Origin: Vibrio neonatus
Lineage (GTDB): Bacteria; Pseudomonadota; Gammaproteobacteria; Enterobacterales; Vibrionaceae
Direction: 5' to 3'
Assembly: GCF_024346975.1 (NCBI RefSeq)
Contig: NZ_AP024885.1
Span: forward strand, 1,798,001 to 1,862,000
DNA length: 64,000 nucleotides
Made by a program: the position numbers and the translations under genes. Below the pieces are notes generated by a model, which saw only the letters and a list, made by a program, of their open reading frames with translations, was not told where the DNA came from and ran no database searches. This document shows positions 1 to 64,000 of the stretch, one piece after another. Every line of letters begins with the position of its first letter. Position 1 is the stretch's first letter.

Positions 1-220
1 CGGCTTGTAAAGAGAGCGCCGCTCGCGACAGTATCTTAGCTGCGGCATCCCAATCACCTTGACGTTGCAATTCTTCTATCTGCGCAAAATTGACACTAAA
101 CAACACCAACTTTGCTGAGTTGAGCCCGCCTAAACGCTGTTTTACCTGAGTGTTAAGCAGTTGGTAATAGGTTTGAGTTGACTCCCAACTCATCCCACCA
201 ATTAATCCCAACGTTCTCAT
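1..220 (-). CDS. Aspartate/glutamate racemase family protein, N-terminal part (3' end outside window)
   Basis: The 73 visible residues begin MRTLGLIGGMSWEST, the hallmark N-terminus of the YgeA/RacX-type amino-acid racemase family, which interconverts L- and D-aspartate or glutamate using two cysteines. The ATG is at 218-220 and the frame stays open to the left edge of the window, so the catalytic cysteines cannot be checked. It lies 11 bases downstream of asmA on the same strand and may be cotranscribed with it. The family assignment is secure; the substrate is not known from this fragment. Confidence 0.85.
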   Translation of the reverse strand, partial: MRTLGLIGGMSWESTQTYYQLLNTQVKQRLGGLNSAKLVLFSVNFAQIEELQRQGDWDAAAKILSRAALSLQA

Positions 221-231
221 GCTGGCCTCAC

Positions 232-2613
232 TTAGAATAATTTTTTCAGCAATGAGTCTGCCATTTTCTTGGTTTCATCATTATCGGCGTTGTCACCAAA
301 CAGCTTTTTCAAACCACGTTCGGCTTCTTTTTTTGCCTTTTCTTCCAGCTTTTTCTTATTGCGTTCGAGCTCTTGTTTTTGTAACGCGGCTAAATCTAGA
401 CTCACTTTAGGATCTGTCCAACTGCCTTGTATACGCAAAGGAATCGTTATATCAGCAAGATCATCAATGCCGCCACCGCCTTGACCTTCTAATGAGCCGA
501 CAATAGAAGTTTTAGACAAGATGTCCATGGTTTCATTGAGATAGTTAGCGTTACCCGTAGCCTTAATTCGCAACAATGGCGATGCCACCGCCACATTCGA
601 TAATGTCGCCACACCTTTATTTAACTTGACCGAGGCATCCATTGAGCTAAAGTCGGTTTTCTTAGGTTCAGTGTCAGCGGGTACTTTTTCGCCTTTAAAT
701 TTTGCATAGTTAGTACGAATGATTTGTGCAACGTTAATGCCATTAATCGCCCCATCGGCAAACTTCACTTTCACCGTGCCCGCTAAGTGTTTTTTCAGCT
801 CATCTGGAATTAAACTTTTACCACTAAGGTCGAGATCAATATTGCCAGTCCCTTCAAGAGTATTGTTATCTGCCACATCCACCAGCAATGGGCCTACCTT
901 GACGTTTTTAACCGCCGCATCAATGTCGTAACTGGCAACCGCTTGCTTAGCATTAACCACAGCTTTAGCTTGAATACTGCCTTGATAAAGGTTGGCTTTT
1001 AACGAGCGTAGATTAAATACACCCTCTTTAATTGCAATATCAGCAAACGCATTCTGCAATTTGGCATTGCTAGCTTGTAGCTTGTCGATACGAATACTGC
1101 CTGCCACATCGACCGTTTTTAATACTGACAAATCTGGTTCACTGGCAACGGTTGCCGCCTCGTTTGCTGATTCTGATGATGGCGCTGCAGCCGCTTTACT
1201 ATCAGCCGTATCATCTGTTGCCGAGCCCGTCCACTCGTCCACATTAATCTCAGGGCTGTGCAGTTTAAAGCGCACTTTAGGGATGGCGGTCAGCTCAACA
1301 CTGGTTGTCCCGTCAAATTGCAATTGGTTAAACGCCAATTTTTTCCATAATAGCGATAATTTGTTCTTAATCAGATCAAATTCAACGTCCGATTCAACCG
1401 CCACTACAATCGGGTTTTGAGGCAGTGCATCACCGGCTACTTTGCCTTTTACCGTCAGAGCATCTACGTTGACTTTTTCAATGTTTTTATCAACCAGCAG
1501 ATTCCCCATCACCATTAAATTGGCATCTAAATCCGATGCGCGCCCTTTAACGCCCACTTGGAAAGCGCCAACCTCACCTAATCTAAATGAGGAGACACCC
1601 ACCTTAATCGATGCCAAATTAATATCTTTGCCTTTTAATGGCGTGCCAAGTGCAAAACTCTTAATGGCAAAAGTAGATAAGTCACTTTGTAGCAACACCT
1701 TGGTGGTGCTGGTGATATCAAACTCATTACCTGCCGCCTGACCTTCGGCCAGTAGTGAAATATCAGACCAAGTATCGAGTTTAAATTGATCGACGTTGAG
1801 CTTGAAACTGGTCACGTTTAAATCAGGTTGTGAAAAATTACCGTTAACCTCAATATCTTTCACTTGGTAATCAACAAAATCGGCATCCGTTTTGGCGTTG
1901 GCTTTACCCGATACTGCAAATTGCTGTTGGTTATTTACCCCTGAAAAACTAAAGCTAATTGGCGTCCATTGCCCAAACTTAAAGCTTGCCACTTTCAAGT
2001 TCACATTTTCTAGCTTGGTATAGAGGTTGCTTCGTTGGTCTTTAATTTCTAGAAGTGCGTCTTTAATGTTGACACCTTTCACTGAGATAGCCCAAGAGTT
2101 AGCAATATTGTCGGCTGTCTGATTAGAAGAGGTTTGTTGCGAAGAGTTTTCAGTGACAGCGTCTTGTGAGGGAGTAGATTCAGGAAATGGTTCAACAGAA
2201 GAGGATTCAGCAGAGTTGGAGCTTGCCGTTAGCGCATCTAAGTTACTGCTACCATCGGCGAGGGTTTCAATATAGATGTGCGCCCCACTTAACGTCACAT
2301 TCCCCACTTGTAACTCTTTGCTAAGTAAAGGAAGAACCGAAATATCTAGCCCTACCTCGTCAACCTTAACCATGTTTTGCGAACTAAAGCCTTCCGGATT
2401 ACTTAATGTTGTTTTACCTAGGGAGAAACCAATAGAAGGAAAGAATTGCCAACCAATGTCCCCTTCAATCACCAAATCGAGGTTGGTTTGTTTCTTGGCT
2501 TGGTCAACAAGCATAGGTTTAAACTGATTTGGGTCGACAAACACTAATAATGCTATGACCGCTAACACAACCAAAATAATGGGCGTGATAATAAATAGTG
2601 AAAACTTCTTCAT
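232..2613 (-). CDS. asmA: AsmA-family outer-membrane assembly/lipid-homeostasis protein
   Basis: About 793 residues starting MKKFSLFIITPIILVVLAVI. One N-terminal membrane anchor (residues 5-25) is followed by the AsmA signature 'DPNQFKPML' and a long periplasmic beta-rich region, with a low-complexity Ser/Gln/Glu linker near residues 150-185 and a charged Lys/Glu-rich tail. AsmA-like proteins are thought to form a periplasm-spanning groove affecting phospholipid transport and outer-membrane integrity. I place the start at 2613 because AGGGAAGAG stands just upstream; an in-frame extension to 2685 would add 24 residues before the membrane anchor and is unlikely. It is followed closely by a racemase gene. 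Confidence 0.9.
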   Translation of the reverse strand: MKKFSLFIITPIILVVLAVIALLVFVDPNQFKPMLVDQAKKQTNLDLVIEGDIGWQFFPSIGFSLGKTTLSNPEGFSSQNMVKVDEVGLDISVLPLLSKELQVGNVTLSGAHIYIETLADGSSNLDALTASSNSAESSSVEPFPESTPSQDAVTENSSQQTSSNQTADNIANSWAISVKGVNIKDALLEIKDQRSNLYTKLENVNLKVASFKFGQWTPISFSFSGVNNQQQFAVSGKANAKTDADFVDYQVKDIEVNGNFSQPDLNVTSFKLNVDQFKLDTWSDISLLAEGQAAGNEFDITSTTKVLLQSDLSTFAIKSFALGTPLKGKDINLASIKVGVSSFRLGEVGAFQVGVKGRASDLDANLMVMGNLLVDKNIEKVNVDALTVKGKVAGDALPQNPIVVAVESDVEFDLIKNKLSLLWKKLAFNQLQFDGTTSVELTAIPKVRFKLHSPEINVDEWTGSATDDTADSKAAAAPSSESANEAATVASEPDLSVLKTVDVAGSIRIDKLQASNAKLQNAFADIAIKEGVFNLRSLKANLYQGSIQAKAVVNAKQAVASYDIDAAVKNVKVGPLLVDVADNNTLEGTGNIDLDLSGKSLIPDELKKHLAGTVKVKFADGAINGINVAQIIRTNYAKFKGEKVPADTEPKKTDFSSMDASVKLNKGVATLSNVAVASPLLRIKATGNANYLNETMDILSKTSIVGSLEGQGGGGIDDLADITIPLRIQGSWTDPKVSLDLAALQKQELERNKKKLEEKAKKEAERGLKKLFGDNADNDETKKMADSLLKKLF

Positions 2614-2776
2614 CTTCTCTTCCCTGTAACCTGATTTTTCTAAGCATTGTCCGGCTGCGTAAACGCTAAACACAAAAAATGGCACGCCTGTGCCATTTAA
2701 TTCTTAACCATAATTTGGCGCTTGTATGTAGGCAGCCATAATAAATTTTTAAACCTAACAGCTAACGACTAAATTA

Positions 2777-3418
2777 CTAAGATTTCAGTAATTTAGCAAT
2801 ATGCGCTTTTAACACGTCAATGGCAATTCGGTTTTTACCACCGCGAGGGACAATAATGTCCGCATACTGCTTAGAGGGTTCAATAAATTGCAAAAACATT
2901 GGTCGCACTGTTTTTTGGTATTGGGCAAGCACAGAATCCATTGTACGACCGCGCTCTTCTACATCACGCTTCACGCGGCGTAGTAGACAAATGTCTAACG
3001 GGGTGTCCATAAAGATACTGGCATGCATCAAATCGCGCAGTCGCTGATCGGTAAGCAATAAAATACCTTCTAGAATAATGACCTTTTTCGGGTTCATTGT
3101 TTTAGTGGTACTAGTACGAGTGTGCTCAGTGTAACTGTACTCTGGTACTTCCACTGCGTTGCCTTGCGCAAGCTGGCTTAAATGTTCACACAATAAATCA
3201 TGATCTAACGCCTGAGGATGGTCGTAGTTGGTTTTTACACGCTCTTCCATGCTCAAATGACTTTGATCTTTATAGTATCTGTCTTCCGTGATAACACCGA
3301 TTTGATCTGGACCAACCTTGGCACGCAGTTCGTTATATATAGTACTTGCAATCAGGCTCTTACCCGATGCGGATGCACCTGCGATACCGATGATGACACA
3401 TTGATTATTTTCAGACAT
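2777..3418 (-). CDS. udk: Uridine kinase
   Basis: 213 residues with the Walker A motif GASASGKS at residues 14-21, followed by DRYYKDQ and the [13 protein letters not shown] stretch typical of uridine/cytidine kinases. It phosphorylates uridine and cytidine with ATP or GTP in pyrimidine salvage, in the cytoplasm. The length equals the E. coli enzyme. It sits between asmA and apbC on the minus strand, separated from apbC by a 143-base gap in which I see no gene. Nothing unusual is visible. Confidence 0.95.
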
Positions 3419-3561
3419 TCACTGATCCTAATAAAAACAGATATTAAACTAAGTAAATTATAGGGATTGATAAACTTCGATACCAGAAATAAGCTCACAA
3501 TCCCTAAAGGTTGAATATATTTTGCGCAATATGCATCAAATATCGCACAGGATAACCACAA

Positions 3562-4635
3562 TTATTTTACTTCAACAAAACTAATTCGCTCAGCTTGCGG
3601 CTTTCCATGCCAAAACAGTCGGCTGACGACTTGCTCGGCTAAGTCAAAATACGCTTGTGCTTGTGCAGAAGAATCAGCATTTACCACTGACGGAGTGCCC
3701 AAATCAATATCACGGCGGATATTGGCATGCAAAGGCAGTTGCGCTAATACTGAAATGCCTTTATCTGCGGCCAATTTCACTGCTCCGCCACTGCCAAAAA
3801 TATCTTCATGAGAGCCACAATTTCTACAAATGTGATAGCTCATGTTTTCGATAATGCCCAGCACGCCCACATCGGCTTTCTCAAACATCGCAATGCCTTT
3901 AATGGCATCGGCCAATGCTAAGTCTTGCGGAGTTGTAACCACCAAAGCGCTCGTTAAGGGAATATCTTGCGATAGCGTCAGTTGTAAATCGCCCGTACCC
4001 GGAGGCATATCAATGATCAAGTAATCCAATTCAGGCCATTGGGTTTCTTTTAATAGTTGCATTAAGGCTTTTGACGCCATAGGGCCACGCCATACCGCCG
4101 CGTCATCACTAGAAATCAAATAACCGATGGATTGGGTGTAAACGCCATGCGCTTGTAGCGGCTTCATCCATTTGTTGTCGACTACTTCTAAAGACTGTCC
4201 TTTAGTGCCAAACATCAATGGAATGGAAGGGCCGTATACATCAGCATCTAATACCCCAACCGTAGCACCTTCTTTGGCGATGGCTAACGCCAAATTAGCG
4301 GTTGTGGTCGATTTTCCCACCCCACCTTTTGCCGATGTCACTGCGATAATATTTTTAATCGAGGTTAAGGTGCTTGGCACTTTACTTTGTAAAGGACGTA
4401 CTCTTGCCGAGACGTAAAATGTAAACTCTTCCCAGCCTTGCGGCGCATCGTGATCAGAAATCCATTGCCCAACGGCTTTGGTTAACGAATCCACTAAAAA
4501 AGGGATCTCTACATCAATGGTTTTTTCTGTATTACCTACCGTCACCACACCTTGAGTCGCAGCCCATTCGCTGGCCAAAAGTGGATGTTGAAACTGATTT
4601 AACCAAGAGTAAAGTGTCTGTTTGTTGTTCTTCAT
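3562..4635 (-). CDS. apbC: Iron-sulfur cluster carrier protein ApbC/Mrp
   Basis: About 357 residues. An N-terminal MIP18/DUF59-like region (to about 95) precedes a ParA/MinD-type ATPase with the deviant Walker A SAKGGVGKSTTTANLA, DADVYGPS and DMPPGTGD. A CxxC pair (HICRNCG) near residue 278 would hold the transferable 4Fe-4S cluster. The protein binds and delivers Fe-S clusters using ATP. I choose the ATG at 4635 because AAGGA lies eight bases upstream; an earlier ATG at 4662 lacks a site. It is divergent from metG, an arrangement also known in E. coli. Confidence 0.93.
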   Translation of the reverse strand: MKNNKQTLYSWLNQFQHPLLASEWAATQGVVTVGNTEKTIDVEIPFLVDSLTKAVGQWISDHDAPQGWEEFTFYVSARVRPLQSKVPSTLTSIKNIIAVTSAKGGVGKSTTTANLALAIAKEGATVGVLDADVYGPSIPLMFGTKGQSLEVVDNKWMKPLQAHGVYTQSIGYLISSDDAAVWRGPMASKALMQLLKETQWPELDYLIIDMPPGTGDLQLTLSQDIPLTSALVVTTPQDLALADAIKGIAMFEKADVGVLGIIENMSYHICRNCGSHEDIFGSGGAVKLAADKGISVLAQLPLHANIRRDIDLGTPSVVNADSSAQAQAYFDLAEQVVSRLFWHGKPQAERISFVEVK

Positions 4636-4877
4636 CAATACGTCCTTTCTACATATATGCATTACATACTAGCTTGATTACGGGCTTCATTTAACCTGTT
4701 ATTGCTCGGCGACTAGAAATAAATTCCAAACAAGCACTAAAAACTGGCGCAAAAAGGGGCTTATTCAATGCTTGCTCGATAAACAAGAAACGATTTATCC
4801 GCGAGATCCTTTTCGTTATCGCTAGCTTACGGTAATATTAGCGGCTAGAAATTTATCCTATCTGCGAAAAGTTAAGT
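4636..4877. promoter_or_regulatory. Divergent apbC-metG promoter region
   Basis: This 242-base gap separates the starts of two divergent housekeeping genes, so it must contain both promoters. A TAATAT box at 4833-4838 is a possible -10 for metG, but its upstream hexamer is a poor -35 match, so I do not assign a promoter precisely. No small gene or RNA is evident. Confidence 0.5.
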
Positions 4878-6929
4878 ATGACTACTGAATTAAGAAAAAT
4901 GCTCGTCACTTGTGCACTACCCTATGCCAATGGTTCTATCCATCTAGGTCATATGCTAGAGCACATCCAAGCTGATATCTGGGTGCGTTACCAACGCCTA
5001 CGCGGTAACACAGTAAACTTTGTTTGTGCTGATGATGCCCACGGTACGCCAATCATGCTTAAATCTCAGCAGATGGGAATTACACCAGAAGAAATGATTG
5101 CTGGTGTCAGTGAAGAGCATCAAAAAGATTTTGCCGGTTTTGACATTAGCTTTGATAACTATCACAGCACGCACAGTGAAGAAAACCGCGAACTGGCTTC
5201 AAGCATCTACTTAGAGCTGAAAAAAAATGGCTTTATCTCTAGCCGCACTATTTCTCAGCTATTTGATCCTGAAAAAGAAATGTTCTTACCGGATCGCTTC
5301 GTAAAAGGCACTTGCCCTAAATGTAAATCAGAAGACCAATACGGTGATAACTGCGATAACTGTGGGGAAACTTACAGCCCAACTGAGCTTATCAACCCTA
5401 AATCTGCGGTTTCTGGCGCAACTCCGGTAATGAAAGATTCAGAGCACTTCTTCTTTGACTTGCCTCAGTTTGAAAGCATGCTAAAAGAGTGGACTCGCTC
5501 TGGCTCTTTGCAAAGTGAAACCGCCAACAAGATGCAAGAGTGGTTTGAATCTGGCTTGCAACAGTGGGATATCTCTCGCGATGCACCTTACTTTGGTTTT
5601 GAAATCCCGGGTGAGAAAAACAAATTCTTCTACGTTTGGCTAGACGCTCCTGTCGGCTACATGGCATCGTTTAAAAACCTATGTGGTAAACGTGACGATC
5701 TTGATTTTGATGAATACTGGAAAAAAGACAGCACAGCTGAGCTTTATCACTTCATCGGTAAAGACATTGTTTATTTCCACAGCCTATTCTGGCCTGCAAT
5801 GCTTGAAGGCGCGGGTTACCGCAAGCCTAACAATGTATTTGTACACGGCTATGTGACCGTAAATGGCGCGAAAATGTCTAAATCAAAAGGCACGTTCATC
5901 AAAGCCAGTACTTACCTCAATCATCTAGACCCAGAATGTCTACGCTACTACTACGCTGCGAAATTAAACAGCCGTATTGATGATCTTGATTTAAACCTTG
6001 AAGACTTCACTCAGCGCGTAAACTCTGACGTAGTAAACAAAATTGTGAACCTTGCCTCTCGTAACGCAGGTTTCATTACTAAGCGTTTTGCCGGTCAACT
6101 CTCTACTGAATTTGCTGAGCCTGCTCTATATCAAGAGTTTGCTGATGCCGCCCAGCGTATTGCTGAACTTTACGAAACTCGTGAATTTAGCCGCGCGATT
6201 CGTGAAATTACCGCTCTTGCTGATAAAGCAAACCAATATGTCGATGAGAAAGCCCCTTGGGTTGTTGCAAAACAAGAAGGTCAAGATCAAGCACTGCAAG
6301 ACATTTGTTCAGTTGGCATAAACTTGTTCCGCGTACTGATGACTTACTTGAAACCAGTGATGCCTGAATTAGCAGCGCGCACCGAAGCCTTCTTAAACCA
6401 AGAGTTGACTTGGGATGGCGTAGCAACTCCGTTGACTAACCATGAAATCAGCAAGTTCAAAGCACTGTTTAATCGCGTTGACCCGAAAAAAGTTGAAGCT
6501 ATGGTAGAAGCGTCAAAAGAAGACGCGGCAGCTGAAACAGCAGCCAAAGAAAAAGCCGAGCAAGCGAAAACCGAAACTGAGCTAAGCAAAGAGCCTATCG
6601 CTGACGAAATCGAATTTGATGATTTTGCGAAAGTCGATTTGCGTATCGCGAAGATTGTTGAATGTGAATCTGTGCCAAAAGCGAACAAGCTATTAAGATT
6701 GGTACTGGACTTAGGCGGCGAAACTCGTCAGGTATTTGCCGGCATTAAATCGGCTTACAACCCTGAAGACTTAATTGGTAAACATACCGTGATGGTTGCC
6801 AACCTTAAACCTCGTAAAATGAAGTTTGGTATGTCAGAAGGTATGGTGCTAGCCGCTGGCCCTGGTGGTAAAGATCTTTGGATCCTTGAGCCACACGAAG
6901 GTGCACAACCTGGCATGCGCGTAATGTAA
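4878..6929 (+). CDS. metG: Methionyl-tRNA synthetase
   Basis: 683 residues, the usual length for the long bacterial form. The class I HIGH-like motif is HLGHM near residue 22, the zinc knuckle is [18 protein letters not shown] around 145-165, and KMSKSKG lies near 333. A charged Ala/Glu/Lys linker around 545-570 leads to the C-terminal EMAP-II-like tRNA-binding domain. The enzyme charges initiator and elongator tRNA-Met in the cytoplasm. It is followed by a strong terminator shared with the convergent mlc gene. Confidence 0.97.
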
Positions 6930-6954
6930 CGGATTACCGTCATTACACCATCAA

Positions 6955-6987
6955 AAAAATACCGGCTAAAAATTAGCCGGTATTTTT
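6955..6987. terminator. Bidirectional intrinsic terminator between metG and mlc
   Basis: AATACCGGCTAA and TTAGCCGGTATT form a perfect stem around an AAA loop. It is flanked by a run of A on the left and a run of T on the right, so it can end transcripts from both directions. Confidence 0.9.
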
Positions 6988-7036
6988 ATTTTTAATCGAT
7001 TTTAATATCACTTACTGTCATTGCAGTATTTAGCGT

Positions 7037-8251
7037 TCAGCCTTCAATCAACTTCATCAGCAATATTCCGTCATACAAGGCTTGCTTAATCAAAGCTGCG
7101 CCTGGCATGGTAGCATTTTTAATAAAGCGACTTGGCGCAATCTCCAGATCTTGACGATAAATCGGCAAAGTTTGAGTTTCTACACTGCGCTCAATCTCAG
7201 GGATAATAATGCCTTTCGCAACATTAATGTCACCGCCTATCAATACTTTCTCTGGGTTGAACATATTCACCACTAGCGATACTGCATAGCCTAAACGTTG
7301 GCCTAGCTTTTTCACTATATCCAGCGCCAAAGGATCGCCATGATTGGCGGCCATACAGATATTAATGACCGATAATGTTTCAAGTTTCAAACAAGTCTCT
7401 TCACCCGCTTCGATAGCTTCGGTCACTTGACGTAATAGTGCATGCGAGCTTGCTACCGTTTCTAAACAGCCACGATTTCCGCAATGGCAAAGATGCCCAT
7501 CAGGTTCGACCTGCAAGTGACCTAACTCACCTACATTCCCCAAACGACCTTGCAGTACTTTGTCTTCTAAGATGATGCCTGCGCCAATACCGTTATGTAC
7601 CGAGATAAGCACTGAGTTTTTATTTTGCTGAGAGTTACCAAATAGCTTTTCAGCTAATGCCCAAGCGCGCGTGTCATTGGCAATAAATACCGGTAAACCG
7701 GTCGCCTTATAAATAGCAGGGCCTAATTCTAAATACTTCACATCATAATGCGGCATCTGCAATACTAAGCCACTTTCCGAGTGTACTAGGCCCGGTAAAG
7801 TGATGGCTAAGCTAGTGATGCGCTCTAGCATATCGGCTTTTTCTTCAAAGAATTGATAAATCTCTTTTAGAAGACGAGCCAGCATCGCGTCTTGATTACG
7901 CTCTTCAATATCGATGTACTTTTCAGAAATGACTTCACCACCAAGCTCATGCAGAGCAATGGTTAAGTAGCCACGTCCCAGTCTCAGCGACAGGAATTGC
8001 CAACCTTCATTATTGGTTTGTAAACCAACAGCCGGACGACCACGACTGGTCGCTTCTTGGACAACCGTTTCATGAATCAAGTGTGCTTCAATCAATTCAC
8101 GAGAAATTTTTGTGATACTTGCGGGCGCAAGACCACTGAGTTTAGAGAGATCGATTCGAGAAATAGGCCCAAACTGATCAATGAGCTGATACACCTTACC
8201 GGCGTTTATCTGTTTAATATGATCAATGTGGCTTGGTTGTGCCGTGTACAT
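7037..8251 (-). CDS. mlc: ROK-family transcriptional repressor, Mlc-type
   Basis: About 404 residues, closely resembling E. coli Mlc/DgsA: HIDHIKQINAG at the N-terminus, a winged-helix region with DLSKLSGLAPASITKI, then RGRPAVGL. The ROK sugar-kinase-like domain carries the zinc motif CHCGNRGCLE. In E. coli, Mlc represses ptsG and other PTS genes and is sequestered by dephosphorylated EIICB-Glc; a ptsG homologue lies about 5 kb away here. The ATG at 8251 has AGGGAG just upstream; the frame could extend to a TTG at 8269, which lacks support. NagC is the alternative paralogue, but the N-terminus favours Mlc. Confidence 0.88.
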   Translation of the reverse strand: MYTAQPSHIDHIKQINAGKVYQLIDQFGPISRIDLSKLSGLAPASITKISRELIEAHLIHETVVQEATSRGRPAVGLQTNNEGWQFLSLRLGRGYLTIALHELGGEVISEKYIDIEERNQDAMLARLLKEIYQFFEEKADMLERITSLAITLPGLVHSESGLVLQMPHYDVKYLELGPAIYKATGLPVFIANDTRAWALAEKLFGNSQQNKNSVLISVHNGIGAGIILEDKVLQGRLGNVGELGHLQVEPDGHLCHCGNRGCLETVASSHALLRQVTEAIEAGEETCLKLETLSVINICMAANHGDPLALDIVKKLGQRLGYAVSLVVNMFNPEKVLIGGDINVAKGIIIPEIERSVETQTLPIYRQDLEIAPSRFIKNATMPGAALIKQALYDGILLMKLIEG

Positions 8252-8348
8252 GCGAGTCTCCCTAGTCAAGAAACTCTATTATTTTATAGGTCGAAGTAAA
8301 TGTGAAGCACTGTATATGCTAGTCGTGAGGCGCCTCACTTATTTGTAA

Positions 8349-9503
8349 TCAATTATTGCAATGCTGTGTAGCAATTCTCATTCTTAATACTTTTTGGTAC
8401 TCATCGACAAAACGATAACCCGAATTTAACCCTTGTTGATAATCAAAAAGTAACGCCTCATGGCTGCTCATTAATGACGAGCTGTGTAGCGGCTCTTCAG
8501 GGACAATTTGCATCACAAAACAGTCCTCTGGCGGCGTAGCAATAAATTCTTGCGTCAAAGCGTAGGTTTGATAATGCACCATCAACATATCGGCGATGCC
8601 GGCATCTAAACGGTTACCTAATAGATGCGATAAACGATACACACTATCGGCACCAAATAGCCAACGCCCACCATTAAGTAAATCTAGACTAGGACTGCTG
8701 GTATCGGCTCGGCTTTGCAAAATGCGCTCTTCGATAAACTCATCCACACTCTTCTTGCCTTTATCTATCTGCTCGCTCCAAAAGCTTTGAATATTATCGA
8801 TGGGGCTTTTATACCAAACCTCTTTATCCGGAGGCTGTTGATTGTTATTCGCTTCTCTTGGTTCTGGAAACTCAGTTCGTATCACTATGATATTTCTGGC
8901 TTCTCGACGCCACGCTTCTTGCACTGGAATGGAAGCAGAAACACCGCCATCGACAAACTCGTTACCTGATAGCGAAATTGGCCTTGAGACCAAATTAGGG
9001 ATGGCACAAGTCGCCCTAATTACGTCCAGCCAATCTTCTCCTAATAGCGGTAAATACTTATCATGAAACGTATCTGCGTGGGTGACGGCGGCAAACGCTC
9101 CTCTGTCACTAAGTACCTTTTTGCCCATATCAATATCGAGCTTATAAGGCGGCGAACAGATTTGGTTTAACGCCCAATCCAGACCGATATAGTGCTTTTG
9201 ACGTATAAAACTGAACAGATTAAAGAAGCGATCGTCAGTGGTAAGATCCAATAAAAAAGATTTACCTAAGGTCGGTTGCCGACATAAGTAAGCACAAAGA
9301 TTCAGTGCGCCAGCAGAAGTGCCATAAAAGGCGTCGAAAGGGTCAAAATTGGAATATAGGAATGCGTCGAGAACCCCTGCGGTAAAAATCCCTCGCTGTC
9401 CTCCTCCCTGCGCCACTAGCGCAGTTTCGCCTCCTATATATTGGCTAAATAATTTAGGATTGTAGGCTGTATGGTGACTGCAAATTAATCCGCTGTTCTC
9501 CAT
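8349..9503 (-). CDS. Patatin-like phospholipase, YjjU-type
   Basis: 384 residues with the patatin oxyanion loop GGGQRGIF (about 33-40), the nucleophile elbow GTSAG (about 61-65) and the catalytic aspartate in DGGVSA (near residue 190), so the Ser-Asp dyad is intact. ALVAQGGGQRGIFTAGVLDAF closely follows E. coli YjjU. Such proteins hydrolyse acyl esters of phospholipids; the natural substrate here is unknown. No signal peptide is visible, so it is probably cytoplasmic or peripheral. It stands alone between mlc and ynhF on the minus strand. Confidence 0.85.
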   Translation of the reverse strand: MENSGLICSHHTAYNPKLFSQYIGGETALVAQGGGQRGIFTAGVLDAFLYSNFDPFDAFYGTSAGALNLCAYLCRQPTLGKSFLLDLTTDDRFFNLFSFIRQKHYIGLDWALNQICSPPYKLDIDMGKKVLSDRGAFAAVTHADTFHDKYLPLLGEDWLDVIRATCAIPNLVSRPISLSGNEFVDGGVSASIPVQEAWRREARNIIVIRTEFPEPREANNNQQPPDKEVWYKSPIDNIQSFWSEQIDKGKKSVDEFIEERILQSRADTSSPSLDLLNGGRWLFGADSVYRLSHLLGNRLDAGIADMLMVHYQTYALTQEFIATPPEDCFVMQIVPEEPLHSSSLMSSHEALLFDYQQGLNSGYRFVDEYQKVLRMRIATQHCNN

Positions 9504-9520
9504 TTAATCACCCAGTGATA

Positions 9521-9610
9521 TCAACTAAATATTGCCACTAAACCATAGGCAAGAAGTAAAGCAAGACTGGTTAAAACTATCACTAGGGTAAATTTCAATT
9601 CTGTACTCAT
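9521..9610 (-). CDS. ynhF: YnhF-like 29-residue membrane peptide
   Basis: A 29-residue frame, MSTELKFTLVIVLTSLALLL and nine more residues, consists of a short polar N-terminus and one hydrophobic segment. It matches the pattern of the E. coli small membrane protein YnhF, which begins MSTDLKF and is also 29 residues. AAGGTGA is placed ideally before the ATG. The function is unknown in any species I know of. Its stop lies 17 bases upstream of the start of the patatin gene on the same strand, so the two may be cotranscribed. Confidence 0.75.
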   Translation of the reverse strand: MSTELKFTLVIVLTSLALLLAYGLVAIFS

Positions 9611-9840
9611 CGGTCACCTTTTTATTTGTTGATACTCATCCCACATTAGCAGTACACTCCTGACGCTATATTTAGTATTAGCATTGCAACATGCTACTCT
9701 CAAGGCTTAACAAAAACCTGTGCAGAATTATGTAGTTACTGTCACAATTACTCTACAATAATGGTAATCCATATTTTCTCTTCTATGAATGAGTAGCAGA
9801 CTGAACTAGATGCCTCTTGATCGACAAGGATGACAACACC

Positions 9841-10425
9841 ATGAATAAAACAGCCCTATCCCTATTAGTATTAGCCTGCAGCTACTCTGCAGCTACTCAA
9901 GCTGACGTCTATATCACCCCTATGGTGGGCTATGGTATGGGAGGATCGTTTGATTCTGATAGCGGTGATAGCTTTGATATAGAAAGAAACGTCAATTACA
10001 ACCTTGCGATTGAAACGGATGTCGATCAAGGTCGATTAGGTTTACTTTATTCTGAGCAACATTCTTCTATCGAAGATCTCGATGTTGATACCTCTTTACG
10101 CTATTTGCATTTTCAAAGTGCGGTCTACTACCCAACTGATAATTGGAACTCTTACCTTGGTTTAAGTTTGGGTGGTACACAAATTGATATTCAAGGTGCA
10201 AATACTGAATACAAATTCTCACTGGGCGTCTATGGCGGAGTGGAATACAAAATAACAGACTACTTTGCACTACAAGGACAACTGCGTTACATGGGGACTC
10301 TGGTCGATAGCGAATCCATTACTCTTTGTGATTCGAGCGCGGCAGGTAGCAACTGTAAAGTGGCATTTGCAGGCAACTGGATGAATCAACTGCAAGCAAA
10401 TGTCGGCTTTACTTTCAGTTTCTAA
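9841..10425 (+). CDS. Small outer-membrane beta-barrel protein
   Basis: About 194 residues with a signal peptide (MNKTALSLLVLACSYSAATQA) and alternating-residue strands throughout, ending in an aromatic residue (VGFTFSF), as outer-membrane barrels do. The short barrel with 'YITPMVGYGMGGSF' near the start resembles the OMP_b-brl/OmpW-like class of eight-stranded porin-like proteins. I chose the ATG at 9841, preceded by AAGGA, over a TTG at 9817. Two cysteines near residue 165 could form a loop disulfide. A specific function cannot be given. Confidence 0.75.
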   Translation: MNKTALSLLVLACSYSAATQADVYITPMVGYGMGGSFDSDSGDSFDIERNVNYNLAIETDVDQGRLGLLYSEQHSSIEDLDVDTSLRYLHFQSAVYYPTDNWNSYLGLSLGGTQIDIQGANTEYKFSLGVYGGVEYKITDYFALQGQLRYMGTLVDSESITLCDSSAAGSNCKVAFAGNWMNQLQANVGFTFSF

Positions 10426-10904
10426 ATTCATATATATGCACGAAAAAGCATATATAATCACCACAAAATGTTAAGAGCCGAAAGATTACTGGTTTTTCGC
10501 TCTTAACTTGTCATTTAGTTATATCAACTGCCCATCCATACAAAACCGCACAAATGATATGAATTATCAGCGATATCCAGTTTGATAATTTACAAAATCT
10601 GTAATTTTCAGTAAAAATGCGATCTTTATTCCAGTATTTTAATTTTATTTTATCTTGCCAGACAGAATATCTCACGGTAATCTGCCCCTATCACTCAGAA
10701 TAATCTTCTAGTTTTAGAGTCTGAGTAACAAAAAACACAACATATTCAACCACTTTTAAACATAAGAATCGGAACAAATCACTAACCCAGCGTACCGTTA
10801 CAGGGTTAATGCTTTACAACTAGCACTAAAAGCAGAGAAAGAAACTCTCGCCTCTAAAATTAAGCTAGCCGCTCTTATGCAATTAATTACTACAAGGAGT
10901 AGTT
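10426..10904 (+). promoter_or_regulatory. Long, hairpin-rich leader upstream of the NSS transporter
   Basis: 479 bases without a gene. A 9-bp stem (TATATATGC, 10431-10439, with 10448-10456) lies after the outer-membrane gene but has no T-run. Nearer the transporter, ACTCAGA (10693-10699) pairs with TCTGAGT (10720-10726) and TAACCC (10783-10788) with GGGTTA (10803-10808). The final AAGGAG at 10893 is a clear ribosome site. I do not recognise a known riboswitch; the glycine-riboswitch core, which precedes similar transporters in some vibrios, is not evident. Confidence 0.4.
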
Positions 10905-12374
10905 ATGAAACGAGAACAATGGGGTTCCCGTACTGGATTTATTTTGGCCGCAGTGGGCTCAGCAATCGGTTTAGGTAATATATGGCGATTCCCATATATG
11001 GCTTATGAAAACGGCGGTGGCGCATTCTTTATCCCTTACATTTTTGCCATGCTGACAGCCGGTATTCCATTTATGATTATGGAATTCAAATTAGGTCAAA
11101 AATACCGTGGTTCTGCACCAGCAGCACTAAAAGCCGTTAACCCTAAATTTGAGTGGTTAGGTTGGTTCCAAGTCGGTATTGCGGCATGTATTGCGGTTTA
11201 CTACGTGGCCGTTATTGGTTGGTCTATTTCATACCTAGGTATGTCATTCCACCAAGGTTGGGGCACAGACACCAACGCATACTTCTTTAGCCAATATCTA
11301 AATCTAGGCGACAACTCACCGTCTAACTTAGGTTCTATCCAATGGAAAATTGCTGGCACTATGCTTCTAGCATGGGCTATTACTTACGCCGCTATCGTTG
11401 GTGGTGTTAAGTCTGGTATTGAACGTGCGGCAAAAATCATGATGCCAGTACTGTTTATCATGGTTATTGTCCTTATCATCCGCATGGTTTTCCTACCAGG
11501 CGCATTGAACGGTGTGAACTACCTGTTTGAACCTGACTTTAGCAAAATCATGGATATGAAAGTTTGGGCAGCAGCATACGGCCAGATCTTCTTTACCCTA
11601 AGTATCGGTTTTGCCATCATGCTGGCTTACTCAAGCTACTTACCTGAGAAATCAGACATCAACAACAACGCCTTCATGACCGTTTTGATTAACTGTGGTT
11701 TCTCAATCCTTGCGGGTATCATGATCTTCTCTGTACTGGGCTTTATGGCTCACCAACAGGGTAAAGAACTGACTGACGTTGTTTCAGCGGGTGTAGGTCT
11801 TGCGTTTGTTACCTTACCAGCGGCAATTAACGAACTACCAGCGCCATATATTCTTGGTCCACTGTTGTTCCTTGCGCTGACTATTGCCGGTCTAAGTTCT
11901 CACATTTCAATCATTGAAGCGGTAACATCTGCCATCATTGATAAATTTAAAGTGGGTCGTAAAAAAGCGGCAACGTTAGTGTGTGGTATTGGTGCTTTTG
12001 TTTCTCTTGCATTTGCAACTAACGGCGGTCTATTACTGCTTGATTTGGTCGATTACTTTACCAACCAAATTGGTATCGTTCTAAGCTGCTTCATTGAAGT
12101 GCTACTCATCGTCTGGGTTGTTAAAGCGGCGACTATTCGTAACTATGTAAACTCAGTATCAGATTTCAAAATTGGCATTTGGTACGACCTATGTCTGAAA
12201 GTAGTAAGCCCTGCAATTCTTGCAATTACTCTTTTCAATACATTGAAAACAACACTAACAGACGGCTACGGCGGTTACGCACAATCTGATCTTCTAATGT
12301 TAGGTTGGGGACTACTGGCTCTACTTGCGGTAATCGGTATTGCTATCAACGTATTAAGCAAAAAGGAAGCGTAA
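10905..12374 (+). CDS. Sodium-dependent transporter, NSS (SNF) family
   Basis: 489 residues opening with the NSS signature WGSRTGFILAAVGSAIGLGN and IWRFPY, which form the unwound TM1 that binds Na+ and substrate in LeuT-like proteins. About twelve hydrophobic segments follow. The family imports amino acids or related solutes with sodium; the substrate cannot be read from sequence. The next gene, two bases after the stop, encodes a tiny membrane peptide like the MetS partner of the methionine transporter MetP, which suggests a two-subunit carrier. A strong terminator follows the pair. Confidence 0.9.
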   Translation: MKREQWGSRTGFILAAVGSAIGLGNIWRFPYMAYENGGGAFFIPYIFAMLTAGIPFMIMEFKLGQKYRGSAPAALKAVNPKFEWLGWFQVGIAACIAVYYVAVIGWSISYLGMSFHQGWGTDTNAYFFSQYLNLGDNSPSNLGSIQWKIAGTMLLAWAITYAAIVGGVKSGIERAAKIMMPVLFIMVIVLIIRMVFLPGALNGVNYLFEPDFSKIMDMKVWAAAYGQIFFTLSIGFAIMLAYSSYLPEKSDINNNAFMTVLINCGFSILAGIMIFSVLGFMAHQQGKELTDVVSAGVGLAFVTLPAAINELPAPYILGPLLFLALTIAGLSSHISIIEAVTSAIIDKFKVGRKKAATLVCGIGAFVSLAFATNGGLLLLDLVDYFTNQIGIVLSCFIEVLLIVWVVKAATIRNYVNSVSDFKIGIWYDLCLKVVSPAILAITLFNTLKTTLTDGYGGYAQSDLLMLGWGLLALLAVIGIAINVLSKKEA

Positions 12375-12376
12375 TT

Positions 12377-12475
12377 ATGACTACTAGTGCAATCATTATG
12401 ATGATTCTTGGTCTTGGGATTACTTGGGGTGGCGCAGCTATCTGTATCCGTAAGGCGATGAAAAAACAACAATAA
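12377..12475 (+). CDS. MetS-like small subunit of the NSS transporter (32 residues)
   Basis: A 32-residue frame, MTTSAIIMMILGLGITWGGA plus 12 residues, contains one membrane segment and a basic C-terminal tail (RKAMKKQQ). It begins two bases after the transporter stop and is followed by the terminator, so it belongs to the same transcript. The pattern fits the MetS/MetP-type small subunit described for sodium-coupled methionine and alanine transporters. It is easily missed by automated gene callers because of its size. Confidence 0.78.
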   Translation: MTTSAIIMMILGLGITWGGAAICIRKAMKKQQ

Positions 12476-12496
12476 GCCTACTTAGCTTATGAATAG

Positions 12497-12522
12497 AACC
12501 GAGCCTTAGTGCTCGGTTTTTT
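12497..12522 (+). terminator. Intrinsic terminator after the NSS operon
   Basis: AACCGAGC and GCTCGGTT pair around a CTTAGT loop, followed by TTTTTTA. Confidence 0.9.
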
Positions 12523-12675
12523 ATTGCCTAAAATAACTGATAGCAATCGTACTAAATTACAGGTTATTCTAGCTTGTTAAAATACTCGATAACTGCGTTA
12601 GACTTTTTGAATGTAGGGTAAAGCATAGAGATTTAGCATAGAAATCAAGGGCTAAATCAAGGGCTAGATAGAGAT

Positions 12676-12702
12676 AATAAAAAACCGACCTAAAGGTCGG
12701 TT
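12676..12702 (-). terminator. Intrinsic terminator after the small envelope protein gene
   Basis: On the minus strand AACCGACC and GGTCGGTT pair around TTTA and run into TTTTTTATT. It lies 29 bases after the stop of the gene starting at 13156. Confidence 0.88.
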
Positions 12703-12730
12703 AGAGTGTCTTACAGTGAGCTAAAAATGG

Positions 12731-13156
12731 TTAAAAGCGATATGTCACACCAATACCTGCGCCAAACTGTAGTTTTGCCTTCTGTTGCAATTGCCATTCT
12801 GGATTAATGTGCCCGTAAGCGTTCCAGTTAGGGGCAAAGTTCCAATCTAAGCCCAGAGGAACACGCAGACCAAAGTCATCATTCCACTCGTACCATGCAC
12901 CCGCGCCTACAAACCAGTTAAAAGGAATATCATCCGCAAAGCTACCTTGAGAAAAGTGATAATCAAACGCCATACCGTCGTTCCCTACTGACAAATTGTA
13001 TTTATCTTCAAACTTAACGACAACACTAAGGCCTTGATCTAATCCCATACCTAACTTTACAGCACCGCTGTTAGAAGTTGCGGCTTTGGCGGCTCCCACA
13101 TAAGTTGCTAGCCCAGTAAGAACAACAGTAACCAATGCTAACTTCCCAATATTCAC
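12731..13156 (-). CDS. Exported protein of unknown function, possible small beta-barrel
   Basis: 141 residues with a signal peptide (MNIGKLALVTVVLTGLATYVGAAKA) and a mature part of about 115 residues rich in aromatic residues and alternating strands, ending GAGIGVTYRF with a terminal phenylalanine. This is what a small outer-membrane barrel looks like, but four or five strand pairs is the most it could hold. I do not recognise the family. It has its own terminator downstream and probably its own promoter in the 205-base gap upstream, so it is likely monocistronic. Confidence 0.6.
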   Translation of the reverse strand: MNIGKLALVTVVLTGLATYVGAAKAATSNSGAVKLGMGLDQGLSVVVKFEDKYNLSVGNDGMAFDYHFSQGSFADDIPFNWFVGAGAWYEWNDDFGLRVPLGLDWNFAPNWNAYGHINPEWQLQQKAKLQFGAGIGVTYRF

Positions 13157-13311
13157 TTTTTATTCCCTATTTGTATGCAATTTGCCTTATATTACCCTGA
13201 TTTTTACGCCTTTTGTCAGTAAAAACACATCAAATGTATCAAAGTGCGTTTTGTGACACATTTTTTAATCAAATCACTTTGTTTTCATATCAGAAACTAG
13301 CGATGACTCAA

Positions 13312-13340
13312 TAAAAAAGGAGGCTTAAATAAGCCTCCTT
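13312..13340 (-). terminator. Intrinsic terminator after ptsG
   Basis: On the minus strand AAGGAGGCTT and AAGCCTCCTT pair perfectly around ATTT, followed by TTTTATTG. It starts about 20 bases after the ptsG stop. Confidence 0.9.
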
Positions 13341-13361
13341 CGTATCGTTTACAGAAAATGA

Positions 13362-14750
13362 TTATCCGTTGTTACGAATCCACTCATCCATATCCGTTTT
13401 CAAATTATCAGATTTAGTACCAAAGATAGCTTGAACACCACCAGATACGACAACTACACCCGCCGCGCCAAGCTGTTTCAGTTTATCTTGGTCAACAATC
13501 TCAGTGTCTGCTACCGCAACACGTAGACGTGTAATACATGCATCTAGACCTGTGATATTGTTCTTACCACCAAATGCGGCAACTAACTCACCTGCCAGCT
13601 CACTACCGGTGAAGCTTGTGCCTTCTTCTGCGGTTTCATCTTCGCGACCTGGAGTTTTAAGGTCCATAGCCAGAATCACAGTGCGGAATACAAAGTAGTA
13701 GATAGCCGCATAGCCAAGACCCACCGCTACCATAAGTCCCATTTTCTGAGCGTTGCCCGAAAGTACCAAGAAATCAATCAAACCGTGAGAGAACGAGGTT
13801 CCGTGAACAAAGCCTAGAGTGTTAGACACTACGTATGCAGAACCGGCTAGCAAAGCGTGGATTCCGTACAATACCGGTGCTACGAACAAGAATGAGAACT
13901 CAATTGGCTCTGTAATACCTGTTAGGAACGAAGTTAACGCTGCAGACAACATGATGCCCATGACTTTAGTTCTGTTCTCTGGTTTAGCACAATGCGCGAT
14001 AGCGATAGCCGCTGCTGGCAAACCAAACATTTTGAACATGTAGCCACCAGCAAGTTGACCGAAGCCATTACCCGCCGCGCGCGAAGCATCATCAGCTACC
14101 AAGTAACAAGTCAAAATACCGTGTTGGACTTCACCCGATGCATTCACACAGTTACCAGCTTCGAAGAAGAATGGCACGTTCCATACATGGTGTAAGCCAA
14201 ACGGAATTAATGAACGCTCGATAACGCCGTAGATACCAAATGCCAATTGTGGGTTTTGGTTAGCCGCCCAATGTGAGAACCATGAGATGCCGTTACCAAT
14301 AGGAGGCCATACGAAAGAAAGCACAATGCCTAGGCCAATAGCGGCAAAACCTGTGATGATAGGTACAGCACGTTTACCGGCAAAGAATCCTAAATATTCA
14401 GGCAATTGAATTCGATAAAAGCGTTTAAATGCCCATGCCGATAGTGCACCAATTAAGATGCCGCCAAGTACCCCTGTATTGATAGGATCAGTCGTTTCCA
14501 ATACTTCAGACATTACGCCCAAAGTAGCAGCCATAATGCCGTAGCCAACAATAGAGGCTAAACCCGCTACACCATCATTATTGGTAAAACCAAGTGCCAC
14601 ACCTACTGCAAATAGCAATGGCATCTGATCAAATACTGAGCCACCCGCTTTCTCCATTAAGGATGACACGACATCTGGAATAAAGCCTAAGTCGGCAGCC
14701 CCTACACCAAGTAGAATACCTGCAACTGGAAGTACTGATACTGGCAGCAT
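13362..14750 (-). CDS. ptsG: Glucose-specific PTS enzyme IICB, short N-terminus
   Basis: 462 residues from the ATG. The EIIC domain shows [35 protein letters not shown] and [15 protein letters not shown]; the EIIB domain ends the protein with the phosphorylated cysteine in [10 protein letters not shown]. It imports and phosphorylates glucose. The usual first 15 or so residues, an amphipathic helix of the type MFKNxFANLQKVGKS, are absent: only GKS remains in frame, as GGKSL, and a TAG lies a few codons further up. GGGGGT is spaced well for either TTG (14753) or ATG (14750). Mlc in this window is its likely repressor. The sequence may be a true short form or a frameshift. Confidence 0.9.
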
Positions 14751-15151
14751 CAATGACTTACCCCCGCAGCCAAAATGATAGACCTTGCTCTAAAAACGTA
14801 ACCGAATCCGATTATATTTTTCTTCTCTAAATATATAGGTATGCTTTTTAAGTTTCTTTACCCTGCAAAATACAAGTTGCTAAAAGTGGCTATAGATCAC
14901 ATTTAGCTCATTCGTAAATTCGCCATAAAAACAAACATAAGACATTGAATTAATAAGCAAAAACTTAATTCGCGTTTAAAAATCTTTTCGCTATTCGTTG
15001 AATATCACTTATTTTTCAAATAGAAATTAACCTATTTCATCTCTGTGACATAGATTTTCAACACAAAAAATAAACAACAACAAATTCAGTAAAAACTAGC
15101 AATAACCGTTAACTAAACGAGCAGAAGGTGTAGAATTTAATGAAAACTAAT
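14751..15151 (-). promoter_or_regulatory. ptsG upstream region
   Basis: About 400 AT-rich bases between ycfH and ptsG, both on the minus strand. It must hold the ptsG promoter. A TGTGA near 14901 is a possible half-site for CRP, but the second half is poor. No gene or confident operator is visible. Confidence 0.4.
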
Positions 15152-15922
15152 TTAGCGACTCAAAAAAAGATCTGAGAAATTTTGCGTTGTGCTACTCGCA
15201 ACCTCTCCCAAAGATATCCCTTTTAACTGAGCAATGTAGCTTGCAACTTCGACTACATACGCTGGCTGGTTTTCATTTCCTCTATGTGGAACGGGCGCTA
15301 AATAAGGCGAATCAGTCTCAATAAGCAAACGTTCTAGAGGTAAAGCTTTCACAACTTCTTTTAGTTCAGTTGCTTGGCGAAAAGTGACAATGCCCGAGAT
15401 TGAAATATAAAACCCCAACTCCATAGCCGCTTCCGCAAAAGCACGATCTTCGGTGAAACAATGGATCACTCCACCGCAACGCTCTGCATGTCCCTTTTTG
15501 AGTATAGACAAAGTCTCAGAACGAGCCAATCTAGTGTGAATAATCAAAGGTTTATTTACATCTACCGCTAGTTCAACTTGCTGCTCAAATCTTTCTATCT
15601 GCAACGCTTTAGTTTCTGGCTTGTAATGAAAATCTAAACCTGTTTCGCCAATCGCCACCACTTTGTCTTGTTGAGCAAATGACGCTAACTGCTGATAGTC
15701 GAAATCACTTTCTACATCTAAAGGGTGAACGCCTGCAGATGCATGCACTTGAGGAAACGGCGCAATCAGCTCCATCATTTTTGGAAAGGCTTCTAACGTT
15801 ACCCCAACAGACAATAACTGTTTAACATTGGCTTGCTCGGCTTTTGCCACAACATCGGCAACACTGGTATGCAAATCTTGATAGTTCAATTTATCAAGAT
15901 GGCAATGAGAATCTACAAACAT
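15152..15922 (-). CDS. ycfH: TatD-family metal-dependent hydrolase
   Basis: 256 residues with the metal-binding DSHCHLD at the start, GETGLDFHY near residue 93 and TDSPYLAPVPHRG near residue 203, the conserved pattern of TatD/YcfH metallohydrolases (TIM-barrel DNases or deacylases). The exact substrate of the YcfH branch is not settled. Its position between holB and ptsG is the conserved arrangement of enteric and vibrio genomes. A short terminator separates it from holB, so it may also have its own promoter. Confidence 0.92.
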   Translation of the reverse strand: MFVDSHCHLDKLNYQDLHTSVADVVAKAEQANVKQLLSVGVTLEAFPKMMELIAPFPQVHASAGVHPLDVESDFDYQQLASFAQQDKVVAIGETGLDFHYKPETKALQIERFEQQVELAVDVNKPLIIHTRLARSETLSILKKGHAERCGGVIHCFTEDRAFAEAAMELGFYISISGIVTFRQATELKEVVKALPLERLLIETDSPYLAPVPHRGNENQPAYVVEVASYIAQLKGISLGEVASSTTQNFSDLFLSR

Positions 15923-15931
15923 ATAACACCT

Positions 15932-15957
15932 ATAAAAAAACGCGCCTTAAGCGCGCT
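15932..15957 (-). terminator. Short intrinsic terminator between holB and ycfH
   Basis: On the minus strand CGCGC and GCGCG pair around TTAAG, extended by a G-T pair, and run directly into seven T. The stem is short but GC-only. Confidence 0.7.
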
Positions 15958-15989
15958 GCAAACATTGATTAACGAACCACTTGATAGCG

Positions 15990-16952
15990 CTATGACATCT
16001 TGGTTTCAATTAACCACTGACTTAATAATAACTCTTTATTTAAACCTGTGTGTACGGTCAGTTGCTCAGTTAGCTCTGCCAATCGGCGAGACAGTTCAAA
16101 GGTTTTTTGATAATCCACTATGGATTGTAATCGCTTGAGTCCTGCATGACTTTCAACCGTCGCTTGTGCAACAAAGAAGCTTTTTTGCAATTCAATCAAC
16201 GCAAGAGAGAGACGGTTAAGTTTACTCAAAGTCTCGCTTGCACATGCATCCACAAACGCTTTAGGCAATGCAAACTCTTGCTCTAAGAAATCAGCCAGTG
16301 CCTCAATTGTGGCATCAAACTCGATATTCTGCCCTTTCTCAACAAACTCTTTTAAGGTTAACGGCGCACCTAAGCAGACCTGGTAATAAAGCTCAGGTAC
16401 GTTACCAATATTATTGTCGGTTAGCCAAGAGCGATAATTGTTCAGATCCGGCGTTGGGATGTGCCATTGCTGACAACGACTTTTAATGGTCGGCAACAAT
16501 CGGTGAGGTGCGTGGCTTCTTAAAATAAACACACAACTTTCTGGAGGCGTTTCTAGCGTTTTAAGCAAAGCATTCATCGCTTGCTCTGTCATTGCTTCCG
16601 CAGGTTGAATCACAATGACCCTTTTACCACCAAGTTGAGAGGATTCCAGCGCGTAGCGATTCCCTTCTCGGATCTGGTCTACCGAAATAGAGCTTTTGCC
16701 TTCTAATGGCATAATTCGATGAAAATCAGGGTGAGTATCCGCTTGGAAAAGCTCGCAGCTATGACAAAAACCGCACGCCTCAGTATCGCTGTTATTACAC
16801 AGCTGCACTTTAACCAACTGATTAATAATCGACTCTTCACCTAAACCTTTAGTTGCACTAAAGAGCAAAGCGCCGGGCAATACCCTTTGTTCTAAACTCG
16901 AATGCAGCTGATTCCACGTTGCTTGCAACCAAGGGTATTGGACATTATTCAT
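15990..16952 (-). CDS. holB: DNA polymerase III subunit delta-prime
   Basis: About 320 residues with the clamp-loader AAA+ fold: a degenerate P-loop (SATKGLGEES, non-ATP-binding as usual for delta-prime), four cysteines for zinc (ACGFCHSCE), VIQPAEAMTEQAMNALLKTL and LPTIKSRCQ, the SRC motif. It is part of the clamp-loader complex that puts the beta clamp on DNA. The ATG at 16952 is chosen over a GTG at 16973; AGGAAAA lies upstream. The tmk stop is six bases before it, so the two are translationally close. Confidence 0.93.
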   Translation of the reverse strand: MNNVQYPWLQATWNQLHSSLEQRVLPGALLFSATKGLGEESIINQLVKVQLCNNSDTEACGFCHSCELFQADTHPDFHRIMPLEGKSSISVDQIREGNRYALESSQLGGKRVIVIQPAEAMTEQAMNALLKTLETPPESCVFILRSHAPHRLLPTIKSRCQQWHIPTPDLNNYRSWLTDNNIGNVPELYYQVCLGAPLTLKEFVEKGQNIEFDATIEALADFLEQEFALPKAFVDACASETLSKLNRLSLALIELQKSFFVAQATVESHAGLKRLQSIVDYQKTFELSRRLAELTEQLTVHTGLNKELLLSQWLIETKMS

Positions 16953-16957
16953 CGCTA

Positions 16958-17587
16958 TTATTTTCCTAACCACTGCTGTAGAGCTGACTCGATATCTGAG
17001 GCCACTTGCTCAATTGCCTGCCCTGCGTTAATGACAACAATAGAATCATCACTGGCAGCCAATTCTAGATAACGAGCGCGGGCACGTTCAAAAAACGAAA
17101 TATCCATTTTTTCAATGCGATCAAGCTCGCCACGGCCTCGTGCACGCTCTAAACCTAAGCTAGGTTCAATATCCATGTACAAGGTTAAATCAGGCTTAAA
17201 CTCGCCCAAACTGATCTGTTTGAGTGACTGCATGGTATCCGCCGAGATTTGACGACCACCACCTTGATAGGCTTGTGAAGAGAGATCGTGACGATCGCCT
17301 ACTACCCAATGCCCTTGTGATAACGCAGGTTTAATAACCGTTTCGACCAACTGCACGCGCGCGCCATAAATAAGCAGCAATTCGGTAATGTCTTGTAACT
17401 GCTCTGACGCATGCTCTTCTTTTACCAAAGCGCGCATTTTTTCGGCAAGAGGCGTTCCGCCCGGCTCTCTAGTAGACACTATATCTTGAATGCCGGAGGC
17501 GGCAAGCTGAGACATGATCTTAGAAATTGCGGTGCTTTTACCTGCGCCTTCTAAGCCCTCAACCACGATGAATTTACCTTGCTTCAT
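16958..17587 (-). CDS. tmk: Thymidylate kinase
   Basis: 209 residues with Walker [10 protein letters not shown] (10-18), the TREPGGTP motif (39-46) with the DRY-like [16 protein letters not shown], and a LID region with [12 protein letters not shown]. It phosphorylates dTMP to dTDP. Its ATG overlaps the mltG stop (TAATG), so translation is coupled. Position and length match other gammaproteobacteria. Confidence 0.96.
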
Positions 17588-18603
17588 TATTTTCGAGCCC
17601 TTAATTTTCTTAAATACGCTTGTACGGCGCGATTATGATCTCTGAGATTTTTGGAAAACACATGCCCGCCATGACCACTCGCCACAAAATAAAGATACTT
17701 ACTGTCATCTGGGTTAACTGCTGCTGCAATCGCTTCTTCACCAACCATAGCAATAGGCGTCGGCGTCAGGCCGTAAATAGTATAAGTGTTGTATGGCGTT
17801 GGTCTTTGTAAATCTCGCTTGCGAATATTGCCTTGGTATTTATCGCCCATGCCATAAATCACCGTTGGGTCAGTTTGTAAACGCATGCCTATTTTTAGAC
17901 GATTCACAAACACAGACGACACCAATGGTCGCTCCTCAGGCACTGCGGTTTCTTTTTCGATAATAGAAGCTAAGGTCAGCGCTTGATACGCGGTCTTTAA
18001 TGGCAAATTATCTTGGCGCTCCGCCCAATATTCTTCTAGGACTTTATTTAATTGATTGTGCGCACGTCTCATCACATCAAGATCAGACATGCCTACGGTA
18101 TAGCGATAAGTCTCGGCTAAAAATAACCCTTCGAGTTTGTCTCTATCAATATTTAACGCCTGCGCAATCTCGGCCTCGCTCATATCTTTCGTGCTGTGAA
18201 CTAAGTGAGGTGCGCTATCAAACTGCCCTCTCCACTCTTTAAAGGTGCTACCTTCAACAAATGTGATGCTAAATTCGGCTTGCGAGCCATTAACTAGGCT
18301 TACCAGAGCTTGCTCTAAGGTCAGGTTAGGCTCTATTTCAAAAGTGCCCGCCTTTACTTTGGTCAGTTCAGGATGGGCGCGACTGGCTAGGCGTGAAAAC
18401 TCACTTGGCTGTACCCAGTCATTATTTTCAAATCGGCGTAATAATGAGTTAAATGAAGTGCCAGGTTTGATAGTGATTAACGTTGGCTCCTCTATCTGTA
18501 GCGGCTGGTTCATATAGCTAGTCAGTTGATTCCATACATAAAACAGACCACCGCCGGCTAACACCACCAACAAAACACATAGGGTTATAATTTTTTTAAG
18601 CAC
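17587..18603 (-). CDS. mltG: Endolytic murein transglycosylase
   Basis: 338 residues with an N-terminal membrane anchor (about 4-24), a LysM-like region and the YceG catalytic domain. The catalytic glutamate is in [14 protein letters not shown], followed by [20 protein letters not shown]. It cuts nascent glycan strands at the inner membrane and may set chain length. It overlaps pabC by eight bases and tmk by one, inside the conserved pabC-mltG-tmk-holB block. Confidence 0.95.
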
Positions 18604-19402
18604 TATTTATCCTCTCCTGGAAATCGCGAGTCATTATACCGATTGGAAAACATTTATGGGTGATTTTTATAATTGGAGCCACACCTAATAGGGAATTACA
18701 CATAAACACCTCGTCGGCGTCTAATAGTTGTGCAACAGTCATGCTTTTTATGACTACAGGAATGTCACGTTGCGCAGCATCTTCTAATATCCAGCGACGG
18801 GCGACTCCGGCAACACCACAAAGCTCGATACTTGGGGTATACAAAACGCCTTTTGATACCCAAAACAGATTCGCCATAGTAGTTTCGACAACATGCTCAT
18901 TGAGATCAAGCACAATACCATCGGCATAACCTTGCGCTTCAATATCTGCTTTCAACAATACTTGTTCTAAGCGGTTATTGTGTTTATGACCGGCAAGTAA
19001 AGGATTTAGGCCAAGTTTATGCTGGGCAAGCCCCAACTCAACGCCTTGTTGCTGCCAGTTTAGGTAGTGAGTTGGATAGACAAATTCACTAATAGTCACT
19101 TGCGGAGTATCAACACCGGTTGGGCTATAACCTCGCCCGCCGCTACCACGGCTTACATGCAGCTTTACTCCAGCAACCCCTGTATCAATCGCGGCGTGCT
19201 CTACCCACAGACGGACCAAGTTCCAATCCGGCTGAGTAATTTGTAACAAAGTTAAACACGCCTGCATTCGATCGACGTGCGCCGCCCAATGTTGCGGTTT
19301 TCCATCTAAGGTTCTAATGGTAGTAAAACCGCCATCACCGTAATTGAAACTTCTATCACTTGCCAAAATCGTGTCTTTTTCGACGCCATTTATCCAATAC
19401 AT
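18596..19402 (-). CDS. pabC: Aminodeoxychorismate lyase
   Basis: About 268 residues of the class IV PLP-aminotransferase fold: SDRSFNYGDGGFTT near the start, the catalytic lysine in LAGHKHNNRLEQVLL, and DLNEHVVETTMANLFWV. It makes 4-aminobenzoate for folate. The ATG at 19402 (MYWINGVEK) fits the family; a TTG at 19414 would add four residues. It lies after fabF but beyond a strong terminator, so it depends on read-through or its own promoter. Confidence 0.92.
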   Translation of the reverse strand: MYWINGVEKDTILASDRSFNYGDGGFTTIRTLDGKPQHWAAHVDRMQACLTLLQITQPDWNLVRLWVEHAAIDTGVAGVKLHVSRGSGGRGYSPTGVDTPQVTISEFVYPTHYLNWQQQGVELGLAQHKLGLNPLLAGHKHNNRLEQVLLKADIEAQGYADGIVLDLNEHVVETTMANLFWVSKGVLYTPSIELCGVAGVARRWILEDAAQRDIPVVIKSMTVAQLLDADEVFMCNSLLGVAPIIKITHKCFPIGIMTRDFQERINSA

Positions 19403-19427
19403 GCTTGATTCCAAAGATGACCGACAA

Positions 19428-19470
19428 TAAAAAAGGCCAGAGCCAGTTTCGATTGAAACTGAGTCTGACC
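19428..19470 (-). terminator. Strong intrinsic terminator after fabF
   Basis: On the minus strand a 16-bp stem (19455-19470 with 19435-19450; one mismatch, two G-U pairs) closes on an AATC loop and is followed by TTTTTTATT. It separates the fab genes from pabC. Confidence 0.88.
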
Positions 19471-19510
19471 CAAACTATTTTAACTCACAACTTTGAGGTT
19501 GCTAGGTTAA

Positions 19511-20761
19511 TTAGATCTTTTTGAAGATCAACGAACCGTTAGTGCCACCGAAACCGAATGAGTTACATAGAGCATATTCCATCTCTACATCTTGAGCTAC
19601 GTTTGGTACTAAGTTAATACCCAGTGCTTCTGCGCGCTCGTCAATTTCATCAAGGTTGATTGTAGGTGGAACTTTCTGGTCGCGAAGCGCCAATGCGGTA
19701 ATGATAGCTTCAACTGAACCTGCCGCACCTAATAGGTGACCGATCATAGATTTAGTAGAAGATACACGTACTTGAGCTGCACCTGCATCTCCTAAAGCGC
19801 GTTTCACGCCTTTAAGTTCTGCTACGTCACCTGCTGGTGTCGATGTGCCGTGTGCGTTGATGTAGCCAATTTGCTCACCTGTCACACCTGCATCACGCAT
19901 AGCGGCTTCCATTGCTAGAGCGCCACCTGAGCCATCTTCACTTGGAGAGGTCATGTGATACGCATCGCCGCTCATGCCGAAGCCAACAAGTTCACAATAG
20001 ATATCAGCACCACGAGCTTTCGCTGATTCGTACTCTTCCAGTACCATGATGCCCGCGCCATCACCTAATACGAAACCATCACGATCTTTGTCCCACGGAC
20101 GAGAAGCCGCTTGAGGGTTTTCGTTATTAGTAGACAGAGCTTTCGCTGCACCAAAACCTGCGATACCCATTGGAGTTGACGCTTTTTCAGAGCCACCTGC
20201 AACCATTGCATCTGCATCACCGTAAGCAATCATACGAGCCGCATGGCCAATATTGTGCAAACCTGTAGTACAGGCGGTAGAGATAGCAATGTTAGGACCA
20301 CGAAGGCCACGCATGATAGAAAGATTACCTGCAACCATGTTTACAATGGTTGATGGAACGAAAAATGGACTCACTCGACGTGGACCTTTCGCGTTCATAG
20401 TATGAATACCGTTTTCAATCAGACCTAAACCACCGATACCTGAACCAATTGCTACGCCTACGCGACTGCAATTTTCGTCAGTGATTTCTAGGCCAGAATC
20501 ATCTAGAGCTTGGATACCTGCTGCGATACCGTATTGGATAAACAAATCCATTTTACGAGCATCTTTTTTAGACATGTACTCTTCGCAGTTAAAGTCTTTG
20601 ATAAGACCTGCAAAGCGTGTTGAAAATTCGGTGGTGTCAAAGTGTTCGATATTCGAGATACCGCTTTGACCTGATAGCAGGGCTTTCCAAGAAGATTCTA
20701 CGGTGTTGCCGACCGGTGACAACATACCCATGCCAGTGACAACTACACGACGCTTGGACAC
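19511..20761 (-). CDS. fabF: 3-oxoacyl-ACP synthase II
   Basis: 416 residues with the complete Cys-His-His triad: Cys in STACTTG (near 163), His in [11 protein letters not shown] (near 303) and His in GHLLGAAGS (near 340), plus the C-terminal [11 protein letters not shown]. It condenses malonyl-ACP with acyl-ACP and mediates the cold-induced elongation of palmitoleoyl to vaccenoyl chains. It follows acpP by about 100 bases, with a hairpin between them, and is followed by a terminator. Confidence 0.97.
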
Positions 20762-20826
20762 GATTTTTACTCCGGGGTTAGATTAATGAGAGATGGAAAT
20801 ACAACGATAAGGAAGCTGTAAAGAAT

Positions 20827-20853
20827 CAGGCGGTCAAAGAAATTAACCGCCTG
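20827..20853 (-). terminator. Hairpin between acpP and fabF
   Basis: CAGGCGGT and ACCGCCTG form a perfect 8-bp stem with an 11-base loop. The minus-strand flank has only a weak T-stretch (ATTCTTTA), so it may stabilise acpP mRNA or partly attenuate rather than fully terminate. This would fit the known high expression of acpP relative to fabF. Confidence 0.55.
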
Positions 20854-20862
20854 AGAAGAGAA

Positions 20863-21096
20863 TTACTGAGCGCTAGTTACGTAATCGATAGCAGCTTGAA
20901 CAGTAGTGATTTTCTCTGCTTCTTCGTCAGGAATCTCTGTGTCGAATTCTTCTTCTAGAGCCATTACTAGCTCAACAGTGTCAAGAGAGTCAGCACCAAG
21001 ATCGTCAACGAAAGATGCTTCGTTCTTAACTTCAGCTTCATCAACACCTAGTTGTTCAATGATGATTTTTTTTACACGTTCTTCAAGATTGCTCAT
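20863..21096 (-). CDS. acpP: Acyl carrier protein
   Basis: 77 residues, very acidic, with the phosphopantetheine-bearing serine in [15 protein letters not shown]. It carries growing acyl chains for fatty-acid, phospholipid, lipid A and lipoyl synthesis. AGGAAATAAAAA precedes the ATG. It is separated from fabG by 161 bases, enough for its own promoter, as is usual for this highly expressed gene. Confidence 0.98.
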
Positions 21097-21257
21097 TTTT
21101 TATTTCCTATACATAAGTCGCTGAATGCGATGTTTTGCGTAGTTTATTCAAAAGGTAAAAAGTTGCAAGGGCATCCTTGCTGGTCAAACCACAATTTTTT
21201 CATTTACCCGATTTTAATGGCACTTTTGACTTATATCACGTCAAATAATGCACAAAA

Positions 21258-21992
21258 TTACACCATGTACATGCCGCCATTGACGTGTAATGTTTCACCT
21301 GTTATATACGCGGCGTCTGGAGAGGCAAGAAATGCCACAGCAGCTGCGATTTCACGAGGATCACCTAAGCGACCAGCTGGCACAGAAGACAGTGTTGCTG
21401 CGCGTTGCTCATCATTTAGTGCTTTTGTCATATCAGTTTCGATAAAACCTGGTGCTACAGTATTGACTGTTACGCCGCGAGAAGCAACCTCACGAGCCAT
21501 AGACTTAGTAAAACCAATTACGCCAGCCTTAGCAGCTGCGTAGTTTGTTTGTCCAGCGTTGCCCATAGTACCAACAACTGAACCTACGTTTATGATTCTA
21601 CCGCATCTTTTCTTCATCATGCCACGTAGAACAGCTTTAGACAAACGGAAGATTGAAGTTAGATTGGTATCCAAGATATCAGTCCACTCATCGTCTTTCA
21701 TGCGCATTAGCAAGTTGTCACGAGTAATACCCGCATTGTTTACTAGGATATCAAGAGGACCAAAATCAGTGGTAATCTGTTTTAGTACAGCTTCAATAGA
21801 AGCAGGGTCTGTTACATTTAGTGCCAATCCCTTACCATTTTCACCTAAGTACTCACTGATAGCTGCCGCACCGTTTTCACTCGTTGCAGTACCGATAACC
21901 GTTGCGCCGCGAGCCACTAGTGTCTCAGCGATAGCGCGGCCAATACCACGGCTAGCACCAGTCACTAATGCGATCTTTCCTTCAAGGTTCAT
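21258..21992 (-). CDS. fabG: 3-oxoacyl-ACP reductase
   Basis: 244 residues of the short-chain dehydrogenase fold: TGASRGIG (12-19) for NADPH, NNAG, and the catalytic Ser-Tyr-Lys (GSVVGTMGNAGQTNYAAAKAG), ending HVNGGMYMV. It reduces beta-ketoacyl-ACP in each elongation cycle. It follows fabD by 24 bases. Nothing unusual is seen. Confidence 0.97.
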   Translation of the reverse strand: MNLEGKIALVTGASRGIGRAIAETLVARGATVIGTATSENGAAAISEYLGENGKGLALNVTDPASIEAVLKQITTDFGPLDILVNNAGITRDNLLMRMKDDEWTDILDTNLTSIFRLSKAVLRGMMKKRCGRIINVGSVVGTMGNAGQTNYAAAKAGVIGFTKSMAREVASRGVTVNTVAPGFIETDMTKALNDEQRAATLSSVPAGRLGDPREIAAAVAFLASPDAAYITGETLHVNGGMYMV

Positions 21993-22016
21993 TATTTATT
22001 GTCTCCGTTAAGAATC

Positions 22017-22940
22017 TTATTTCGCAGCTTCTAGTGATGCTGTGTCATTCACTGCTGCAGCCGTTAGGCTTTTCACGATACGTTTAGTCAAACCCGTTAG
22101 AACTTTACCTGGGCCCAACTCAAAGAGTTTCTCTACGCCTTGCTCATGCATGCTCACTACGCCTTCAGTCCAACGTACTGGGCAATAGAGTTGACGTACA
22201 AGCGCGTCTTTAATTTTTGCAGGATCAGTTTCTGCTACAACGTCAACGTTGTTGATCACAGGTAGCGTTGGAGCATTAAATTCAAGATCTTTCAGTGCTT
22301 CAGCCAAACGATCCGCTGCAGGCTTCATCAGTGCACAGTGCGAAGGTACTGATACAGGTAAAGGCAGTGCACGTTTCGCGCCCGCTTCTTTACACAATAC
22401 GCCCGCACGCTCTACCGCGGCTTTATTACCTGCGATAACCACTTGACCAGGAGAGTTGAAGTTTACTGGAGAAACCACTTCGCCTTGCGCCGCTTCTTCA
22501 CACGCTTTCGCAATAGCGTCATCTGCTAGGCCGATAATTGCGTACATTGCGCCTGTACCTGCTGGTACCGCTTCTTGCATCAATTGACCGCGCAGTTCAA
22601 CCAGTTTAATCGCTTGTTTGAAATCGATTACGCCAGCACAAACCAAAGCTGAGTATTCACCTAAGCTGTGGCCTGCAACCAATTCAGGAGTGGCAAGACC
22701 TTGCTCATTCCATACACGCCAAATGGCAACAGATGCCGCTAGCAATGCAGGTTGAGTGCGGTGAGTTTGATTTAAATCTTCTGCAGGGCCATCTTGAATC
22801 AGTGCCCATAGGTCATAACCTAATACTTCAGATGCTTCAGCAAAGGTTTGTTTAACAACATCAAATTGCTCGCCAAGATCGGCCAACATACCAAGGCTTT
22901 GAGAGCCTTGACCTGGAAATACGATTGCAAACTTGCTCAT
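22017..22940 (-). CDS. fabD: Malonyl-CoA:ACP transacylase
   Basis: 307 residues with FPGQGSQ at the start, the nucleophile in GHSLGEYSALV (Ser near residue 92) and the catalytic histidine in SVPSHCALM (near 201). It transfers malonyl from CoA to ACP. It lies in the fabH-fabD-fabG block in the conserved order, with a 66-base gap from fabH. Confidence 0.97.
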   Translation of the reverse strand: MSKFAIVFPGQGSQSLGMLADLGEQFDVVKQTFAEASEVLGYDLWALIQDGPAEDLNQTHRTQPALLAASVAIWRVWNEQGLATPELVAGHSLGEYSALVCAGVIDFKQAIKLVELRGQLMQEAVPAGTGAMYAIIGLADDAIAKACEEAAQGEVVSPVNFNSPGQVVIAGNKAAVERAGVLCKEAGAKRALPLPVSVPSHCALMKPAADRLAEALKDLEFNAPTLPVINNVDVVAETDPAKIKDALVRQLYCPVRWTEGVVSMHEQGVEKLFELGPGKVLTGLTKRIVKSLTAAAVNDTASLEAAK

Positions 22941-23006
22941 AATTCGTCCTAAATATTGAAAAAGAAGTGCAGTTGCACTTCTTTAAATTAATCATTTGCG
23001 CTTTTA

Positions 23007-23957
23007 TCAGAACCTAACTAGCGCAGAACCCCAAGTGAAACCACCACCAAAGGCTTCTAGCAACATCAACTGACCACGCTTAATTCGGCCATCGCGTACC
23101 GCCTCATCGAGTGCGGTTGGTACCGTAGCGGCTGAAGTGTTGCCGTGACGATCAAGGGTTACTACCACTTGATCCATCGGCATTGACAGTTTTTTGGCTG
23201 TCGCAGAGATGATTCTTAGGTTGGCCTGATGCGGCACTAGCCAATCTAAATCTTGTTTCTCAAGGTTATTGGCTTTCAGCGTATCGGTAACTAAACGTGA
23301 AAGCTGAGTTACTGCCACCTTAAATACTTCATTGCCCGTCATGTGTAGCCATTTATCGACTTCACCACCACGAACTGGCATTTCAAGGCTCAGTAATTCA
23401 CCGTAACGACCATCCGCGCCAAGGTGCGTAGATAAGATGCCTTGTTCTTCACTGGCACCTAATACCACTGCACCCGCACCGTCACCAAACAAGATAACGG
23501 TTGAGCGATCAATTTCATCTACTGATTTTGATAGAGCGTCAGCACCGATAACCAAAATGTTTTTACACATTCCAGAACGGATATGCTGGTCAGCTACCGA
23601 CAACGCATACACGAAGCCAGTACATGCTGCCGCTATATCAAAAGCAGCACAGCCAGGAACGTCGAGCATTCCTTGAATTTGACACGCAGATGATGGGAAG
23701 GCATGGCTACCACTGGTAGTGGCAACAATAATAAGATCAAGATCGGCTTTATCAATACCCGCCATCTCAATCGCATTTTTTGCTGCAATAAAGCCCATAT
23801 CGGCAACGGATTCATCCGCTGCTGAAATACGACGCTCTTTAATACCAGTACGAGCTACAATCCACTCGTCGTCGGTATCAACCATTTTTTCTAGATCTGC
23901 ATTGGTGCGCACTTGAGAAGGCAGATAGCTGCCTGTGCCTAATATTTTGCTATACAT
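23007..23957 (-). CDS. fabH: 3-oxoacyl-ACP synthase III
   Basis: 316 residues with the nucleophilic cysteine in [11 protein letters not shown] (near 112), His in VPHQANLRI (near 243) and Asn in RHGNTSAAT (near 273), the complete KAS III triad. It starts fatty-acid synthesis by condensing acetyl-CoA with malonyl-ACP. It begins five bases after plsX. Confidence 0.97.
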
Positions 23958-23962
23958 GAAGA

Positions 23963-24988
23963 CTAATTTTGCCTCTCGAGTAAAACGGTTTCCAAACGGT
24001 CACTTATACGACTGGGTACTTGACGTTTGACCTCGTGAACTGCCTCTATGATTGCATTGATGATAGCAGTTTTATCCGCACTTCCGTGACTTTTAATGAC
24101 AATGCCGCGCAATCCTAACAAACTTGCCCCGTTATACTGGTCGGGGTTCAGTTGTTTTAGCTCAGAAAACAGCTCCGAGAAAATAATTTTTGATATCCAA
24201 GCTCTGAACTTGGATGCCAGCATATGATGTTTTAACCTATCTAGAAATAGATTGGCTACCCCTTCAGATGCTTTTAAACAGACATTGCCGACAAATCCAT
24301 CACAGACAACAACATCGGCTTCATCTTGTAATAGCTGATCTGCTTCAATAAATCCAATGTAATTAATAGATTCTGTTTGTTGCAGCAATTCAGCGCAATC
24401 TTTTACCAGATCATTCCCTTTAATATCCTCTTCACCGACATTTAAAATCGCCACTCGTGGTGAACGATGCAAATGCTCTTCGGCCAAGGCCGAGCCCATC
24501 ACAGCAAATTGAAACAAAGTGTTCGCATTGACCGAGACATTCGCCCCAAGATCAAGTAGCCATACTTTTTCGCCGTTGCGTGTTGGCAATGCCGAAACCA
24601 GTGCAGGTCGTTCTATACCCGGCAAAAGTTTTAGGCGATAGCGAGATAACCCCATTAAGGCACCCGTATTACCACCACTGACACAGGCTTGTGCGGTCTG
24701 CTCTTCAACCAGATCGATTGCGCGACGCATAGAGGTACCTGCGCTACGGCGCATAACGGATGAGGGTTTATCGGTGTCTGCAATCACTTTATCGGTATGT
24801 TCGATGTGAATGCGTGCATTGGGGTAAGATCCCAATGTAGAGAGGTGGGGAATGAGGACGGATTCGTCACCCACTAAAATAACTTTTAGCTCTGGAAAAA
24901 TAGACAATGCCTGCACGGCGGCAGGCACTGTAATATGAGGACCGAAGTCCCCACCCATTGCATCCAGTGCAACGGTAATCGTTCGCAA
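23963..24988 (-). CDS. plsX: Phosphate acyltransferase
   Basis: 341 residues starting [20 protein letters not shown], with [27 protein letters not shown] and [15 protein letters not shown]. PlsX makes acyl-phosphate from acyl-ACP as donor for PlsY in phospholipid synthesis. It lies between rpmF and fabH in the standard order. Confidence 0.97.
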
Positions 24989-24997
24989 AAAGTAACC

Positions 24998-25168
24998 TTA
25001 CTTGTTGATTACTTTTTTGCCACGGTAGTAACCTTCAGCAGTCACGTTGTGACGTAGGTGAGTTTCACCTGAAGTTGCGTCTACAGATAGTGCAGCTGTA
25101 GTTAGCGCATCGTGTGAACGACGCATGCCACGCATTGAACGTGATTTTTTGCTCTTTTGTACGGCCAT
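24998..25168 (-). CDS. rpmF: 50S ribosomal protein L32
   Basis: 56 residues beginning [20 protein letters not shown] and ending [11 protein letters not shown], the usual short basic L32. It sits between yceD and plsX, five bases from yceD. It belongs to the class without the four zinc cysteines; none are present, as is usual in gammaproteobacteria. Confidence 0.97.
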
Positions 25169-25173
25169 TGACC

Positions 25174-25710
25174 CTACTCCTTTGTCTTTGCTTTTAAGCT
25201 TTTTAAAACTTCGAACGGGTTTGGTTTCTCTTCCTCAATTTCTTCAGGAATGTCACCAAAAACCAAGTTATGTGTATTTACGCTACATTCAGATACATCA
25301 TGCATTGCTACTTGAGGTAAGTTTAGAATGAACTCGTCTTCAACTAACTGTATGAGATCGCATTCACCGTACTCGTTCAGATCTACCAAATCGTACTCTT
25401 CCGGGGCTTCCTCTTCGGTCTTTTCGCCCTTATTAGGGGTATAGACGAATTGGACTTCACAATAATGTGTGAAGTTCTCATTGCAGCGTTGACACTCTAA
25501 ATCGACTTCGACGTTAGCTTTACCAGAGATAACGACCAATCGTTGTTCATCTAAGTCAAATGACAATGTGACTTCTGCGTTGCGTTTTACGCCTTCGACC
25601 GACTCGGCCAAGCGCTTGAGCAGACTGACTTGGATGATGCCATCATAGTCTAGTCGTTTCTGAGCTGCTTTACTCGGGTCAACCGTTCGCGGTATTTTTA
25701 CCTTTTGCAT
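25174..25710 (-). CDS. yceD: DUF177 (YceD) family protein
   Basis: 178 residues with the family core CQRCNENF (near 75) and an acidic segment around 96-112. YceD/DUF177 proteins are encoded next to rpmF in most bacteria. A role in 23S rRNA processing has been shown for plant and some bacterial members, but its exact job here is not established. It is the first gene of the yceD-rpmF-plsX run. Confidence 0.92.
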
Positions 25711-25827
25711 AGGGCGCGAATATTATCTCTCAAATCAAATTTAGTCAAAGGAAAACAGAAAAAACTTACTCAATTTTTGTACGTCGATTATTCTATGCCA
25801 AACAATTCAAACATCGAACTGGAATTC

Positions 25828-26415
25828 ATGAACGAATATCAAATTGTGTTAGCCTCGACATCCCCTTATCGAGCAGAGATTCTGCGTAAATTATCGGTTT
25901 CTTTTATACAAGTCAGCCCTGACTTTGACGAAACGGCTCTAGATAATGAATTACCCGAGCAGCTTGTCGCAAGACTGGCTGAAGGAAAAGCCAAATCTTG
26001 TTCTCTTCCTGATGGTCAGCACCTCGTGATTGGCTCTGACCAAGTTTGTGTGGTTAATGGTCGCATTGTGGGTAAACCGCATACCACAGCGGGTGCGATA
26101 CAACAGCTTACCGAGCAAAGCGGCCAAACCATTACATTTTATACTGGACTTGCCTTGCACAACACTAAAAGTAGTCGCACTCAAGTCGTTGTCGATACCT
26201 TTAAAGTGCATTTTAAAACGTTATCCGACGCTCAAATCAAACGTTACGTTGAATTAGAGCAACCGTTAAATTGTGCCGGTAGCTTTAAAAGCGAAGGCTT
26301 AGGCATCGCTCTATTTAGTGCACTCGAAGGCAAAGATCCTAACACCCTCATCGGTCTACCGCTCATTGAGCTTATCGACCTATTAGAAAATGAAGGTGTT
26401 TCTATCTTAGGTTAA
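25828..26415 (+). CDS. maf: Maf-family nucleotide pyrophosphatase (YceF type)
   Basis: About 195 residues from the ATG at 25828 (MNEYQIVLASTSPYRAEIL), with SPDFDE, GSDQVC and the catalytic GKPHT. Maf/YceF enzymes hydrolyse modified nucleoside triphosphates (YceF prefers 7-methyl-GTP). The open frame continues 41 codons upstream to the divergent yceD start, but E. coli YceF is 194 residues and starts at the LASTSPWR motif, so I use the internal ATG. It converges with rluC, only 25 bases between stops. Confidence 0.9.
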   Translation: MNEYQIVLASTSPYRAEILRKLSVSFIQVSPDFDETALDNELPEQLVARLAEGKAKSCSLPDGQHLVIGSDQVCVVNGRIVGKPHTTAGAIQQLTEQSGQTITFYTGLALHNTKSSRTQVVVDTFKVHFKTLSDAQIKRYVELEQPLNCAGSFKSEGLGIALFSALEGKDPNTLIGLPLIELIDLLENEGVSILG

Positions 26416-26440
26416 GCGCGAATAGTCCATCATTTGACGT

Positions 26441-27382
26441 CTAGATTCGCAGTTTCTCAATCGCACGCGTCAGTTTACCTTCCATTGGTGCCGAGATATC
26501 CATCTCTTCTTCGGTACCTGGGTGGGTAAACTTAATGTTGGCCGCATGTAGGAATAAGCGGTCTAAGCCTACTTTCGCGGTAAATGCATCGAAACGGCGA
26601 TCGCCATAACGATCATCCCAAGCAATTGGATGACCCGTATATTGAACGTGCACACGAATTTGATGAGTACGGCCAGTAATTGGGCTTGCTTGAATTAAAG
26701 TTGAGTTATTCAGCTTTTCAATCACTTTAAAGCGCGTTTCTGACAGCTTACCGTTCGGGTTCACACGTACAATGCTGTTCACTTCATTTTTAAGAAGTGG
26801 CGCAGTCACTTTACGAATGCTGTTCTTCCACTCACCCATCACCAAGGCAAAATAATACTTCTGCACGGTTTTCTCGCGAAACTGCGCTTGTAGATGGCGC
26901 AGTGCCGAGCGTTTCTTGGCGACTAATAAAATGCCAGAAGTATCTCTATCAATACGATGCACAAGTTCTAAAAATCTTGCATCCGGTCTTAATGCTCGTA
27001 GCGCTTCAATAGCGCCAAACTTCAAACCACTGCCACCGTGCACAGCCGTGCCTGATGGTTTATTTAAAATAAGCAGATGATCGTCTTCATATAAAATGCG
27101 GTGTTCAAGCTCAGACACTTTATTGAGCTTAGTGCTCAACGCAGGTGTTTCTTCGGTAGCAGGAAGCGTCACTGGTGGAATACGCACCACATCGCCTGCC
27201 TGAAGTTTGTATTCGGCTTTAATACGCTTTTTATTCACGCGCACTTCACCCTTACGTATGATTCGGTAAACCATACTCTTTGGGATTGCTTTTAATTGAT
27301 TGCGCAGAAAATTATCGATGCGCTGTCCTGCCATGTCAGAATCTATCTCAACAAACTGGACTGGGGTTCTAATTTCACTCAT
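26441..27382 (-). CDS. rluC: 23S rRNA pseudouridine(955/2504/2580) synthase
   Basis: 313 residues: an S4 RNA-binding domain (about 17-75) with GQRIDNFLR, and the RluA catalytic domain with HRIDRDTSGILLVAK, whose aspartate attacks uridine. It modifies three positions in 23S rRNA. It is divergent from rne, across a 602-base gap, exactly as in E. coli. Confidence 0.94.
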   Translation of the reverse strand: MSEIRTPVQFVEIDSDMAGQRIDNFLRNQLKAIPKSMVYRIIRKGEVRVNKKRIKAEYKLQAGDVVRIPPVTLPATEETPALSTKLNKVSELEHRILYEDDHLLILNKPSGTAVHGGSGLKFGAIEALRALRPDARFLELVHRIDRDTSGILLVAKKRSALRHLQAQFREKTVQKYYFALVMGEWKNSIRKVTAPLLKNEVNSIVRVNPNGKLSETRFKVIEKLNNSTLIQASPITGRTHQIRVHVQYTGHPIAWDDRYGDRRFDAFTAKVGLDRLFLHAANIKFTHPGTEEEMDISAPMEGKLTRAIEKLRI

Positions 27383-27519
27383 TTGCCTAGTGTAACATTC
27401 TAAAGTGTTCTAAATCACATCTTTCTACTCTGCGCTAGATAAATTGACCGTGACGCGCTTTTGTACGTAGATGATTTAAAAACCTGTGTACAACATTACA
27501 CCGTCACAGTTTTGTCATT

Positions 27520-27549
27520 TTTACTCACATTAATTAATTCTAATATAAT
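27520..27549 (+). promoter_or_regulatory. Candidate sigma-70 promoter in the rne leader
   Basis: A perfect TATAAT (27544-27549) stands 18 bases from TTTACT (27520-27525), which matches four of six -35 positions. It would give a 5' leader of more than 400 bases. rne genes often have several promoters; others are not excluded. Confidence 0.45.
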
Positions 27550-27984
27550 CAGTTAATTAGCTATCTTTACTTGGTATTTGTTGGTTTTTTTTCTATCCTT
27601 TATCTGTTTGTTGATTGCTGTGCATTAGTGACACTGTTATAGTTCGTCAATCAATATGTCCCCTTGGTTGTTTTTTACACTTTACTAAGGCGCAAATTGA
27701 CAAGAAATGAAAGTTGATTGTTCATTATTCCGTGCAGCGTAAGGCATAAGACATTGATTCTGAACAAGCATGTCGCACAACTTTTACCTATCGATGCAGA
27801 GTTCGACTGCAAATTTTTCGCAGATCACCTTTTCCTGAAGAGCAAAATGTGATGGCTAAAGTGTCCCCGAGCATCCCTTCCAGCCGTGAGGCTGCACCGA
27901 TCGACCATGGGATCAGGCACCATTGATAGGAACAATTGCGACAATCACAAATAAAATAATCAGAGAAAAACGACGAGAATTCGA
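27550..27984 (+). promoter_or_regulatory. rne: Long rne 5' untranslated leader with rne5-like structure
   Basis: The gene has a long untranslated leader, as E. coli rne does, where it mediates autoregulated decay by RNase E. Near its end ATCCC (27873-27877) pairs with GGGAT (27909-27913) around an inner hairpin CAGCC-GTGA-GGCTG (27881-27894) closed by a GNRA loop, with further unpaired bases. This is consistent with the conserved hp2-type element. I inferred this by eye; no covariance test was possible. Confidence 0.6.
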
Positions 27985-30900
27985 ATGAAAAGAATGTTAA
28001 TTAACGCAACTCAAAAAGAAGAGTTGCGTGTCGCCCTCGTTGATGGACAGCAACTGTTTGATTTAGATATCGAAAGTCCTGGCCACGAATCAAAGAAGGC
28101 GAATATCTACAAAGGACGTATCACTCGCATTGAGCCAAGCTTGGAAGCAGCATTTGTTGACTATGGCGCAGAACGACACGGATTCCTCCCTCTTAAAGAA
28201 GTAGCACGCGATTACTTTCCTGCAGGCTACACCTACCAAGGTCGTCCAAGCATTAAAGAAGTGCTTAAAGAAGGCCAAGAAGTTATTGTTCAAGTTGAGA
28301 AAGAAGAACGTGGTAACAAGGGCGCAGCTCTTACTACTTTCATCTCTCTTGCAGGTAGCTACTTAGTATTAATGCCTAACAACCCAAGAGCCGGCGGTAT
28401 TTCACGTCGTATCGAAGGTGACGAACGCACCCAACTTAAAGCAGCACTAAGCACTTTAGAGCTACCGCAAGGCATGGGTCTAATTGTTCGTACAGCCGGT
28501 GTTGGTAAAAGCGCTGAAGAACTTGAGTGGGACTTAAATGTGCTACTTAACCATTGGCGAGCAGTAAAAGAAGCGGCTGATGCAAATCAAGCGCCTTTCC
28601 TTATCCATCAAGAAAGTAACGTTATCGTTCGTGCTATTCGTGACTACTTACGTCGCGATATTGGCGAGATCCTAATCGATAGCAACACTATTTTTGAACG
28701 TGCTCAAGCACACATTCAATTGGTACGCCCAGACTTCGTTAATCGTGTTAAAAAATACGAAGGTGAAGTGCCTTTATTTAGCCACTACCAAATTGAAACT
28801 CAAATCGACTCTGCGTTCCAACGCGAAGTACGCTTACCTTCTGGTGGCTCAATCGTTATTGACCCAACAGAAGCACTGACTTCTATCGATATCAACTCTG
28901 CTCGCGCAACCAAAGGCAGTGACATCGAAGAAACCGCTCTGAATACAAACCTAGAAGCAGCCGATGAAATTGCTCGTCAGCTACGTCTACGTGACCTTGG
29001 TGGTCTAGTGGTTATCGACTTTATCGATATGACGCCAGTTCGCCACCAACGTGAAGTTGAAAACCGCTTACGCGAAGCGGCTCGTTTAGACCGTGCCCGC
29101 GTACAGATTGGTCGCATTTCACGCTTCGGTCTTCTAGAAATGTCTCGCCAACGCTTGAGCCCGTCTCTTGCTGAAGCTAGCCACCATATTTGTCCTCGCT
29201 GTTCAGGTACAGGCGTGGTTCGTGATAACGAATCTCTAGCTCTATCTGTTCTTCGTCTAATCGAAGAAGAAGCGTTAAAAGACAACACCGCGCAAGTACT
29301 GGCTGTTGTGCCTGTGCCTATCGCGTCGTACTTACTCAACGAAAAACGCCGCAGCGTTAATCATATTGAGCGTAGCCAAGAAGTTAAGATACTTATTGTA
29401 CCTAACTCAGACATGGAAACGCCTCACTACGAAATCGTTCGCGTTCGTGAAGGTGAAGAACAAAGCCTACTTTCATACCTATTGCCTAAAAAGCTAGATG
29501 CAATGAAAGAAGCGGAAGCTCGCGAAGCGGGTGAAGTAGAAGTTGCGCCAAAACGCATCGAAGAACCTGTACTACAAGGTTTTGCTTCTCCAACGCAATC
29601 TGCAGCGCCAAAACCACAAAAAGCGCCTGCTGCTGAAGCAACTAAACCTGCTCCATCAGCGCCAAAAGCGCCAGGTTTGTTCTCTCGCATCTTTGCCGCT
29701 ATCGGTAAATTCTTTAGCTCTGAAGAAGTGAAAGAAGAACCTGTAGTAGAAGAAAAACCAAAACCACAACGTCGCGATCGCAATGACAACCGTCGTCGCA
29801 ACAATCGTGATAATCGCCGCAGAAATAACAACCGCTCTAATCGTAACAATACAGAGCGTGATGAAGCTGCGACTGATAAGTCTAATTCAGCGTCTACTCA
29901 GCAAGATGCGCCTCGTAAAGAGAATAAGCGTAAACCTCGCAAAGAAAGAAAGACTCCGAATAAAGTTGAAGAACAAGGCAAGAAAATCGCTGAGCAAGCT
30001 CAGAAAGAGCCTGAAGCGACAGCTAAGAACGAAAAAGAAACTAAGACTAGTCAGGTTAAACAACGTCGCCAACGTCGTCAGATGAAAAAACAAGTGCGCG
30101 TTAAAGACCAACAAACTGAAGCAAACCAACAAAATGTTGAAGTGGCTAAAGCGGCTAAGCCTGCTGCAGAAAAACCGGCTAAGAAACAACAACCGAAAGG
30201 TCAGGTTTCTACCGAGACGACTGCAACTGAGCAAGCAGACAAGTCTGAGCAAAACGAAGCGCCACAACAACGTCGTAACCGTCGTTCACCTCGTCACCTA
30301 CGTGCCAGTGGACAACGTCGCCGTCGCGGTCGCGATCGCAGACCTAATCCGTTCCGTCTACGTAAAGGTGGTGTTGCCTCTCCTGAGATGGCAATGGGTA
30401 AAGTTATGCCAAAATATGACTTACCTAAGCCTAAGAGAAAGCCACGTGTAGCTGAAGAAGTTATCGCTACAGGTATCACCAGTGGTGTTGCTTTCCCTGA
30501 AATGTCGATGGGTAAAGTGATCATCATGAAAGCGGCGCCAGCGGTTACTGAGCAATCTGTTATAGAGCAACCTATTGCGAAAACAGAAGCGGTAGTGACT
30601 GAAACTGTTGCAGCTCCACAAGCTGAAGTGAAAGCGGTTGAAACGCAAAACGTTGAAACACCTACAGTAGCACCTGTTGCGAATGAAGTTGTTGAGCCAC
30701 AACCTGCGCCAGTGACTAATAAAGTTGCTGAAGCCGTTGTCGCACCTCAGGTAGAAGCAGAAACTAAAGCGGTTGAAGCTACTACTAATGAGCTAGCGGT
30801 TAGCGAGCCAGTTGTTACTGAGGCACCAGTTGCAGAACCAGCGCCTGCTAAAGCAGAACCTGTTGCAGCGGTTGAGCCACAAGCGCCAAAAGCAAGCTTT

Positions 30901-31068
30901 AAAGGTCACGCTCAATCGGGCATGACTAGTGCTCCTGGTCCACAGCAACTACAGGAAATTACGGTCAACGCCGCAAACTTCCGTAGTGAACGCTTTGAAG
31001 GTCGCGCTGCCGGTAGTCAGGCAGCAACGCATCAAGCCTCTGCGGGTACGACTAAGCCTAGCTTCTAG
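27985..31068 (+). CDS. rne: Ribonuclease E
   Basis: 1027 residues. The catalytic half (to about 510) shows the S1 domain, VIDFIDM with the magnesium aspartates, and the zinc-link CPRCSGTG (near 404). The tail holds a membrane-targeting amphipathic helix, [14 protein letters not shown] (about 565-578), arginine-rich RNA-binding stretches, and an acidic Val/Ala/Glu region. The end, [14 protein letters not shown], resembles the E. coli PNPase-binding segment. GVAxPEMxMGKV occurs twice, at about 793 and 834. It organises the degradosome and matures rRNA and tRNA. Confidence 0.97.
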
Positions 31069-31088
31069 TTAAAGCAAATGTAACTCGA

Positions 31089-31117
31089 GAGCCAGCCATT
31101 AGGTTGGCTCTTTTTTT
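31089..31117 (+). terminator. Intrinsic terminator after rne
   Basis: GAGCCAGCC and GGTTGGCTC pair (one G-U) around ATTA, then seven T. Confidence 0.92.
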
Positions 31118-31231
31118 ATATCTAGATAATACAAGATATGCATCTTGCATCTTATCTGTTGATTGCACTTCAATGGTGTTTCCGTTAGGATTCGCCGACT
31201 AAACAATAATTGTAAGAAGAAATGAATTCAT

Positions 31232-32791
31232 ATGTTTGAATCTCCTCAGTTTTCAACCACTAGCGTCAAGAATGATGTTCTGTCTGGACTCACAGTAGCC
31301 CTTGCCTTGGTTCCTGAAGCCGTTGCTTTTGCCTTTGTAGCCGGAGTTGACCCAATGGTCGGCCTCTACGCGGCTTTCATCGTCGGGTTAATTACTTCTA
31401 TTTTTGGTGGTCGCCCGGGTATGATTTCTGGCGCGACTGGCGCAATGGCTGTGGTTATGGTCAGTCTCGTGGCTGTGCATGGCGTGCAATATCTATTTGC
31501 GACCATTATGTTAACCGGTGTTCTGCAAATATTGGCCGGCGTATTTAAATTGGGTAAGTTCATTCGCATCGTACCACATCCGGTTATGATAGGTTTTGTC
31601 AACGGTTTGGCGATTGTTATCTTCCTTGCTCAACTGGGACAATTCAAAGCCCCTGACATTGCAGGCGTAATGACTTGGCTTCCTAGCGATCAAATGGCGG
31701 TAATGTTTGCCCTAATTGCGCTGACTATGGCTATCATCTATTTTCTGCCGAAATTTACAACGGCCATCCCCTCTTCATTGGTTGCCATTGTCTCTGTCAC
31801 CGCTATTGTTCACTTTTTTGGATTAGACACTCGCACCGTAGTTGATTTCTTGCGTGCTATGTCAGGCGACTCAAGTGCGACCTTAGCAGGCACGCTACCA
31901 ACCTTCTCTATTCCACAAGTACCGCTGACCCTTGAGACGTTAAAAATCATCCTGCCATACGCCATCATTTTGGCAGCTATTGGCTTGATTGAATCATTAC
32001 TGACTTTGACAGTACTCGATGAAATGACCAATACTCGCGGTAAGAGTAACCGTGAATGTGTCGGTCAAGGCATTGCAAACTTAAGCTGTTCGGTATTTGG
32101 CGCTATGGGCGGCTGTGCCATGATTGGTCAATCAATGATCAACATAAACTCAGGTGGTCGTGGACGACTTTCTGGGATTGTGGCGGCAATTGCGCTACTG
32201 ATGTTCATCTTGTTTACTTCTGGTCTAATCGAAATGATCCCACTTGCCGCATTGGTTGGAGTCATGTTCATGGTGGTTATTGGCACTTTTGAATGGGCAA
32301 CCTTTAAACTGGCTCGTCGCGTACCAAAACAAGATTTCTTTGTGATTATCCTAGTGACTGTAGTCACCGTACTGACCGACCTTGCAGTTGCAGTTGCGGT
32401 GGGTGTAATTGCTTCTGCACTGATGTTTGCATGGCAACATGCTAAGCACATTTACGCCAGCAGCCAGCTTAACGAGGAAGGCTCTAAGGTCTACCAAATC
32501 CACGGTCCAGTATTCTTTGGCTCAGTGGCTAACTTCCTAGAGCTATTTGATGCGAAGAATGACCCTGATGATGTGATTGTCGATTTTGCGGATTCTCGCG
32601 TGACCGATCACTCAGCCATCGAAGCCATCGAAACCCTTGCTGAGCGCTACAATACCGAAGGTAAAACCTTACACCTTCGTCATCTAAGCCAAGATTGTCG
32701 CGCACTATTAGACAAAGCAGGTAGCCTAGTTGAAATCAACGTTAAGGAAGATCCTAGCTATAAGGTCGCGACCGATGTTCTTGCCGGTTAA
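31232..32791 (+). CDS. SulP-family anion transporter with STAS domain
   Basis: 519 residues with about a dozen hydrophobic segments in the SulP/SLC26 pattern ([24 protein letters not shown] near the start) and a C-terminal STAS domain from about 420 with [13 protein letters not shown]. Family members carry bicarbonate, sulfate or dicarboxylates; the short STAS and the marine-type sequence make a bicarbonate or general anion carrier plausible, but the substrate is not readable. AAGAAGAAATG precedes the ATG. It is bounded by terminators on both sides and is probably monocistronic. Confidence 0.9.
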
Positions 32792-32809
32792 ACTTTAGCA
32801 AACCTACAC

Positions 32810-32850
32810 AATGCCGATATCACTTAAGTGTTATCGGCATTCTTCTTTTT
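32810..32850 (+). terminator. Intrinsic terminator after the SulP gene
   Basis: A 16-bp near-palindromic stem (32810-32825 with 32826-32841; one mismatch) is followed on the plus strand by TCTTCTTTTT. Confidence 0.85.
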
Positions 32851-32855
32851 AGCAG

Positions 32856-34331
32856 TTATTTTTTCTCAGCTAGCAACTCATCATTTTTCACCAGCTCTTC
32901 CATTGCCACAGCGTCATGAGTACAAAATGGCTGCATGTTGACGCAATGCACTCCTTCTTCCAGCTCCTCATCGAAGGTCTCTTTTATCTCAGAAGGTGTT
33001 TCGGCATCTAATTGTTGTAAATGAAACCGTAAGGCGGCTAACGCTATCAAGCCAAACACTAGATTTCCCAGTGCTTGACCATACAAAACCCCAAGTGCGC
33101 CAAATAACGTCGACCCCAAGTAGACAAAAGGAATAGTGCCTAACGTCGCCTTACCTACATTTAATGCGGTGGAATATAAAGGCCTACCAAGATTATTAAA
33201 CGAGGTGTTTGCGACAAATTGCGCGCCATTAAACAAAAAGGTAATCGCAATGTAAGTACAAAAAGTTCGAACCAGCAGATCGGCATCGCCAGTAAGGTTA
33301 AAGGCATTCACAATTTGCGACTGCAAAAAGAAAAGCACAACACTGACTAATAAGCAGTACACAGTTACCACCAACAACGAATTGCGTAGCGTTTCCTTCA
33401 CTCTGTCTATGCGCACGGCTCCATAATTTTGCCCGATAATCGGGCCTACTGCTCCTGACAAGGCAAAAATAGCCGCGAACACCACCGGCGTTAATCGCCC
33501 CATTACCGCAAACCCAGCCACAAAGTCTTCACCATATTGTGCAATGGCGCTCGTTACAATGGCGTTGCCTACTGGTGTCGCGATATTGGTAAAAATGGCA
33601 GGTAATGCAATGGCGAAGATAGCCCGTTGGCTCATTAACCAATGGCGATAGTTAAAACGTCCAACAAGGTTGTGTTGTCGAATCAAAGGAGCCAACGCAA
33701 AGGTTAATACGGTCGCGCGGGAGATCACCGATGCTAATGCGGCGCCTTCCACATTCCACATAAATACAAAGATAAAGATAGGGTCTAAAATGGCGTTGAC
33801 GACCCCGCCCCAAATGGTAGCCATCATGGAACGTTTGGCATCCCCTGCGGCACGTAGCGCCGCTCCTGCTGCCATACCTAGCGCAACTAAGGGGGTACTC
33901 GGCAGTAAAATGTACATGTAATCTTTTGCGTGCTCAAAGGCCGCGCCTTTAGCACCGATTAACGTCAGCAATTCAGGAATGTAATAGGTCATGATGCCAG
34001 TAATGACGGCGTTGACCAGAAAAGCGGTGACCAATATATTGATCACTAGGTGCTTTGCACCTTGCCTCTGTTTTGCGCCAAGTTCTTTTGAAACTAACGC
34101 TCCCATGGCAATTGAAGTACCAATAGAAATAGAGGTTGAGAAAAAGATTAAGGTCCCTGCAAACCCCACCGCTGCCGCCAGTTCCACCTGACCGAGCATA
34201 CTGATAAACATCATATCGAGCAGGTCGACAATAAATAAAGACATGAGTCCAATGGAACCCGCACCTGACATGGTCAGTATGTGCTTCATTGTCGAACCCT
34301 GTACGAACTTCGCTTCCTGCTCTGCCACCAT
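32856..34331 (-). CDS. MATE-family efflux transporter
   Basis: About 490 residues with two internally similar halves of six membrane segments, including SMLGQVELAAAVGFAG, and KxLGAK after TM3, the MATE pattern. It would export cationic compounds with Na+ or H+. The start is unclear: AAGGAG at 34334-34339 is two bases from ATG 34331 but an ideal five from GTG 34328, so translation may begin one codon later. An upstream GTG at 34361 has no site. The C-terminal 40 residues are a soluble acidic tail. Confidence 0.88.
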   Translation of the reverse strand: MVAEQEAKFVQGSTMKHILTMSGAGSIGLMSLFIVDLLDMMFISMLGQVELAAAVGFAGTLIFFSTSISIGTSIAMGALVSKELGAKQRQGAKHLVINILVTAFLVNAVITGIMTYYIPELLTLIGAKGAAFEHAKDYMYILLPSTPLVALGMAAGAALRAAGDAKRSMMATIWGGVVNAILDPIFIFVFMWNVEGAALASVISRATVLTFALAPLIRQHNLVGRFNYRHWLMSQRAIFAIALPAIFTNIATPVGNAIVTSAIAQYGEDFVAGFAVMGRLTPVVFAAIFALSGAVGPIIGQNYGAVRIDRVKETLRNSLLVVTVYCLLVSVVLFFLQSQIVNAFNLTGDADLLVRTFCTYIAITFLFNGAQFVANTSFNNLGRPLYSTALNVGKATLGTIPFVYLGSTLFGALGVLYGQALGNLVFGLIALAALRFHLQQLDAETPSEIKETFDEELEEGVHCVNMQPFCTHDAVAMEELVKNDELLAEKK

Positions 34332-34420
34332 CACTCCTTGGTCTGTGCTTATACCAATCACAGTAACGCCGCCACCAAGTAGGTTTACCCGCTAGCATGA
34401 CTCGTTATGCACGTTCAGTA

Positions 34421-35020
34421 TTAGTTTCTCAATAATTCAAAGGCCAGTAGTAGCATTGTCACCCCTACTAAACCTTCAAGTACTTTCCAAGTATGGGCTT
34501 TTTTGAAGTAAGGGGTTAATAATCTTGCGCCATAACCCAAACCAAAGAAGAAAATAAACGAAGCGCACACAGCGCCGAAGCCAAATTCGTATTTATCTAC
34601 GCCATATTGGGTAGATACAGAACCTAGAAAAACTAAGGTATCAAGATAAACATGCGGGTTTAACCAAGTGAACGCCAAACATACGGCCAATGTTTTCGTT
34701 AACGAGGATGGCGCTTTCGCGGTAGGATCAAGTGTGTGTTTATTGCGAACCGCCGAGCATAGACTGCTCAGCCCATACACGATTAAAAACAAGGCTCCGG
34801 CATAACGGGCAATATCTTCGACTTGCGGGTAGGCTTTCACCACTACTGAAAAGCCCGCAACACCAGCAAAAATCAATAGTGCATCAGAGCAGGCGCAGAC
34901 CAAGCACACCCAAAACACATGCTGACGCATTAAGCCTTGCTTAATTACAAAAGCATTTTGTGCGCCAATAGCCAAAATAAGAGAAAGCCCAATCGAAAGT
35001 CCGGCGAAGAAAGGCGACAT
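34421..35020 (-). CDS. argO: LysE/ArgO-family amino-acid exporter
   Basis: About 199 residues with six membrane segments and the family motif SLILAIGAQNAFVIKQG at the start, and FTWLNPHVYLDT in the middle. ArgO/LysE exports arginine or lysine. The ATG at 35020 is chosen over a TTG at 35041; neither has a strong ribosome site. A perfect intrinsic terminator lies 80 bases upstream on the same strand, so the gene has its own promoter in between or is controlled by read-through. Confidence 0.88.
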   Translation of the reverse strand: MSPFFAGLSIGLSLILAIGAQNAFVIKQGLMRQHVFWVCLVCACSDALLIFAGVAGFSVVVKAYPQVEDIARYAGALFLIVYGLSSLCSAVRNKHTLDPTAKAPSSLTKTLAVCLAFTWLNPHVYLDTLVFLGSVSTQYGVDKYEFGFGAVCASFIFFFGLGYGARLLTPYFKKAHTWKVLEGLVGVTMLLLAFELLRN

Positions 35021-35100
35021 AAACGTATCCACAAAAACCAAAATGGTGGATAACTTTACAGTTCACTTGCATAAATAGCAATTTAAGGAAAAAGGCTTTA

Positions 35101-35140
35101 GAAAAGAAAAAGAGCAAACCCATGACTATGAGTTTGCTCT
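35101..35140 (-). terminator. Strong intrinsic terminator upstream of argO
   Basis: On the minus strand a 13-bp stem (35128-35140 with 35111-35123, one wobble) with AGTC loop runs into TTTTTCTTTTC. It ends whatever transcript comes from the right: the GGGtGRT operon, or a separate small RNA. Confidence 0.9.
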
Positions 35141-35159
35141 GAATGCCCACAGGTAAAAA

Positions 35160-35244
35160 GTAATGAGCGGTATCACTTTTTATCCATAATACTGACTAAA
35201 TACTGTCCCAGTATGAGGATAGTGATTAGCCAGTCGTTATTATA
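35160..35244 (-). ncRNA. Candidate structured small RNA or leader before the argO terminator
   Basis: On the minus strand ATCACT-ATCC pairs with GGAT-AAAA-AGTGAT and encloses ATACTG-GGA-CAGTAT. A TATAAT at 35244-35239 is correctly placed to start an RNA of about 130 bases ending at the terminator, but the -35 is poor. It may equally be the 3' untranslated region of the operon to the right, or a control leader of argO. I do not recognise a known family. Confidence 0.3.
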
Positions 35245-35331
35245 AATATCAATCTGGCGATAGACATCCACTTATAAATTTGGGCATATAATCAATTTAG
35301 GTAAGTTCATAAACTAAATTGACATTAGACC

Positions 35332-35396
35332 GGAAGCTAGCCATGTGTCACCGCAATGCCATGACACAATTAAGAGGTATGGAGCAGCTAGCCTCC
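35332..35396. repeat. Nested inverted repeats after the GGGtGRT gene
   Basis: GGAAGCTAGC (35332-35341) pairs with GCTAGCCTCC (35387-35396; one G-T pair) and encloses a perfect 7-bp hairpin TGTGTCA/TGACACA (35344-35350 and 35362-35368). No T-run follows on either strand, so it is not an ordinary terminator. Confidence 0.6.
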
Positions 35397-35409
35397 AGAA
35401 TTTTAGTAC

Positions 35410-36393
35410 TTAAGCGCGTTTCGCTTTAAGTGCTTCATCTACCGCTACAGCAAGTGCTACAGATGCACCTACCATTGGGTTGTTACCCATGCCGATGAAG
35501 CCCATCATAGCTACGTGAGCAGGTACAGAAGAGCTACCAGCAAACTGAGCGTCAGCGTGCATACGACCCATAGTATCTGTCATACCGTAAGATGCAGGAC
35601 CTGCAGCTACGTTATCTGGGTGTAGAGTACGACCAGTACCGCCACCTGAAGCTACAGAGAAGTATGATTTACCTTCACGGTTACATTCTGATTTGTAGAT
35701 ACCAGCAACTGGGTGTTGGAAACGTGTAGGGTTAGTTGAGTTACCAGTGATACTTACGTCAACACCAGCGCTACGCATGATAGCCACACCTTCACGTACA
35801 TCATCAGCACCGTAACAATCGATTTCGCCACGAGGACCTTGAGAGAAACGACGACGTTCTACTTCTTTTAGCTCGCCAGTATCGTAATCAAATTGAGTTC
35901 TCACGTAAGTGAAACCATTGATACGAGAGATAAGGTAAGCCGCATCTTTACCTAGACCATTAAGAATAACTTTTAATGGAGTAGTACGTGCTTTGTTTAC
36001 GTTAAGTGCGATTTTGATTGCACCTTCAGCTGCCGCAAATGATTCGTGACCTGCTAGGAAAGCAAAACATGTGCTTTTTTCGTCAAGAAGACGAGCCGCT
36101 AGAGCACCGTGACCGATACCAACTTGACGTTGGTCAGCAACGCTACCTGGTTTACAAGATGCTTGTAGACCTTTACCGATAGCATTTGCCGCTTCGATAG
36201 AAGATTTGCTGTCTGTGAATAATGCGTAAGCCGTACCTAGTGTGTATGCGTCTACTGCACTTTCAAAAGCGATAGGCTGAGTTCCCATGACTTGTTCACG
36301 GGTATCAATGCCGAATTCTTTACAATAAGCAGCCGCTTCTTCTAAAGATTTTAAGTTCATTTCTGCTAATAGAGCTTGAGTTGCGTTGTTCAT
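35410..36393 (-). CDS. GGGtGRT-family protein
   Basis: 327 residues with the family-defining ASGGGTGRTLHPDN near residue 245. The family is widespread but, as far as I know, has no established biochemical role. It follows the IscU-like gene by 17 bases in the same transcript, and both lie behind a fluoride riboswitch. There is no signal peptide or membrane segment, so it is cytoplasmic. The pairing suggests work on a metal or iron-sulfur centre, possibly one affected by fluoride; this is inference. Confidence 0.85.
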   Translation of the reverse strand: MNNATQALLAEMNLKSLEEAAAYCKEFGIDTREQVMGTQPIAFESAVDAYTLGTAYALFTDSKSSIEAANAIGKGLQASCKPGSVADQRQVGIGHGALAARLLDEKSTCFAFLAGHESFAAAEGAIKIALNVNKARTTPLKVILNGLGKDAAYLISRINGFTYVRTQFDYDTGELKEVERRRFSQGPRGEIDCYGADDVREGVAIMRSAGVDVSITGNSTNPTRFQHPVAGIYKSECNREGKSYFSVASGGGTGRTLHPDNVAAGPASYGMTDTMGRMHADAQFAGSSSVPAHVAMMGFIGMGNNPMVGASVALAVAVDEALKAKRA

Positions 36394-36410
36394 GATTCAG
36401 TCCTCTTCGC

Positions 36411-37103
36411 TTACTGTTGACGTGGGTTGATAGTTTTAACAGCTTCTGCAAAACGGCCGTATTGACCACTTGCTTGAGCTAGTGCAGTTTCTGCATCAAC
36501 GCCAGCATCAAGTGCTTTCATGAACTTGCCTAGGTTCATGTATTGATAACCGATAACTTCATCGTTTTCATCAAGACCCATTTTAGTCACGTAGCCTTCA
36601 GCGATTTCCATGTAACGAACGCCTTTAGCTTTAGTTGAGTAGCTTGTACCCACTTGGCTACGTAGTGTTTGACCTAAATCTTCTAGCGCTTCACCTACTT
36701 CTAGACCGCCATCAGAGAATGCAGATTGAGTACGACCGTAAGTGAACTGAAGGAAGATTTCACGCATTGCTACGTTAATTGCATCACACACTAAGTCAGT
36801 GTTCATTGCTTCAAGAATTGTTTTGCCTGTAAGAATTTCAGACGCCATAGCTGCTGATTGAGTCATGCCTGAACAACCGATAGTTTCGATTAGCACTTCT
36901 TCAATGATGCCTTCTTTAACGTTTAAAGTTAGTTTTGCAGCGCCTTGTTGTGGAGCACAACCGCCCACACCGTGGCTTAGGCCAGAAATTGCAATAACTT
37001 CTTTAGGGTTAATCATGCGGCCTTCTACTGGGATTGGAGAAGAAGCATGTAGGTCGCCACGTTGAATTGGGCACATTGATTGAATTTCGTTTGTGTAATG
37101 CAT
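36411..37103 (-). CDS. IscU/NifU-like iron-sulfur scaffold family protein
   Basis: 230 residues. The NifU-N-like core has GGCAPQQGAAKLTL, LIETIGCSGMTQSAAMASEIL and later NMDLVCDAI-like (TDLVCDAIN), giving the three-cysteine pattern of scaffold proteins. An extension of about 80 residues follows. It is paired with the GGGtGRT gene in many genomes. GAGCGGAAAA lies before the ATG. The promoter and riboswitch to its right control both genes. Whether it assembles clusters has not been shown for this branch to my knowledge. Confidence 0.8.
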   Translation of the reverse strand: MHYTNEIQSMCPIQRGDLHASSPIPVEGRMINPKEVIAISGLSHGVGGCAPQQGAAKLTLNVKEGIIEEVLIETIGCSGMTQSAAMASEILTGKTILEAMNTDLVCDAINVAMREIFLQFTYGRTQSAFSDGGLEVGEALEDLGQTLRSQVGTSYSTKAKGVRYMEIAEGYVTKMGLDENDEVIGYQYMNLGKFMKALDAGVDAETALAQASGQYGRFAEAVKTINPRQQ

Positions 37104-37254
37104 AGTGTTTTCCGCTCTAACAAATGAATTAAGCTTGGGAAAACAGTGAAGAATGGGCAGAATGAGAATTGAAGATACACCCTACCAAACCGAGTACCAT
37201 AATAGTACTAGCTACAATTATCCTAAGATAAATACGTCACTGCTTTCGATTTTA

Positions 37255-37310
37255 GTAGGAGTCATCAGCCAAAGATTTGGCGGTTAAGTAGGTGGAACCC
37301 CATCACCTGT
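37255..37310 (-). promoter_or_regulatory. Fluoride (crcB-type) riboswitch
   Basis: On the minus strand the RNA has every element of the fluoride aptamer: GGTG (37307-37304) pairs with CACC (37294-37291) around the loop ATGGGGTTC; then TTAACC; a second hairpin GCCAA-ATCT-TTGGC (37281-37268); then TGATGACTCCTAC. The pseudoknot GGGGTT (37301-37296) with GACTCC (37263-37258) is intact. The conserved GATG and CTGATG elements are present. It lies 150 bases before the IscU-like gene on the same strand and begins close to the predicted transcript start. Confidence 0.9.
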
Positions 37311-37316
37311 GCAACT

Positions 37317-37345
37317 AATTTAGGTCATGGCACATTTGATAACAA
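37317..37345 (-). promoter_or_regulatory. Promoter of the riboswitch-controlled operon
   Basis: On the minus strand TTGTTA (37345-37340) and TAAATT (37322-37317) stand 17 bases apart, each matching four of six consensus positions. Transcription would begin around 37310, at the first base of the aptamer, as expected for a riboswitch. Confidence 0.6.
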
Positions 37346-37533
37346 CATATTCATATGAAACCTAACATTACTGCGATGGAATAAGATATTCACAAAAGTT
37401 TGCGCTCAAACAAACTATTCTTTAAACCCTTTACTGATCAACTAGATACAAATTGAAAATAATGGGTAAAAAACAGATAAATTCGCAAATTGGTCCATAA
37501 TTAACCGAGTTAGCCAATGTGAGATAAAAAATA

Positions 37534-38355
37534 ATGTCACGGACAAGCATCAAATATAAGGAATTACCCAATTCCCTTTCTCTAATCAGTAAGACTTTAT
37601 TTAAATCTCAAACCAATATCGAAATCCCTTTACTCAATTTAACCCTTCATGAATTTAACTTTAAGCCGGCACATCTTGCTCACTATCAGCAATATTGTGG
37701 TTTTCCAGCAGAGCATTTCCCTCTGCCTTATCTTTTTGTTGCCAGCCAAAAAGCGCAACTGGCTTTATTAAGTGACCCACGCTTTCCTCTAAAAATATTG
37801 GGACTTATTCATACCCGCATCCATTTTTTCCAAAATGATGCCATAGTGCCAAGCACTTCGTTAGACATCACAGTCGCAATTGGTAAAGTAGAACACAAAG
37901 ATCGCGGCATTGAATTTGAGTTACAGGTGCGATTTTTAGACTCAGGTAAGGTGGTATGTGGTTTTGACAGTCATTATTTTTCTATCACTCACCTGCAGCG
38001 CGCCAATAAACCAGCGCCAATACTAGAGCAATACCCTAGCTATCAAATGATAGATACCTTATCGTTTTCCGAACCGGATGTACGCGGCTATGCCAGAATA
38101 TCCGGCGACTATAATCCAATCCATTTGCATCGAATTACCGCAGCGCCATTTGGCTTCAAACACCCTATCGCACATGGGATGTATTTATTAGCTCGCTCTA
38201 TGGTGTCACTGGAAATCAACCCAGCCTCAATTGCAGTGCAATTTAAACGTCCTGCGCTATTGCCAACTCACACTCAACTGCTCAAAGATGGACAGCAAGC
38301 GGTGTTACTCAATGCTCAAAACAAACCGCTATTAGATTTACAATGGCGTACTTAA
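37534..38355 (+). CDS. MaoC-like hot-dog dehydratase family protein
   Basis: 273 residues. The C-terminal half has SGDYNPIHLHRITA and KHPIAHGMYLLARSM, the MaoC/hydratase-2 motif with catalytic Asp and His; the N-terminal half looks like a degenerate second hot-dog domain. Related proteins hydrate enoyl-thioesters. The substrate is unknown. It overlaps the tail of the convergent exonuclease-family gene by four bases. No operon partner is seen. Confidence 0.75.
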   Translation: MSRTSIKYKELPNSLSLISKTLFKSQTNIEIPLLNLTLHEFNFKPAHLAHYQQYCGFPAEHFPLPYLFVASQKAQLALLSDPRFPLKILGLIHTRIHFFQNDAIVPSTSLDITVAIGKVEHKDRGIEFELQVRFLDSGKVVCGFDSHYFSITHLQRANKPAPILEQYPSYQMIDTLSFSEPDVRGYARISGDYNPIHLHRITAAPFGFKHPIAHGMYLLARSMVSLEINPASIAVQFKRPALLPTHTQLLKDGQQAVLLNAQNKPLLDLQWRT

Positions 38356-39356
38356 CATTGTTCTGTAAGGGTCACTGTGACTACGCCATGATCGCTCGCC
38401 ATTCGGTCAATGGCATAGATAGGGTTGATCAAATGACTATCCGATACTGAGTACTCACTTACCTCATATAAGCAAGAGGCGCTAGCGCGATCAAACTCTT
38501 CGGATAGCAAGACATAATCTAATACGTTGCCTTTAGCGCCATAGTAGTGAGTGGGAATGGGCTCTATTGGTGTAGCTAATAAACCTTTGGCATCTTGCAG
38601 ATAACCGCTACTCGGTAACAGTTGCTCATCCAAGGTGAGAGTTGAAAACTCGGCGCTATGCAAATCTCGATTAAAATCGCCTAGCAATATCTGCGGATAA
38701 CCTATTTCACCTTTGCGCTCTGCCATAAACGCACTTAAAAAACGCGCTTCTAGCCCGCGTTGCATGGTTGAACGCCAGCGCTCTACTTCTAATAAGTGTT
38801 CATTGGGCACAGTCAATGCTTTGGGTCTTTGAGACTTAAAGTGCACCACGAACACATCCACTTTGCCTATCATGGGAATTTCAATGACCGCATGTAGAGG
38901 CGCGCGACTAAATGCAAAACCAAGCTCTTGGCTAGCAAGGGCATCGGCGACAACAGGGTTAGCACTCACTATCGGGTAACGTGACGCTATGCCGACAACA
39001 GGCTCTGAATAGATAAACTCATCTTCTATTGTTGGTTCATCGATCACCGAGAAATGACGGTACCCTAACTCCAGCAATTGCTCTTGTAATGGCAAAGGGC
39101 TAAAGATCTCTTGAAAGCCAATAATATCAGCATCACTGAGTTTGATTTGATCGAACGTCCAACGCTGTTTGTCCTGCCACTGCTCTATGCTGTAGATGTT
39201 TTCAAAATCGTAATACGCCCCTGGCGGGCTAAGATAATTGAACAAATTAAAGGTGCTGATCTTGAACTGATGTAATGCCAAAGTGTCTTTGTCCATGTGG
39301 TAAGCACAACGCATACCTTCACGATAACCCAAGTTACTGGTTTCGGCGAGTTTCAT
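38352..39356 (-). CDS. Endonuclease/exonuclease/phosphatase-family protein
   Basis: About 334 residues from the ATG at 39356 with the DNase I-like fold: STFNLFNY, GFQEI (metal-binding Glu), VHFKSQRP, GDFNRD and MASDHGVV at the end. Such proteins cleave nucleic acids or phosphodiesters. No signal peptide is obvious. The start is uncertain because none of the candidate ATGs (39356, 39314, 39296) has a convincing ribosome site; longer in-frame sequence to 39440 overlaps the divergent aldo/keto reductase gene and is unlikely. Confidence 0.78.
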   Translation of the reverse strand: MKLAETSNLGYREGMRCAYHMDKDTLALHQFKISTFNLFNYLSPPGAYYDFENIYSIEQWQDKQRWTFDQIKLSDADIIGFQEIFSPLPLQEQLLELGYRHFSVIDEPTIEDEFIYSEPVVGIASRYPIVSANPVVADALASQELGFAFSRAPLHAVIEIPMIGKVDVFVVHFKSQRPKALTVPNEHLLEVERWRSTMQRGLEARFLSAFMAERKGEIGYPQILLGDFNRDLHSAEFSTLTLDEQLLPSSGYLQDAKGLLATPIEPIPTHYYGAKGNVLDYVLLSEEFDRASASCLYEVSEYSVSDSHLINPIYAIDRMASDHGVVTVTLTEQC

Positions 39357-39397
39357 GGAGTATCTTAAATAGATAAACAGGATAAGGAGAGATCGAA

Positions 39398-40450
39398 ATG
39401 GAGTATGCCAAACTTGGCCATAGTGACCTGCAAGTATCACGTGTCTGCTTAGGCAGCATGACTTGGGGCGTGCAGAACAATCAACAAGACGCCGATCTGC
39501 AAATTAACCATGCGCTAGAACAAGGCATTAATTTTATCGATACCGCAGAAATGTATGCCATTCCTGCAACCCCTGACACCTACGGTAAAACAGAAACTAT
39601 TATTGGCGACTGGATTTCACGTCATCAAGCGCAGCGCCAAAACACCATCATTGCCACTAAAGTGGCAGGCCCAGGTATGCATTGGGTGAGAGATGGCGGC
39701 CCAATCACCGCAGAGGCGGTGATTCAATCGGTAGAAAAGTCTCTACAACGCCTACAAACCGATTATATCGACCTTTATCAACTGCACTGGCCAAACCGCA
39801 CCTCACCGCACTTTGGCAAGCAGTGGCCTAATACCTTTAGCTTTGATGAAGTAGACGTAACCGCGCAGCGTTCACAGATGTTAGAGATTTTACAAGCCCT
39901 GCAAGAGTGTGTCAGCGCAGGTAAAATTCGTCATTGCGGACTGTCTGATGAAACCCCTTGGGGAATCAGCACTTATTTGGAGCTAGCCAAACAACACAGC
40001 CTGCCAAAAATGGTCTCTATTCAAAATGAATTTAGCTTGCTATGCCAAAAAGACTGGCCGTATTTAATTGAGCATTGTCATCACAATGATGTCGCTTATT
40101 TACCTTGGTCACCGCTGGCTACTGGGCTTTTATCAGGCAAATATGCCAATGGCGCTCGCCCTGACGGCTCTCGCTGGAGCTTAATGAACCCAAGCAGCAT
40201 TTATCGAAGCAGCGACCTTGCCCATGAAGCTGTGGCGCAATATAGCCAAATTGCGCATGATTTAAATATCACTCCTGCACAGTTAGCGCTGGCATGGTGT
40301 AACAGCGTGCAAGGGGTGACTTCAAGCATCATTGGCGCGACTAACTTGTCTCAGTTAAAAGAGAACATTGCTGCGTTTGATATTACCCTTGATGAGCAAG
40401 CGTTAGCCCGTATTACGCAGGTCATTAAACAGTTTCCGGCACCTTATTAA
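39398..40450 (+). CDS. tas: Aldo/keto reductase, Tas-like
   Basis: 350 residues of the AKR barrel with CLGSMTWG, DTAEMY (catalytic Asp and Tyr), the Lys in ATKVAGP and the His in LYQLHWP, so the tetrad is intact. INxIDxAEMY and WISRH lead closely to E. coli Tas. It reduces aldehydes or ketones with NADPH; the physiological substrate is unknown. AAGGAG precedes the ATG by eight bases. Confidence 0.85.
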   Translation: MEYAKLGHSDLQVSRVCLGSMTWGVQNNQQDADLQINHALEQGINFIDTAEMYAIPATPDTYGKTETIIGDWISRHQAQRQNTIIATKVAGPGMHWVRDGGPITAEAVIQSVEKSLQRLQTDYIDLYQLHWPNRTSPHFGKQWPNTFSFDEVDVTAQRSQMLEILQALQECVSAGKIRHCGLSDETPWGISTYLELAKQHSLPKMVSIQNEFSLLCQKDWPYLIEHCHHNDVAYLPWSPLATGLLSGKYANGARPDGSRWSLMNPSSIYRSSDLAHEAVAQYSQIAHDLNITPAQLALAWCNSVQGVTSSIIGATNLSQLKENIAAFDITLDEQALARITQVIKQFPAPY

Positions 40451-40510
40451 ACGCCTATCCATTAAAGCCCGAATGGCTGGGTACGCCCAGCCTTTACACG
40501 AGATTTATCC

Positions 40511-41401
40511 ATGAGTAACGCTATCAGCCTACCGCCACCTGCGCCCATTTCTGCTAAGTCACATCGCATTTTACTGAGTATTATTGCCGTGGCTCTGACT
40601 CTGGTTGCTATCTTTAATCTTGCCGATCACTACACCCTGCTCAAACTTGATGAGTCTATCGACCAAGGGCTGATTGCCTTTGCTTCGGTACGTAGTATCC
40701 ATGCCATAATTTCAGTGCTACAAGGCACAGAAATTAATGTGCCCGTGGTAACGCTAAGCGTCGGTGAAATTCTCTCGCCTGCCACAGAGATACTGCAATC
40801 AACTTCTGGTGTGCTCACCACGGCCCTTGCCTCCCTTGGCTTGCAACGTATTTTGTTGGATGTATTTACCAATAAAATCGTCAACATCACCATTGCGCTA
40901 AGTGCCATTAGTTACCTAGTCACGCTGTGGGTTGTGCCAATGGCGCGCTTTACCAAATACACCCAGCCAACGTTTTTTATTTTGTGTTTTACGCGCTTTT
41001 TATTGGTAGGCACATTGCTCCTCAACAGCATGGCCGATACCTTGTTTCTCAATGAACAAACCGAGCAAATCACGCAACAAACGGACTTTATCGCCACTGA
41101 TTTACATCAGTTTAATCAAGATCTAATGAGCGGTACCTCTTCTGATGCCACAGAGCAAGACGACAGTTTTATGGGTAGCGTAAAGCATACCTGGGACAGC
41201 GTAACCAATGGCTTCTCTGACACCAAAAAAGATCTACAACATAAATTTGATGAGCTAAAAGTGAAGACTGAATCTTTAGTGGTCAACCTATTAAAGCTGA
41301 TTGCCATGTTCGTGTTAAAAACGATTTTGATACCGATTGGCTTCTTGTTGCTATTGAAGAATTTGTATTGGGGATTGATTCGTCGTATCTCAGTAGTATA
41401 A
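40511..41401 (+). CDS. Membrane protein of unknown function
   Basis: 296 residues with hydrophobic segments near residues 20-40, 95-115, 120-145, 150-172 and 258-285, and a soluble region (about 180-250) with coiled-coil character (DSVTNGFSDTKKDLQHKFDELK). I do not recognise the family. It follows tas by 60 bases and may be cotranscribed with it; a terminator follows. Confidence 0.65.
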   Translation: MSNAISLPPPAPISAKSHRILLSIIAVALTLVAIFNLADHYTLLKLDESIDQGLIAFASVRSIHAIISVLQGTEINVPVVTLSVGEILSPATEILQSTSGVLTTALASLGLQRILLDVFTNKIVNITIALSAISYLVTLWVVPMARFTKYTQPTFFILCFTRFLLVGTLLLNSMADTLFLNEQTEQITQQTDFIATDLHQFNQDLMSGTSSDATEQDDSFMGSVKHTWDSVTNGFSDTKKDLQHKFDELKVKTESLVVNLLKLIAMFVLKTILIPIGFLLLLKNLYWGLIRRISVV

Positions 41402-41421
41402 CCGGATAGAGTGATACATTT

Positions 41422-41456
41422 AGGGCCCTATAAATTAGGGCCCTTGTTATTTTTTA
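41422..41456 (+). terminator. Intrinsic terminator after the membrane protein gene
   Basis: AGGGCCCTA and TAGGGCCCT pair perfectly around TAAAT, followed by TGTTATTTTTT. Confidence 0.87.
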
Positions 41457-41473
41457 CGCTCAATAGCCTCAAG

Positions 41474-42346
41474 CTAAGCTTCAGGAACCACATCCAATGG
41501 TTTGGCTTTTCTTTTCCAACGAATTGGCATTAAAGGCACCACAATCATTGCAATGCCAATGGCAGTAAGGGTATCGGGGATTTCATCAAACCACATAATG
41601 CCAAACAGAGTCACAAACACTAAGCCTGAGTATTCAGCCAATGCAATTTGGCTTGCAGGCGCTTTTCGATAACCAATCACCACTAATGCATGGTAGCTGA
41701 GCACAAACACATTAATGGCGGTGATCCAAAAGATATGACGCATATGAATTTCAGACCATTGCGGTAACGCCAATAACAAAGCGCCCGGTATCGTTAATGC
41801 CGTGGTCCAAAACAGCGTCGAAACCACTGACTGCTGCTTGGGTAACCGCTTAATTAAAATATTACCCACCGCCATTGCCAGCGCACTGCCTAAAGCAATA
41901 ATCGCCGCCCAATGAAAATGCTCTGGTCTTAACACCACCAGCACGCCTAAAAAGCCAATACCTGTGGCGATGATTTTTTTCAGCGGTGGTACTTCTTGTA
42001 AAAACACCACAGACAAAGGCAGCATCATCAAAGGCGCGACATAAAACATCGCATTGGCCGTAGCTAACGTTAAGTGAGTAATCGCTACCATAGCGCAACC
42101 ACTGCCAATTAAAATGAACTGCGCGCGCCAAAAGTTGATCTTACCACAACCTTGCATACGCTCTGCTTTGGGCAGTCGCCACCATAACGGCGCAATAATC
42201 AACAAGCTCATCACCTGACGAATAAAGACGTACTGAAACGTCGGCACTTCGCCATTGAGCACTTTCAGTGAGACATCAGACAAAGAGGCTAAAAAGTTAG
42301 CAAACACCAAAAGTAAAATTGCCTGAGAGACATTATTAATGCGCAT
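41474..42346 (-). CDS. EamA/DMT-superfamily transporter
   Basis: 290 residues with ten hydrophobic segments in two EamA repeats (about 8-138 and 148-275), the second with AEYSGLVFVTLFGIMWFDEIP, a typical RhaT/YdcZ-like signature. Substrates of this superfamily are mostly unassigned metabolites. A basic C-terminal tail, RWKRKAK, agrees with the inside orientation. It stands alone between convergent and divergent genes. Confidence 0.83.
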   Translation of the reverse strand: MRINNVSQAILLLVFANFLASLSDVSLKVLNGEVPTFQYVFIRQVMSLLIIAPLWWRLPKAERMQGCGKINFWRAQFILIGSGCAMVAITHLTLATANAMFYVAPLMMLPLSVVFLQEVPPLKKIIATGIGFLGVLVVLRPEHFHWAAIIALGSALAMAVGNILIKRLPKQQSVVSTLFWTTALTIPGALLLALPQWSEIHMRHIFWITAINVFVLSYHALVVIGYRKAPASQIALAEYSGLVFVTLFGIMWFDEIPDTLTAIGIAMIVVPLMPIRWKRKAKPLDVVPEA

Positions 42347-42505
42347 AGAACCTTAACAGATAACAACCAACAAAAGACGCGCGAAGATACCAGTGTTTAG
42401 CGAATAAATCCAATTTGTATGACAAGTACGCAAACAGAGATCTGCGCTCATTTATGCGATAGGCTCATTATGTTAAGGTATGCCCTGCTGGACTAACACC
42501 TAATA

Positions 42506-43474
42506 TTGAGTATCGACACCTTGAACAAAAACAAAGCACATCCACCAAAGCATGCAGTTAAAGCTGGGCTACACCCTAAAAACAAACATCATGGTCGATA
42601 CAATATTGATGCGTTAGTTAAAGCACTACCTGCGCTAAAGAGTAAAATTGTTTTAAATCCAAAGGGTGAGAAAACCGTTAATTTTAGCGATCCTGATTCG
42701 GTGCTTATGCTCAACAAAGCGCTATTGGCATTACATTATCAAGTGCGTGTTTGGGATATTCCGCAAGGCTATTTATGCCCGCCTATTCCCGGCCGCGCCG
42801 ATTATGTACATCGCCTCGCCGAACTGCTAGAAAAGACTACTGAAACCATTAAGGTGCTTGATATTGGCACTGGTGCTAGCTGTATCTACCCGATCATTGG
42901 CGCGACCGATTATCAGTGGCATTTTACCGCCAGTGATGTCGACCCAGTATCAATTAAAGTTGCCAGTGAGATTGCGGCGCAGAATCCGCATTTATCAGGA
43001 AAGATCACGCCCAGATTGCAAACCGATGCTAAACATATTTTCCAAGGTGTCATTAAAGAGGGTGAGTATTATCACCTAACAATGTGTAACCCTCCCTTTC
43101 ATAAGTCGCTAAAAGAGGCGCAGTTAGGCACGCAAAGAAAAGCCAGCAACCTTGCCAAAAACCGAGTGAAACGTGGCGCTCAAAGCATGAATGCCAAAGC
43201 CTCTGCACTAAAACCTCAGCAAAAAGGACTTAACTTTGGCGGACAAAAAGCCGAGCTATGGTGTCCCGGCGGAGAAGAAGCCTTCATCAAAAACATGGCC
43301 AATGAAAGCGCATTGTTTAAAGACCAAGTGGGCTGGTTTAGCACTTTGATCTCTAAAAAAGAAAACGTTTCTAGCATGAAGAAAAAACTCACTAGCTTGA
43401 AAGTCAAAGAGATCAAAGTCGTCGAAATGTCGCAAGGACAAAAAATCAGCCGCTTTATCGCATGGCGGTATTAG
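42506..43474 (+). CDS. rlmF: 23S rRNA (adenine1618-N6)-methyltransferase
   Basis: 322 residues with GLHPKNKHHGRY near the start, VLDIGTGASCIYPI for SAM binding and the catalytic MCNPPFHKS. It methylates A1618 of 23S rRNA. No ATG occurs in frame before the conserved region: the coding frame opens with TTG at 42506 or 42521, and neither has a clear ribosome site. The start is therefore provisional; the family begins just before GLHPxNxHH, so little is missing. Confidence 0.9.
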   Translation: MSIDTLNKNKAHPPKHAVKAGLHPKNKHHGRYNIDALVKALPALKSKIVLNPKGEKTVNFSDPDSVLMLNKALLALHYQVRVWDIPQGYLCPPIPGRADYVHRLAELLEKTTETIKVLDIGTGASCIYPIIGATDYQWHFTASDVDPVSIKVASEIAAQNPHLSGKITPRLQTDAKHIFQGVIKEGEYYHLTMCNPPFHKSLKEAQLGTQRKASNLAKNRVKRGAQSMNAKASALKPQQKGLNFGGQKAELWCPGGEEAFIKNMANESALFKDQVGWFSTLISKKENVSSMKKKLTSLKVKEIKVVEMSQGQKISRFIAWRY

Positions 43475-43556
43475 TCGCTCGGTATTAGTCGAGCTTGAGA
43501 GCCTAGCTACCACTGATAAACTCAACATCACAGCGCTGTCCTACAAACTCTGCGAG

Positions 43557-44837
43557 TCACTTTAGAAAATGTGTACTTTGTGGGTGATTAAAATGAATTT
43601 CTACACGTCGTCCATCTGACAGCGTTTCATTTTTATAATACCAGCCATATTGTTTGATCAATCGGTCAGTCAATTCCAAGCCAAGGCCAAACCCTAAGTC
43701 ATGTTGGTTATCATTATCTGAATAATTATGATTGGTAATAAGTAAGCTTTGTTGTTTTTGTTCAATAACAACATCACCTTCATAAGTATGCTGAAAGGCA
43801 TTACGAATAATATTGGTAATTACGATTCGTCCCAAGCCAGGCGGTATACTTAGCATTGTAGAATCATGGCTTATACTGACGTTAACGCTCTTACCTTCCA
43901 ATAAATAGCGCAGCTCAGATTGAATTTGAAACACCAAATCACCCAATACAATCGATTCTTCAGCAAGCTGTTTGTGTTCTTGACGATTTAGCCACAGCAA
44001 GGTTTCAGTTAGATCTGTCATAGTAAAGGAAGCACGGCGGATCCTATCCAATACTTGCAGCTGTTTATCCGTATTGATGCCTCGTTCAATCATCTTTTGT
44101 AGCAATTCGGCATTACTACGAGTGACTGCGATGGGCGTGCGCAGTTCATGGCTAGCATAACCTAAAAATTCTTTTTCGCGGGTGACGCTTTCTTGTACTG
44201 AATTCAAACTGGATTCAATGATCTCTGCTAATACGTTTAGCTCACTGTATTGAAAGTTGGGCGTGGGTTCGTTTTTCTGCTTTTTATCCAGCCTTTTTGC
44301 CCAGTTACGCAGCTGACGAACGGGCTCTGACACCTGCTTAAGCATGATAAGCAGTATCACGCCAAATAGGGTAATTGCTGCTAGCGCAAACAGTAAGATA
44401 TAAAGAAATTTAGGACGTTCTTCGGCTAACGAACGCTTCACATCGCTATCATCAAAAGAGATAGAGATATAACGAAGCTTGCCATCACGCTCTAATTTCA
44501 TCAAAAAGTCGCGAACAGAGGGGACTTTCAAAATAGGGATGCCGTCAATTTTCTTGGCTAACTTCCCATTTTCTAGATGAACGTCTTTAAAGCGATTTTG
44601 TATCAATTCTGGTAAATCTTGCCAACGCGTTGCAATCGTCATCTCTTGCACTTGATAGGGCTTACCATCTTCTGCATCAAATTCGAATGCTTCTGAGCGC
44701 ATGAAGGTGGTTAATGAAGTATCCAATCCATAAAAGAAATAATTTACCGCTACCGTAGACATGCCTGCCACCAGCAATGTGCCGGATAAAAACATGGCAA
44801 CAACGACATACAATCTTAGGCTAGCGCGAATTTTCAT
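43557..44837 (-). CDS. Sensor histidine kinase
   Basis: 426 residues: a membrane segment (about 8-34), a periplasmic sensor (about 36-143), a second membrane segment (about 144-166), a HAMP-like linker, the H-box GYASHELRTP with phosphorylatable His near 230, an N-box NIIRNAFQHT and a G-box GFGLGLEL. It autophosphorylates and signals to the regulator encoded three bases upstream. The stimulus is unknown; the iron importer next door does not prove a link. Confidence 0.9.
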   Translation of the reverse strand: MKIRASLRLYVVVAMFLSGTLLVAGMSTVAVNYFFYGLDTSLTTFMRSEAFEFDAEDGKPYQVQEMTIATRWQDLPELIQNRFKDVHLENGKLAKKIDGIPILKVPSVRDFLMKLERDGKLRYISISFDDSDVKRSLAEERPKFLYILLFALAAITLFGVILLIMLKQVSEPVRQLRNWAKRLDKKQKNEPTPNFQYSELNVLAEIIESSLNSVQESVTREKEFLGYASHELRTPIAVTRSNAELLQKMIERGINTDKQLQVLDRIRRASFTMTDLTETLLWLNRQEHKQLAEESIVLGDLVFQIQSELRYLLEGKSVNVSISHDSTMLSIPPGLGRIVITNIIRNAFQHTYEGDVVIEQKQQSLLITNHNYSDNDNQHDLGFGLGLELTDRLIKQYGWYYKNETLSDGRRVEIHFNHPQSTHFLK

Positions 44838-44840
44838 ACG

Positions 44841-45527
44841 TTAGTTGCTCTCTCGTCGAAGCGCAAAGCCTTGCCCAATAACGGTATGAATAAGTTTGTT
44901 GTCTGACTGGCTATCTACTGCTTTTCTAAGATTAAACATATGCACTTTTAAGCTATTGCTGTCTGGCTGATCATCACCCCATACCACTTGCATCAGTTTT
45001 TCACGCTTAATCACATTTGGTGTATTTCGCATTAAAGCAGCCAGTATTTTAAAGCCGGTTGGAGATAACTTTAAGCTCTCCCCTGCTCGAGTCGCTGTTT
45101 CTGCTTTAAGGTCGAGCTCTAAGTCGTCCACGGTGAGTTTATTGACTTCCCCGCTGCGACGACGTGACAACACCTGTATGCGCGCCACTAATTCTTCTAA
45201 CGCGAACGGCTTCACCAGATAATCATCCGCGCCACTGGAAAAACCTTTCAGTTTGTCATCCAGAGTATCGCGAGCAGTGAGCATTAGAATAGGAATATCA
45301 TAGCCTTGTGCTCGCAGGTTTGAGCATACTTCTAGGCCATCCATTTTGGGTAGGTTTAGATCTAAAATGACCGCATCATAATGATTCTCTTTGATCATAT
45401 TCAGGCCAGATAAACCATTGGTTGCGTAGTCACAAGAGATAGAGTCCAACTCTAAATAATCAATAACCGCTGTCGCCAGATCCAAATCATCCTCGACCAA
45501 CAACAACTGACAATTTTCTAAACCCAT
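44841..45527 (-). CDS. OmpR-family response regulator
   Basis: About 228 residues: receiver domain with acidic DD pocket (VEDD), phosphoacceptor in ILDLNLPKMDG and Lys in LVKPFAL, then a winged-helix DNA-binding domain (LSPTGFKILAALM). The ATG at 45527 is chosen because a conserved receiver start follows immediately; an upstream ATG at 45599 would add 24 residues. It is paired with the histidine kinase gene, three bases apart. Target genes are not identifiable here. Confidence 0.9.
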   Translation of the reverse strand: MGLENCQLLLVEDDLDLATAVIDYLELDSISCDYATNGLSGLNMIKENHYDAVILDLNLPKMDGLEVCSNLRAQGYDIPILMLTARDTLDDKLKGFSSGADDYLVKPFALEELVARIQVLSRRRSGEVNKLTVDDLELDLKAETATRAGESLKLSPTGFKILAALMRNTPNVIKREKLMQVVWGDDQPDSNSLKVHMFNLRKAVDSQSDNKLIHTVIGQGFALRRESN

Positions 45528-45697
45528 AGTGACCCGCTTACCTTTTATTATTTGTAGAGAAATGTACTGCAATGGAATGTATCCCAGCGTACATAGCATT
45601 AACTTATCTCTAAACTGGTTAATCCTAGGTTAAGGCTAAAAAGCATGCGCCTCAAGGCGAATCCAAGATTATATGTAAGATATGGGAAGCGAGATTC

Positions 45698-45734
45698 TGC
45701 TCCGGCTAGTTTCAGGCAGAAACTCAGCGGAGCA
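45698..45734. repeat. Hairpin with symmetric internal loop between the response regulator and ABC ATPase genes
   Basis: TGCTCCG pairs with CGGAGCA, then AGTTTC with GAAACT, separated by a three-by-three internal loop and closed by AGGCA. No T-run follows on either strand. It could be a weak terminator for the importer operon or part of the regulator promoter region. Confidence 0.5.
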
Positions 45735-45805
45735 CTATATTGAAGGGTGGCGATGACTGTTTTAGAAAAACAATGTCGCCTATGTGTGACTATTTCCGCT
45801 TGGGG

Positions 45806-46552
45806 TTAGTGACGCACCACAACGACAGGATGATCTTCAAGTTGGATAACTTGCGAATTAACATTAAACACATCTTGAATCAGTTGTTGGTCGATGATTT
45901 TTTTCGGTTCGCCATAAATAAACAGCTGACCATCATGTAATGCCGCCACTTTATGCGAGTATTGAATGGCTAAGTTTAAATCATGCACCACCATCAATAC
46001 GCAAGCCTTGTTATCTACTGTATAGCTTCTCACGTATTCCAGCAGTTTTAACTGGTTGCTCATATCTAATGCTGAGGTTGGCTCATCAAGAATCAGCACT
46101 TTCGGCTGATTGATCACCGCTTGTGCCAATCCAACCATTTGGCTTTCACCGCCAGAGAGCTCAGTACACAGCTTGTTGGCAAGGTGAATAATGCCCACTT
46201 TCTCTAACAAAGCTAAGGCTTTTTCGGCGCTGTGCGCTCGGGTAAAAAGTGAGCTGACACCCACGTGCATAGTCGTAATTAAAAGCTCTACCACAGTGAT
46301 GCTGGCCGAGATCCTATGATCTTGCGGTAAATAACCAATATCACCCAAAACTAAAGGTTTATCATCCAGAGTCACAGACTTGGGATTTAAGCGAATCAGC
46401 TTAGTCATTTGCTTTAATAGCGTTGACTTACCTGCCCCATTTTTACCAATAAGTGAAACCATTTCTCCTGAATGAATTTCAGGGATACTCAGATCATTTA
46501 AAATTGTGTTACCAGCAAAAGATACGGATATATTGCTAATTTTAAGTCCCAT
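45806..46552 (-). CDS. Iron/siderophore ABC importer, ATP-binding protein
   Basis: 248 residues with Walker A GKNGAGKSTLL, signature LSGGESQ, Walker B VLILDEPTS and switch His in VVHDLNLA; the last is typical of the FecE/FhuC group. It powers import through the FecCD-type permease encoded upstream, whose stop overlaps its ATG by one base. The substrate is probably an iron chelate, from the family and the Fur box upstream of the operon. Confidence 0.9.
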   Translation of the reverse strand: MGLKISNISVSFAGNTILNDLSIPEIHSGEMVSLIGKNGAGKSTLLKQMTKLIRLNPKSVTLDDKPLVLGDIGYLPQDHRISASITVVELLITTMHVGVSSLFTRAHSAEKALALLEKVGIIHLANKLCTELSGGESQMVGLAQAVINQPKVLILDEPTSALDMSNQLKLLEYVRSYTVDNKACVLMVVHDLNLAIQYSHKVAALHDGQLFIYGEPKKIIDQQLIQDVFNVNSQVIQLEDHPVVVVRH

Positions 46553-47634
46553 TAAAATCTGCCGCCCTTTTTGATGATTAAGTAAATAAAGAATGGAACA
46601 CCAATGATTGACATCATTACCGTTAACGGAAGAATTTGCCCCGGCATAATCGATTTACTGGCAATGGAAGCCACTTCAAGTAATACCGCGCCAAGAAGTG
46701 CGGATGCCGGCAAGAAATAGCGTTGATCTTCGCCCAAAATCATTCGCGCAATATGCGGAGCGACTAAGCCCACAAAACCGACCGCACCGACAAAGGCCAC
46801 CGATATTGAGGTAATTAATGACACTAACAGCAAGGTCTTGTTGCGCAGGCGATTTACATTGATACCCATAGACTCTGCGCGCTCTTGACCAATTTTAAGT
46901 GATGATAGCTTCCATGAATCTTTCATCATAATCACCAGCACCGTTGGGATTAAAACGGCTAACACTATGATTTTTTGCCAGCTGCCTCGATCTAACGAGC
47001 CCATTTGCCAAAAGACTAACGTTTGCAATTGAGTCTCTGACGCTGAGTACTGCATCATGGTCAGCATACCGTCGTATGCAAACATGATGGCTACCCCAAA
47101 TAACATCACACCTTCAATTGAAATACGCTTCATTGATGAAATGCCCGCAATCAAAAGCGTTGTTAATAAACACATAATGAATGCCATCGTCGCAATTTGA
47201 TATTCCACAGGAATAAACGGCACCGCCACAATATTCATGATCACCAGTGCCGCGCCAAAGCCTGCTGCCGCAGAAACACCAAAGGTATATGGGTCAGCCA
47301 GTGAGTTGTTCAAGGTGGTTTGCATCTGTGCGCCCGCAAGTGCCAGTGCTGCGCCAACAAATGGCGCCATCAGAGACATCGGCATGCGAATATCCCAGAT
47401 GATAATTTGTGTGGCTAAATCGCTATTCTTAGGATAAAAAATACCATTAAGTACTTGCGATAAAGTTAAGCCCTGCGAGCCAATTAATATATCGGCCACC
47501 AGAAAAACGATACTGAGTATAAAAAACACGCCCAACATGGTGACTTTTTTACGCTCACGGGTGCGGTGAAATGCCAAGGCACTTTCGGCCTCACTTCCTA
47601 TACTCGGCGGCGCAGTTTTCTGTCGTGGGTTCAC
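46552..47634 (-). CDS. Iron/siderophore ABC importer, FecCD-family permease
   Basis: 360 residues with about ten membrane segments, GAALALAGAQMQTTLNNSLADP and GFVGLVAPHIARMILG, both strong FecCD/BtuC signatures. A long cytoplasmic N-terminus (about 35 residues) precedes TM1. It forms the inner-membrane channel. Its stop overlaps the ATPase start and its start overlaps the binding-protein stop, so the three genes are translationally coupled. Confidence 0.92.
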   Translation of the reverse strand: MNPRQKTAPPSIGSEAESALAFHRTRERKKVTMLGVFFILSIVFLVADILIGSQGLTLSQVLNGIFYPKNSDLATQIIIWDIRMPMSLMAPFVGAALALAGAQMQTTLNNSLADPYTFGVSAAAGFGAALVIMNIVAVPFIPVEYQIATMAFIMCLLTTLLIAGISSMKRISIEGVMLFGVAIMFAYDGMLTMMQYSASETQLQTLVFWQMGSLDRGSWQKIIVLAVLIPTVLVIMMKDSWKLSSLKIGQERAESMGINVNRLRNKTLLLVSLITSISVAFVGAVGFVGLVAPHIARMILGEDQRYFLPASALLGAVLLEVASIASKSIMPGQILPLTVMMSIIGVPFFIYLIIKKGGRF

Positions 47635-48797
47635 TATTGTATAACCTTAAAATTATCTTGGCCGAAGATGCCAGTCACGGTGCGGTTAGCTAATGTTTGA
47701 TTCATCTCTTCAAACGTCTGCTCAGGATTTAAATCCTTAAATTGCTTTGGGTAAAACCATTTTGCGAAATACTCTAAGGCCACAAGATTGTATGGCGAGT
47801 TATAAAACGGCATATAGATAGAGTAGACCTGTTTGTTCTGATACGCAGGAGTCGGTCTCATCCAAGTGCGTTGCAATAGCTTATTCGTTGCCGATTTGAT
47901 GGCGTCTTTATTTGGATTATAACCAAGCGGGATCCCCGCTTTCGGATCGCCATTTTTATCCACCCAACCTGTGGTTTGCATAATATAGATATCAGGCTGA
48001 GCAATGATGAGGCTTTCCGCAGACATGTTCCCAGAAAATGCGCCTTTTAAAGGCTTATCCGCAATATTGACCGCCTTTAAAAATGGAACGTAGTCGCCCA
48101 TGTTACCTGCAGAAAATGTTTCGCAGCATGATTCACGTTTACCCGCAGAGCGCTCAATAAATACCTTCTTGTTTAATTCACTGGCAGGCACTTTGGCAAG
48201 ACCGGCTAATAAGTTATCTAAGTGTTTCTGATAGTAAGCTGCAAACTTCTGACCTTGTTCATGACGCCCGACCGCTGTCGCCACACTCGTTACAGACTGC
48301 ACCGTATTTTTAAGTGGGTTTTCACGAAAATCCACCACTAACACTTTAATGCCCGCTCTCTCTAACTTATCAAACAAGCCTTCTTCTTCTGCCAATTTCA
48401 CATTCACGATATCGACAATGAATAGATCTGGCTTGTCCTTCATTTGGATGAAACGCTCAGCATCAAACTCACCCGATTTAATTTTGCCTAATTGCGCTAT
48501 ATTTTTTAGCTTTGGGTAATCTTTAACATAACTGGCATACATGCTCGGCGCAGAAGTACGCATATCATCACGCCACGCCACTAAATGTGCAGCCGCATCT
48601 TGTTGGTAAACGATGTCTAATAGCGGAAAAACTCGACCGGTTGAAATGGCAATATTGTTAGGCTCATGATCGATGGTGATAGTTCGCCCCGCAACATCAG
48701 TGACGGTAACAGGAAACGTATCAGCCAAAGCTGCTGGGGAAGAAAGTAGGCACGCCAAACCAGTGACTAGTAAGCGCATAACAATAGAGTTTTTCAT
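47634..48797 (-). CDS. Iron/siderophore ABC importer, periplasmic binding protein
   Basis: About 387 residues from the ATG at 48797 with a signal peptide (MKNSIVMRLLVTGLACLLSS...ALA) and a class III periplasmic-binding fold (TVTDVAGRTITIDHEPNNIA; ESLIIAQPDIYI). A second ATG four codons earlier is possible. Frame continuing to 48953 lacks signal-peptide sense. It delivers an iron complex to the permease. A candidate Fur box lies 38 bases upstream, so it is likely iron-repressed. Confidence 0.88.
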   Translation of the reverse strand: MKNSIVMRLLVTGLACLLSSPAALADTFPVTVTDVAGRTITIDHEPNNIAISTGRVFPLLDIVYQQDAAAHLVAWRDDMRTSAPSMYASYVKDYPKLKNIAQLGKIKSGEFDAERFIQMKDKPDLFIVDIVNVKLAEEEGLFDKLERAGIKVLVVDFRENPLKNTVQSVTSVATAVGRHEQGQKFAAYYQKHLDNLLAGLAKVPASELNKKVFIERSAGKRESCCETFSAGNMGDYVPFLKAVNIADKPLKGAFSGNMSAESLIIAQPDIYIMQTTGWVDKNGDPKAGIPLGYNPNKDAIKSATNKLLQRTWMRPTPAYQNKQVYSIYMPFYNSPYNLVALEYFAKWFYPKQFKDLNPEQTFEEMNQTLANRTVTGIFGQDNFKVIQ

Positions 48798-48834
48798 AAT
48801 GATTTGCATTCGCCTTGCGGGGTCAGACTGGGAA

Positions 48835-48849
48835 TGATAATCACTTTCA
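48835..48849. promoter_or_regulatory. Candidate Fur box
   Basis: TGATAAT-C-ACTTTCA matches the 7-1-7 Fur consensus TGATAATnATTATCA at 12 of 14 positions. It lies upstream of the three-gene iron importer and no closer to any other gene. Confidence 0.65.
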
Positions 48850-48953
48850 ATAAATTTGTAAACATTTGTAATTATATGATGCAGATCAATCAAAGTTTGC
48901 AGAGTTTTCAACAAATCGGGAGCTAGGCGGTTTTTTGTAAAGAAAAACCGCAT

Positions 48954-49200
48954 CGAATATCACAATAGAACTAAGACTTATATTGCCAACAAACACTTAG
49001 CGCAAAAAGAAATGTAAATTTGCGGTAACACTCACACAACATAAAACCAGATTATTAATCAGTAGCCCACAATATAAATTCTGCTATCGTTGCAAAATCT
49101 AGCTGCAGATCGAATTGCTTAACACTCTCATTTAACCGCAATCCGCACGCTATGGAATAAGCCACTTTTATCACCATATTTATTGTTTAAAGGGAACTCT
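48954..49200 (+). promoter_or_regulatory. Upstream region of the lectin gene
   Basis: About 247 bases without a gene between the divergent importer and lectin genes. AAAGGGAA at 49189 is a clear ribosome site for the lectin. I see no reliable promoter or operator. Confidence 0.4.
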
Positions 49201-49761
49201 ATGAACACTTCCGTTTGCAAAATTTCAGTCTTATCTCTATTTATCTTATTTACTGGACATGCATCAGCAAAAGCGCTCAACATTCCAACACAAGCCCCCT
49301 ACATTGCACTAAGCCAAAACTTAGACGAACCCAACGGATATGGTTTTTGCCTAGATACATTCGGCCGCGGCTATTCAGAACTGATGCACACCCACACCTG
49401 TAAGCCACCATCAAAAGATAAAGACGCGCCAAGAAACAACTCAAGTAATGACGCTCGATTTGAATACGACACCCAAACCAAACAAATCCGTTCTTACGCC
49501 TACGAAAACCAATGTATGCAAGTGCTCTTGGCAACCGGGAAATCAGAATTCGCCCTACTAGAATGTAGCGACCATCCACACCAAAAGTTTGATTACAATA
49601 AAGAAGACAAAACCATCAGGTTGGATGTGGATCAAAACCGCTGTCTATCTATCGACACCAAAACCATTAAAGCAGGGCCTTGGGTTAAGCGTACATTGAA
49701 ACTGACTGAGTGTGATAAAACAGAGGATTCGTTGAAGCAATGGGATGTTGTGGCGAGCTAA
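49201..49761 (+). CDS. Secreted ricin-type beta-trefoil lectin-domain protein
   Basis: About 186 residues with a signal peptide (MNTSVCKISVLSLFILFTGHASA) and a beta-trefoil-like mature region: CLDTFGRGYSELMHTHTCK, QIRSYAYENQCMQVLL and NRCLSIDTKTIKAG. The last two are separated by about 40 residues, as trefoil repeats are. It would bind sugars outside the cell. The ATG at 49201 is chosen over a TTG at 49183. It stands at the edge of the accessory region, in normal-composition DNA. Confidence 0.75.
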   Translation: MNTSVCKISVLSLFILFTGHASAKALNIPTQAPYIALSQNLDEPNGYGFCLDTFGRGYSELMHTHTCKPPSKDKDAPRNNSSNDARFEYDTQTKQIRSYAYENQCMQVLLATGKSEFALLECSDHPHQKFDYNKEDKTIRLDVDQNRCLSIDTKTIKAGPWVKRTLKLTECDKTEDSLKQWDVVAS

Positions 49762-49855
49762 AAGCTTAATAGGATGACTTAGTCTTATAATTGATATTAT
49801 TTTAAACATCTACCTACTACATATTCACAGGTGAGAATTGCTTATTCTTACTTAT

Positions 49856-49902
49856 GATTTGAACAACAACATATACATTAATACTATGTTGTTGTTCAAA
49901 TC
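49856..49902. repeat. 18-bp perfect inverted repeat
   Basis: GATTTGAACAACAACATA (49856-49873) and its exact complement (49885-49902) are separated by 11 bases. No T-run follows on either strand. It lies between the lectin gene and a decayed transposase, so a transposon end or an insertion-related structure is possible. Confidence 0.75.
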
Positions 49903-49972
49903 AGATAAAGGGTCCACTATCCTATGGAACTTATGTTAGTTTCAAATAGGATACCTATCCCTAGAACTTATT

Positions 49973-50222
49973 TCATTGCTTTGATGTTTTTACTAGCACC
50001 TCACCAACTCGAGCATTTAACGTCTCAAGCTCAATGTATCGCTAGTTAACCCTTTATATAGAAACATTACTATCTATGGTAATAACGGCCGTGAGGCTCC
50101 ACAAAAGACTTCAGACCTATTGAATCAATTACTAAATAAGAAGTATAGTCCTAACACGTTACGATTGTAGTTTTGCGTTACCATGTTTCAATAGCAGCGC
50201 CTTCAATCCAAACATCACCATA
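49973..50222 (-). pseudogene. Decayed IS5-like transposase
   Basis: Three broken pieces on the minus strand, in order from right to left. WIEGAAIETW (within 50178-50222) resembles the N-terminal part of IS5-type transposases. VIDSIGLKSFVEPHG (50089-50133) carries the IDSTGLK motif with the first catalytic aspartate. ETLNARVGEVLVKT (within 49973-50041) resembles the C-terminal part. Stops and deletions separate them and the remnant is far shorter than a full gene. The family call is by motif only. Confidence 0.6.
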
Positions 50223-50307
50223 TCTCTACTAAATTAAATAATATCTCAGGACTGAGGAAAGGTTCAATTGATTTAGTTGACAACAGTCGCTACTACATAA
50301 AAGTAAT

Positions 50308-51207
50308 TCATTGAAGAGTAAATGACATAATCAAAAAATTAAAAATGGGAATTAAACCGAAAACACAGCAAGAACAAAGAAATAACCATCCAAAGAAATA
50401 CGATTTACTAAGTCCATATGAAAATAATATTCTAATTGTGTCTCTTGATGATATATTAATAAAATAAACCATGCCTGATGACAAAGCAACAACAATGACA
50501 ATAACAAAGAGTAGAATAATAAACCTAATCTCTTTAACTAATTCATACATTTTGTTTTTTAAAGAATCCAACTCAAATAAATTATAAAATCTTGTAGGGG
50601 TGTAACCATGTAATCTATTGAATTCATTAATATTATTTACAAGATCATAGTTACCCTTCTCTTTCTTAAATAATAAAACAGGAGAACCTACTAACCTAAT
50701 TGAATTATTACAAATCATCATATTTAATGAATCACCATATCTATGGTTAGGGTAAATGATAACGTTATTCATATTAATATTAACTTTATCATTTGAACCC
50801 TTAGCCTTAAAAGAGACATATTTGTAATTTTTAAGTAATGCGAACAAGTTTGCATTCATCATTATTTTCTGGGAATCGGAATTACAATAATAAATTATAG
50901 GTGATATAGAAAAACCATTTGCACCTTCAACAATAATGGCTAGCTTTTCTTTTTGTCTAGAGGCATATAGCCCAACATTAAGTTTAGAGTGTATATTTTC
51001 TATAATATCAAACGACGGACTTGTTAATATTGAAACATAGCCGAACATACTATACTTTTCTAAAGTACTAATTTGATAATCGTTTATTTTAGTTATAATT
51101 GAAATACTTACTAAAGAAATGACAGAAGTAATAAATAAAGAAACAAAAAAGAACATATAACTTTTCCTCTTTTGTTTCAAAATTATTTTAAAAAGTAGCT
51201 TAATCAA
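50308..51207 (-). CDS. Short FtsX/MacB-like ABC permease (last gene of the accessory operon)
   Basis: 299 residues: an N-terminal membrane segment (about 19-41), a soluble region of about 180 residues, then two membrane segments (about 227-250 and 270-292). The short cytoplasmic loop reads RDTIRILFSYGLSKSYFFGW, which resembles the FtsX loop before TM3. A usual FtsX permease has a fourth segment, absent here. It would act with the ATPase encoded at 59286-59924. It overlaps the preceding gene by four bases. A decayed transposase lies just beyond the stop, so truncation by insertion is possible. Confidence 0.65.
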   Translation of the reverse strand: MIKLLFKIILKQKRKSYMFFFVSLFITSVISLVSISIITKINDYQISTLEKYSMFGYVSILTSPSFDIIENIHSKLNVGLYASRQKEKLAIIVEGANGFSISPIIYYCNSDSQKIMMNANLFALLKNYKYVSFKAKGSNDKVNINMNNVIIYPNHRYGDSLNMMICNNSIRLVGSPVLLFKKEKGNYDLVNNINEFNRLHGYTPTRFYNLFELDSLKNKMYELVKEIRFIILLFVIVIVVALSSGMVYFINISSRDTIRILFSYGLSKSYFFGWLFLCSCCVFGLIPIFNFLIMSFTLQ

Positions 51208-52106
51208 AATGATTCAATTTTCTTGCCTAATGAATGACTAAATATGCTTTTTAGAATAGTCCCTGTAGCTCCTGAAATATAGTATGGGTTACGATCCCAA
51301 CGGAACTCAGAGACTTCGCGCTGGGCAACACGAACTTTACCTATTTCAGCTTCATTAAAAAATAGCAGCACATTCATCTCCATAACATACAAAACACCAT
51401 GACGTTTTGGAGTAAAAATTGTACTAAATACGCTATGCAATGGAACTGGTTGAACGTTATTATTATAGTCAACTGGCACAAAGCATTTGTCTAAAGTTGT
51501 TAAACCAGATCCAAGAGTAACGGAAAATTCTTTGCTTTTTCCATACCATCTAGCTTTTTTACCCGTAAAAAATGGATTATTTTGATAAATACTACACACA
51601 TCAATAAAAGCAGAAGTTGCTATTTGTTCAATATTCATAGACGGCTGCAATTTATCTTTCACATCAGATATTTCTAGCATTGAGTCATCAAAATCGATAT
51701 CAGTCCCAACGGGATCGGTACTACTAGTTCCTTGAAGGTTTAGCTTAGACCGCTCAATTTGTTGTGAAGCTATACTAGCTATAGTCATACTAGCTAACTG
51801 AAATATATTCTCACCCCTACGCTCTTGGTCTGCAAATCTAGGATAACTATCAGCGCTGAAACTACGAATATTTGCATTCACTTGTTCTTTCTTCAAAAGT
51901 AATTGCATATTCAATATTTGAGAACTATATCCTTTATGGATAGCAAAACGAGTGCGCTTCAAAGACCTTGCGCTATTGACGCCTTCTTTTAGCACAATCA
52001 TATTAAATGAACCTTGGATTGATGACAAAAATTTAGATATTGTAATATTATTAGATGCGTACGCATTGACATTAAATAATAGAGTCAAAAGCAAAAAGTA
52101 TTTCAT
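51204..52106 (-). CDS. Exported protein of unknown function
   Basis: 300 residues with a signal peptide (MKYFLLLTLLFNVNAYAS). The mature part has KARWYGKSKEFSVTLGSGL and HGVLYVMEMNVLLFF, and ends GTILKSIFSHSLGKKIESF. I recognise no family. Its base composition is visibly richer in G+C than its neighbours: one sampled 60-base stretch (51661-51720) is 40% G+C against 15-28% in sampled stretches of the middle of the operon. It overlaps the permease gene by four bases and lies one base after the lipoprotein gene, so it belongs to the operon. Confidence 0.6.
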   Translation of the reverse strand: MKYFLLLTLLFNVNAYASNNITISKFLSSIQGSFNMIVLKEGVNSARSLKRTRFAIHKGYSSQILNMQLLLKKEQVNANIRSFSADSYPRFADQERRGENIFQLASMTIASIASQQIERSKLNLQGTSSTDPVGTDIDFDDSMLEISDVKDKLQPSMNIEQIATSAFIDVCSIYQNNPFFTGKKARWYGKSKEFSVTLGSGLTTLDKCFVPVDYNNNVQPVPLHSVFSTIFTPKRHGVLYVMEMNVLLFFNEAEIGKVRVAQREVSEFRWDRNPYYISGATGTILKSIFSHSLGKKIESF

Positions 52107-52107
52107 A

Positions 52108-53163
52108 TTAATCTTTATAGCACCTAAATGTAAGCCGTGATGATTTAAAACTATTAAATACTATTCTATATGTTTCAGTAGTCCAATCAAATACCAACAT
52201 GTAATTAGATTGATAATCATCAACTAATTCAAGATAGTCACCTTCTCTAAGAAAAGGCTCATCAACATCGTCTGAATCTAAAGGAGAAATCATTTCTAAC
52301 GTAACACCGCGATTCGGTTTTTTTATCAACTTTTGCTTTCTTGCATTTTCAAAAATATAAGGAGATGATAATTGCATATTATTTCTTAAACAATATTCAT
52401 TTGCTTGCTCGAAACTTACGTTAGTTACTGATAAGTTATTGCTACCTATACCTGAAAAGGATCTTTGACTAACGGGAAATAATTTCAATTTGAATTTTTT
52501 AAATCCAGGTCTATCAGTGTATTTAACAGACACATCGATAAATAAATTACCTTTATCTGTATTGTGTTCAAAATGCGTCTTTGTTGCCAACACTACACCT
52601 TTATTATTAAGTATGCTTACTCTAATCTTGTCCCTATTCCTCTCTTCGGTACCAGACAGAAAAACAATCAAATCTGAAGTTGATACAGGTTCAGAAAAGG
52701 AATTTTTAGATTTAACGTAAAATGGATCTAATTCTCTTGCATTGATTCTATTTATGATTTTCTTTGTTTCAAGAGAACTATCCTGTAAATTAAAGTCTGA
52801 TGAATTAGCAAAATATGCTTTGGCATCATTAAAAATCTGGCTTTTTAGTGAAATAGATCCTGTATAATAAAGGGTTACGTTCAATCTTCCATCTATTTCA
52901 TTGGCCTTATTCAAAGCAATTTGAATAGTATCTGATAATAATAAATCAAAACTGGATTTACTCTTTGAACTTTCAAAATAAAACTTACTATTCTTTGTAT
53001 CAAAAAAATAAGCATCGTATATATCATCACTTGATTTGACTACGTTCGAGGTTTGAAAATCATCATCGAATCTCATATCGAAATCTGATTGAGTCATATA
53101 GGATGAGTTATCTGCACATCCAACAAATAAAGTAGTAAATAACAAATATAATATCGTTTTCAT
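52108..53163 (-). CDS. Lipoprotein with a degenerate FGE-like C-terminal domain
   Basis: 351 residues with a lipobox LFVGC (Cys16). After an unrecognised N-terminal part of about 235 residues, the C-terminus reads NVSFEQANEYC...ENARK and ends TFRCYKD. These match the FGE/SUMF1 (formylglycine-generating-enzyme-like, C-type-lectin-fold) pattern NVSWxDAxxYC and GFRCVRD in the right order. The enzyme's active-site cysteines are not evident, so a binding role is more likely. It overlaps the preceding gene by four bases. The domain call is by motif and moderate. Confidence 0.6.
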   Translation of the reverse strand: MKTILYLLFTTLFVGCADNSSYMTQSDFDMRFDDDFQTSNVVKSSDDIYDAYFFDTKNSKFYFESSKSKSSFDLLLSDTIQIALNKANEIDGRLNVTLYYTGSISLKSQIFNDAKAYFANSSDFNLQDSSLETKKIINRINARELDPFYVKSKNSFSEPVSTSDLIVFLSGTEERNRDKIRVSILNNKGVVLATKTHFEHNTDKGNLFIDVSVKYTDRPGFKKFKLKLFPVSQRSFSGIGSNNLSVTNVSFEQANEYCLRNNMQLSSPYIFENARKQKLIKKPNRGVTLEMISPLDSDDVDEPFLREGDYLELVDDYQSNYMLVFDWTTETYRIVFNSFKSSRLTFRCYKD

Positions 53164-54476
53164 ATTATCAGTATTCCATGTTTTTTCTTGTACTTATCTA
53201 ATATTTCATTATTTCTATCCGTTTCGTCATTCTGCTTTTCTATCAATGAAAATTGTTTATCCAATGGATAGTACATAAACGTGTCGATAAAGTTATTAAC
53301 AAAGTGAAAACTAAATAACTTTTTCCCAGATAATGTAAAATCAATACCCTGATTTACATTATTAACAGTGATTGCAATTGGCGTTCCATTGTTAACGAAA
53401 TACATTTTACGCTGAATGACGCTTTTATTATTCATCCAATAACAATAGTACCACAGACCTTCAATACCATAGTACTTCTCGTCAGTAACGATACTATACT
53501 CGTCATTAATTTTAACCACATTATTTTTAAAGTCGAAATCCCAATTTATTTCTATATTATCACGATCTTTCGATAATTGTCTCAATTGAAAAATTTCATT
53601 AATTGTTTTAGGTACAGCTAAAATACCTAAACTAGAAATATTCTTTGAAGTGACACTTGGATCTAATATTCGTTGATCATATGACATATCTACCATAATT
53701 AGATTATGTCTCTTTCCTGTACGCGTGAACTTCAAATTTATATGCTCACCGATATCATCCACATATATAAATCGAATATAGTTTTTAAATTCAACACTAG
53801 TGACTTCAAGTTTTAAATTAGATTTTAAATCCTTATATCTAGTAGTATACTTATTATGTATATACTCTATTTCGTCTGAATTCAATGATGAATTATAACT
53901 TAAAACAAGACCTTTAAATGTGTTTATTTTTACAGACAAATCCGGTCTATACATTAAATTTTTATCTTTTAAGTTAAACTTCAACATTGAATATAAAACA
54001 TATGACTTTGAATTATACTCATTACCATAGAAATCAAATATATTATGACCTTTAAATACACTTTTAAATATATTTAATTCGTCTCCTACCTTTACAATAT
54101 AATATTTATTATCATTTATATTACCCAGTTCATAGAAGGACGAATATATATTTGAGTCAAGTTTTATTTTAAGAAACTTATCACTATTAATAAGTTTACC
54201 ATTAGATTTTTCGTTGTGTTTATCTAAACCACCTGATGAAATTGAATATTTGGTTTTAACCAATTTTTTCAATTCGACTATAATCCTATTTTTAATATCA
54301 GAATTAATTCTAATGGAGTCTCTTTTGAGTAAACCATTATCATCAAGTTGTAGGTCATGATAACCATAAAGGACAGTAGCGTTACTTAAATTAGTTTCAT
54401 CTATTAATGAAGAACTGATCTCTTGTGCATAAACGAAATGACTGAGAACGACAAGTACAATTAATATTTTATACAT
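53160..54476 (-). CDS. Exported protein of unknown function
   Basis: 438 residues with a signal peptide (MYKILIVLVVLSHFVYAQ) and a mature part rich in Asn, Lys, Tyr and Ile that looks beta-rich, with YYGIEGLWYYCYWMNNKSV and FYxxxxNGTPIAI near the end. I recognise no family. There is no lipobox. It begins four bases after the FGE-like gene and overlaps the next lipoprotein gene by four bases, so it is translated as part of the operon. Confidence 0.6.
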   Translation of the reverse strand: MYKILIVLVVLSHFVYAQEISSSLIDETNLSNATVLYGYHDLQLDDNGLLKRDSIRINSDIKNRIIVELKKLVKTKYSISSGGLDKHNEKSNGKLINSDKFLKIKLDSNIYSSFYELGNINDNKYYIVKVGDELNIFKSVFKGHNIFDFYGNEYNSKSYVLYSMLKFNLKDKNLMYRPDLSVKINTFKGLVLSYNSSLNSDEIEYIHNKYTTRYKDLKSNLKLEVTSVEFKNYIRFIYVDDIGEHINLKFTRTGKRHNLIMVDMSYDQRILDPSVTSKNISSLGILAVPKTINEIFQLRQLSKDRDNIEINWDFDFKNNVVKINDEYSIVTDEKYYGIEGLWYYCYWMNNKSVIQRKMYFVNNGTPIAITVNNVNQGIDFTLSGKKLFSFHFVNNFIDTFMYYPLDKQFSLIEKQNDETDRNNEILDKYKKKHGILII

Positions 54477-54480
54477 CTAT

Positions 54481-55137
54481 TTACCTAACACATCGGAACA
54501 TCAAATTAGAATAACTATTTGATGTTATATTAAAAGTTGCCTTTAAAAAAGGATCTAAATGTGATAAATCATTAATTACGTCACCACCTTTCATTATATT
54601 AGATATAGGTTTATTAGATACCGTACTTGTCATTTCAAAACCATTCCCTAACATCATATTAGAGTCTAACAAAATTTCGTTAACATCTTTATTTCCATGT
54701 AGTGTGATATACCACTCGTTAAAATTATACTTATTAGTTATATACGTATAAAGAATTTCAAACCATTCTTGTTCATTAGGGATTCTCGCATTTAATAAAG
54801 AACAATAGTTCTTTGCGTCTAATAGGCTAATGTTAACCATTGGACTATCTTTATCTATTTTACATATCGCCCTATAGTTATCAAACATGGAAACTCTACC
54901 TACCTTCGATTCTAAAAAGTCATTGCAAGAAACTATATCTGTAAACTTGAACCTAAACTTATTTCTAGCTGGCTTGAATATAAATGAATCTGGTAACATA
55001 TTAAAAGCATTGAAATACTTCACATTTCCGATCTCTCCGTTTATTTCATGCCATTTCATAGCGCTAGCCCATGTCATAGTTGAAAATAATATAAAGCTAA
55101 TAGTCAATAATTTTAACTTTAACATTTTGTTCATCAC
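54481..55137 (-). CDS. Exported protein with a degenerate FGE-like domain
   Basis: 218 residues with a signal peptide ending near residue 26 (TMTWASA). The C-terminal half aligns in order with FGE/SUMF1-type domains: PMVNISLLDAKNYC (99-112) for PVxxVSWxDAxxYC, ARIPNEQEW (117-125) for RLPTEAEWE, GNGFEMTST (164-172) for GNVWEWTSD, MKGGDV (182-187) for RGGSW, and FRCVR at the end. Active-site cysteines are not in place, so it is likely a non-catalytic C-type-lectin-like domain. It overlaps the preceding gene by about 41 bases; an ATG at 55125 is an alternative start. Confidence 0.7.
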   Translation of the reverse strand: MMNKMLKLKLLTISFILFSTMTWASAMKWHEINGEIGNVKYFNAFNMLPDSFIFKPARNKFRFKFTDIVSCNDFLESKVGRVSMFDNYRAICKIDKDSPMVNISLLDAKNYCSLLNARIPNEQEWFEILYTYITNKYNFNEWYITLHGNKDVNEILLDSNMMLGNGFEMTSTVSNKPISNIMKGGDVINDLSHLDPFLKATFNITSNSYSNLMFRCVR

Positions 55138-55915
55138 TCAATATTGATTTTGCTATAAATTTACTATGTAATATCTTATCATTTTGCCTACTATATATTA
55201 CGTAAATAGAGTTATTCTCATTCAAATTAATATATTTAAATTTACCACCTTCAATATTAAGAACATTCTTATTTATACGTTTGATAAAATTGCTATTATT
55301 TTTAAAATATGATAAATATACATTTTGATTAAAGTAAAGTTTTAACTTTTTATTTTCTAAAGATATCTCACTATACAAACACCTATATTTCAAACTATTT
55401 ATTTCAAATAAATAGCTCTTTACTATATCTTTGTCTAGCAGTTCAGAATTCAAAAGTAAATTTTCAGCTCTAGTATAAAACTTATGGTTAATTAATTTAT
55501 TTAGCTTTTTTAAAAACTTATTTCTCTTTCGTATTATACTCATCATATTATTAACTTGTTCTCGTTTTAAAACATATAAGCAATAATATTTTTGTTCATC
55601 TTCACTAGTAGCAAATACTTTTAAGTTTTCAATCGTAATAGAACTTGTTGATTTTATTTCTTCCTGATCTGATCTATAGATCATTCCATTTATATTCTTA
55701 GTAGATGATGATTGAACGATATTTAATTTTTGAGAAAAATATTTGGAAACCTCAGACAAAGCGTTATTACATGAGTTTGATTTATAGTCAGTTTCACTTA
55801 CAACATTCTTATCAGTTATGCCAATAAAACCAAATTCATAAGAATCCCATACCGAAGGGTAATTAGCTAATACAGGCATAGGGACTAGTAATAATAAAAA
55901 TAACATCTTAATCAT
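55097..55915 (-). CDS. Exported protein, possible LPP20/FlgT-like N-terminal domain
   Basis: 272 residues with a signal peptide (MIKMLFLLLLVPMPVLA). The region from about 50 to 125 (ALSEVSKYFSQKLNIV, SSITIENLKVFAT, YYCLYVLKREQV) has the helix-then-strand layout of LPP20/FlgT-N domains, in which the last strand reads like 'YVWVGID'. The rest is Lys/Asn/Leu-rich and unrecognised. It overlaps the preceding gene by eight bases. The domain suggestion is weak but agrees with the LPP20-like lipoprotein at the head of the visible operon. Confidence 0.55.
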   Translation of the reverse strand: MIKMLFLLLLVPMPVLANYPSVWDSYEFGFIGITDKNVVSETDYKSNSCNNALSEVSKYFSQKLNIVQSSSTKNINGMIYRSDQEEIKSTSSITIENLKVFATSEDEQKYYCLYVLKREQVNNMMSIIRKRNKFLKKLNKLINHKFYTRAENLLLNSELLDKDIVKSYLFEINSLKYRCLYSEISLENKKLKLYFNQNVYLSYFKNNSNFIKRINKNVLNIEGGKFKYINLNENNSIYVIYSRQNDKILHSKFIAKSILSDEQNVKVKIIDY

Positions 55916-58445
55916 TTAAAAATCTATCTTTTGTAAAGTCGTAAAGAAAAACTGAGTTAAATGCATCAATTACGATCAAATCATCACTAAGCCAAAATAC
56001 TTTTTTGACTATAGCTTTTTTCGGTAATTTACCTTCTAGAATTATATCATTAGTTGCGATATTTATTATAGAAAATCCATGTTGGTCATAACTAAAAATA
56101 TCTTCACCTACAAAATCAGCTATCATATTACTCTTTATAGTGATATTGACTTCCTTTTTTATCAAATTGTTAAGTGACATTGTATACATTATCCCATTAT
56201 CCACAAAATATAACGAATTATTATACTTATCGAATCCATATGAATTAATGCTGTCTACTTTATTATTATGTAAAATATTACCAGAATTTGCATCCCATAC
56301 TTTAATGAATCTATCTTGAGAAAATGTTACGATTTTATTAGAAATAACTTGTATTTTATTTATTTTATCTTTGTGCCCAATTAATGATTGCGTTTGGTTT
56401 GAATGCTTTACCCATTTAGTAATGTCACCATACTTACTTCCTAAAACAAAAATCTGTCCATTAGTACCCAAAGAAACGTATGACTTGCTCATACATTTCA
56501 ATTTGGCTTTTTTATTAGTAATTATATCTACTTGAATTATACATTTACCATTCAGAATATAAATATCATTCGATATGTTTACAAGATCAATAATATTTGA
56601 TTTATATGGGATTTTTTTAATTATGGATAAATCGAGTTTTCTAATAATTAGATCTTCACCATCATACTCGATAACTCTCTCATTTCCGTTATAAAATTGA
56701 GAATTATATTTATCCTTCAGTTTATTATCCCCCAATATTGACAAGTTCTTCTCAACTGTCTTATAACCGATACCACCCAATTCTAACCTTTCCATACCAT
56801 AATAAGGCATATTTTTATTTAAAGTGATCTCTTTATAGCCTAGAGTATTTTTTCTAATACTATATTTTATATTAAACATAGTATTAGAAAACTCACCAAC
56901 TGATATTAGTACTTTAGGTCGAATTAAGTCCAAATTATTAAATTTTAAAAATTCATCGAACTTTACCTGTTCATTTATTCTAGTTATCAGCTTATAATAT
57001 AATATAATATCTTTATTCGTATAAGGTTCGTAATTAACTCTGACCCTTATATCATCATAAAGGTACCAATCTCGTTTTGATTTATAACTTTCAATAATTT
57101 TTCTATACTTCTTGTTTATATTTTTCACAGAATTGGTACTGGAAATAACTAACATAGCATTAGACGTATACGCTATAAAATCATTATCAATTATTCTTAC
57201 TTTTTGTATGTATTTATCTAAATAATATTGATCTTGCCTAGTATTGATTGATTTTCTATCTTTGCTTTTTTTATCAACAATTGTTATCCACCCATCACTT
57301 GAGTAATCAGCTTTAAATTTATTATTATTTGCACAAGATATGTCAGATACGTCACATTCATCAATAAATTTAATAGATTCATCACCAATTAATTTTAAAC
57401 TATAATCTTTTAAAACGTATTTCCCTTTATTGGTTTTTATATATAGCAAATGATCTAGTACTTTTAACTTCTGAAATGATTCTTTCCATTTATTCGATTT
57501 TAAGACTATTTCTCTGCTATCTATGTCCCTAATACTAACTTTTACTAAAAATTGATTAAAACCATCTTCACTTAAATAATATAACTCATCCCCAACTATT
57601 TCAAAATCTAGAATTTTCCCTTTTCCTTTAATGAAAGTTTTATCATTCAGTGTTGCTATTTTTCTATCTCTATCTGCTTTTATTTCGTTCAAATAATCAA
57701 ATGTATAATAACCATAAGTATATTTTGGATATTTGACAATCATTTTGTCGTTATAATAATACGCATCATTAAATTTAAATGACAAATATTTCTTCACATC
57801 AGATTTAATTGTATAAATAATTTGTTTTACGAATCTGAATTTAATTTCTTTTTCTTTTTCTTTTTCTTTTTCTTTTTCTTTTTCTTTCATTGAACTTAAA
57901 TCAATTATATTCTCATACCAAGAAGTTAATCTAGATTTATCACCATCTTTAATAGATTTAAATCCTTCTAAAATAATTTTATCACTATTAATTGTTTTTA
58001 AATGTAAATATACAATTCTATCTGGATTATCATTTTTTTTATACGATGTTATTATCGAACTAACATAATCCATTGGTTTTGATTTGTTCGCTCTGATTGC
58101 TTTTATCATAGACTGAGTATTTGAATCTTTTGATATATCAATAAAAACATATTTATCCCCAGTATAATAACCATCTCCAGTTAGCTTAAATATTAAATCA
58201 TTATCATTTTTCAATATGTTTATAGCATATTTTAAGAGTTTCGTGTTTTCATCTATTCCAGAGTCAAAATAAATAGTCGTTGTATTTATTCGTGCCGAAT
58301 ACCACTGAGAATAGTTGCTGCTATCAACATTTATTTGGTCTTTTAGATACTGCTTATACGTTGAAGTTACTGATTTTGATGAACATCCAAATAAAATAAT
58401 AAAAAATAAAACAATTATATTCTTCTTATAGCAAAAAATACTCAC
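55908..58445 (-). CDS. Large lipoprotein with a WD40-like repeat
   Basis: 845 residues from a GTG start with a lipobox IILFGC (Cys21). The C-terminal third has a WD40-type repeat (GHKDKINKIQVISNKIVTFS...KVWD, about 680-717), and the middle has many short beta-rich stretches (YYLSEDGFNQFLVKV, LYDDIRVRV), consistent with one or two propellers. Seven Lys-Glu pairs follow Met near residue 186, encoded by seven AAAGAA repeats. It begins four bases after the first permease gene. It is a candidate surface or periplasmic scaffold. No further function can be given. Confidence 0.65.
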   Translation of the reverse strand: MSIFCYKKNIIVLFFIILFGCSSKSVTSTYKQYLKDQINVDSSNYSQWYSARINTTTIYFDSGIDENTKLLKYAINILKNDNDLIFKLTGDGYYTGDKYVFIDISKDSNTQSMIKAIRANKSKPMDYVSSIITSYKKNDNPDRIVYLHLKTINSDKIILEGFKSIKDGDKSRLTSWYENIIDLSSMKEKEKEKEKEKEKEIKFRFVKQIIYTIKSDVKKYLSFKFNDAYYYNDKMIVKYPKYTYGYYTFDYLNEIKADRDRKIATLNDKTFIKGKGKILDFEIVGDELYYLSEDGFNQFLVKVSIRDIDSREIVLKSNKWKESFQKLKVLDHLLYIKTNKGKYVLKDYSLKLIGDESIKFIDECDVSDISCANNNKFKADYSSDGWITIVDKKSKDRKSINTRQDQYYLDKYIQKVRIIDNDFIAYTSNAMLVISSTNSVKNINKKYRKIIESYKSKRDWYLYDDIRVRVNYEPYTNKDIILYYKLITRINEQVKFDEFLKFNNLDLIRPKVLISVGEFSNTMFNIKYSIRKNTLGYKEITLNKNMPYYGMERLELGGIGYKTVEKNLSILGDNKLKDKYNSQFYNGNERVIEYDGEDLIIRKLDLSIIKKIPYKSNIIDLVNISNDIYILNGKCIIQVDIITNKKAKLKCMSKSYVSLGTNGQIFVLGSKYGDITKWVKHSNQTQSLIGHKDKINKIQVISNKIVTFSQDRFIKVWDANSGNILHNNKVDSINSYGFDKYNNSLYFVDNGIMYTMSLNNLIKKEVNITIKSNMIADFVGEDIFSYDQHGFSIINIATNDIILEGKLPKKAIVKKVFWLSDDLIVIDAFNSVFLYDFTKDRFLND
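57846..57887. repeat. Hexanucleotide microsatellite in coding sequence
   Basis: Seven tandem copies of AAAGAA (minus strand), encoding seven Lys-Glu pairs. Unit length is a multiple of three, so slippage would change the number of Lys-Glu pairs without shifting the frame. Confidence 0.95.
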
Positions 58446-58449
58446 TTGT

Positions 58450-59289
58450 CTAATAACCTAACTTAATTAAAATATTAATCTCTTTATTTTTTGACTCAAG
58501 AGTATATAGTATCAATAGCATTAAAAAACCAAATACGCTTACCATAAAGTAAATCGTTATGTATCGTTTTATAGACTCAATAGTAACTAATTCTTCTTTG
58601 TAGATGGGACTAATTTTTGGTTTTTTGAATTTATCACGATCGTCATTTTGCCTATAACTGATCCCGTAAGATAAGATTTTAGAATCAACATTTTTTGATG
58701 TATAAATAATTGGCTCATTCTTATTATCAAAAACAAAAGCAATAACTCGACACTCGATTTTATTAAATAGAATTTTAGAAGATACATTCAATGTCGGATC
58801 TATCAATTTATCTAATGTGTTATTTATAATACAAATACTATCATTATTATTGAAAAGCATCATTAGATTTAAATCATTATACAATATACCTGTTTTATCT
58901 GAATGATAATAACCTATTCTATAATTGTTTATGAAATTTAATGACGTTATATTTAGTGGTAGATTAAATAACTTTATTTGACCTCTATACCCTGTAGTTT
59001 TATGTTCTATATTCGAACGTTCGACTATAATTGAAGTTTTAAGTTTAGATAAACTATAATTAAAATATTCATTATCTAATTTATTTTCGTTTTGAAATTT
59101 ATCTCTGTCATAAACCGATTTAAAGTCTAAGAACTCATATCGCTGCCCATACATAACATTATTTTCAACTTTATCTAACTTATTATTTACTTTTAAAAGT
59201 AAACATACATAAATAATCGTAAAACACAATACAACAATAATTAAAGTGCATAGCTCAGTCTTTATTAATTTATACAAAACAATCTTCAT
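58450..59289 (-). CDS. Short FtsX/MacB-like ABC permease
   Basis: 279 residues: a membrane segment (about 13-34), a soluble region of about 205 residues and one further membrane segment (about 243-264), ending KNKEINILIKLGY. That last stretch is the start of the conserved FtsX cytoplasmic loop (KEIGILRALG), where two further membrane segments should follow. The protein stops there. In the next reading frame RQVSIFCYKKNIIVLFF continues as an FtsX loop and TM3 would, but that stretch is also the signal sequence of the lipoprotein gene. It overlaps the ATPase gene by four bases. Confidence 0.65.
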   Translation of the reverse strand: MKIVLYKLIKTELCTLIIVVLCFTIIYVCLLLKVNNKLDKVENNVMYGQRYEFLDFKSVYDRDKFQNENKLDNEYFNYSLSKLKTSIIVERSNIEHKTTGYRGQIKLFNLPLNITSLNFINNYRIGYYHSDKTGILYNDLNLMMLFNNNDSICIINNTLDKLIDPTLNVSSKILFNKIECRVIAFVFDNKNEPIIYTSKNVDSKILSYGISYRQNDDRDKFKKPKISPIYKEELVTIESIKRYITIYFMVSVFGFLMLLILYTLESKNKEINILIKLGY

Positions 59290-59924
59290 AAAGAAATTAA
59301 TTCATCTGCGATATTAAGTAACCTTTGATCGTGAGATGATAATATTACGCAAGTTCCATTATTTCTTTTATCAATCAATTCTTTTACCAATTTTATACAG
59401 TTCTTATTATCTATGTTCGATGAGGGTTCATCTCCAATTATAAACTCTGAAGAAAATGAAAATGCTCTTGCTATACTTAATCTTTGTTTTTGACCACCTG
59501 AAATTTTGTTAATATTTCCCCCACCAATTACCTCTTCGTTTAACCATTTCCTTAGGACTTTTTCACTATGCTTTATAGCTTCTTTACGTTTAACACCTTG
59601 AATTAATAATGATAATGCACAATTTTCTTCAATCGTTATTTCAGGTATAAGATCAAAATCTTGTGCGATGTACGCTACTTTACGGCATCGATACTCCTTC
59701 ACTTCCTGCCTAGATAATGTACTGAAATTATCGCTATTTAAAAAAATATCTCCGGATGTTGGTCTGCACCTCATAGCAAGTAAATTTAGTAACGTGGTTT
59801 TTCCTACACCAGAAGATCCATTTATGACGTATATTTTTCCTGATTCAAATATAAAAGAAAAGTTATTAATAATCTCTCTTCCGTATCTTTTAAAACATAA
59901 ATTTTTCACTTCTAATCTAGCCAT
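59286..59924 (-). CDS. ABC transporter ATP-binding protein, LolD/MacB type
   Basis: 212 residues with Walker A GSSGVGKTTLL (36-46), Q-loop YIAQDFDLIP, signature KISGGQKQRLSIARAF, Walker B FIIGDEPSSNID and switch His in SSHD, all intact. Length and motifs match the LolD/MacB/FtsE group that partners with FtsX-type permeases, two of which are in this operon. Such systems extract lipoproteins or drive mechanotransmission rather than pump solutes through the membrane. It overlaps the permease gene by four bases and the glycine-rich gene by one. Confidence 0.9.
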   Translation of the reverse strand: MARLEVKNLCFKRYGREIINNFSFIFESGKIYVINGSSGVGKTTLLNLLAMRCRPTSGDIFLNSDNFSTLSRQEVKEYRCRKVAYIAQDFDLIPEITIEENCALSLLIQGVKRKEAIKHSEKVLRKWLNEEVIGGGNINKISGGQKQRLSIARAFSFSSEFIIGDEPSSNIDNKNCIKLVKELIDKRNNGTCVILSSHDQRLLNIADELISL

Positions 59925-61408
59925 CAGTGGTAACTAACCTTTATTGAACCTCTACTTCCAAGATAACCATATGAGCCTGAGACGCCACTAGTGCCATTAT
60001 TACCAGAAGTACCAGAGAAGCCAGAAGGTCCATTATATCCACCAGATCTATATATTGGCGTACATACATTAGATTGGGTATAACTATCATAATAACAATC
60101 ACTACCTTGGTAACTGTTACCACCACGCCCACCTAATCCACCAGGTCCAGGTCCGCCTCCAATACCACCTCGTCCGCTATCTCCATAAACTCCGCCACTC
60201 CCTGGTGATACATTTGCTTCAAAAGAATTCTTAACCAAATAATTGAAATTAGCATCACCCTGGAGAATTCTTACAAAGATCTGTCCTCCATTACCGCCAT
60301 TACCGCCTTTACCGCCATTGCCGCCATCACCGCCATCACCGCCGTCACCACCACTACCACCGGGGCCGCCATTTGTCGCTTCGGAATATTTAGAAGCATC
60401 TCTACCCGAATATCCCGTAGCTCCTTGATGACCTCTTTCTCCATTACCACCATTACCACCGTCTCCCCCTATTCCTCCATTTCCACCAGAAGAAATTATG
60501 GTAGTTGACTGAGACTCCAGGAAGATATGACCGTACACGCCAGTCCCATTTGAACTAACTACTTTCATTCTTTTTAAAGGGCGTTCATAAAATCTAGATT
60601 TTGCTGCTTCAAATACTACACTAACAATAGCTCCGTCTTCTCCAGCATTTCCAGCCTGTCCATTCCAGCCATCACCACCATTACGCCCATTGACATAGGG
60701 TCCTTGTATAAAAGGGGTATAACTAGCACCACTTCTACCATTACTCCCATTCGCACCATTTGAACCAGAAAAATTCAAAGAATATACCCCATTCCACCTA
60801 AAGTCTGGTGCAATTACTGCTTTACCTATAATTTTGTCAATTTTGCCTTCGATCAGATATCCATTATTTAACGCTACTTCTTCATTACCCTTTTCATATA
60901 GCATGTATCCATCCGAATTAACTGTTCCTTTTTGGTTTTTTAATAGAAATGAAAATCCTTTCTTAGGAAAAAAGATACTGTTTTTGTTCCCACTACCGTA
61001 AACCGAAGTAAAATATATTGTGTTTTTGTCTGACACAATAATTCTATGCATCACCCTTTTACTACCCTTATAATAAACTGGTATTGCGATATTTTTTATA
61101 GGATATAATTTTATTTGTTTTAAACTAGAAGCACTTGGTTGCTTCGGATATACCTCAGTCCAAACAAACTTTTTCGAAGTATGCTTTACCGGAATCAACT
61201 GTTTTGTGTTCATGTCTAAAGAAATAGGTCTTTCTGTAGGTACGACTAAAGCTAAATCATTAACTGTATTATTTTTTTGTTCTTTAATTTTAAATGCTAT
61301 AGGTACACCACTATTTACAATACTAACTGTATTACTGCTACTGTATGTTGCAGATAAAGCATAAACAGGAATTTGGGCTATAAATATCAACAGTATCTTT
61401 AACTTCAA
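59924..61408 (-). CDS. Exported glycine-rich protein with GGxGGx tracts
   Basis: 494 residues with a signal peptide (MKLKILLIFIAQIPVYALSA). A non-repetitive part to about 212 is followed by glycine-rich tracts at about 215-256, 308-334, 347-376, 403-430 and 456-487. Several run as GGxGGxGGx. Tracts are followed by short strands of similar type: GAIVSVVFEA, GQIFVRILQG and, at the end, GSIKVSYH. Such regions can form polyglycine-II bundles, seen in phage adhesins and some antifreeze proteins. It overlaps both neighbours, so it belongs to the operon. A surface or adhesive role is inferred. Confidence 0.75.
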   Translation of the reverse strand: MKLKILLIFIAQIPVYALSATYSSSNTVSIVNSGVPIAFKIKEQKNNTVNDLALVVPTERPISLDMNTKQLIPVKHTSKKFVWTEVYPKQPSASSLKQIKLYPIKNIAIPVYYKGSKRVMHRIIVSDKNTIYFTSVYGSGNKNSIFFPKKGFSFLLKNQKGTVNSDGYMLYEKGNEEVALNNGYLIEGKIDKIIGKAVIAPDFRWNGVYSLNFSGSNGANGSNGRSGASYTPFIQGPYVNGRNGGDGWNGQAGNAGEDGAIVSVVFEAAKSRFYERPLKRMKVVSSNGTGVYGHIFLESQSTTIISSGGNGGIGGDGGNGGNGERGHQGATGYSGRDASKYSEATNGGPGGSGGDGGDGGDGGNGGKGGNGGNGGQIFVRILQGDANFNYLVKNSFEANVSPGSGGVYGDSGRGGIGGGPGPGGLGGRGGNSYQGSDCYYDSYTQSNVCTPIYRSGGYNGPSGFSGTSGNNGTSGVSGSYGYLGSRGSIKVSYH

Positions 61409-63309
61409 AGCTGTGCACCTTTTCTTTCAGAAGGAAACTTCAGATATAATTGTTGTAATGCAACGAGACGCGTGTCTTCTGAGTTTGATTTTTTTATGAT
61501 TCTTTTAAGTATTTTCTTCAATATTACCCTATCTTTCTTTGATATCCTTTTATTGTATCTATCTATATAATTTGATATATACAACGGTTCTAGATATGTT
61601 ACCTCTAGTGTATTCCGAAACGCTACTTTATTTATTGTTCCTATGACATACTTCGGTTTGATCATGTTAAGAACACCAAATAATTTCTTGACCTCTTTAC
61701 TGTCATGCATAGAAATACCATAGTTTATATAATTTACATATTTGAATAATTTACTTTTCGGAGTGTTAGAAATTGACAATAGATAGTAGTCAACAGAAAA
61801 TTCATACCCTTTTTGTTTTGGTATATTATTAGCTTTTTTATTTAACCAAGATGCAAACTCTTTTGGGTAATAGTCCACTATAATTGGATAGTTTCTTTCA
61901 ACATAGTCGCTATATTCTGATTTATTAAGTAATAATGTATTAACAAACTGATGTCCAATAGGTATTCTCTTTAATTTTTTCTGAACAATAGAATTCACTT
62001 TATGATTCTTAGATAAGAATATCGAATAGTAATCTTTTAGTTTTATTATTTTTTGTGGTTCTTTTTTCTCTCTATGCGTTAAATAGCGAGCAAATTCAGA
62101 AGGATAATTCATGCTTATATTTTCATATATAAAGTCTATATATTTTTCATTTCTTTTTTCTACTCGAATTCGCAAGTTACTAAATAGATACTTTTTATCG
62201 GAAGCTATTGCCTTAGATATTGTATTATTTCCAAAAACTGCCTTATGATCAATAATGATATTATTTTTATCATCTATAAAAAATAAGGATTTACCATTTA
62301 ACTTTCTATCAAGTACTTTTATTTCCTTTAAATGAGATATCGTTTGTGCTAGAGCATAATCATCTTGAATTATATTATTATGCATTTGATAATAAAATAA
62401 CCCTGGTGCATATTTTAATAATATTGACTGCGCTTTTCTTTCATAAATTTTATATGTAAGTTTATATCCAGTTTTGTTTAGTTTTTCAGGTAGCGACAAA
62501 TCCATCAGTTCTGCTAAATTAGACTGAATTTCTAGTGCACTATCTTCTTTTTTATTTAAGAACATTTGATTAAGTATACGTTCATTCAAATCAAATATAT
62601 ATTCATAATCCGATGTGCTTATTTCATATGAATCTTTGTTTTTAAATAACGAAGTAATTAAACTAAGATCGACAATACTATTCTCCACTTGATTTTTTTC
62701 GTTAATTAAATTTATATCATTTCCAGTGTTGACCTTAGCTAAAGATAGGATAGTTTGTATTTTAAGGTTTTCAGTACTTTTAAAAAAATCTATATTCTTA
62801 TTGATATTTTGTAAAAGCATTTTTTGTACAGCAGGTGAATGTATTTCTTTAATTAAGTTTAAATTAATCGCTAATAAATCCTCATCATTTAACAAATCAA
62901 GTGATTGTGCACTTATCACTCTAAAATATTCTGATCCAAGCTTAGGTTTAAAACCTTGTTCAATCCACTCTTCATCATCAGATGATGTGATACCTTTTCG
63001 TGTAACTAATATTAATTTATCCGTAATTTTTTCATACAAATCGCTATTTTTGTGCTTGATATCAAACGAGTTACATTTATTAACTAATACTGGAATTATT
63101 GATGCTATTAATGAAGGGTTATTTTCTTCATTAATATTCAGGCGTTCATTGGCCCACTCTAATCCATCAATTACATCCTCAAGATTTGTCGCATCAACAA
63201 GACTACTTAACTGACGATTATCAAAATAAGAGTTTATAGCAGAACAACCTATAATCATTAATATCATTACTATTAATGATATTAATGATATTTTTTTAAC
63301 TATTTTCAT
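61405..63309 (-). CDS. Large lipoprotein of unknown function
   Basis: 634 residues with a lipobox MIIGC (Cys22), then mainly helical sequence of the alpha-solenoid kind. An internal repeat is visible: NYPSEFARYLTHREKKEPQK (401-420) and YYPKEFASWLNKKANNIPKQ (480-499), each followed by a DYY segment. No family is recognised. It begins 31 bases after the LPP20-like gene and overlaps the glycine-rich gene by four bases. Its composition is as AT-rich as the middle of the operon. Confidence 0.62.
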   Translation of the reverse strand: MKIVKKISLISLIVMILMIIGCSAINSYFDNRQLSSLVDATNLEDVIDGLEWANERLNINEENNPSLIASIIPVLVNKCNSFDIKHKNSDLYEKITDKLILVTRKGITSSDDEEWIEQGFKPKLGSEYFRVISAQSLDLLNDEDLLAINLNLIKEIHSPAVQKMLLQNINKNIDFFKSTENLKIQTILSLAKVNTGNDINLINEKNQVENSIVDLSLITSLFKNKDSYEISTSDYEYIFDLNERILNQMFLNKKEDSALEIQSNLAELMDLSLPEKLNKTGYKLTYKIYERKAQSILLKYAPGLFYYQMHNNIIQDDYALAQTISHLKEIKVLDRKLNGKSLFFIDDKNNIIIDHKAVFGNNTISKAIASDKKYLFSNLRIRVEKRNEKYIDFIYENISMNYPSEFARYLTHREKKEPQKIIKLKDYYSIFLSKNHKVNSIVQKKLKRIPIGHQFVNTLLLNKSEYSDYVERNYPIIVDYYPKEFASWLNKKANNIPKQKGYEFSVDYYLLSISNTPKSKLFKYVNYINYGISMHDSKEVKKLFGVLNMIKPKYVIGTINKVAFRNTLEVTYLEPLYISNYIDRYNKRISKKDRVILKKILKRIIKKSNSEDTRLVALQQLYLKFPSERKGAQL

Positions 63310-63340
63310 ATTTAGGAAAGCTTAAGGTCTAATTCTTCAA

Positions 63341-63967
63341 CTACTTTGAACTTTTTAGTTCGCTAATTTCTTTCAACATTTCATCATGTGCTTTTTTTGC
63401 TTCAACTTTTTGCCAAAGAGCTTCTTCATTATTCATACTTGTACGAATTGCTTTCTGTTGGTTCGCTAGTAAGTTTTTCTCATCAATCCCAACCCACACA
63501 TATACTTTTCCTGAAGGAGCAACGATTTTTCGAATAACCTTTGAACCAATAATTTCTTCGTCTGATAATGAACGACTAACACTCGAAGCGACAGCGTCTA
63601 TTGCTAATTGATCTGCACTTCCTGTTTGCTCTATATAGCTCTTAACTAGTGCTGATACTTGCGCCCTAATCTGTTGAGCTAATTGTACTCTCGCAGCTAA
63701 AGATGCTTGAGAAACCATAAAATTCATTCCGGCTGCAGATTTATTATAAGACCCACGAGCTGCTAAACTGTACCCATCTATTTGATCTGTACACACAAAC
63801 TCTGGTGCTTCCGTTACCCCATCATCATATTTACACCAACCTTGCTCTTTTGAAGCAGCTGCTTTTGAATCTGCTAATGTTTTTTCCGCATCAGAACTTG
63901 AGCAACCAACTAAAAGTACAGTAAGCAGCGAAAGCATGCACATTTGGACTTTTCTACTTTTATTCAT
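63341..63967 (-). CDS. LPP20-family lipoprotein
   Basis: 208 residues with a lipobox VLLVGC (Cys22). The mature part has YSLAARGSYNKSAAGMNFMVSQ, AARVQLAQQIRAQVSALV and KVYVWVGIDEKNL, the helix-strand layout of LPP20-type lipoproteins that form ring-like or flagellar-basal-body-associated assemblies in other bacteria. A charged helix ends it. AGGATTTACAA precedes the ATG. It is the first gene of the operon in the window; 33 bases remain to the right edge, so more genes may lie upstream. One sampled 60-base stretch (63661-63720) is 43% G+C. Confidence 0.78.
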   Translation of the reverse strand: MNKSRKVQMCMLSLLTVLLVGCSSSDAEKTLADSKAAASKEQGWCKYDDGVTEAPEFVCTDQIDGYSLAARGSYNKSAAGMNFMVSQASLAARVQLAQQIRAQVSALVKSYIEQTGSADQLAIDAVASSVSRSLSDEEIIGSKVIRKIVAPSGKVYVWVGIDEKNLLANQQKAIRTSMNNEEALWQKVEAKKAHDEMLKEISELKSSK

Positions 63968-64000
63968 TTGTAAATCCTAGATTAAAATTCTTACTATTTG

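Follow-up and report, generated by a model that had tools for sequence, protein, structure and literature searches.

A rare operon of Vibrio neonatus comprises twelve genes on the minus strand, at positions 50308-63967 of the 64,000-nucleotide stretch of DNA that was analysed (the window). The block encodes a LolD-type ATPase, a pair of FtsX-like permeases and nine proteins that carry export signals. It is tentatively read, at somewhat less than even confidence, as a Type VII (MacB/LolCDE/FtsEX-like) mechanotransmission ABC complex that drives an outer-membrane assembly of lipoproteins and FGE-like proteins, with a glycine-rich protein as client. The architecture of the proposed machine is fairly supported, and its function is one that we infer. 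What distinguishes one Type VII ABC system from another is its partner proteins, and finding such partners can reveal uncharacterised systems (PMC12646458). The operon unites elements known apart, namely a mechanotransmission-type ATPase, dead FGE domains, a propeller lipoprotein and a glycine-rich repeat protein, and its exported partner set is large and strictly ordered. No published description or name for the gene set was found among the open-licence PMC papers listed.

All twelve reading frames lie where the ORF list had first placed them. Intergenic spacings range from -41 to +31 bases, in agreement with the preliminary description of twelve one-strand genes with small overlaps or gaps, the largest of 31 bases. 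Coding sequence makes up 99.7% of 50308-63967. The products measure 208-845 aa, whereas in 50 mononucleotide shuffles stop-to-stop runs reached at most 146 codons. Apart from the ATPase, every product is a membrane protein or is exported. Promoter and terminator counts were close to the shuffle expectation, and Rfam gave no match in 49000-64000. The operon had been expected to continue beyond the right edge of the window, which was not borne out. For about 920 bp to the right of 63967 no gene is listed on this strand, and then come a tRNA-Arg and folD; no same-strand ORF of at least 80 aa was found between 63967 and the tRNA-Arg(tct) (approximately 64889-64965) and folD.

The gene order recurs outside the family. 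Marinomonas sp. MED121 harbors 11 of the 12 genes in unchanged order, and Marinomonas sp. SBI8L all nine that could appear in the stretch examined. The block is under purifying selection within Marinomonas. The best conserved product, the 300-aa exported protein of gene 11 (51204..52106, minus strand, as for all genes below), was used as marker. It was found in one of 329 genomes of the window's family, the window's own, and its profile retrieved 28 proteins from a database of 5.8 billion, one of them from Aliivibrio kagoshimensis. The claim of one coherent, unnamed ABC/FtsX envelope system thus stands as regards conserved order, but recurrence within the own family is poor.

Gene 4 (59286..59924) encodes a 212-aa protein which, judged from its sequence, is an ABC ATPase of the LolD/FtsE/MacB type, as in Type VII ABC transporters. 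Its identity as an ATPase is clear from a Pfam match to PF00005 (2e-27). Walker A, signature and Walker B motifs are intact, as read by eye in the alignment. The best solved relatives of a three-sequence profile were LolD chains (5e-55), and BceA and MacB matched too. The protein scored below the models for LolD (TIGR02211, 128.7 bits, cut-off 307.75), FtsE (TIGR02673, 135.3 bits, cut-off 264.85) and MacB (97.9 bits, cut-off 966). Its best NCBIfam match was the lactococcin-972-type exporter ATPase TIGR03608, with 147.8 bits, below the cut-off of 254.85. ATPase and permease are separate reading frames (59286-59924 and 58450-59289), not one MacB-like chain.

The permease FtsX1 (gene 5, 58450..59289) is shortened. 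It consists of TM1, a periplasmic domain, TM2 and a coupling-helix-like motif, followed by the stop; the alignment ends at NILIKLGY / NILYMTGY. Two hydrophobic segments compare with four in both Marinomonas homologs; a Type VII permease typically has four TM helices, the first two separated by a large periplasmic domain. FtsX2 (gene 12, 50308..51207) has three hydrophobic segments, as in Marinomonas (3/3 homologs). Both proteins have an FtsX-like layout. Pfam detected an FtsX domain in neither window protein, while the Marinomonas FtsX2 homologs gave PF02687 scores of 21.8 bits (MED121) and 16.9 bits (SBI8L), both below the cut-off of 25.5. No permease was found when the FtsX2 profile was searched against solved structures. 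Should the shortened FtsX1 work, it would offer a direct test of the need for TM3 and TM4 in mechanotransmission.

Because two membrane helices of the Marinomonas FtsX1 are missing from the window protein, the window operon may be a reduced or decaying copy of a system that works there. This is possible, if on the unlikely side, and it is compatible with the main reading. With starts as listed, all 11 shared window proteins fall short of their MED121 homologs in length, about 200 residues are missing from gene 7, and the GC content of the genes is 0.23-0.39. However, none of the twelve reading frames is interrupted across 13.7 kb of AT-rich DNA, and the ATPase has kept its motifs. FtsX1, too, retains the force-transmitting elements of MacB, namely TM1, TM2 and the coupling motif.

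The preliminary description of four lipoproteins and five plain signal peptides was corroborated. In four products the Cys of a lipobox is followed by Ser or Ala, and five others have, as judged by eye, a plain signal peptide. The lipobox pattern is indicative only, since it also fired within the first membrane helix of FtsX1 from the window and in three SBI8L proteins whose counterparts are not lipoproteins. A Ser or Ala directly behind the Cys is typical of outer-membrane lipoproteins. The co-encoded lipoproteins, and an ATPase nearest to LolD among solved structures, could suggest a dedicated LolCDE-like exporter, one that extracts the lipoproteins of its own operon and sorts them. Such a role is improbable. 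The ATPase remains far from the LolD cut-off, and neither Pfam nor NCBIfam recognised a LolA-like or LolB-like protein among the products. Moreover, the window lipoproteins have ordinary Ser/Ala residues after the Cys, and lipoproteins of this kind should be served by the housekeeping Lol system. As putative roles of the machine, the placing of a glycine-rich client ranks above lipoprotein sorting.

Gene 1 (63341..63967) encodes a 208-aa LPP20-like lipoprotein (lipobox LVGC-S), classed as accessory. It is missing from the MED121 operon, where its place would be upstream of the 654-aa homolog; a homolog of 38% identity is located on another contig (G329:C5:491177). A second LPP20-like protein is the 272-aa exported product of gene 7 (55097..55915), so that two such proteins replace the one first reported. 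Their likeness to PF02169 is sub-threshold (24.6 and 16.8 bits, respectively, cut-off 25.9). The Marinomonas homologs of gene 7 are longer (480 and 484 aa); the MED121 homolog gave a sub-threshold DUF4384 match (PF14326, 18.2 bits).

The 634-aa lipoprotein of gene 2 (61405..63309; lipobox IIGC-S) has no Pfam match. A protein search in which the 7999 candidates sharing most with it were scored returned the protein itself only. Its MED121 homolog (27% identity, E 5e-78), which has a lipobox too, surfaced only by whole-genome search, and absences in word-based searches are therefore weak. The 845-aa lipoprotein of gene 6 (55908..58445; lipobox LFGC-S) resembles a WD40-like beta-propeller. This likeness, noted before, is weak for the window protein, whose best Pfam match (5e-7) does not reach its cut-off, and clear in the MED121 homolog (PF00400, 4.3e-21). 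The lipobox is present in all three homologs (window, MED121 and SBI8L).

Two degenerate FGE-like domains had been proposed, of which Pfam detected one. The 218-aa exported protein of gene 8 (54481..55137) matched PF03781 (FGE-sulfatase) with 30.9 bits, above the cut-off of 23.3; the MED121 and SBI8L homologs reached 80.2 and 57.6 bits. The active-site cysteines of FGE follow the GG motif. In none of the three homologs does a Cys lie between the KGG motif and the terminal FRC. The second candidate is the C-terminal part of the 351-aa lipoprotein of gene 10 (52108..53163; lipobox FVGC-A). Neither the window protein nor its MED121 homolog had any Pfam match, FGE included, and the link to the gene 8 family is a weak profile match (hhalign E 1.7e-4, probability 50%). 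Gene 10 aligns at 35% identity and is among the two most constrained genes, with a dN/dS of 0.08 within Marinomonas.

Gene 9 (53160..54476) encodes a 438-aa exported protein, conserved most towards the C terminus, with 21% identity to Marinomonas homologs of 533 and 520 aa. The model of the MED121 homolog of gene 11 loosely resembles TolB-N/FlgT/PelC/CsgG-type domains. Searches of solved structures with the families of genes 2, 10, 11 and 12 yielded nothing useful. The candidate client is the 494-aa exported glycine-rich protein of gene 3 (59924..61408). An N-terminal domain of about 200 aa is followed by Gly-X-X / Gly-Gly-X repeats. Residues 20-210 are identical to the MED121 homolog at 57 of 191 positions, and residues 211-494 contain 29% Gly. 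The Pfam Collagen score of 19.6 bits is below the cut-off of 27.2.

In the proposed mechanism, an ATPase dimer would sit under an FtsX1-FtsX2 heterodimer. ATP binding would push the coupling helices and move the periplasmic stalk, as in MacB, and presumably no substrate is carried across the inner membrane. The periplasmic heads may act on an assembly at the outer membrane, for which three lipoproteins are putative anchors: the one with the propeller, the 634-aa one and the FGE-like one. The dead FGE domains could serve as docking hubs, as in PorK. The weakest step is the last, in which the machine might deliver the glycine-rich client to the cell surface or assemble it there. A further claim is rather doubtful: that the operon represents an undescribed secretion or surface-assembly machine of Gammaproteobacteria. 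Its engine would be a Type VII ABC complex, not a proton motor; it would drive an outer-membrane assembly made of dead FGE domains and a beta-propeller lipoprotein and so place a glycine-rich protein on the cell surface, in the window with a permease cut to TM1, TM2 and the coupling helix.

The operon has probably spread horizontally. The GC3 of the block is 0.20-0.29 (gene 1, with 0.23, is like the rest), compared with 0.35-0.48 in seven flanking genes. The block looks foreign in composition, and V. neonatus seems to have acquired the genes. A phage or plasmid origin was rejected: gene 2 had no match in phages or plasmids. The MED121 homolog of gene 11 had no match in plasmids either, none of 54 pattern matches to the gene 11 family in viral contigs was confirmed as a relative, and PHROGs gave no match for five window proteins (genes 2, 3, 9, 10 and 11). 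No integrase was recognised in the block. A repeat search of window positions 47001-64000, a range that excludes the tRNA itself, revealed no duplication of the tRNA end.

The site near tRNA-Arg and folD holds defence-like genes in some relatives, which raised the idea that the block is the cargo of an island and serves competition or defence. One of four relatives examined there carries genes for OLD-like and nSTAND3 ATPases, and another has HipA. This explanation is very improbable. The MED121 block sits at a different genomic place, and a PADLOC search of nine MED121 homologs plus gene 1, with the ATPase and the propeller protein left out, gave one weak match (9e-5, PDC-M67A). Most defence systems are not built of membrane or exported proteins, which here account for everything but the ATPase.

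Among known systems, TagQRST, the regulatory module of the H1-T6SS in Pseudomonas aeruginosa, is encoded with the T6SS it serves and with a linked PpkA-type kinase, and includes a protein with an FGE-like domain, TagR. Two reports list the outer-membrane lipoprotein TagQ, the periplasmic TagR and a TagS/TagT ABC complex (PMC6657622, PMC11881912). In TagQRST as in the operon, an inner-membrane ABC ATPase and permease, an outer-membrane lipoprotein and a periplasmic partner are co-encoded. The operon differs in its two permeases and its larger number of exported proteins, and it also has a propeller lipoprotein and a glycine-rich protein. The parts nevertheless match in kind, and the outer-membrane lipoproteins and the periplasmic FGE-like protein might sense envelope damage and signal via the ABC complex to an output other than a T6SS. 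This is unlikely: nine exported proteins would be a large number for a sensor, and no kinase adjoins the window operon, the two Pkinase matches of the genome both lying away from it. A Ser/Thr kinase adjoins the Marinomonas operon, but copies of 74-80% identity occur in four genomes of the window's family without the gene 11 marker; in the one marker-less genome read, the copy adjoins the same dehydrogenase gene. T6SS regulation, prompted by TagQRST and the Marinomonas kinase, was rejected for the window's genome, as the sheath protein VipB had no match there and the kinase is present in those four marker-less genomes. MED121 has three VipB matches, none on the operon's contig.

The preferred reading, an ABC-driven outer-membrane assembly, resembles in part the PorKN ring and the GldK-GldJ track (T9SS and gliding, Bacteroidota), where an outer-membrane-anchored FGE-like fold without active-site cysteines is the docking hub. 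Genes 8 and 10 look similar in kind. The T9SS engine is the proton-motive-force motor PorLM, whereas the candidate engine of the operon is an ABC ATPase; Pfam and NCBIfam named no operon product as PorLM motor or Sov translocon. LolCDE shares a LolD-type ATPase and would share two FtsX-type permeases, but the operon ATPase is far below the LolD cut-off and the exported partners are more numerous. MacAB-TolC would share the Type VII topology and, probably, mechanotransmission. In the operon, however, ATPase and permease are encoded separately, and neither Pfam nor NCBIfam recognised a MacA-like adaptor or a TolC-like protein among the products. FtsEX likewise has a small ATPase separate from the permease and performs work in the periplasm, but the operon has an ATPase below the FtsE cut-off and two different permeases. 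If the operon exports its glycine-rich protein, it would constitute an ATP-driven surface route unlike TagQRST, PorK/Gld, LolCDE, MacAB-TolC and FtsEX.

Twelve genes on the minus strand occupy positions 50308-63967. They overlap (by 41 bases at the deepest, with the start codon as listed) or are separated by gaps of 1 to 31 bases. Coding sequence makes up 99.7% of this block, and the longest stop-to-stop run in mononucleotide shuffles (n=50) was 146 codons. In order of transcription, the products are an LPP20-like lipoprotein (1), a 634-aa lipoprotein (2), a glycine-rich protein (3), an ABC ATPase (4), the FtsX-like permease FtsX1 (5), a propeller lipoprotein (6), an LPP20-like protein (7), an FGE-like protein (8), a 438-aa protein (9), an FGE-like lipoprotein (10), a 300-aa protein (11) and a second FtsX-like permease, FtsX2 (12). 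Nine of the twelve carry an export signal, judged by eye, and four of these nine a lipobox. ORF coordinates and spacings thus bear out the single-strand set of the preliminary description with its largest gap of 31 bases, and the signals read by eye agree with its nine exported products, including four lipoproteins. The 634-aa gene contains an imperfect 36-bp palindrome (63254-63289), seen as a 94% opposite-strand self-match when the window end was searched against its own genome.

Judged by sequence, the ATPase clearly belongs with those of LolD/FtsE/MacB type. It scored below the cut-offs of the models for LolD (128.7 bits, cut-off 307.75), FtsE (135.3 bits, 264.85), the lactococcin-972 type (147.8 bits, 254.85) and MacB (97.9 bits, 966). 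The assignment of FtsX1 and FtsX2 as permeases stands on weaker ground. FtsX2 has three hydrophobic segments in all three genomes compared (the window, Marinomonas sp. MED121 and Marinomonas sp. SBI8L), and PF02687 matched it below the cut-off of 25.5 bits in MED121 (21.8) and SBI8L (16.9). FtsX1 gave no PF02687 match in any of the three, and its profile barely matches that of FtsX2. In Marinomonas, FtsX1 shows four hydrophobic segments, the first of them followed by a large loop. The motif following TM2, NILIKLGY in the window and NILYMTGY in Marinomonas, occupies the place of the major coupling helix, which the available text on MacB locates between TM2 and TM3 (PMC5985334). The window FtsX1 ends directly after this motif and lacks TM3-TM4. 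ATP binding in MacB pushes the coupling helix against TM2, with TM3-TM4 packed outside (excerpt of PMC5985334), so the shortened FtsX1 would be predicted to retain the force path.

Relatives of the gene 11 product were found in a 5.8 billion-protein database, five in number with 40-43% identity, one of them from Aliivibrio kagoshimensis. A scan of genome contigs with the gene 11 alignment yielded two loci, in MED121 and SBI8L. MED121 holds nine genes from the ATPase to FtsX2 in exactly the order of the window. The glycine-rich protein and a gene 2 homolog lie immediately upstream, giving 11 of 12 genes; gene 1 is absent from this operon and has a 38% homolog on another MED121 contig. The fetched SBI8L stretch shows nine of the nine genes that fall within it, in the same order. 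Protein identities between the window and Marinomonas range from 16% (FtsX2) to 42% (gene 11). Between MED121 and SBI8L, dN/dS was 0.05-0.24 for eight of nine genes, rough figures because dS is near saturation; the ninth, the ATPase, was not computable. Both fetched Marinomonas stretches also encode a 610-aa Ser/Thr kinase-like protein (L006:12128-13960, L007:11996-13831) beside branched-chain-type dehydrogenase genes; four genomes of the family that lack the operon marker contain it as well.

The expected recurrence with conserved order held in Marinomonas and only poorly in the window's own family, where the marker profile (gene 11) matched only the own genome (1/329). The same single match was obtained in a sample of the window's class (1/369), and only MED121 itself was matched in its family (1/48) and its order (1/390). 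The 438-aa protein as sole query hit one of 247 genomes of the window's family. An eight-sequence profile recovered 28 proteins from the 5.8 billion, the window's own counted; A. kagoshimensis, Marinomonas sp. S3726 and MED121 are named among them, and most others bear only source labels (ena, lgn, jgi), probably denoting metagenomes. Such searches preselect candidates by word sharing or by a coarse initial screen, which distant members can escape: gene 2 as sole query found itself alone, despite its 27% homolog in MED121.

The window spans 1798001-1862000 on contig 1, which is 2.75 Mb long, in a two-contig genome of 3.84 Mb that the preliminary description places in Vibrionaceae. GC content, about 0.43 outside the block, drops to 0.25-0.36. 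All twelve genes, also gene 1, have a GC3 of 0.20-0.29, versus 0.35-0.48 in seven flanking genes. The block hence looks foreign in composition, and gene 1 arrived together with the rest or came from a similar donor. The operon does not extend past the right edge: about 920 bp beyond 63967 contain no same-strand ORF of at least 80 aa and are followed by tRNA-Arg(tct), at about 64889-64965 outside the window, and folD. This tRNA adjoins folD in four of four relatives (folD regions L037-L040), while the four genes that lie left of the operon in the window were all missing from the 15-16 kb fetched around their folD. Nine ORFs scanned at this site across the relatives differed in content: OLD-like and nSTAND3 ATPases in the first, HipA in the second, chorismate synthase adjoining the tRNA in the third, and in the fourth nothing beyond a helicase match slightly under the cut-off. 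The site is thus variable, and two of the four relatives carry defence-like or HipA genes there. No integrase or attachment repeat proving integration was found (repeat search of 47001-64000).

On the left, a plus-strand gene (49183-49761) encodes a ricin-type beta-trefoil lectin that is probably secreted (PF00652 match of 34.8 bits, over the cut-off). It ends about 550 bp from the operon end and probably lies outside the block, since its GC3 of 0.44 resembles the flanks. Between the two lies an inverted repeat (49855-49903) whose 19-nt arms match perfectly around an 11-nt loop. Three coupled genes further left (45806-48953), by sequence an ATPase, a permease and a binding protein, resemble an ABC importer of the iron/siderophore or cobalamin type; the third has a 28-29% match to plasmid genes annotated as substrate-binding protein.

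In Type VII ABC systems the work is done in the periplasm, and it is the partner proteins that define them (excerpt of PMC12646458). The ATPase and the FtsX1-FtsX2 pair would drive an outer-membrane assembly made up of lipoproteins and FGE-like hubs, a role we rather favour. The glycine-rich protein, whose gene adjoins that of the ATPase and which is the sole Gly-repeat product of the block, might be the client of the machine, a rather doubtful assignment. ABC-driven assembly together with this client is a tentative reading, the client being its weakest step.

No description of this gene set was found in open-licence literature. By the LolD, FtsE and MacB models, whose cut-offs the ATPase does not reach, it is none of LolCDE, FtsEX and MacAB. 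In layout of parts, TagQRST is nearest, as far as the available portions of its accounts go (PMC6657622, PMC11881912). Its defining links are missing, however: the window's genome gave no match to the T6SS sheath gene VipB, and no kinase is linked to the operon. We place the locus among the Type VII ABC systems, as one whose many partners form an unnamed set.
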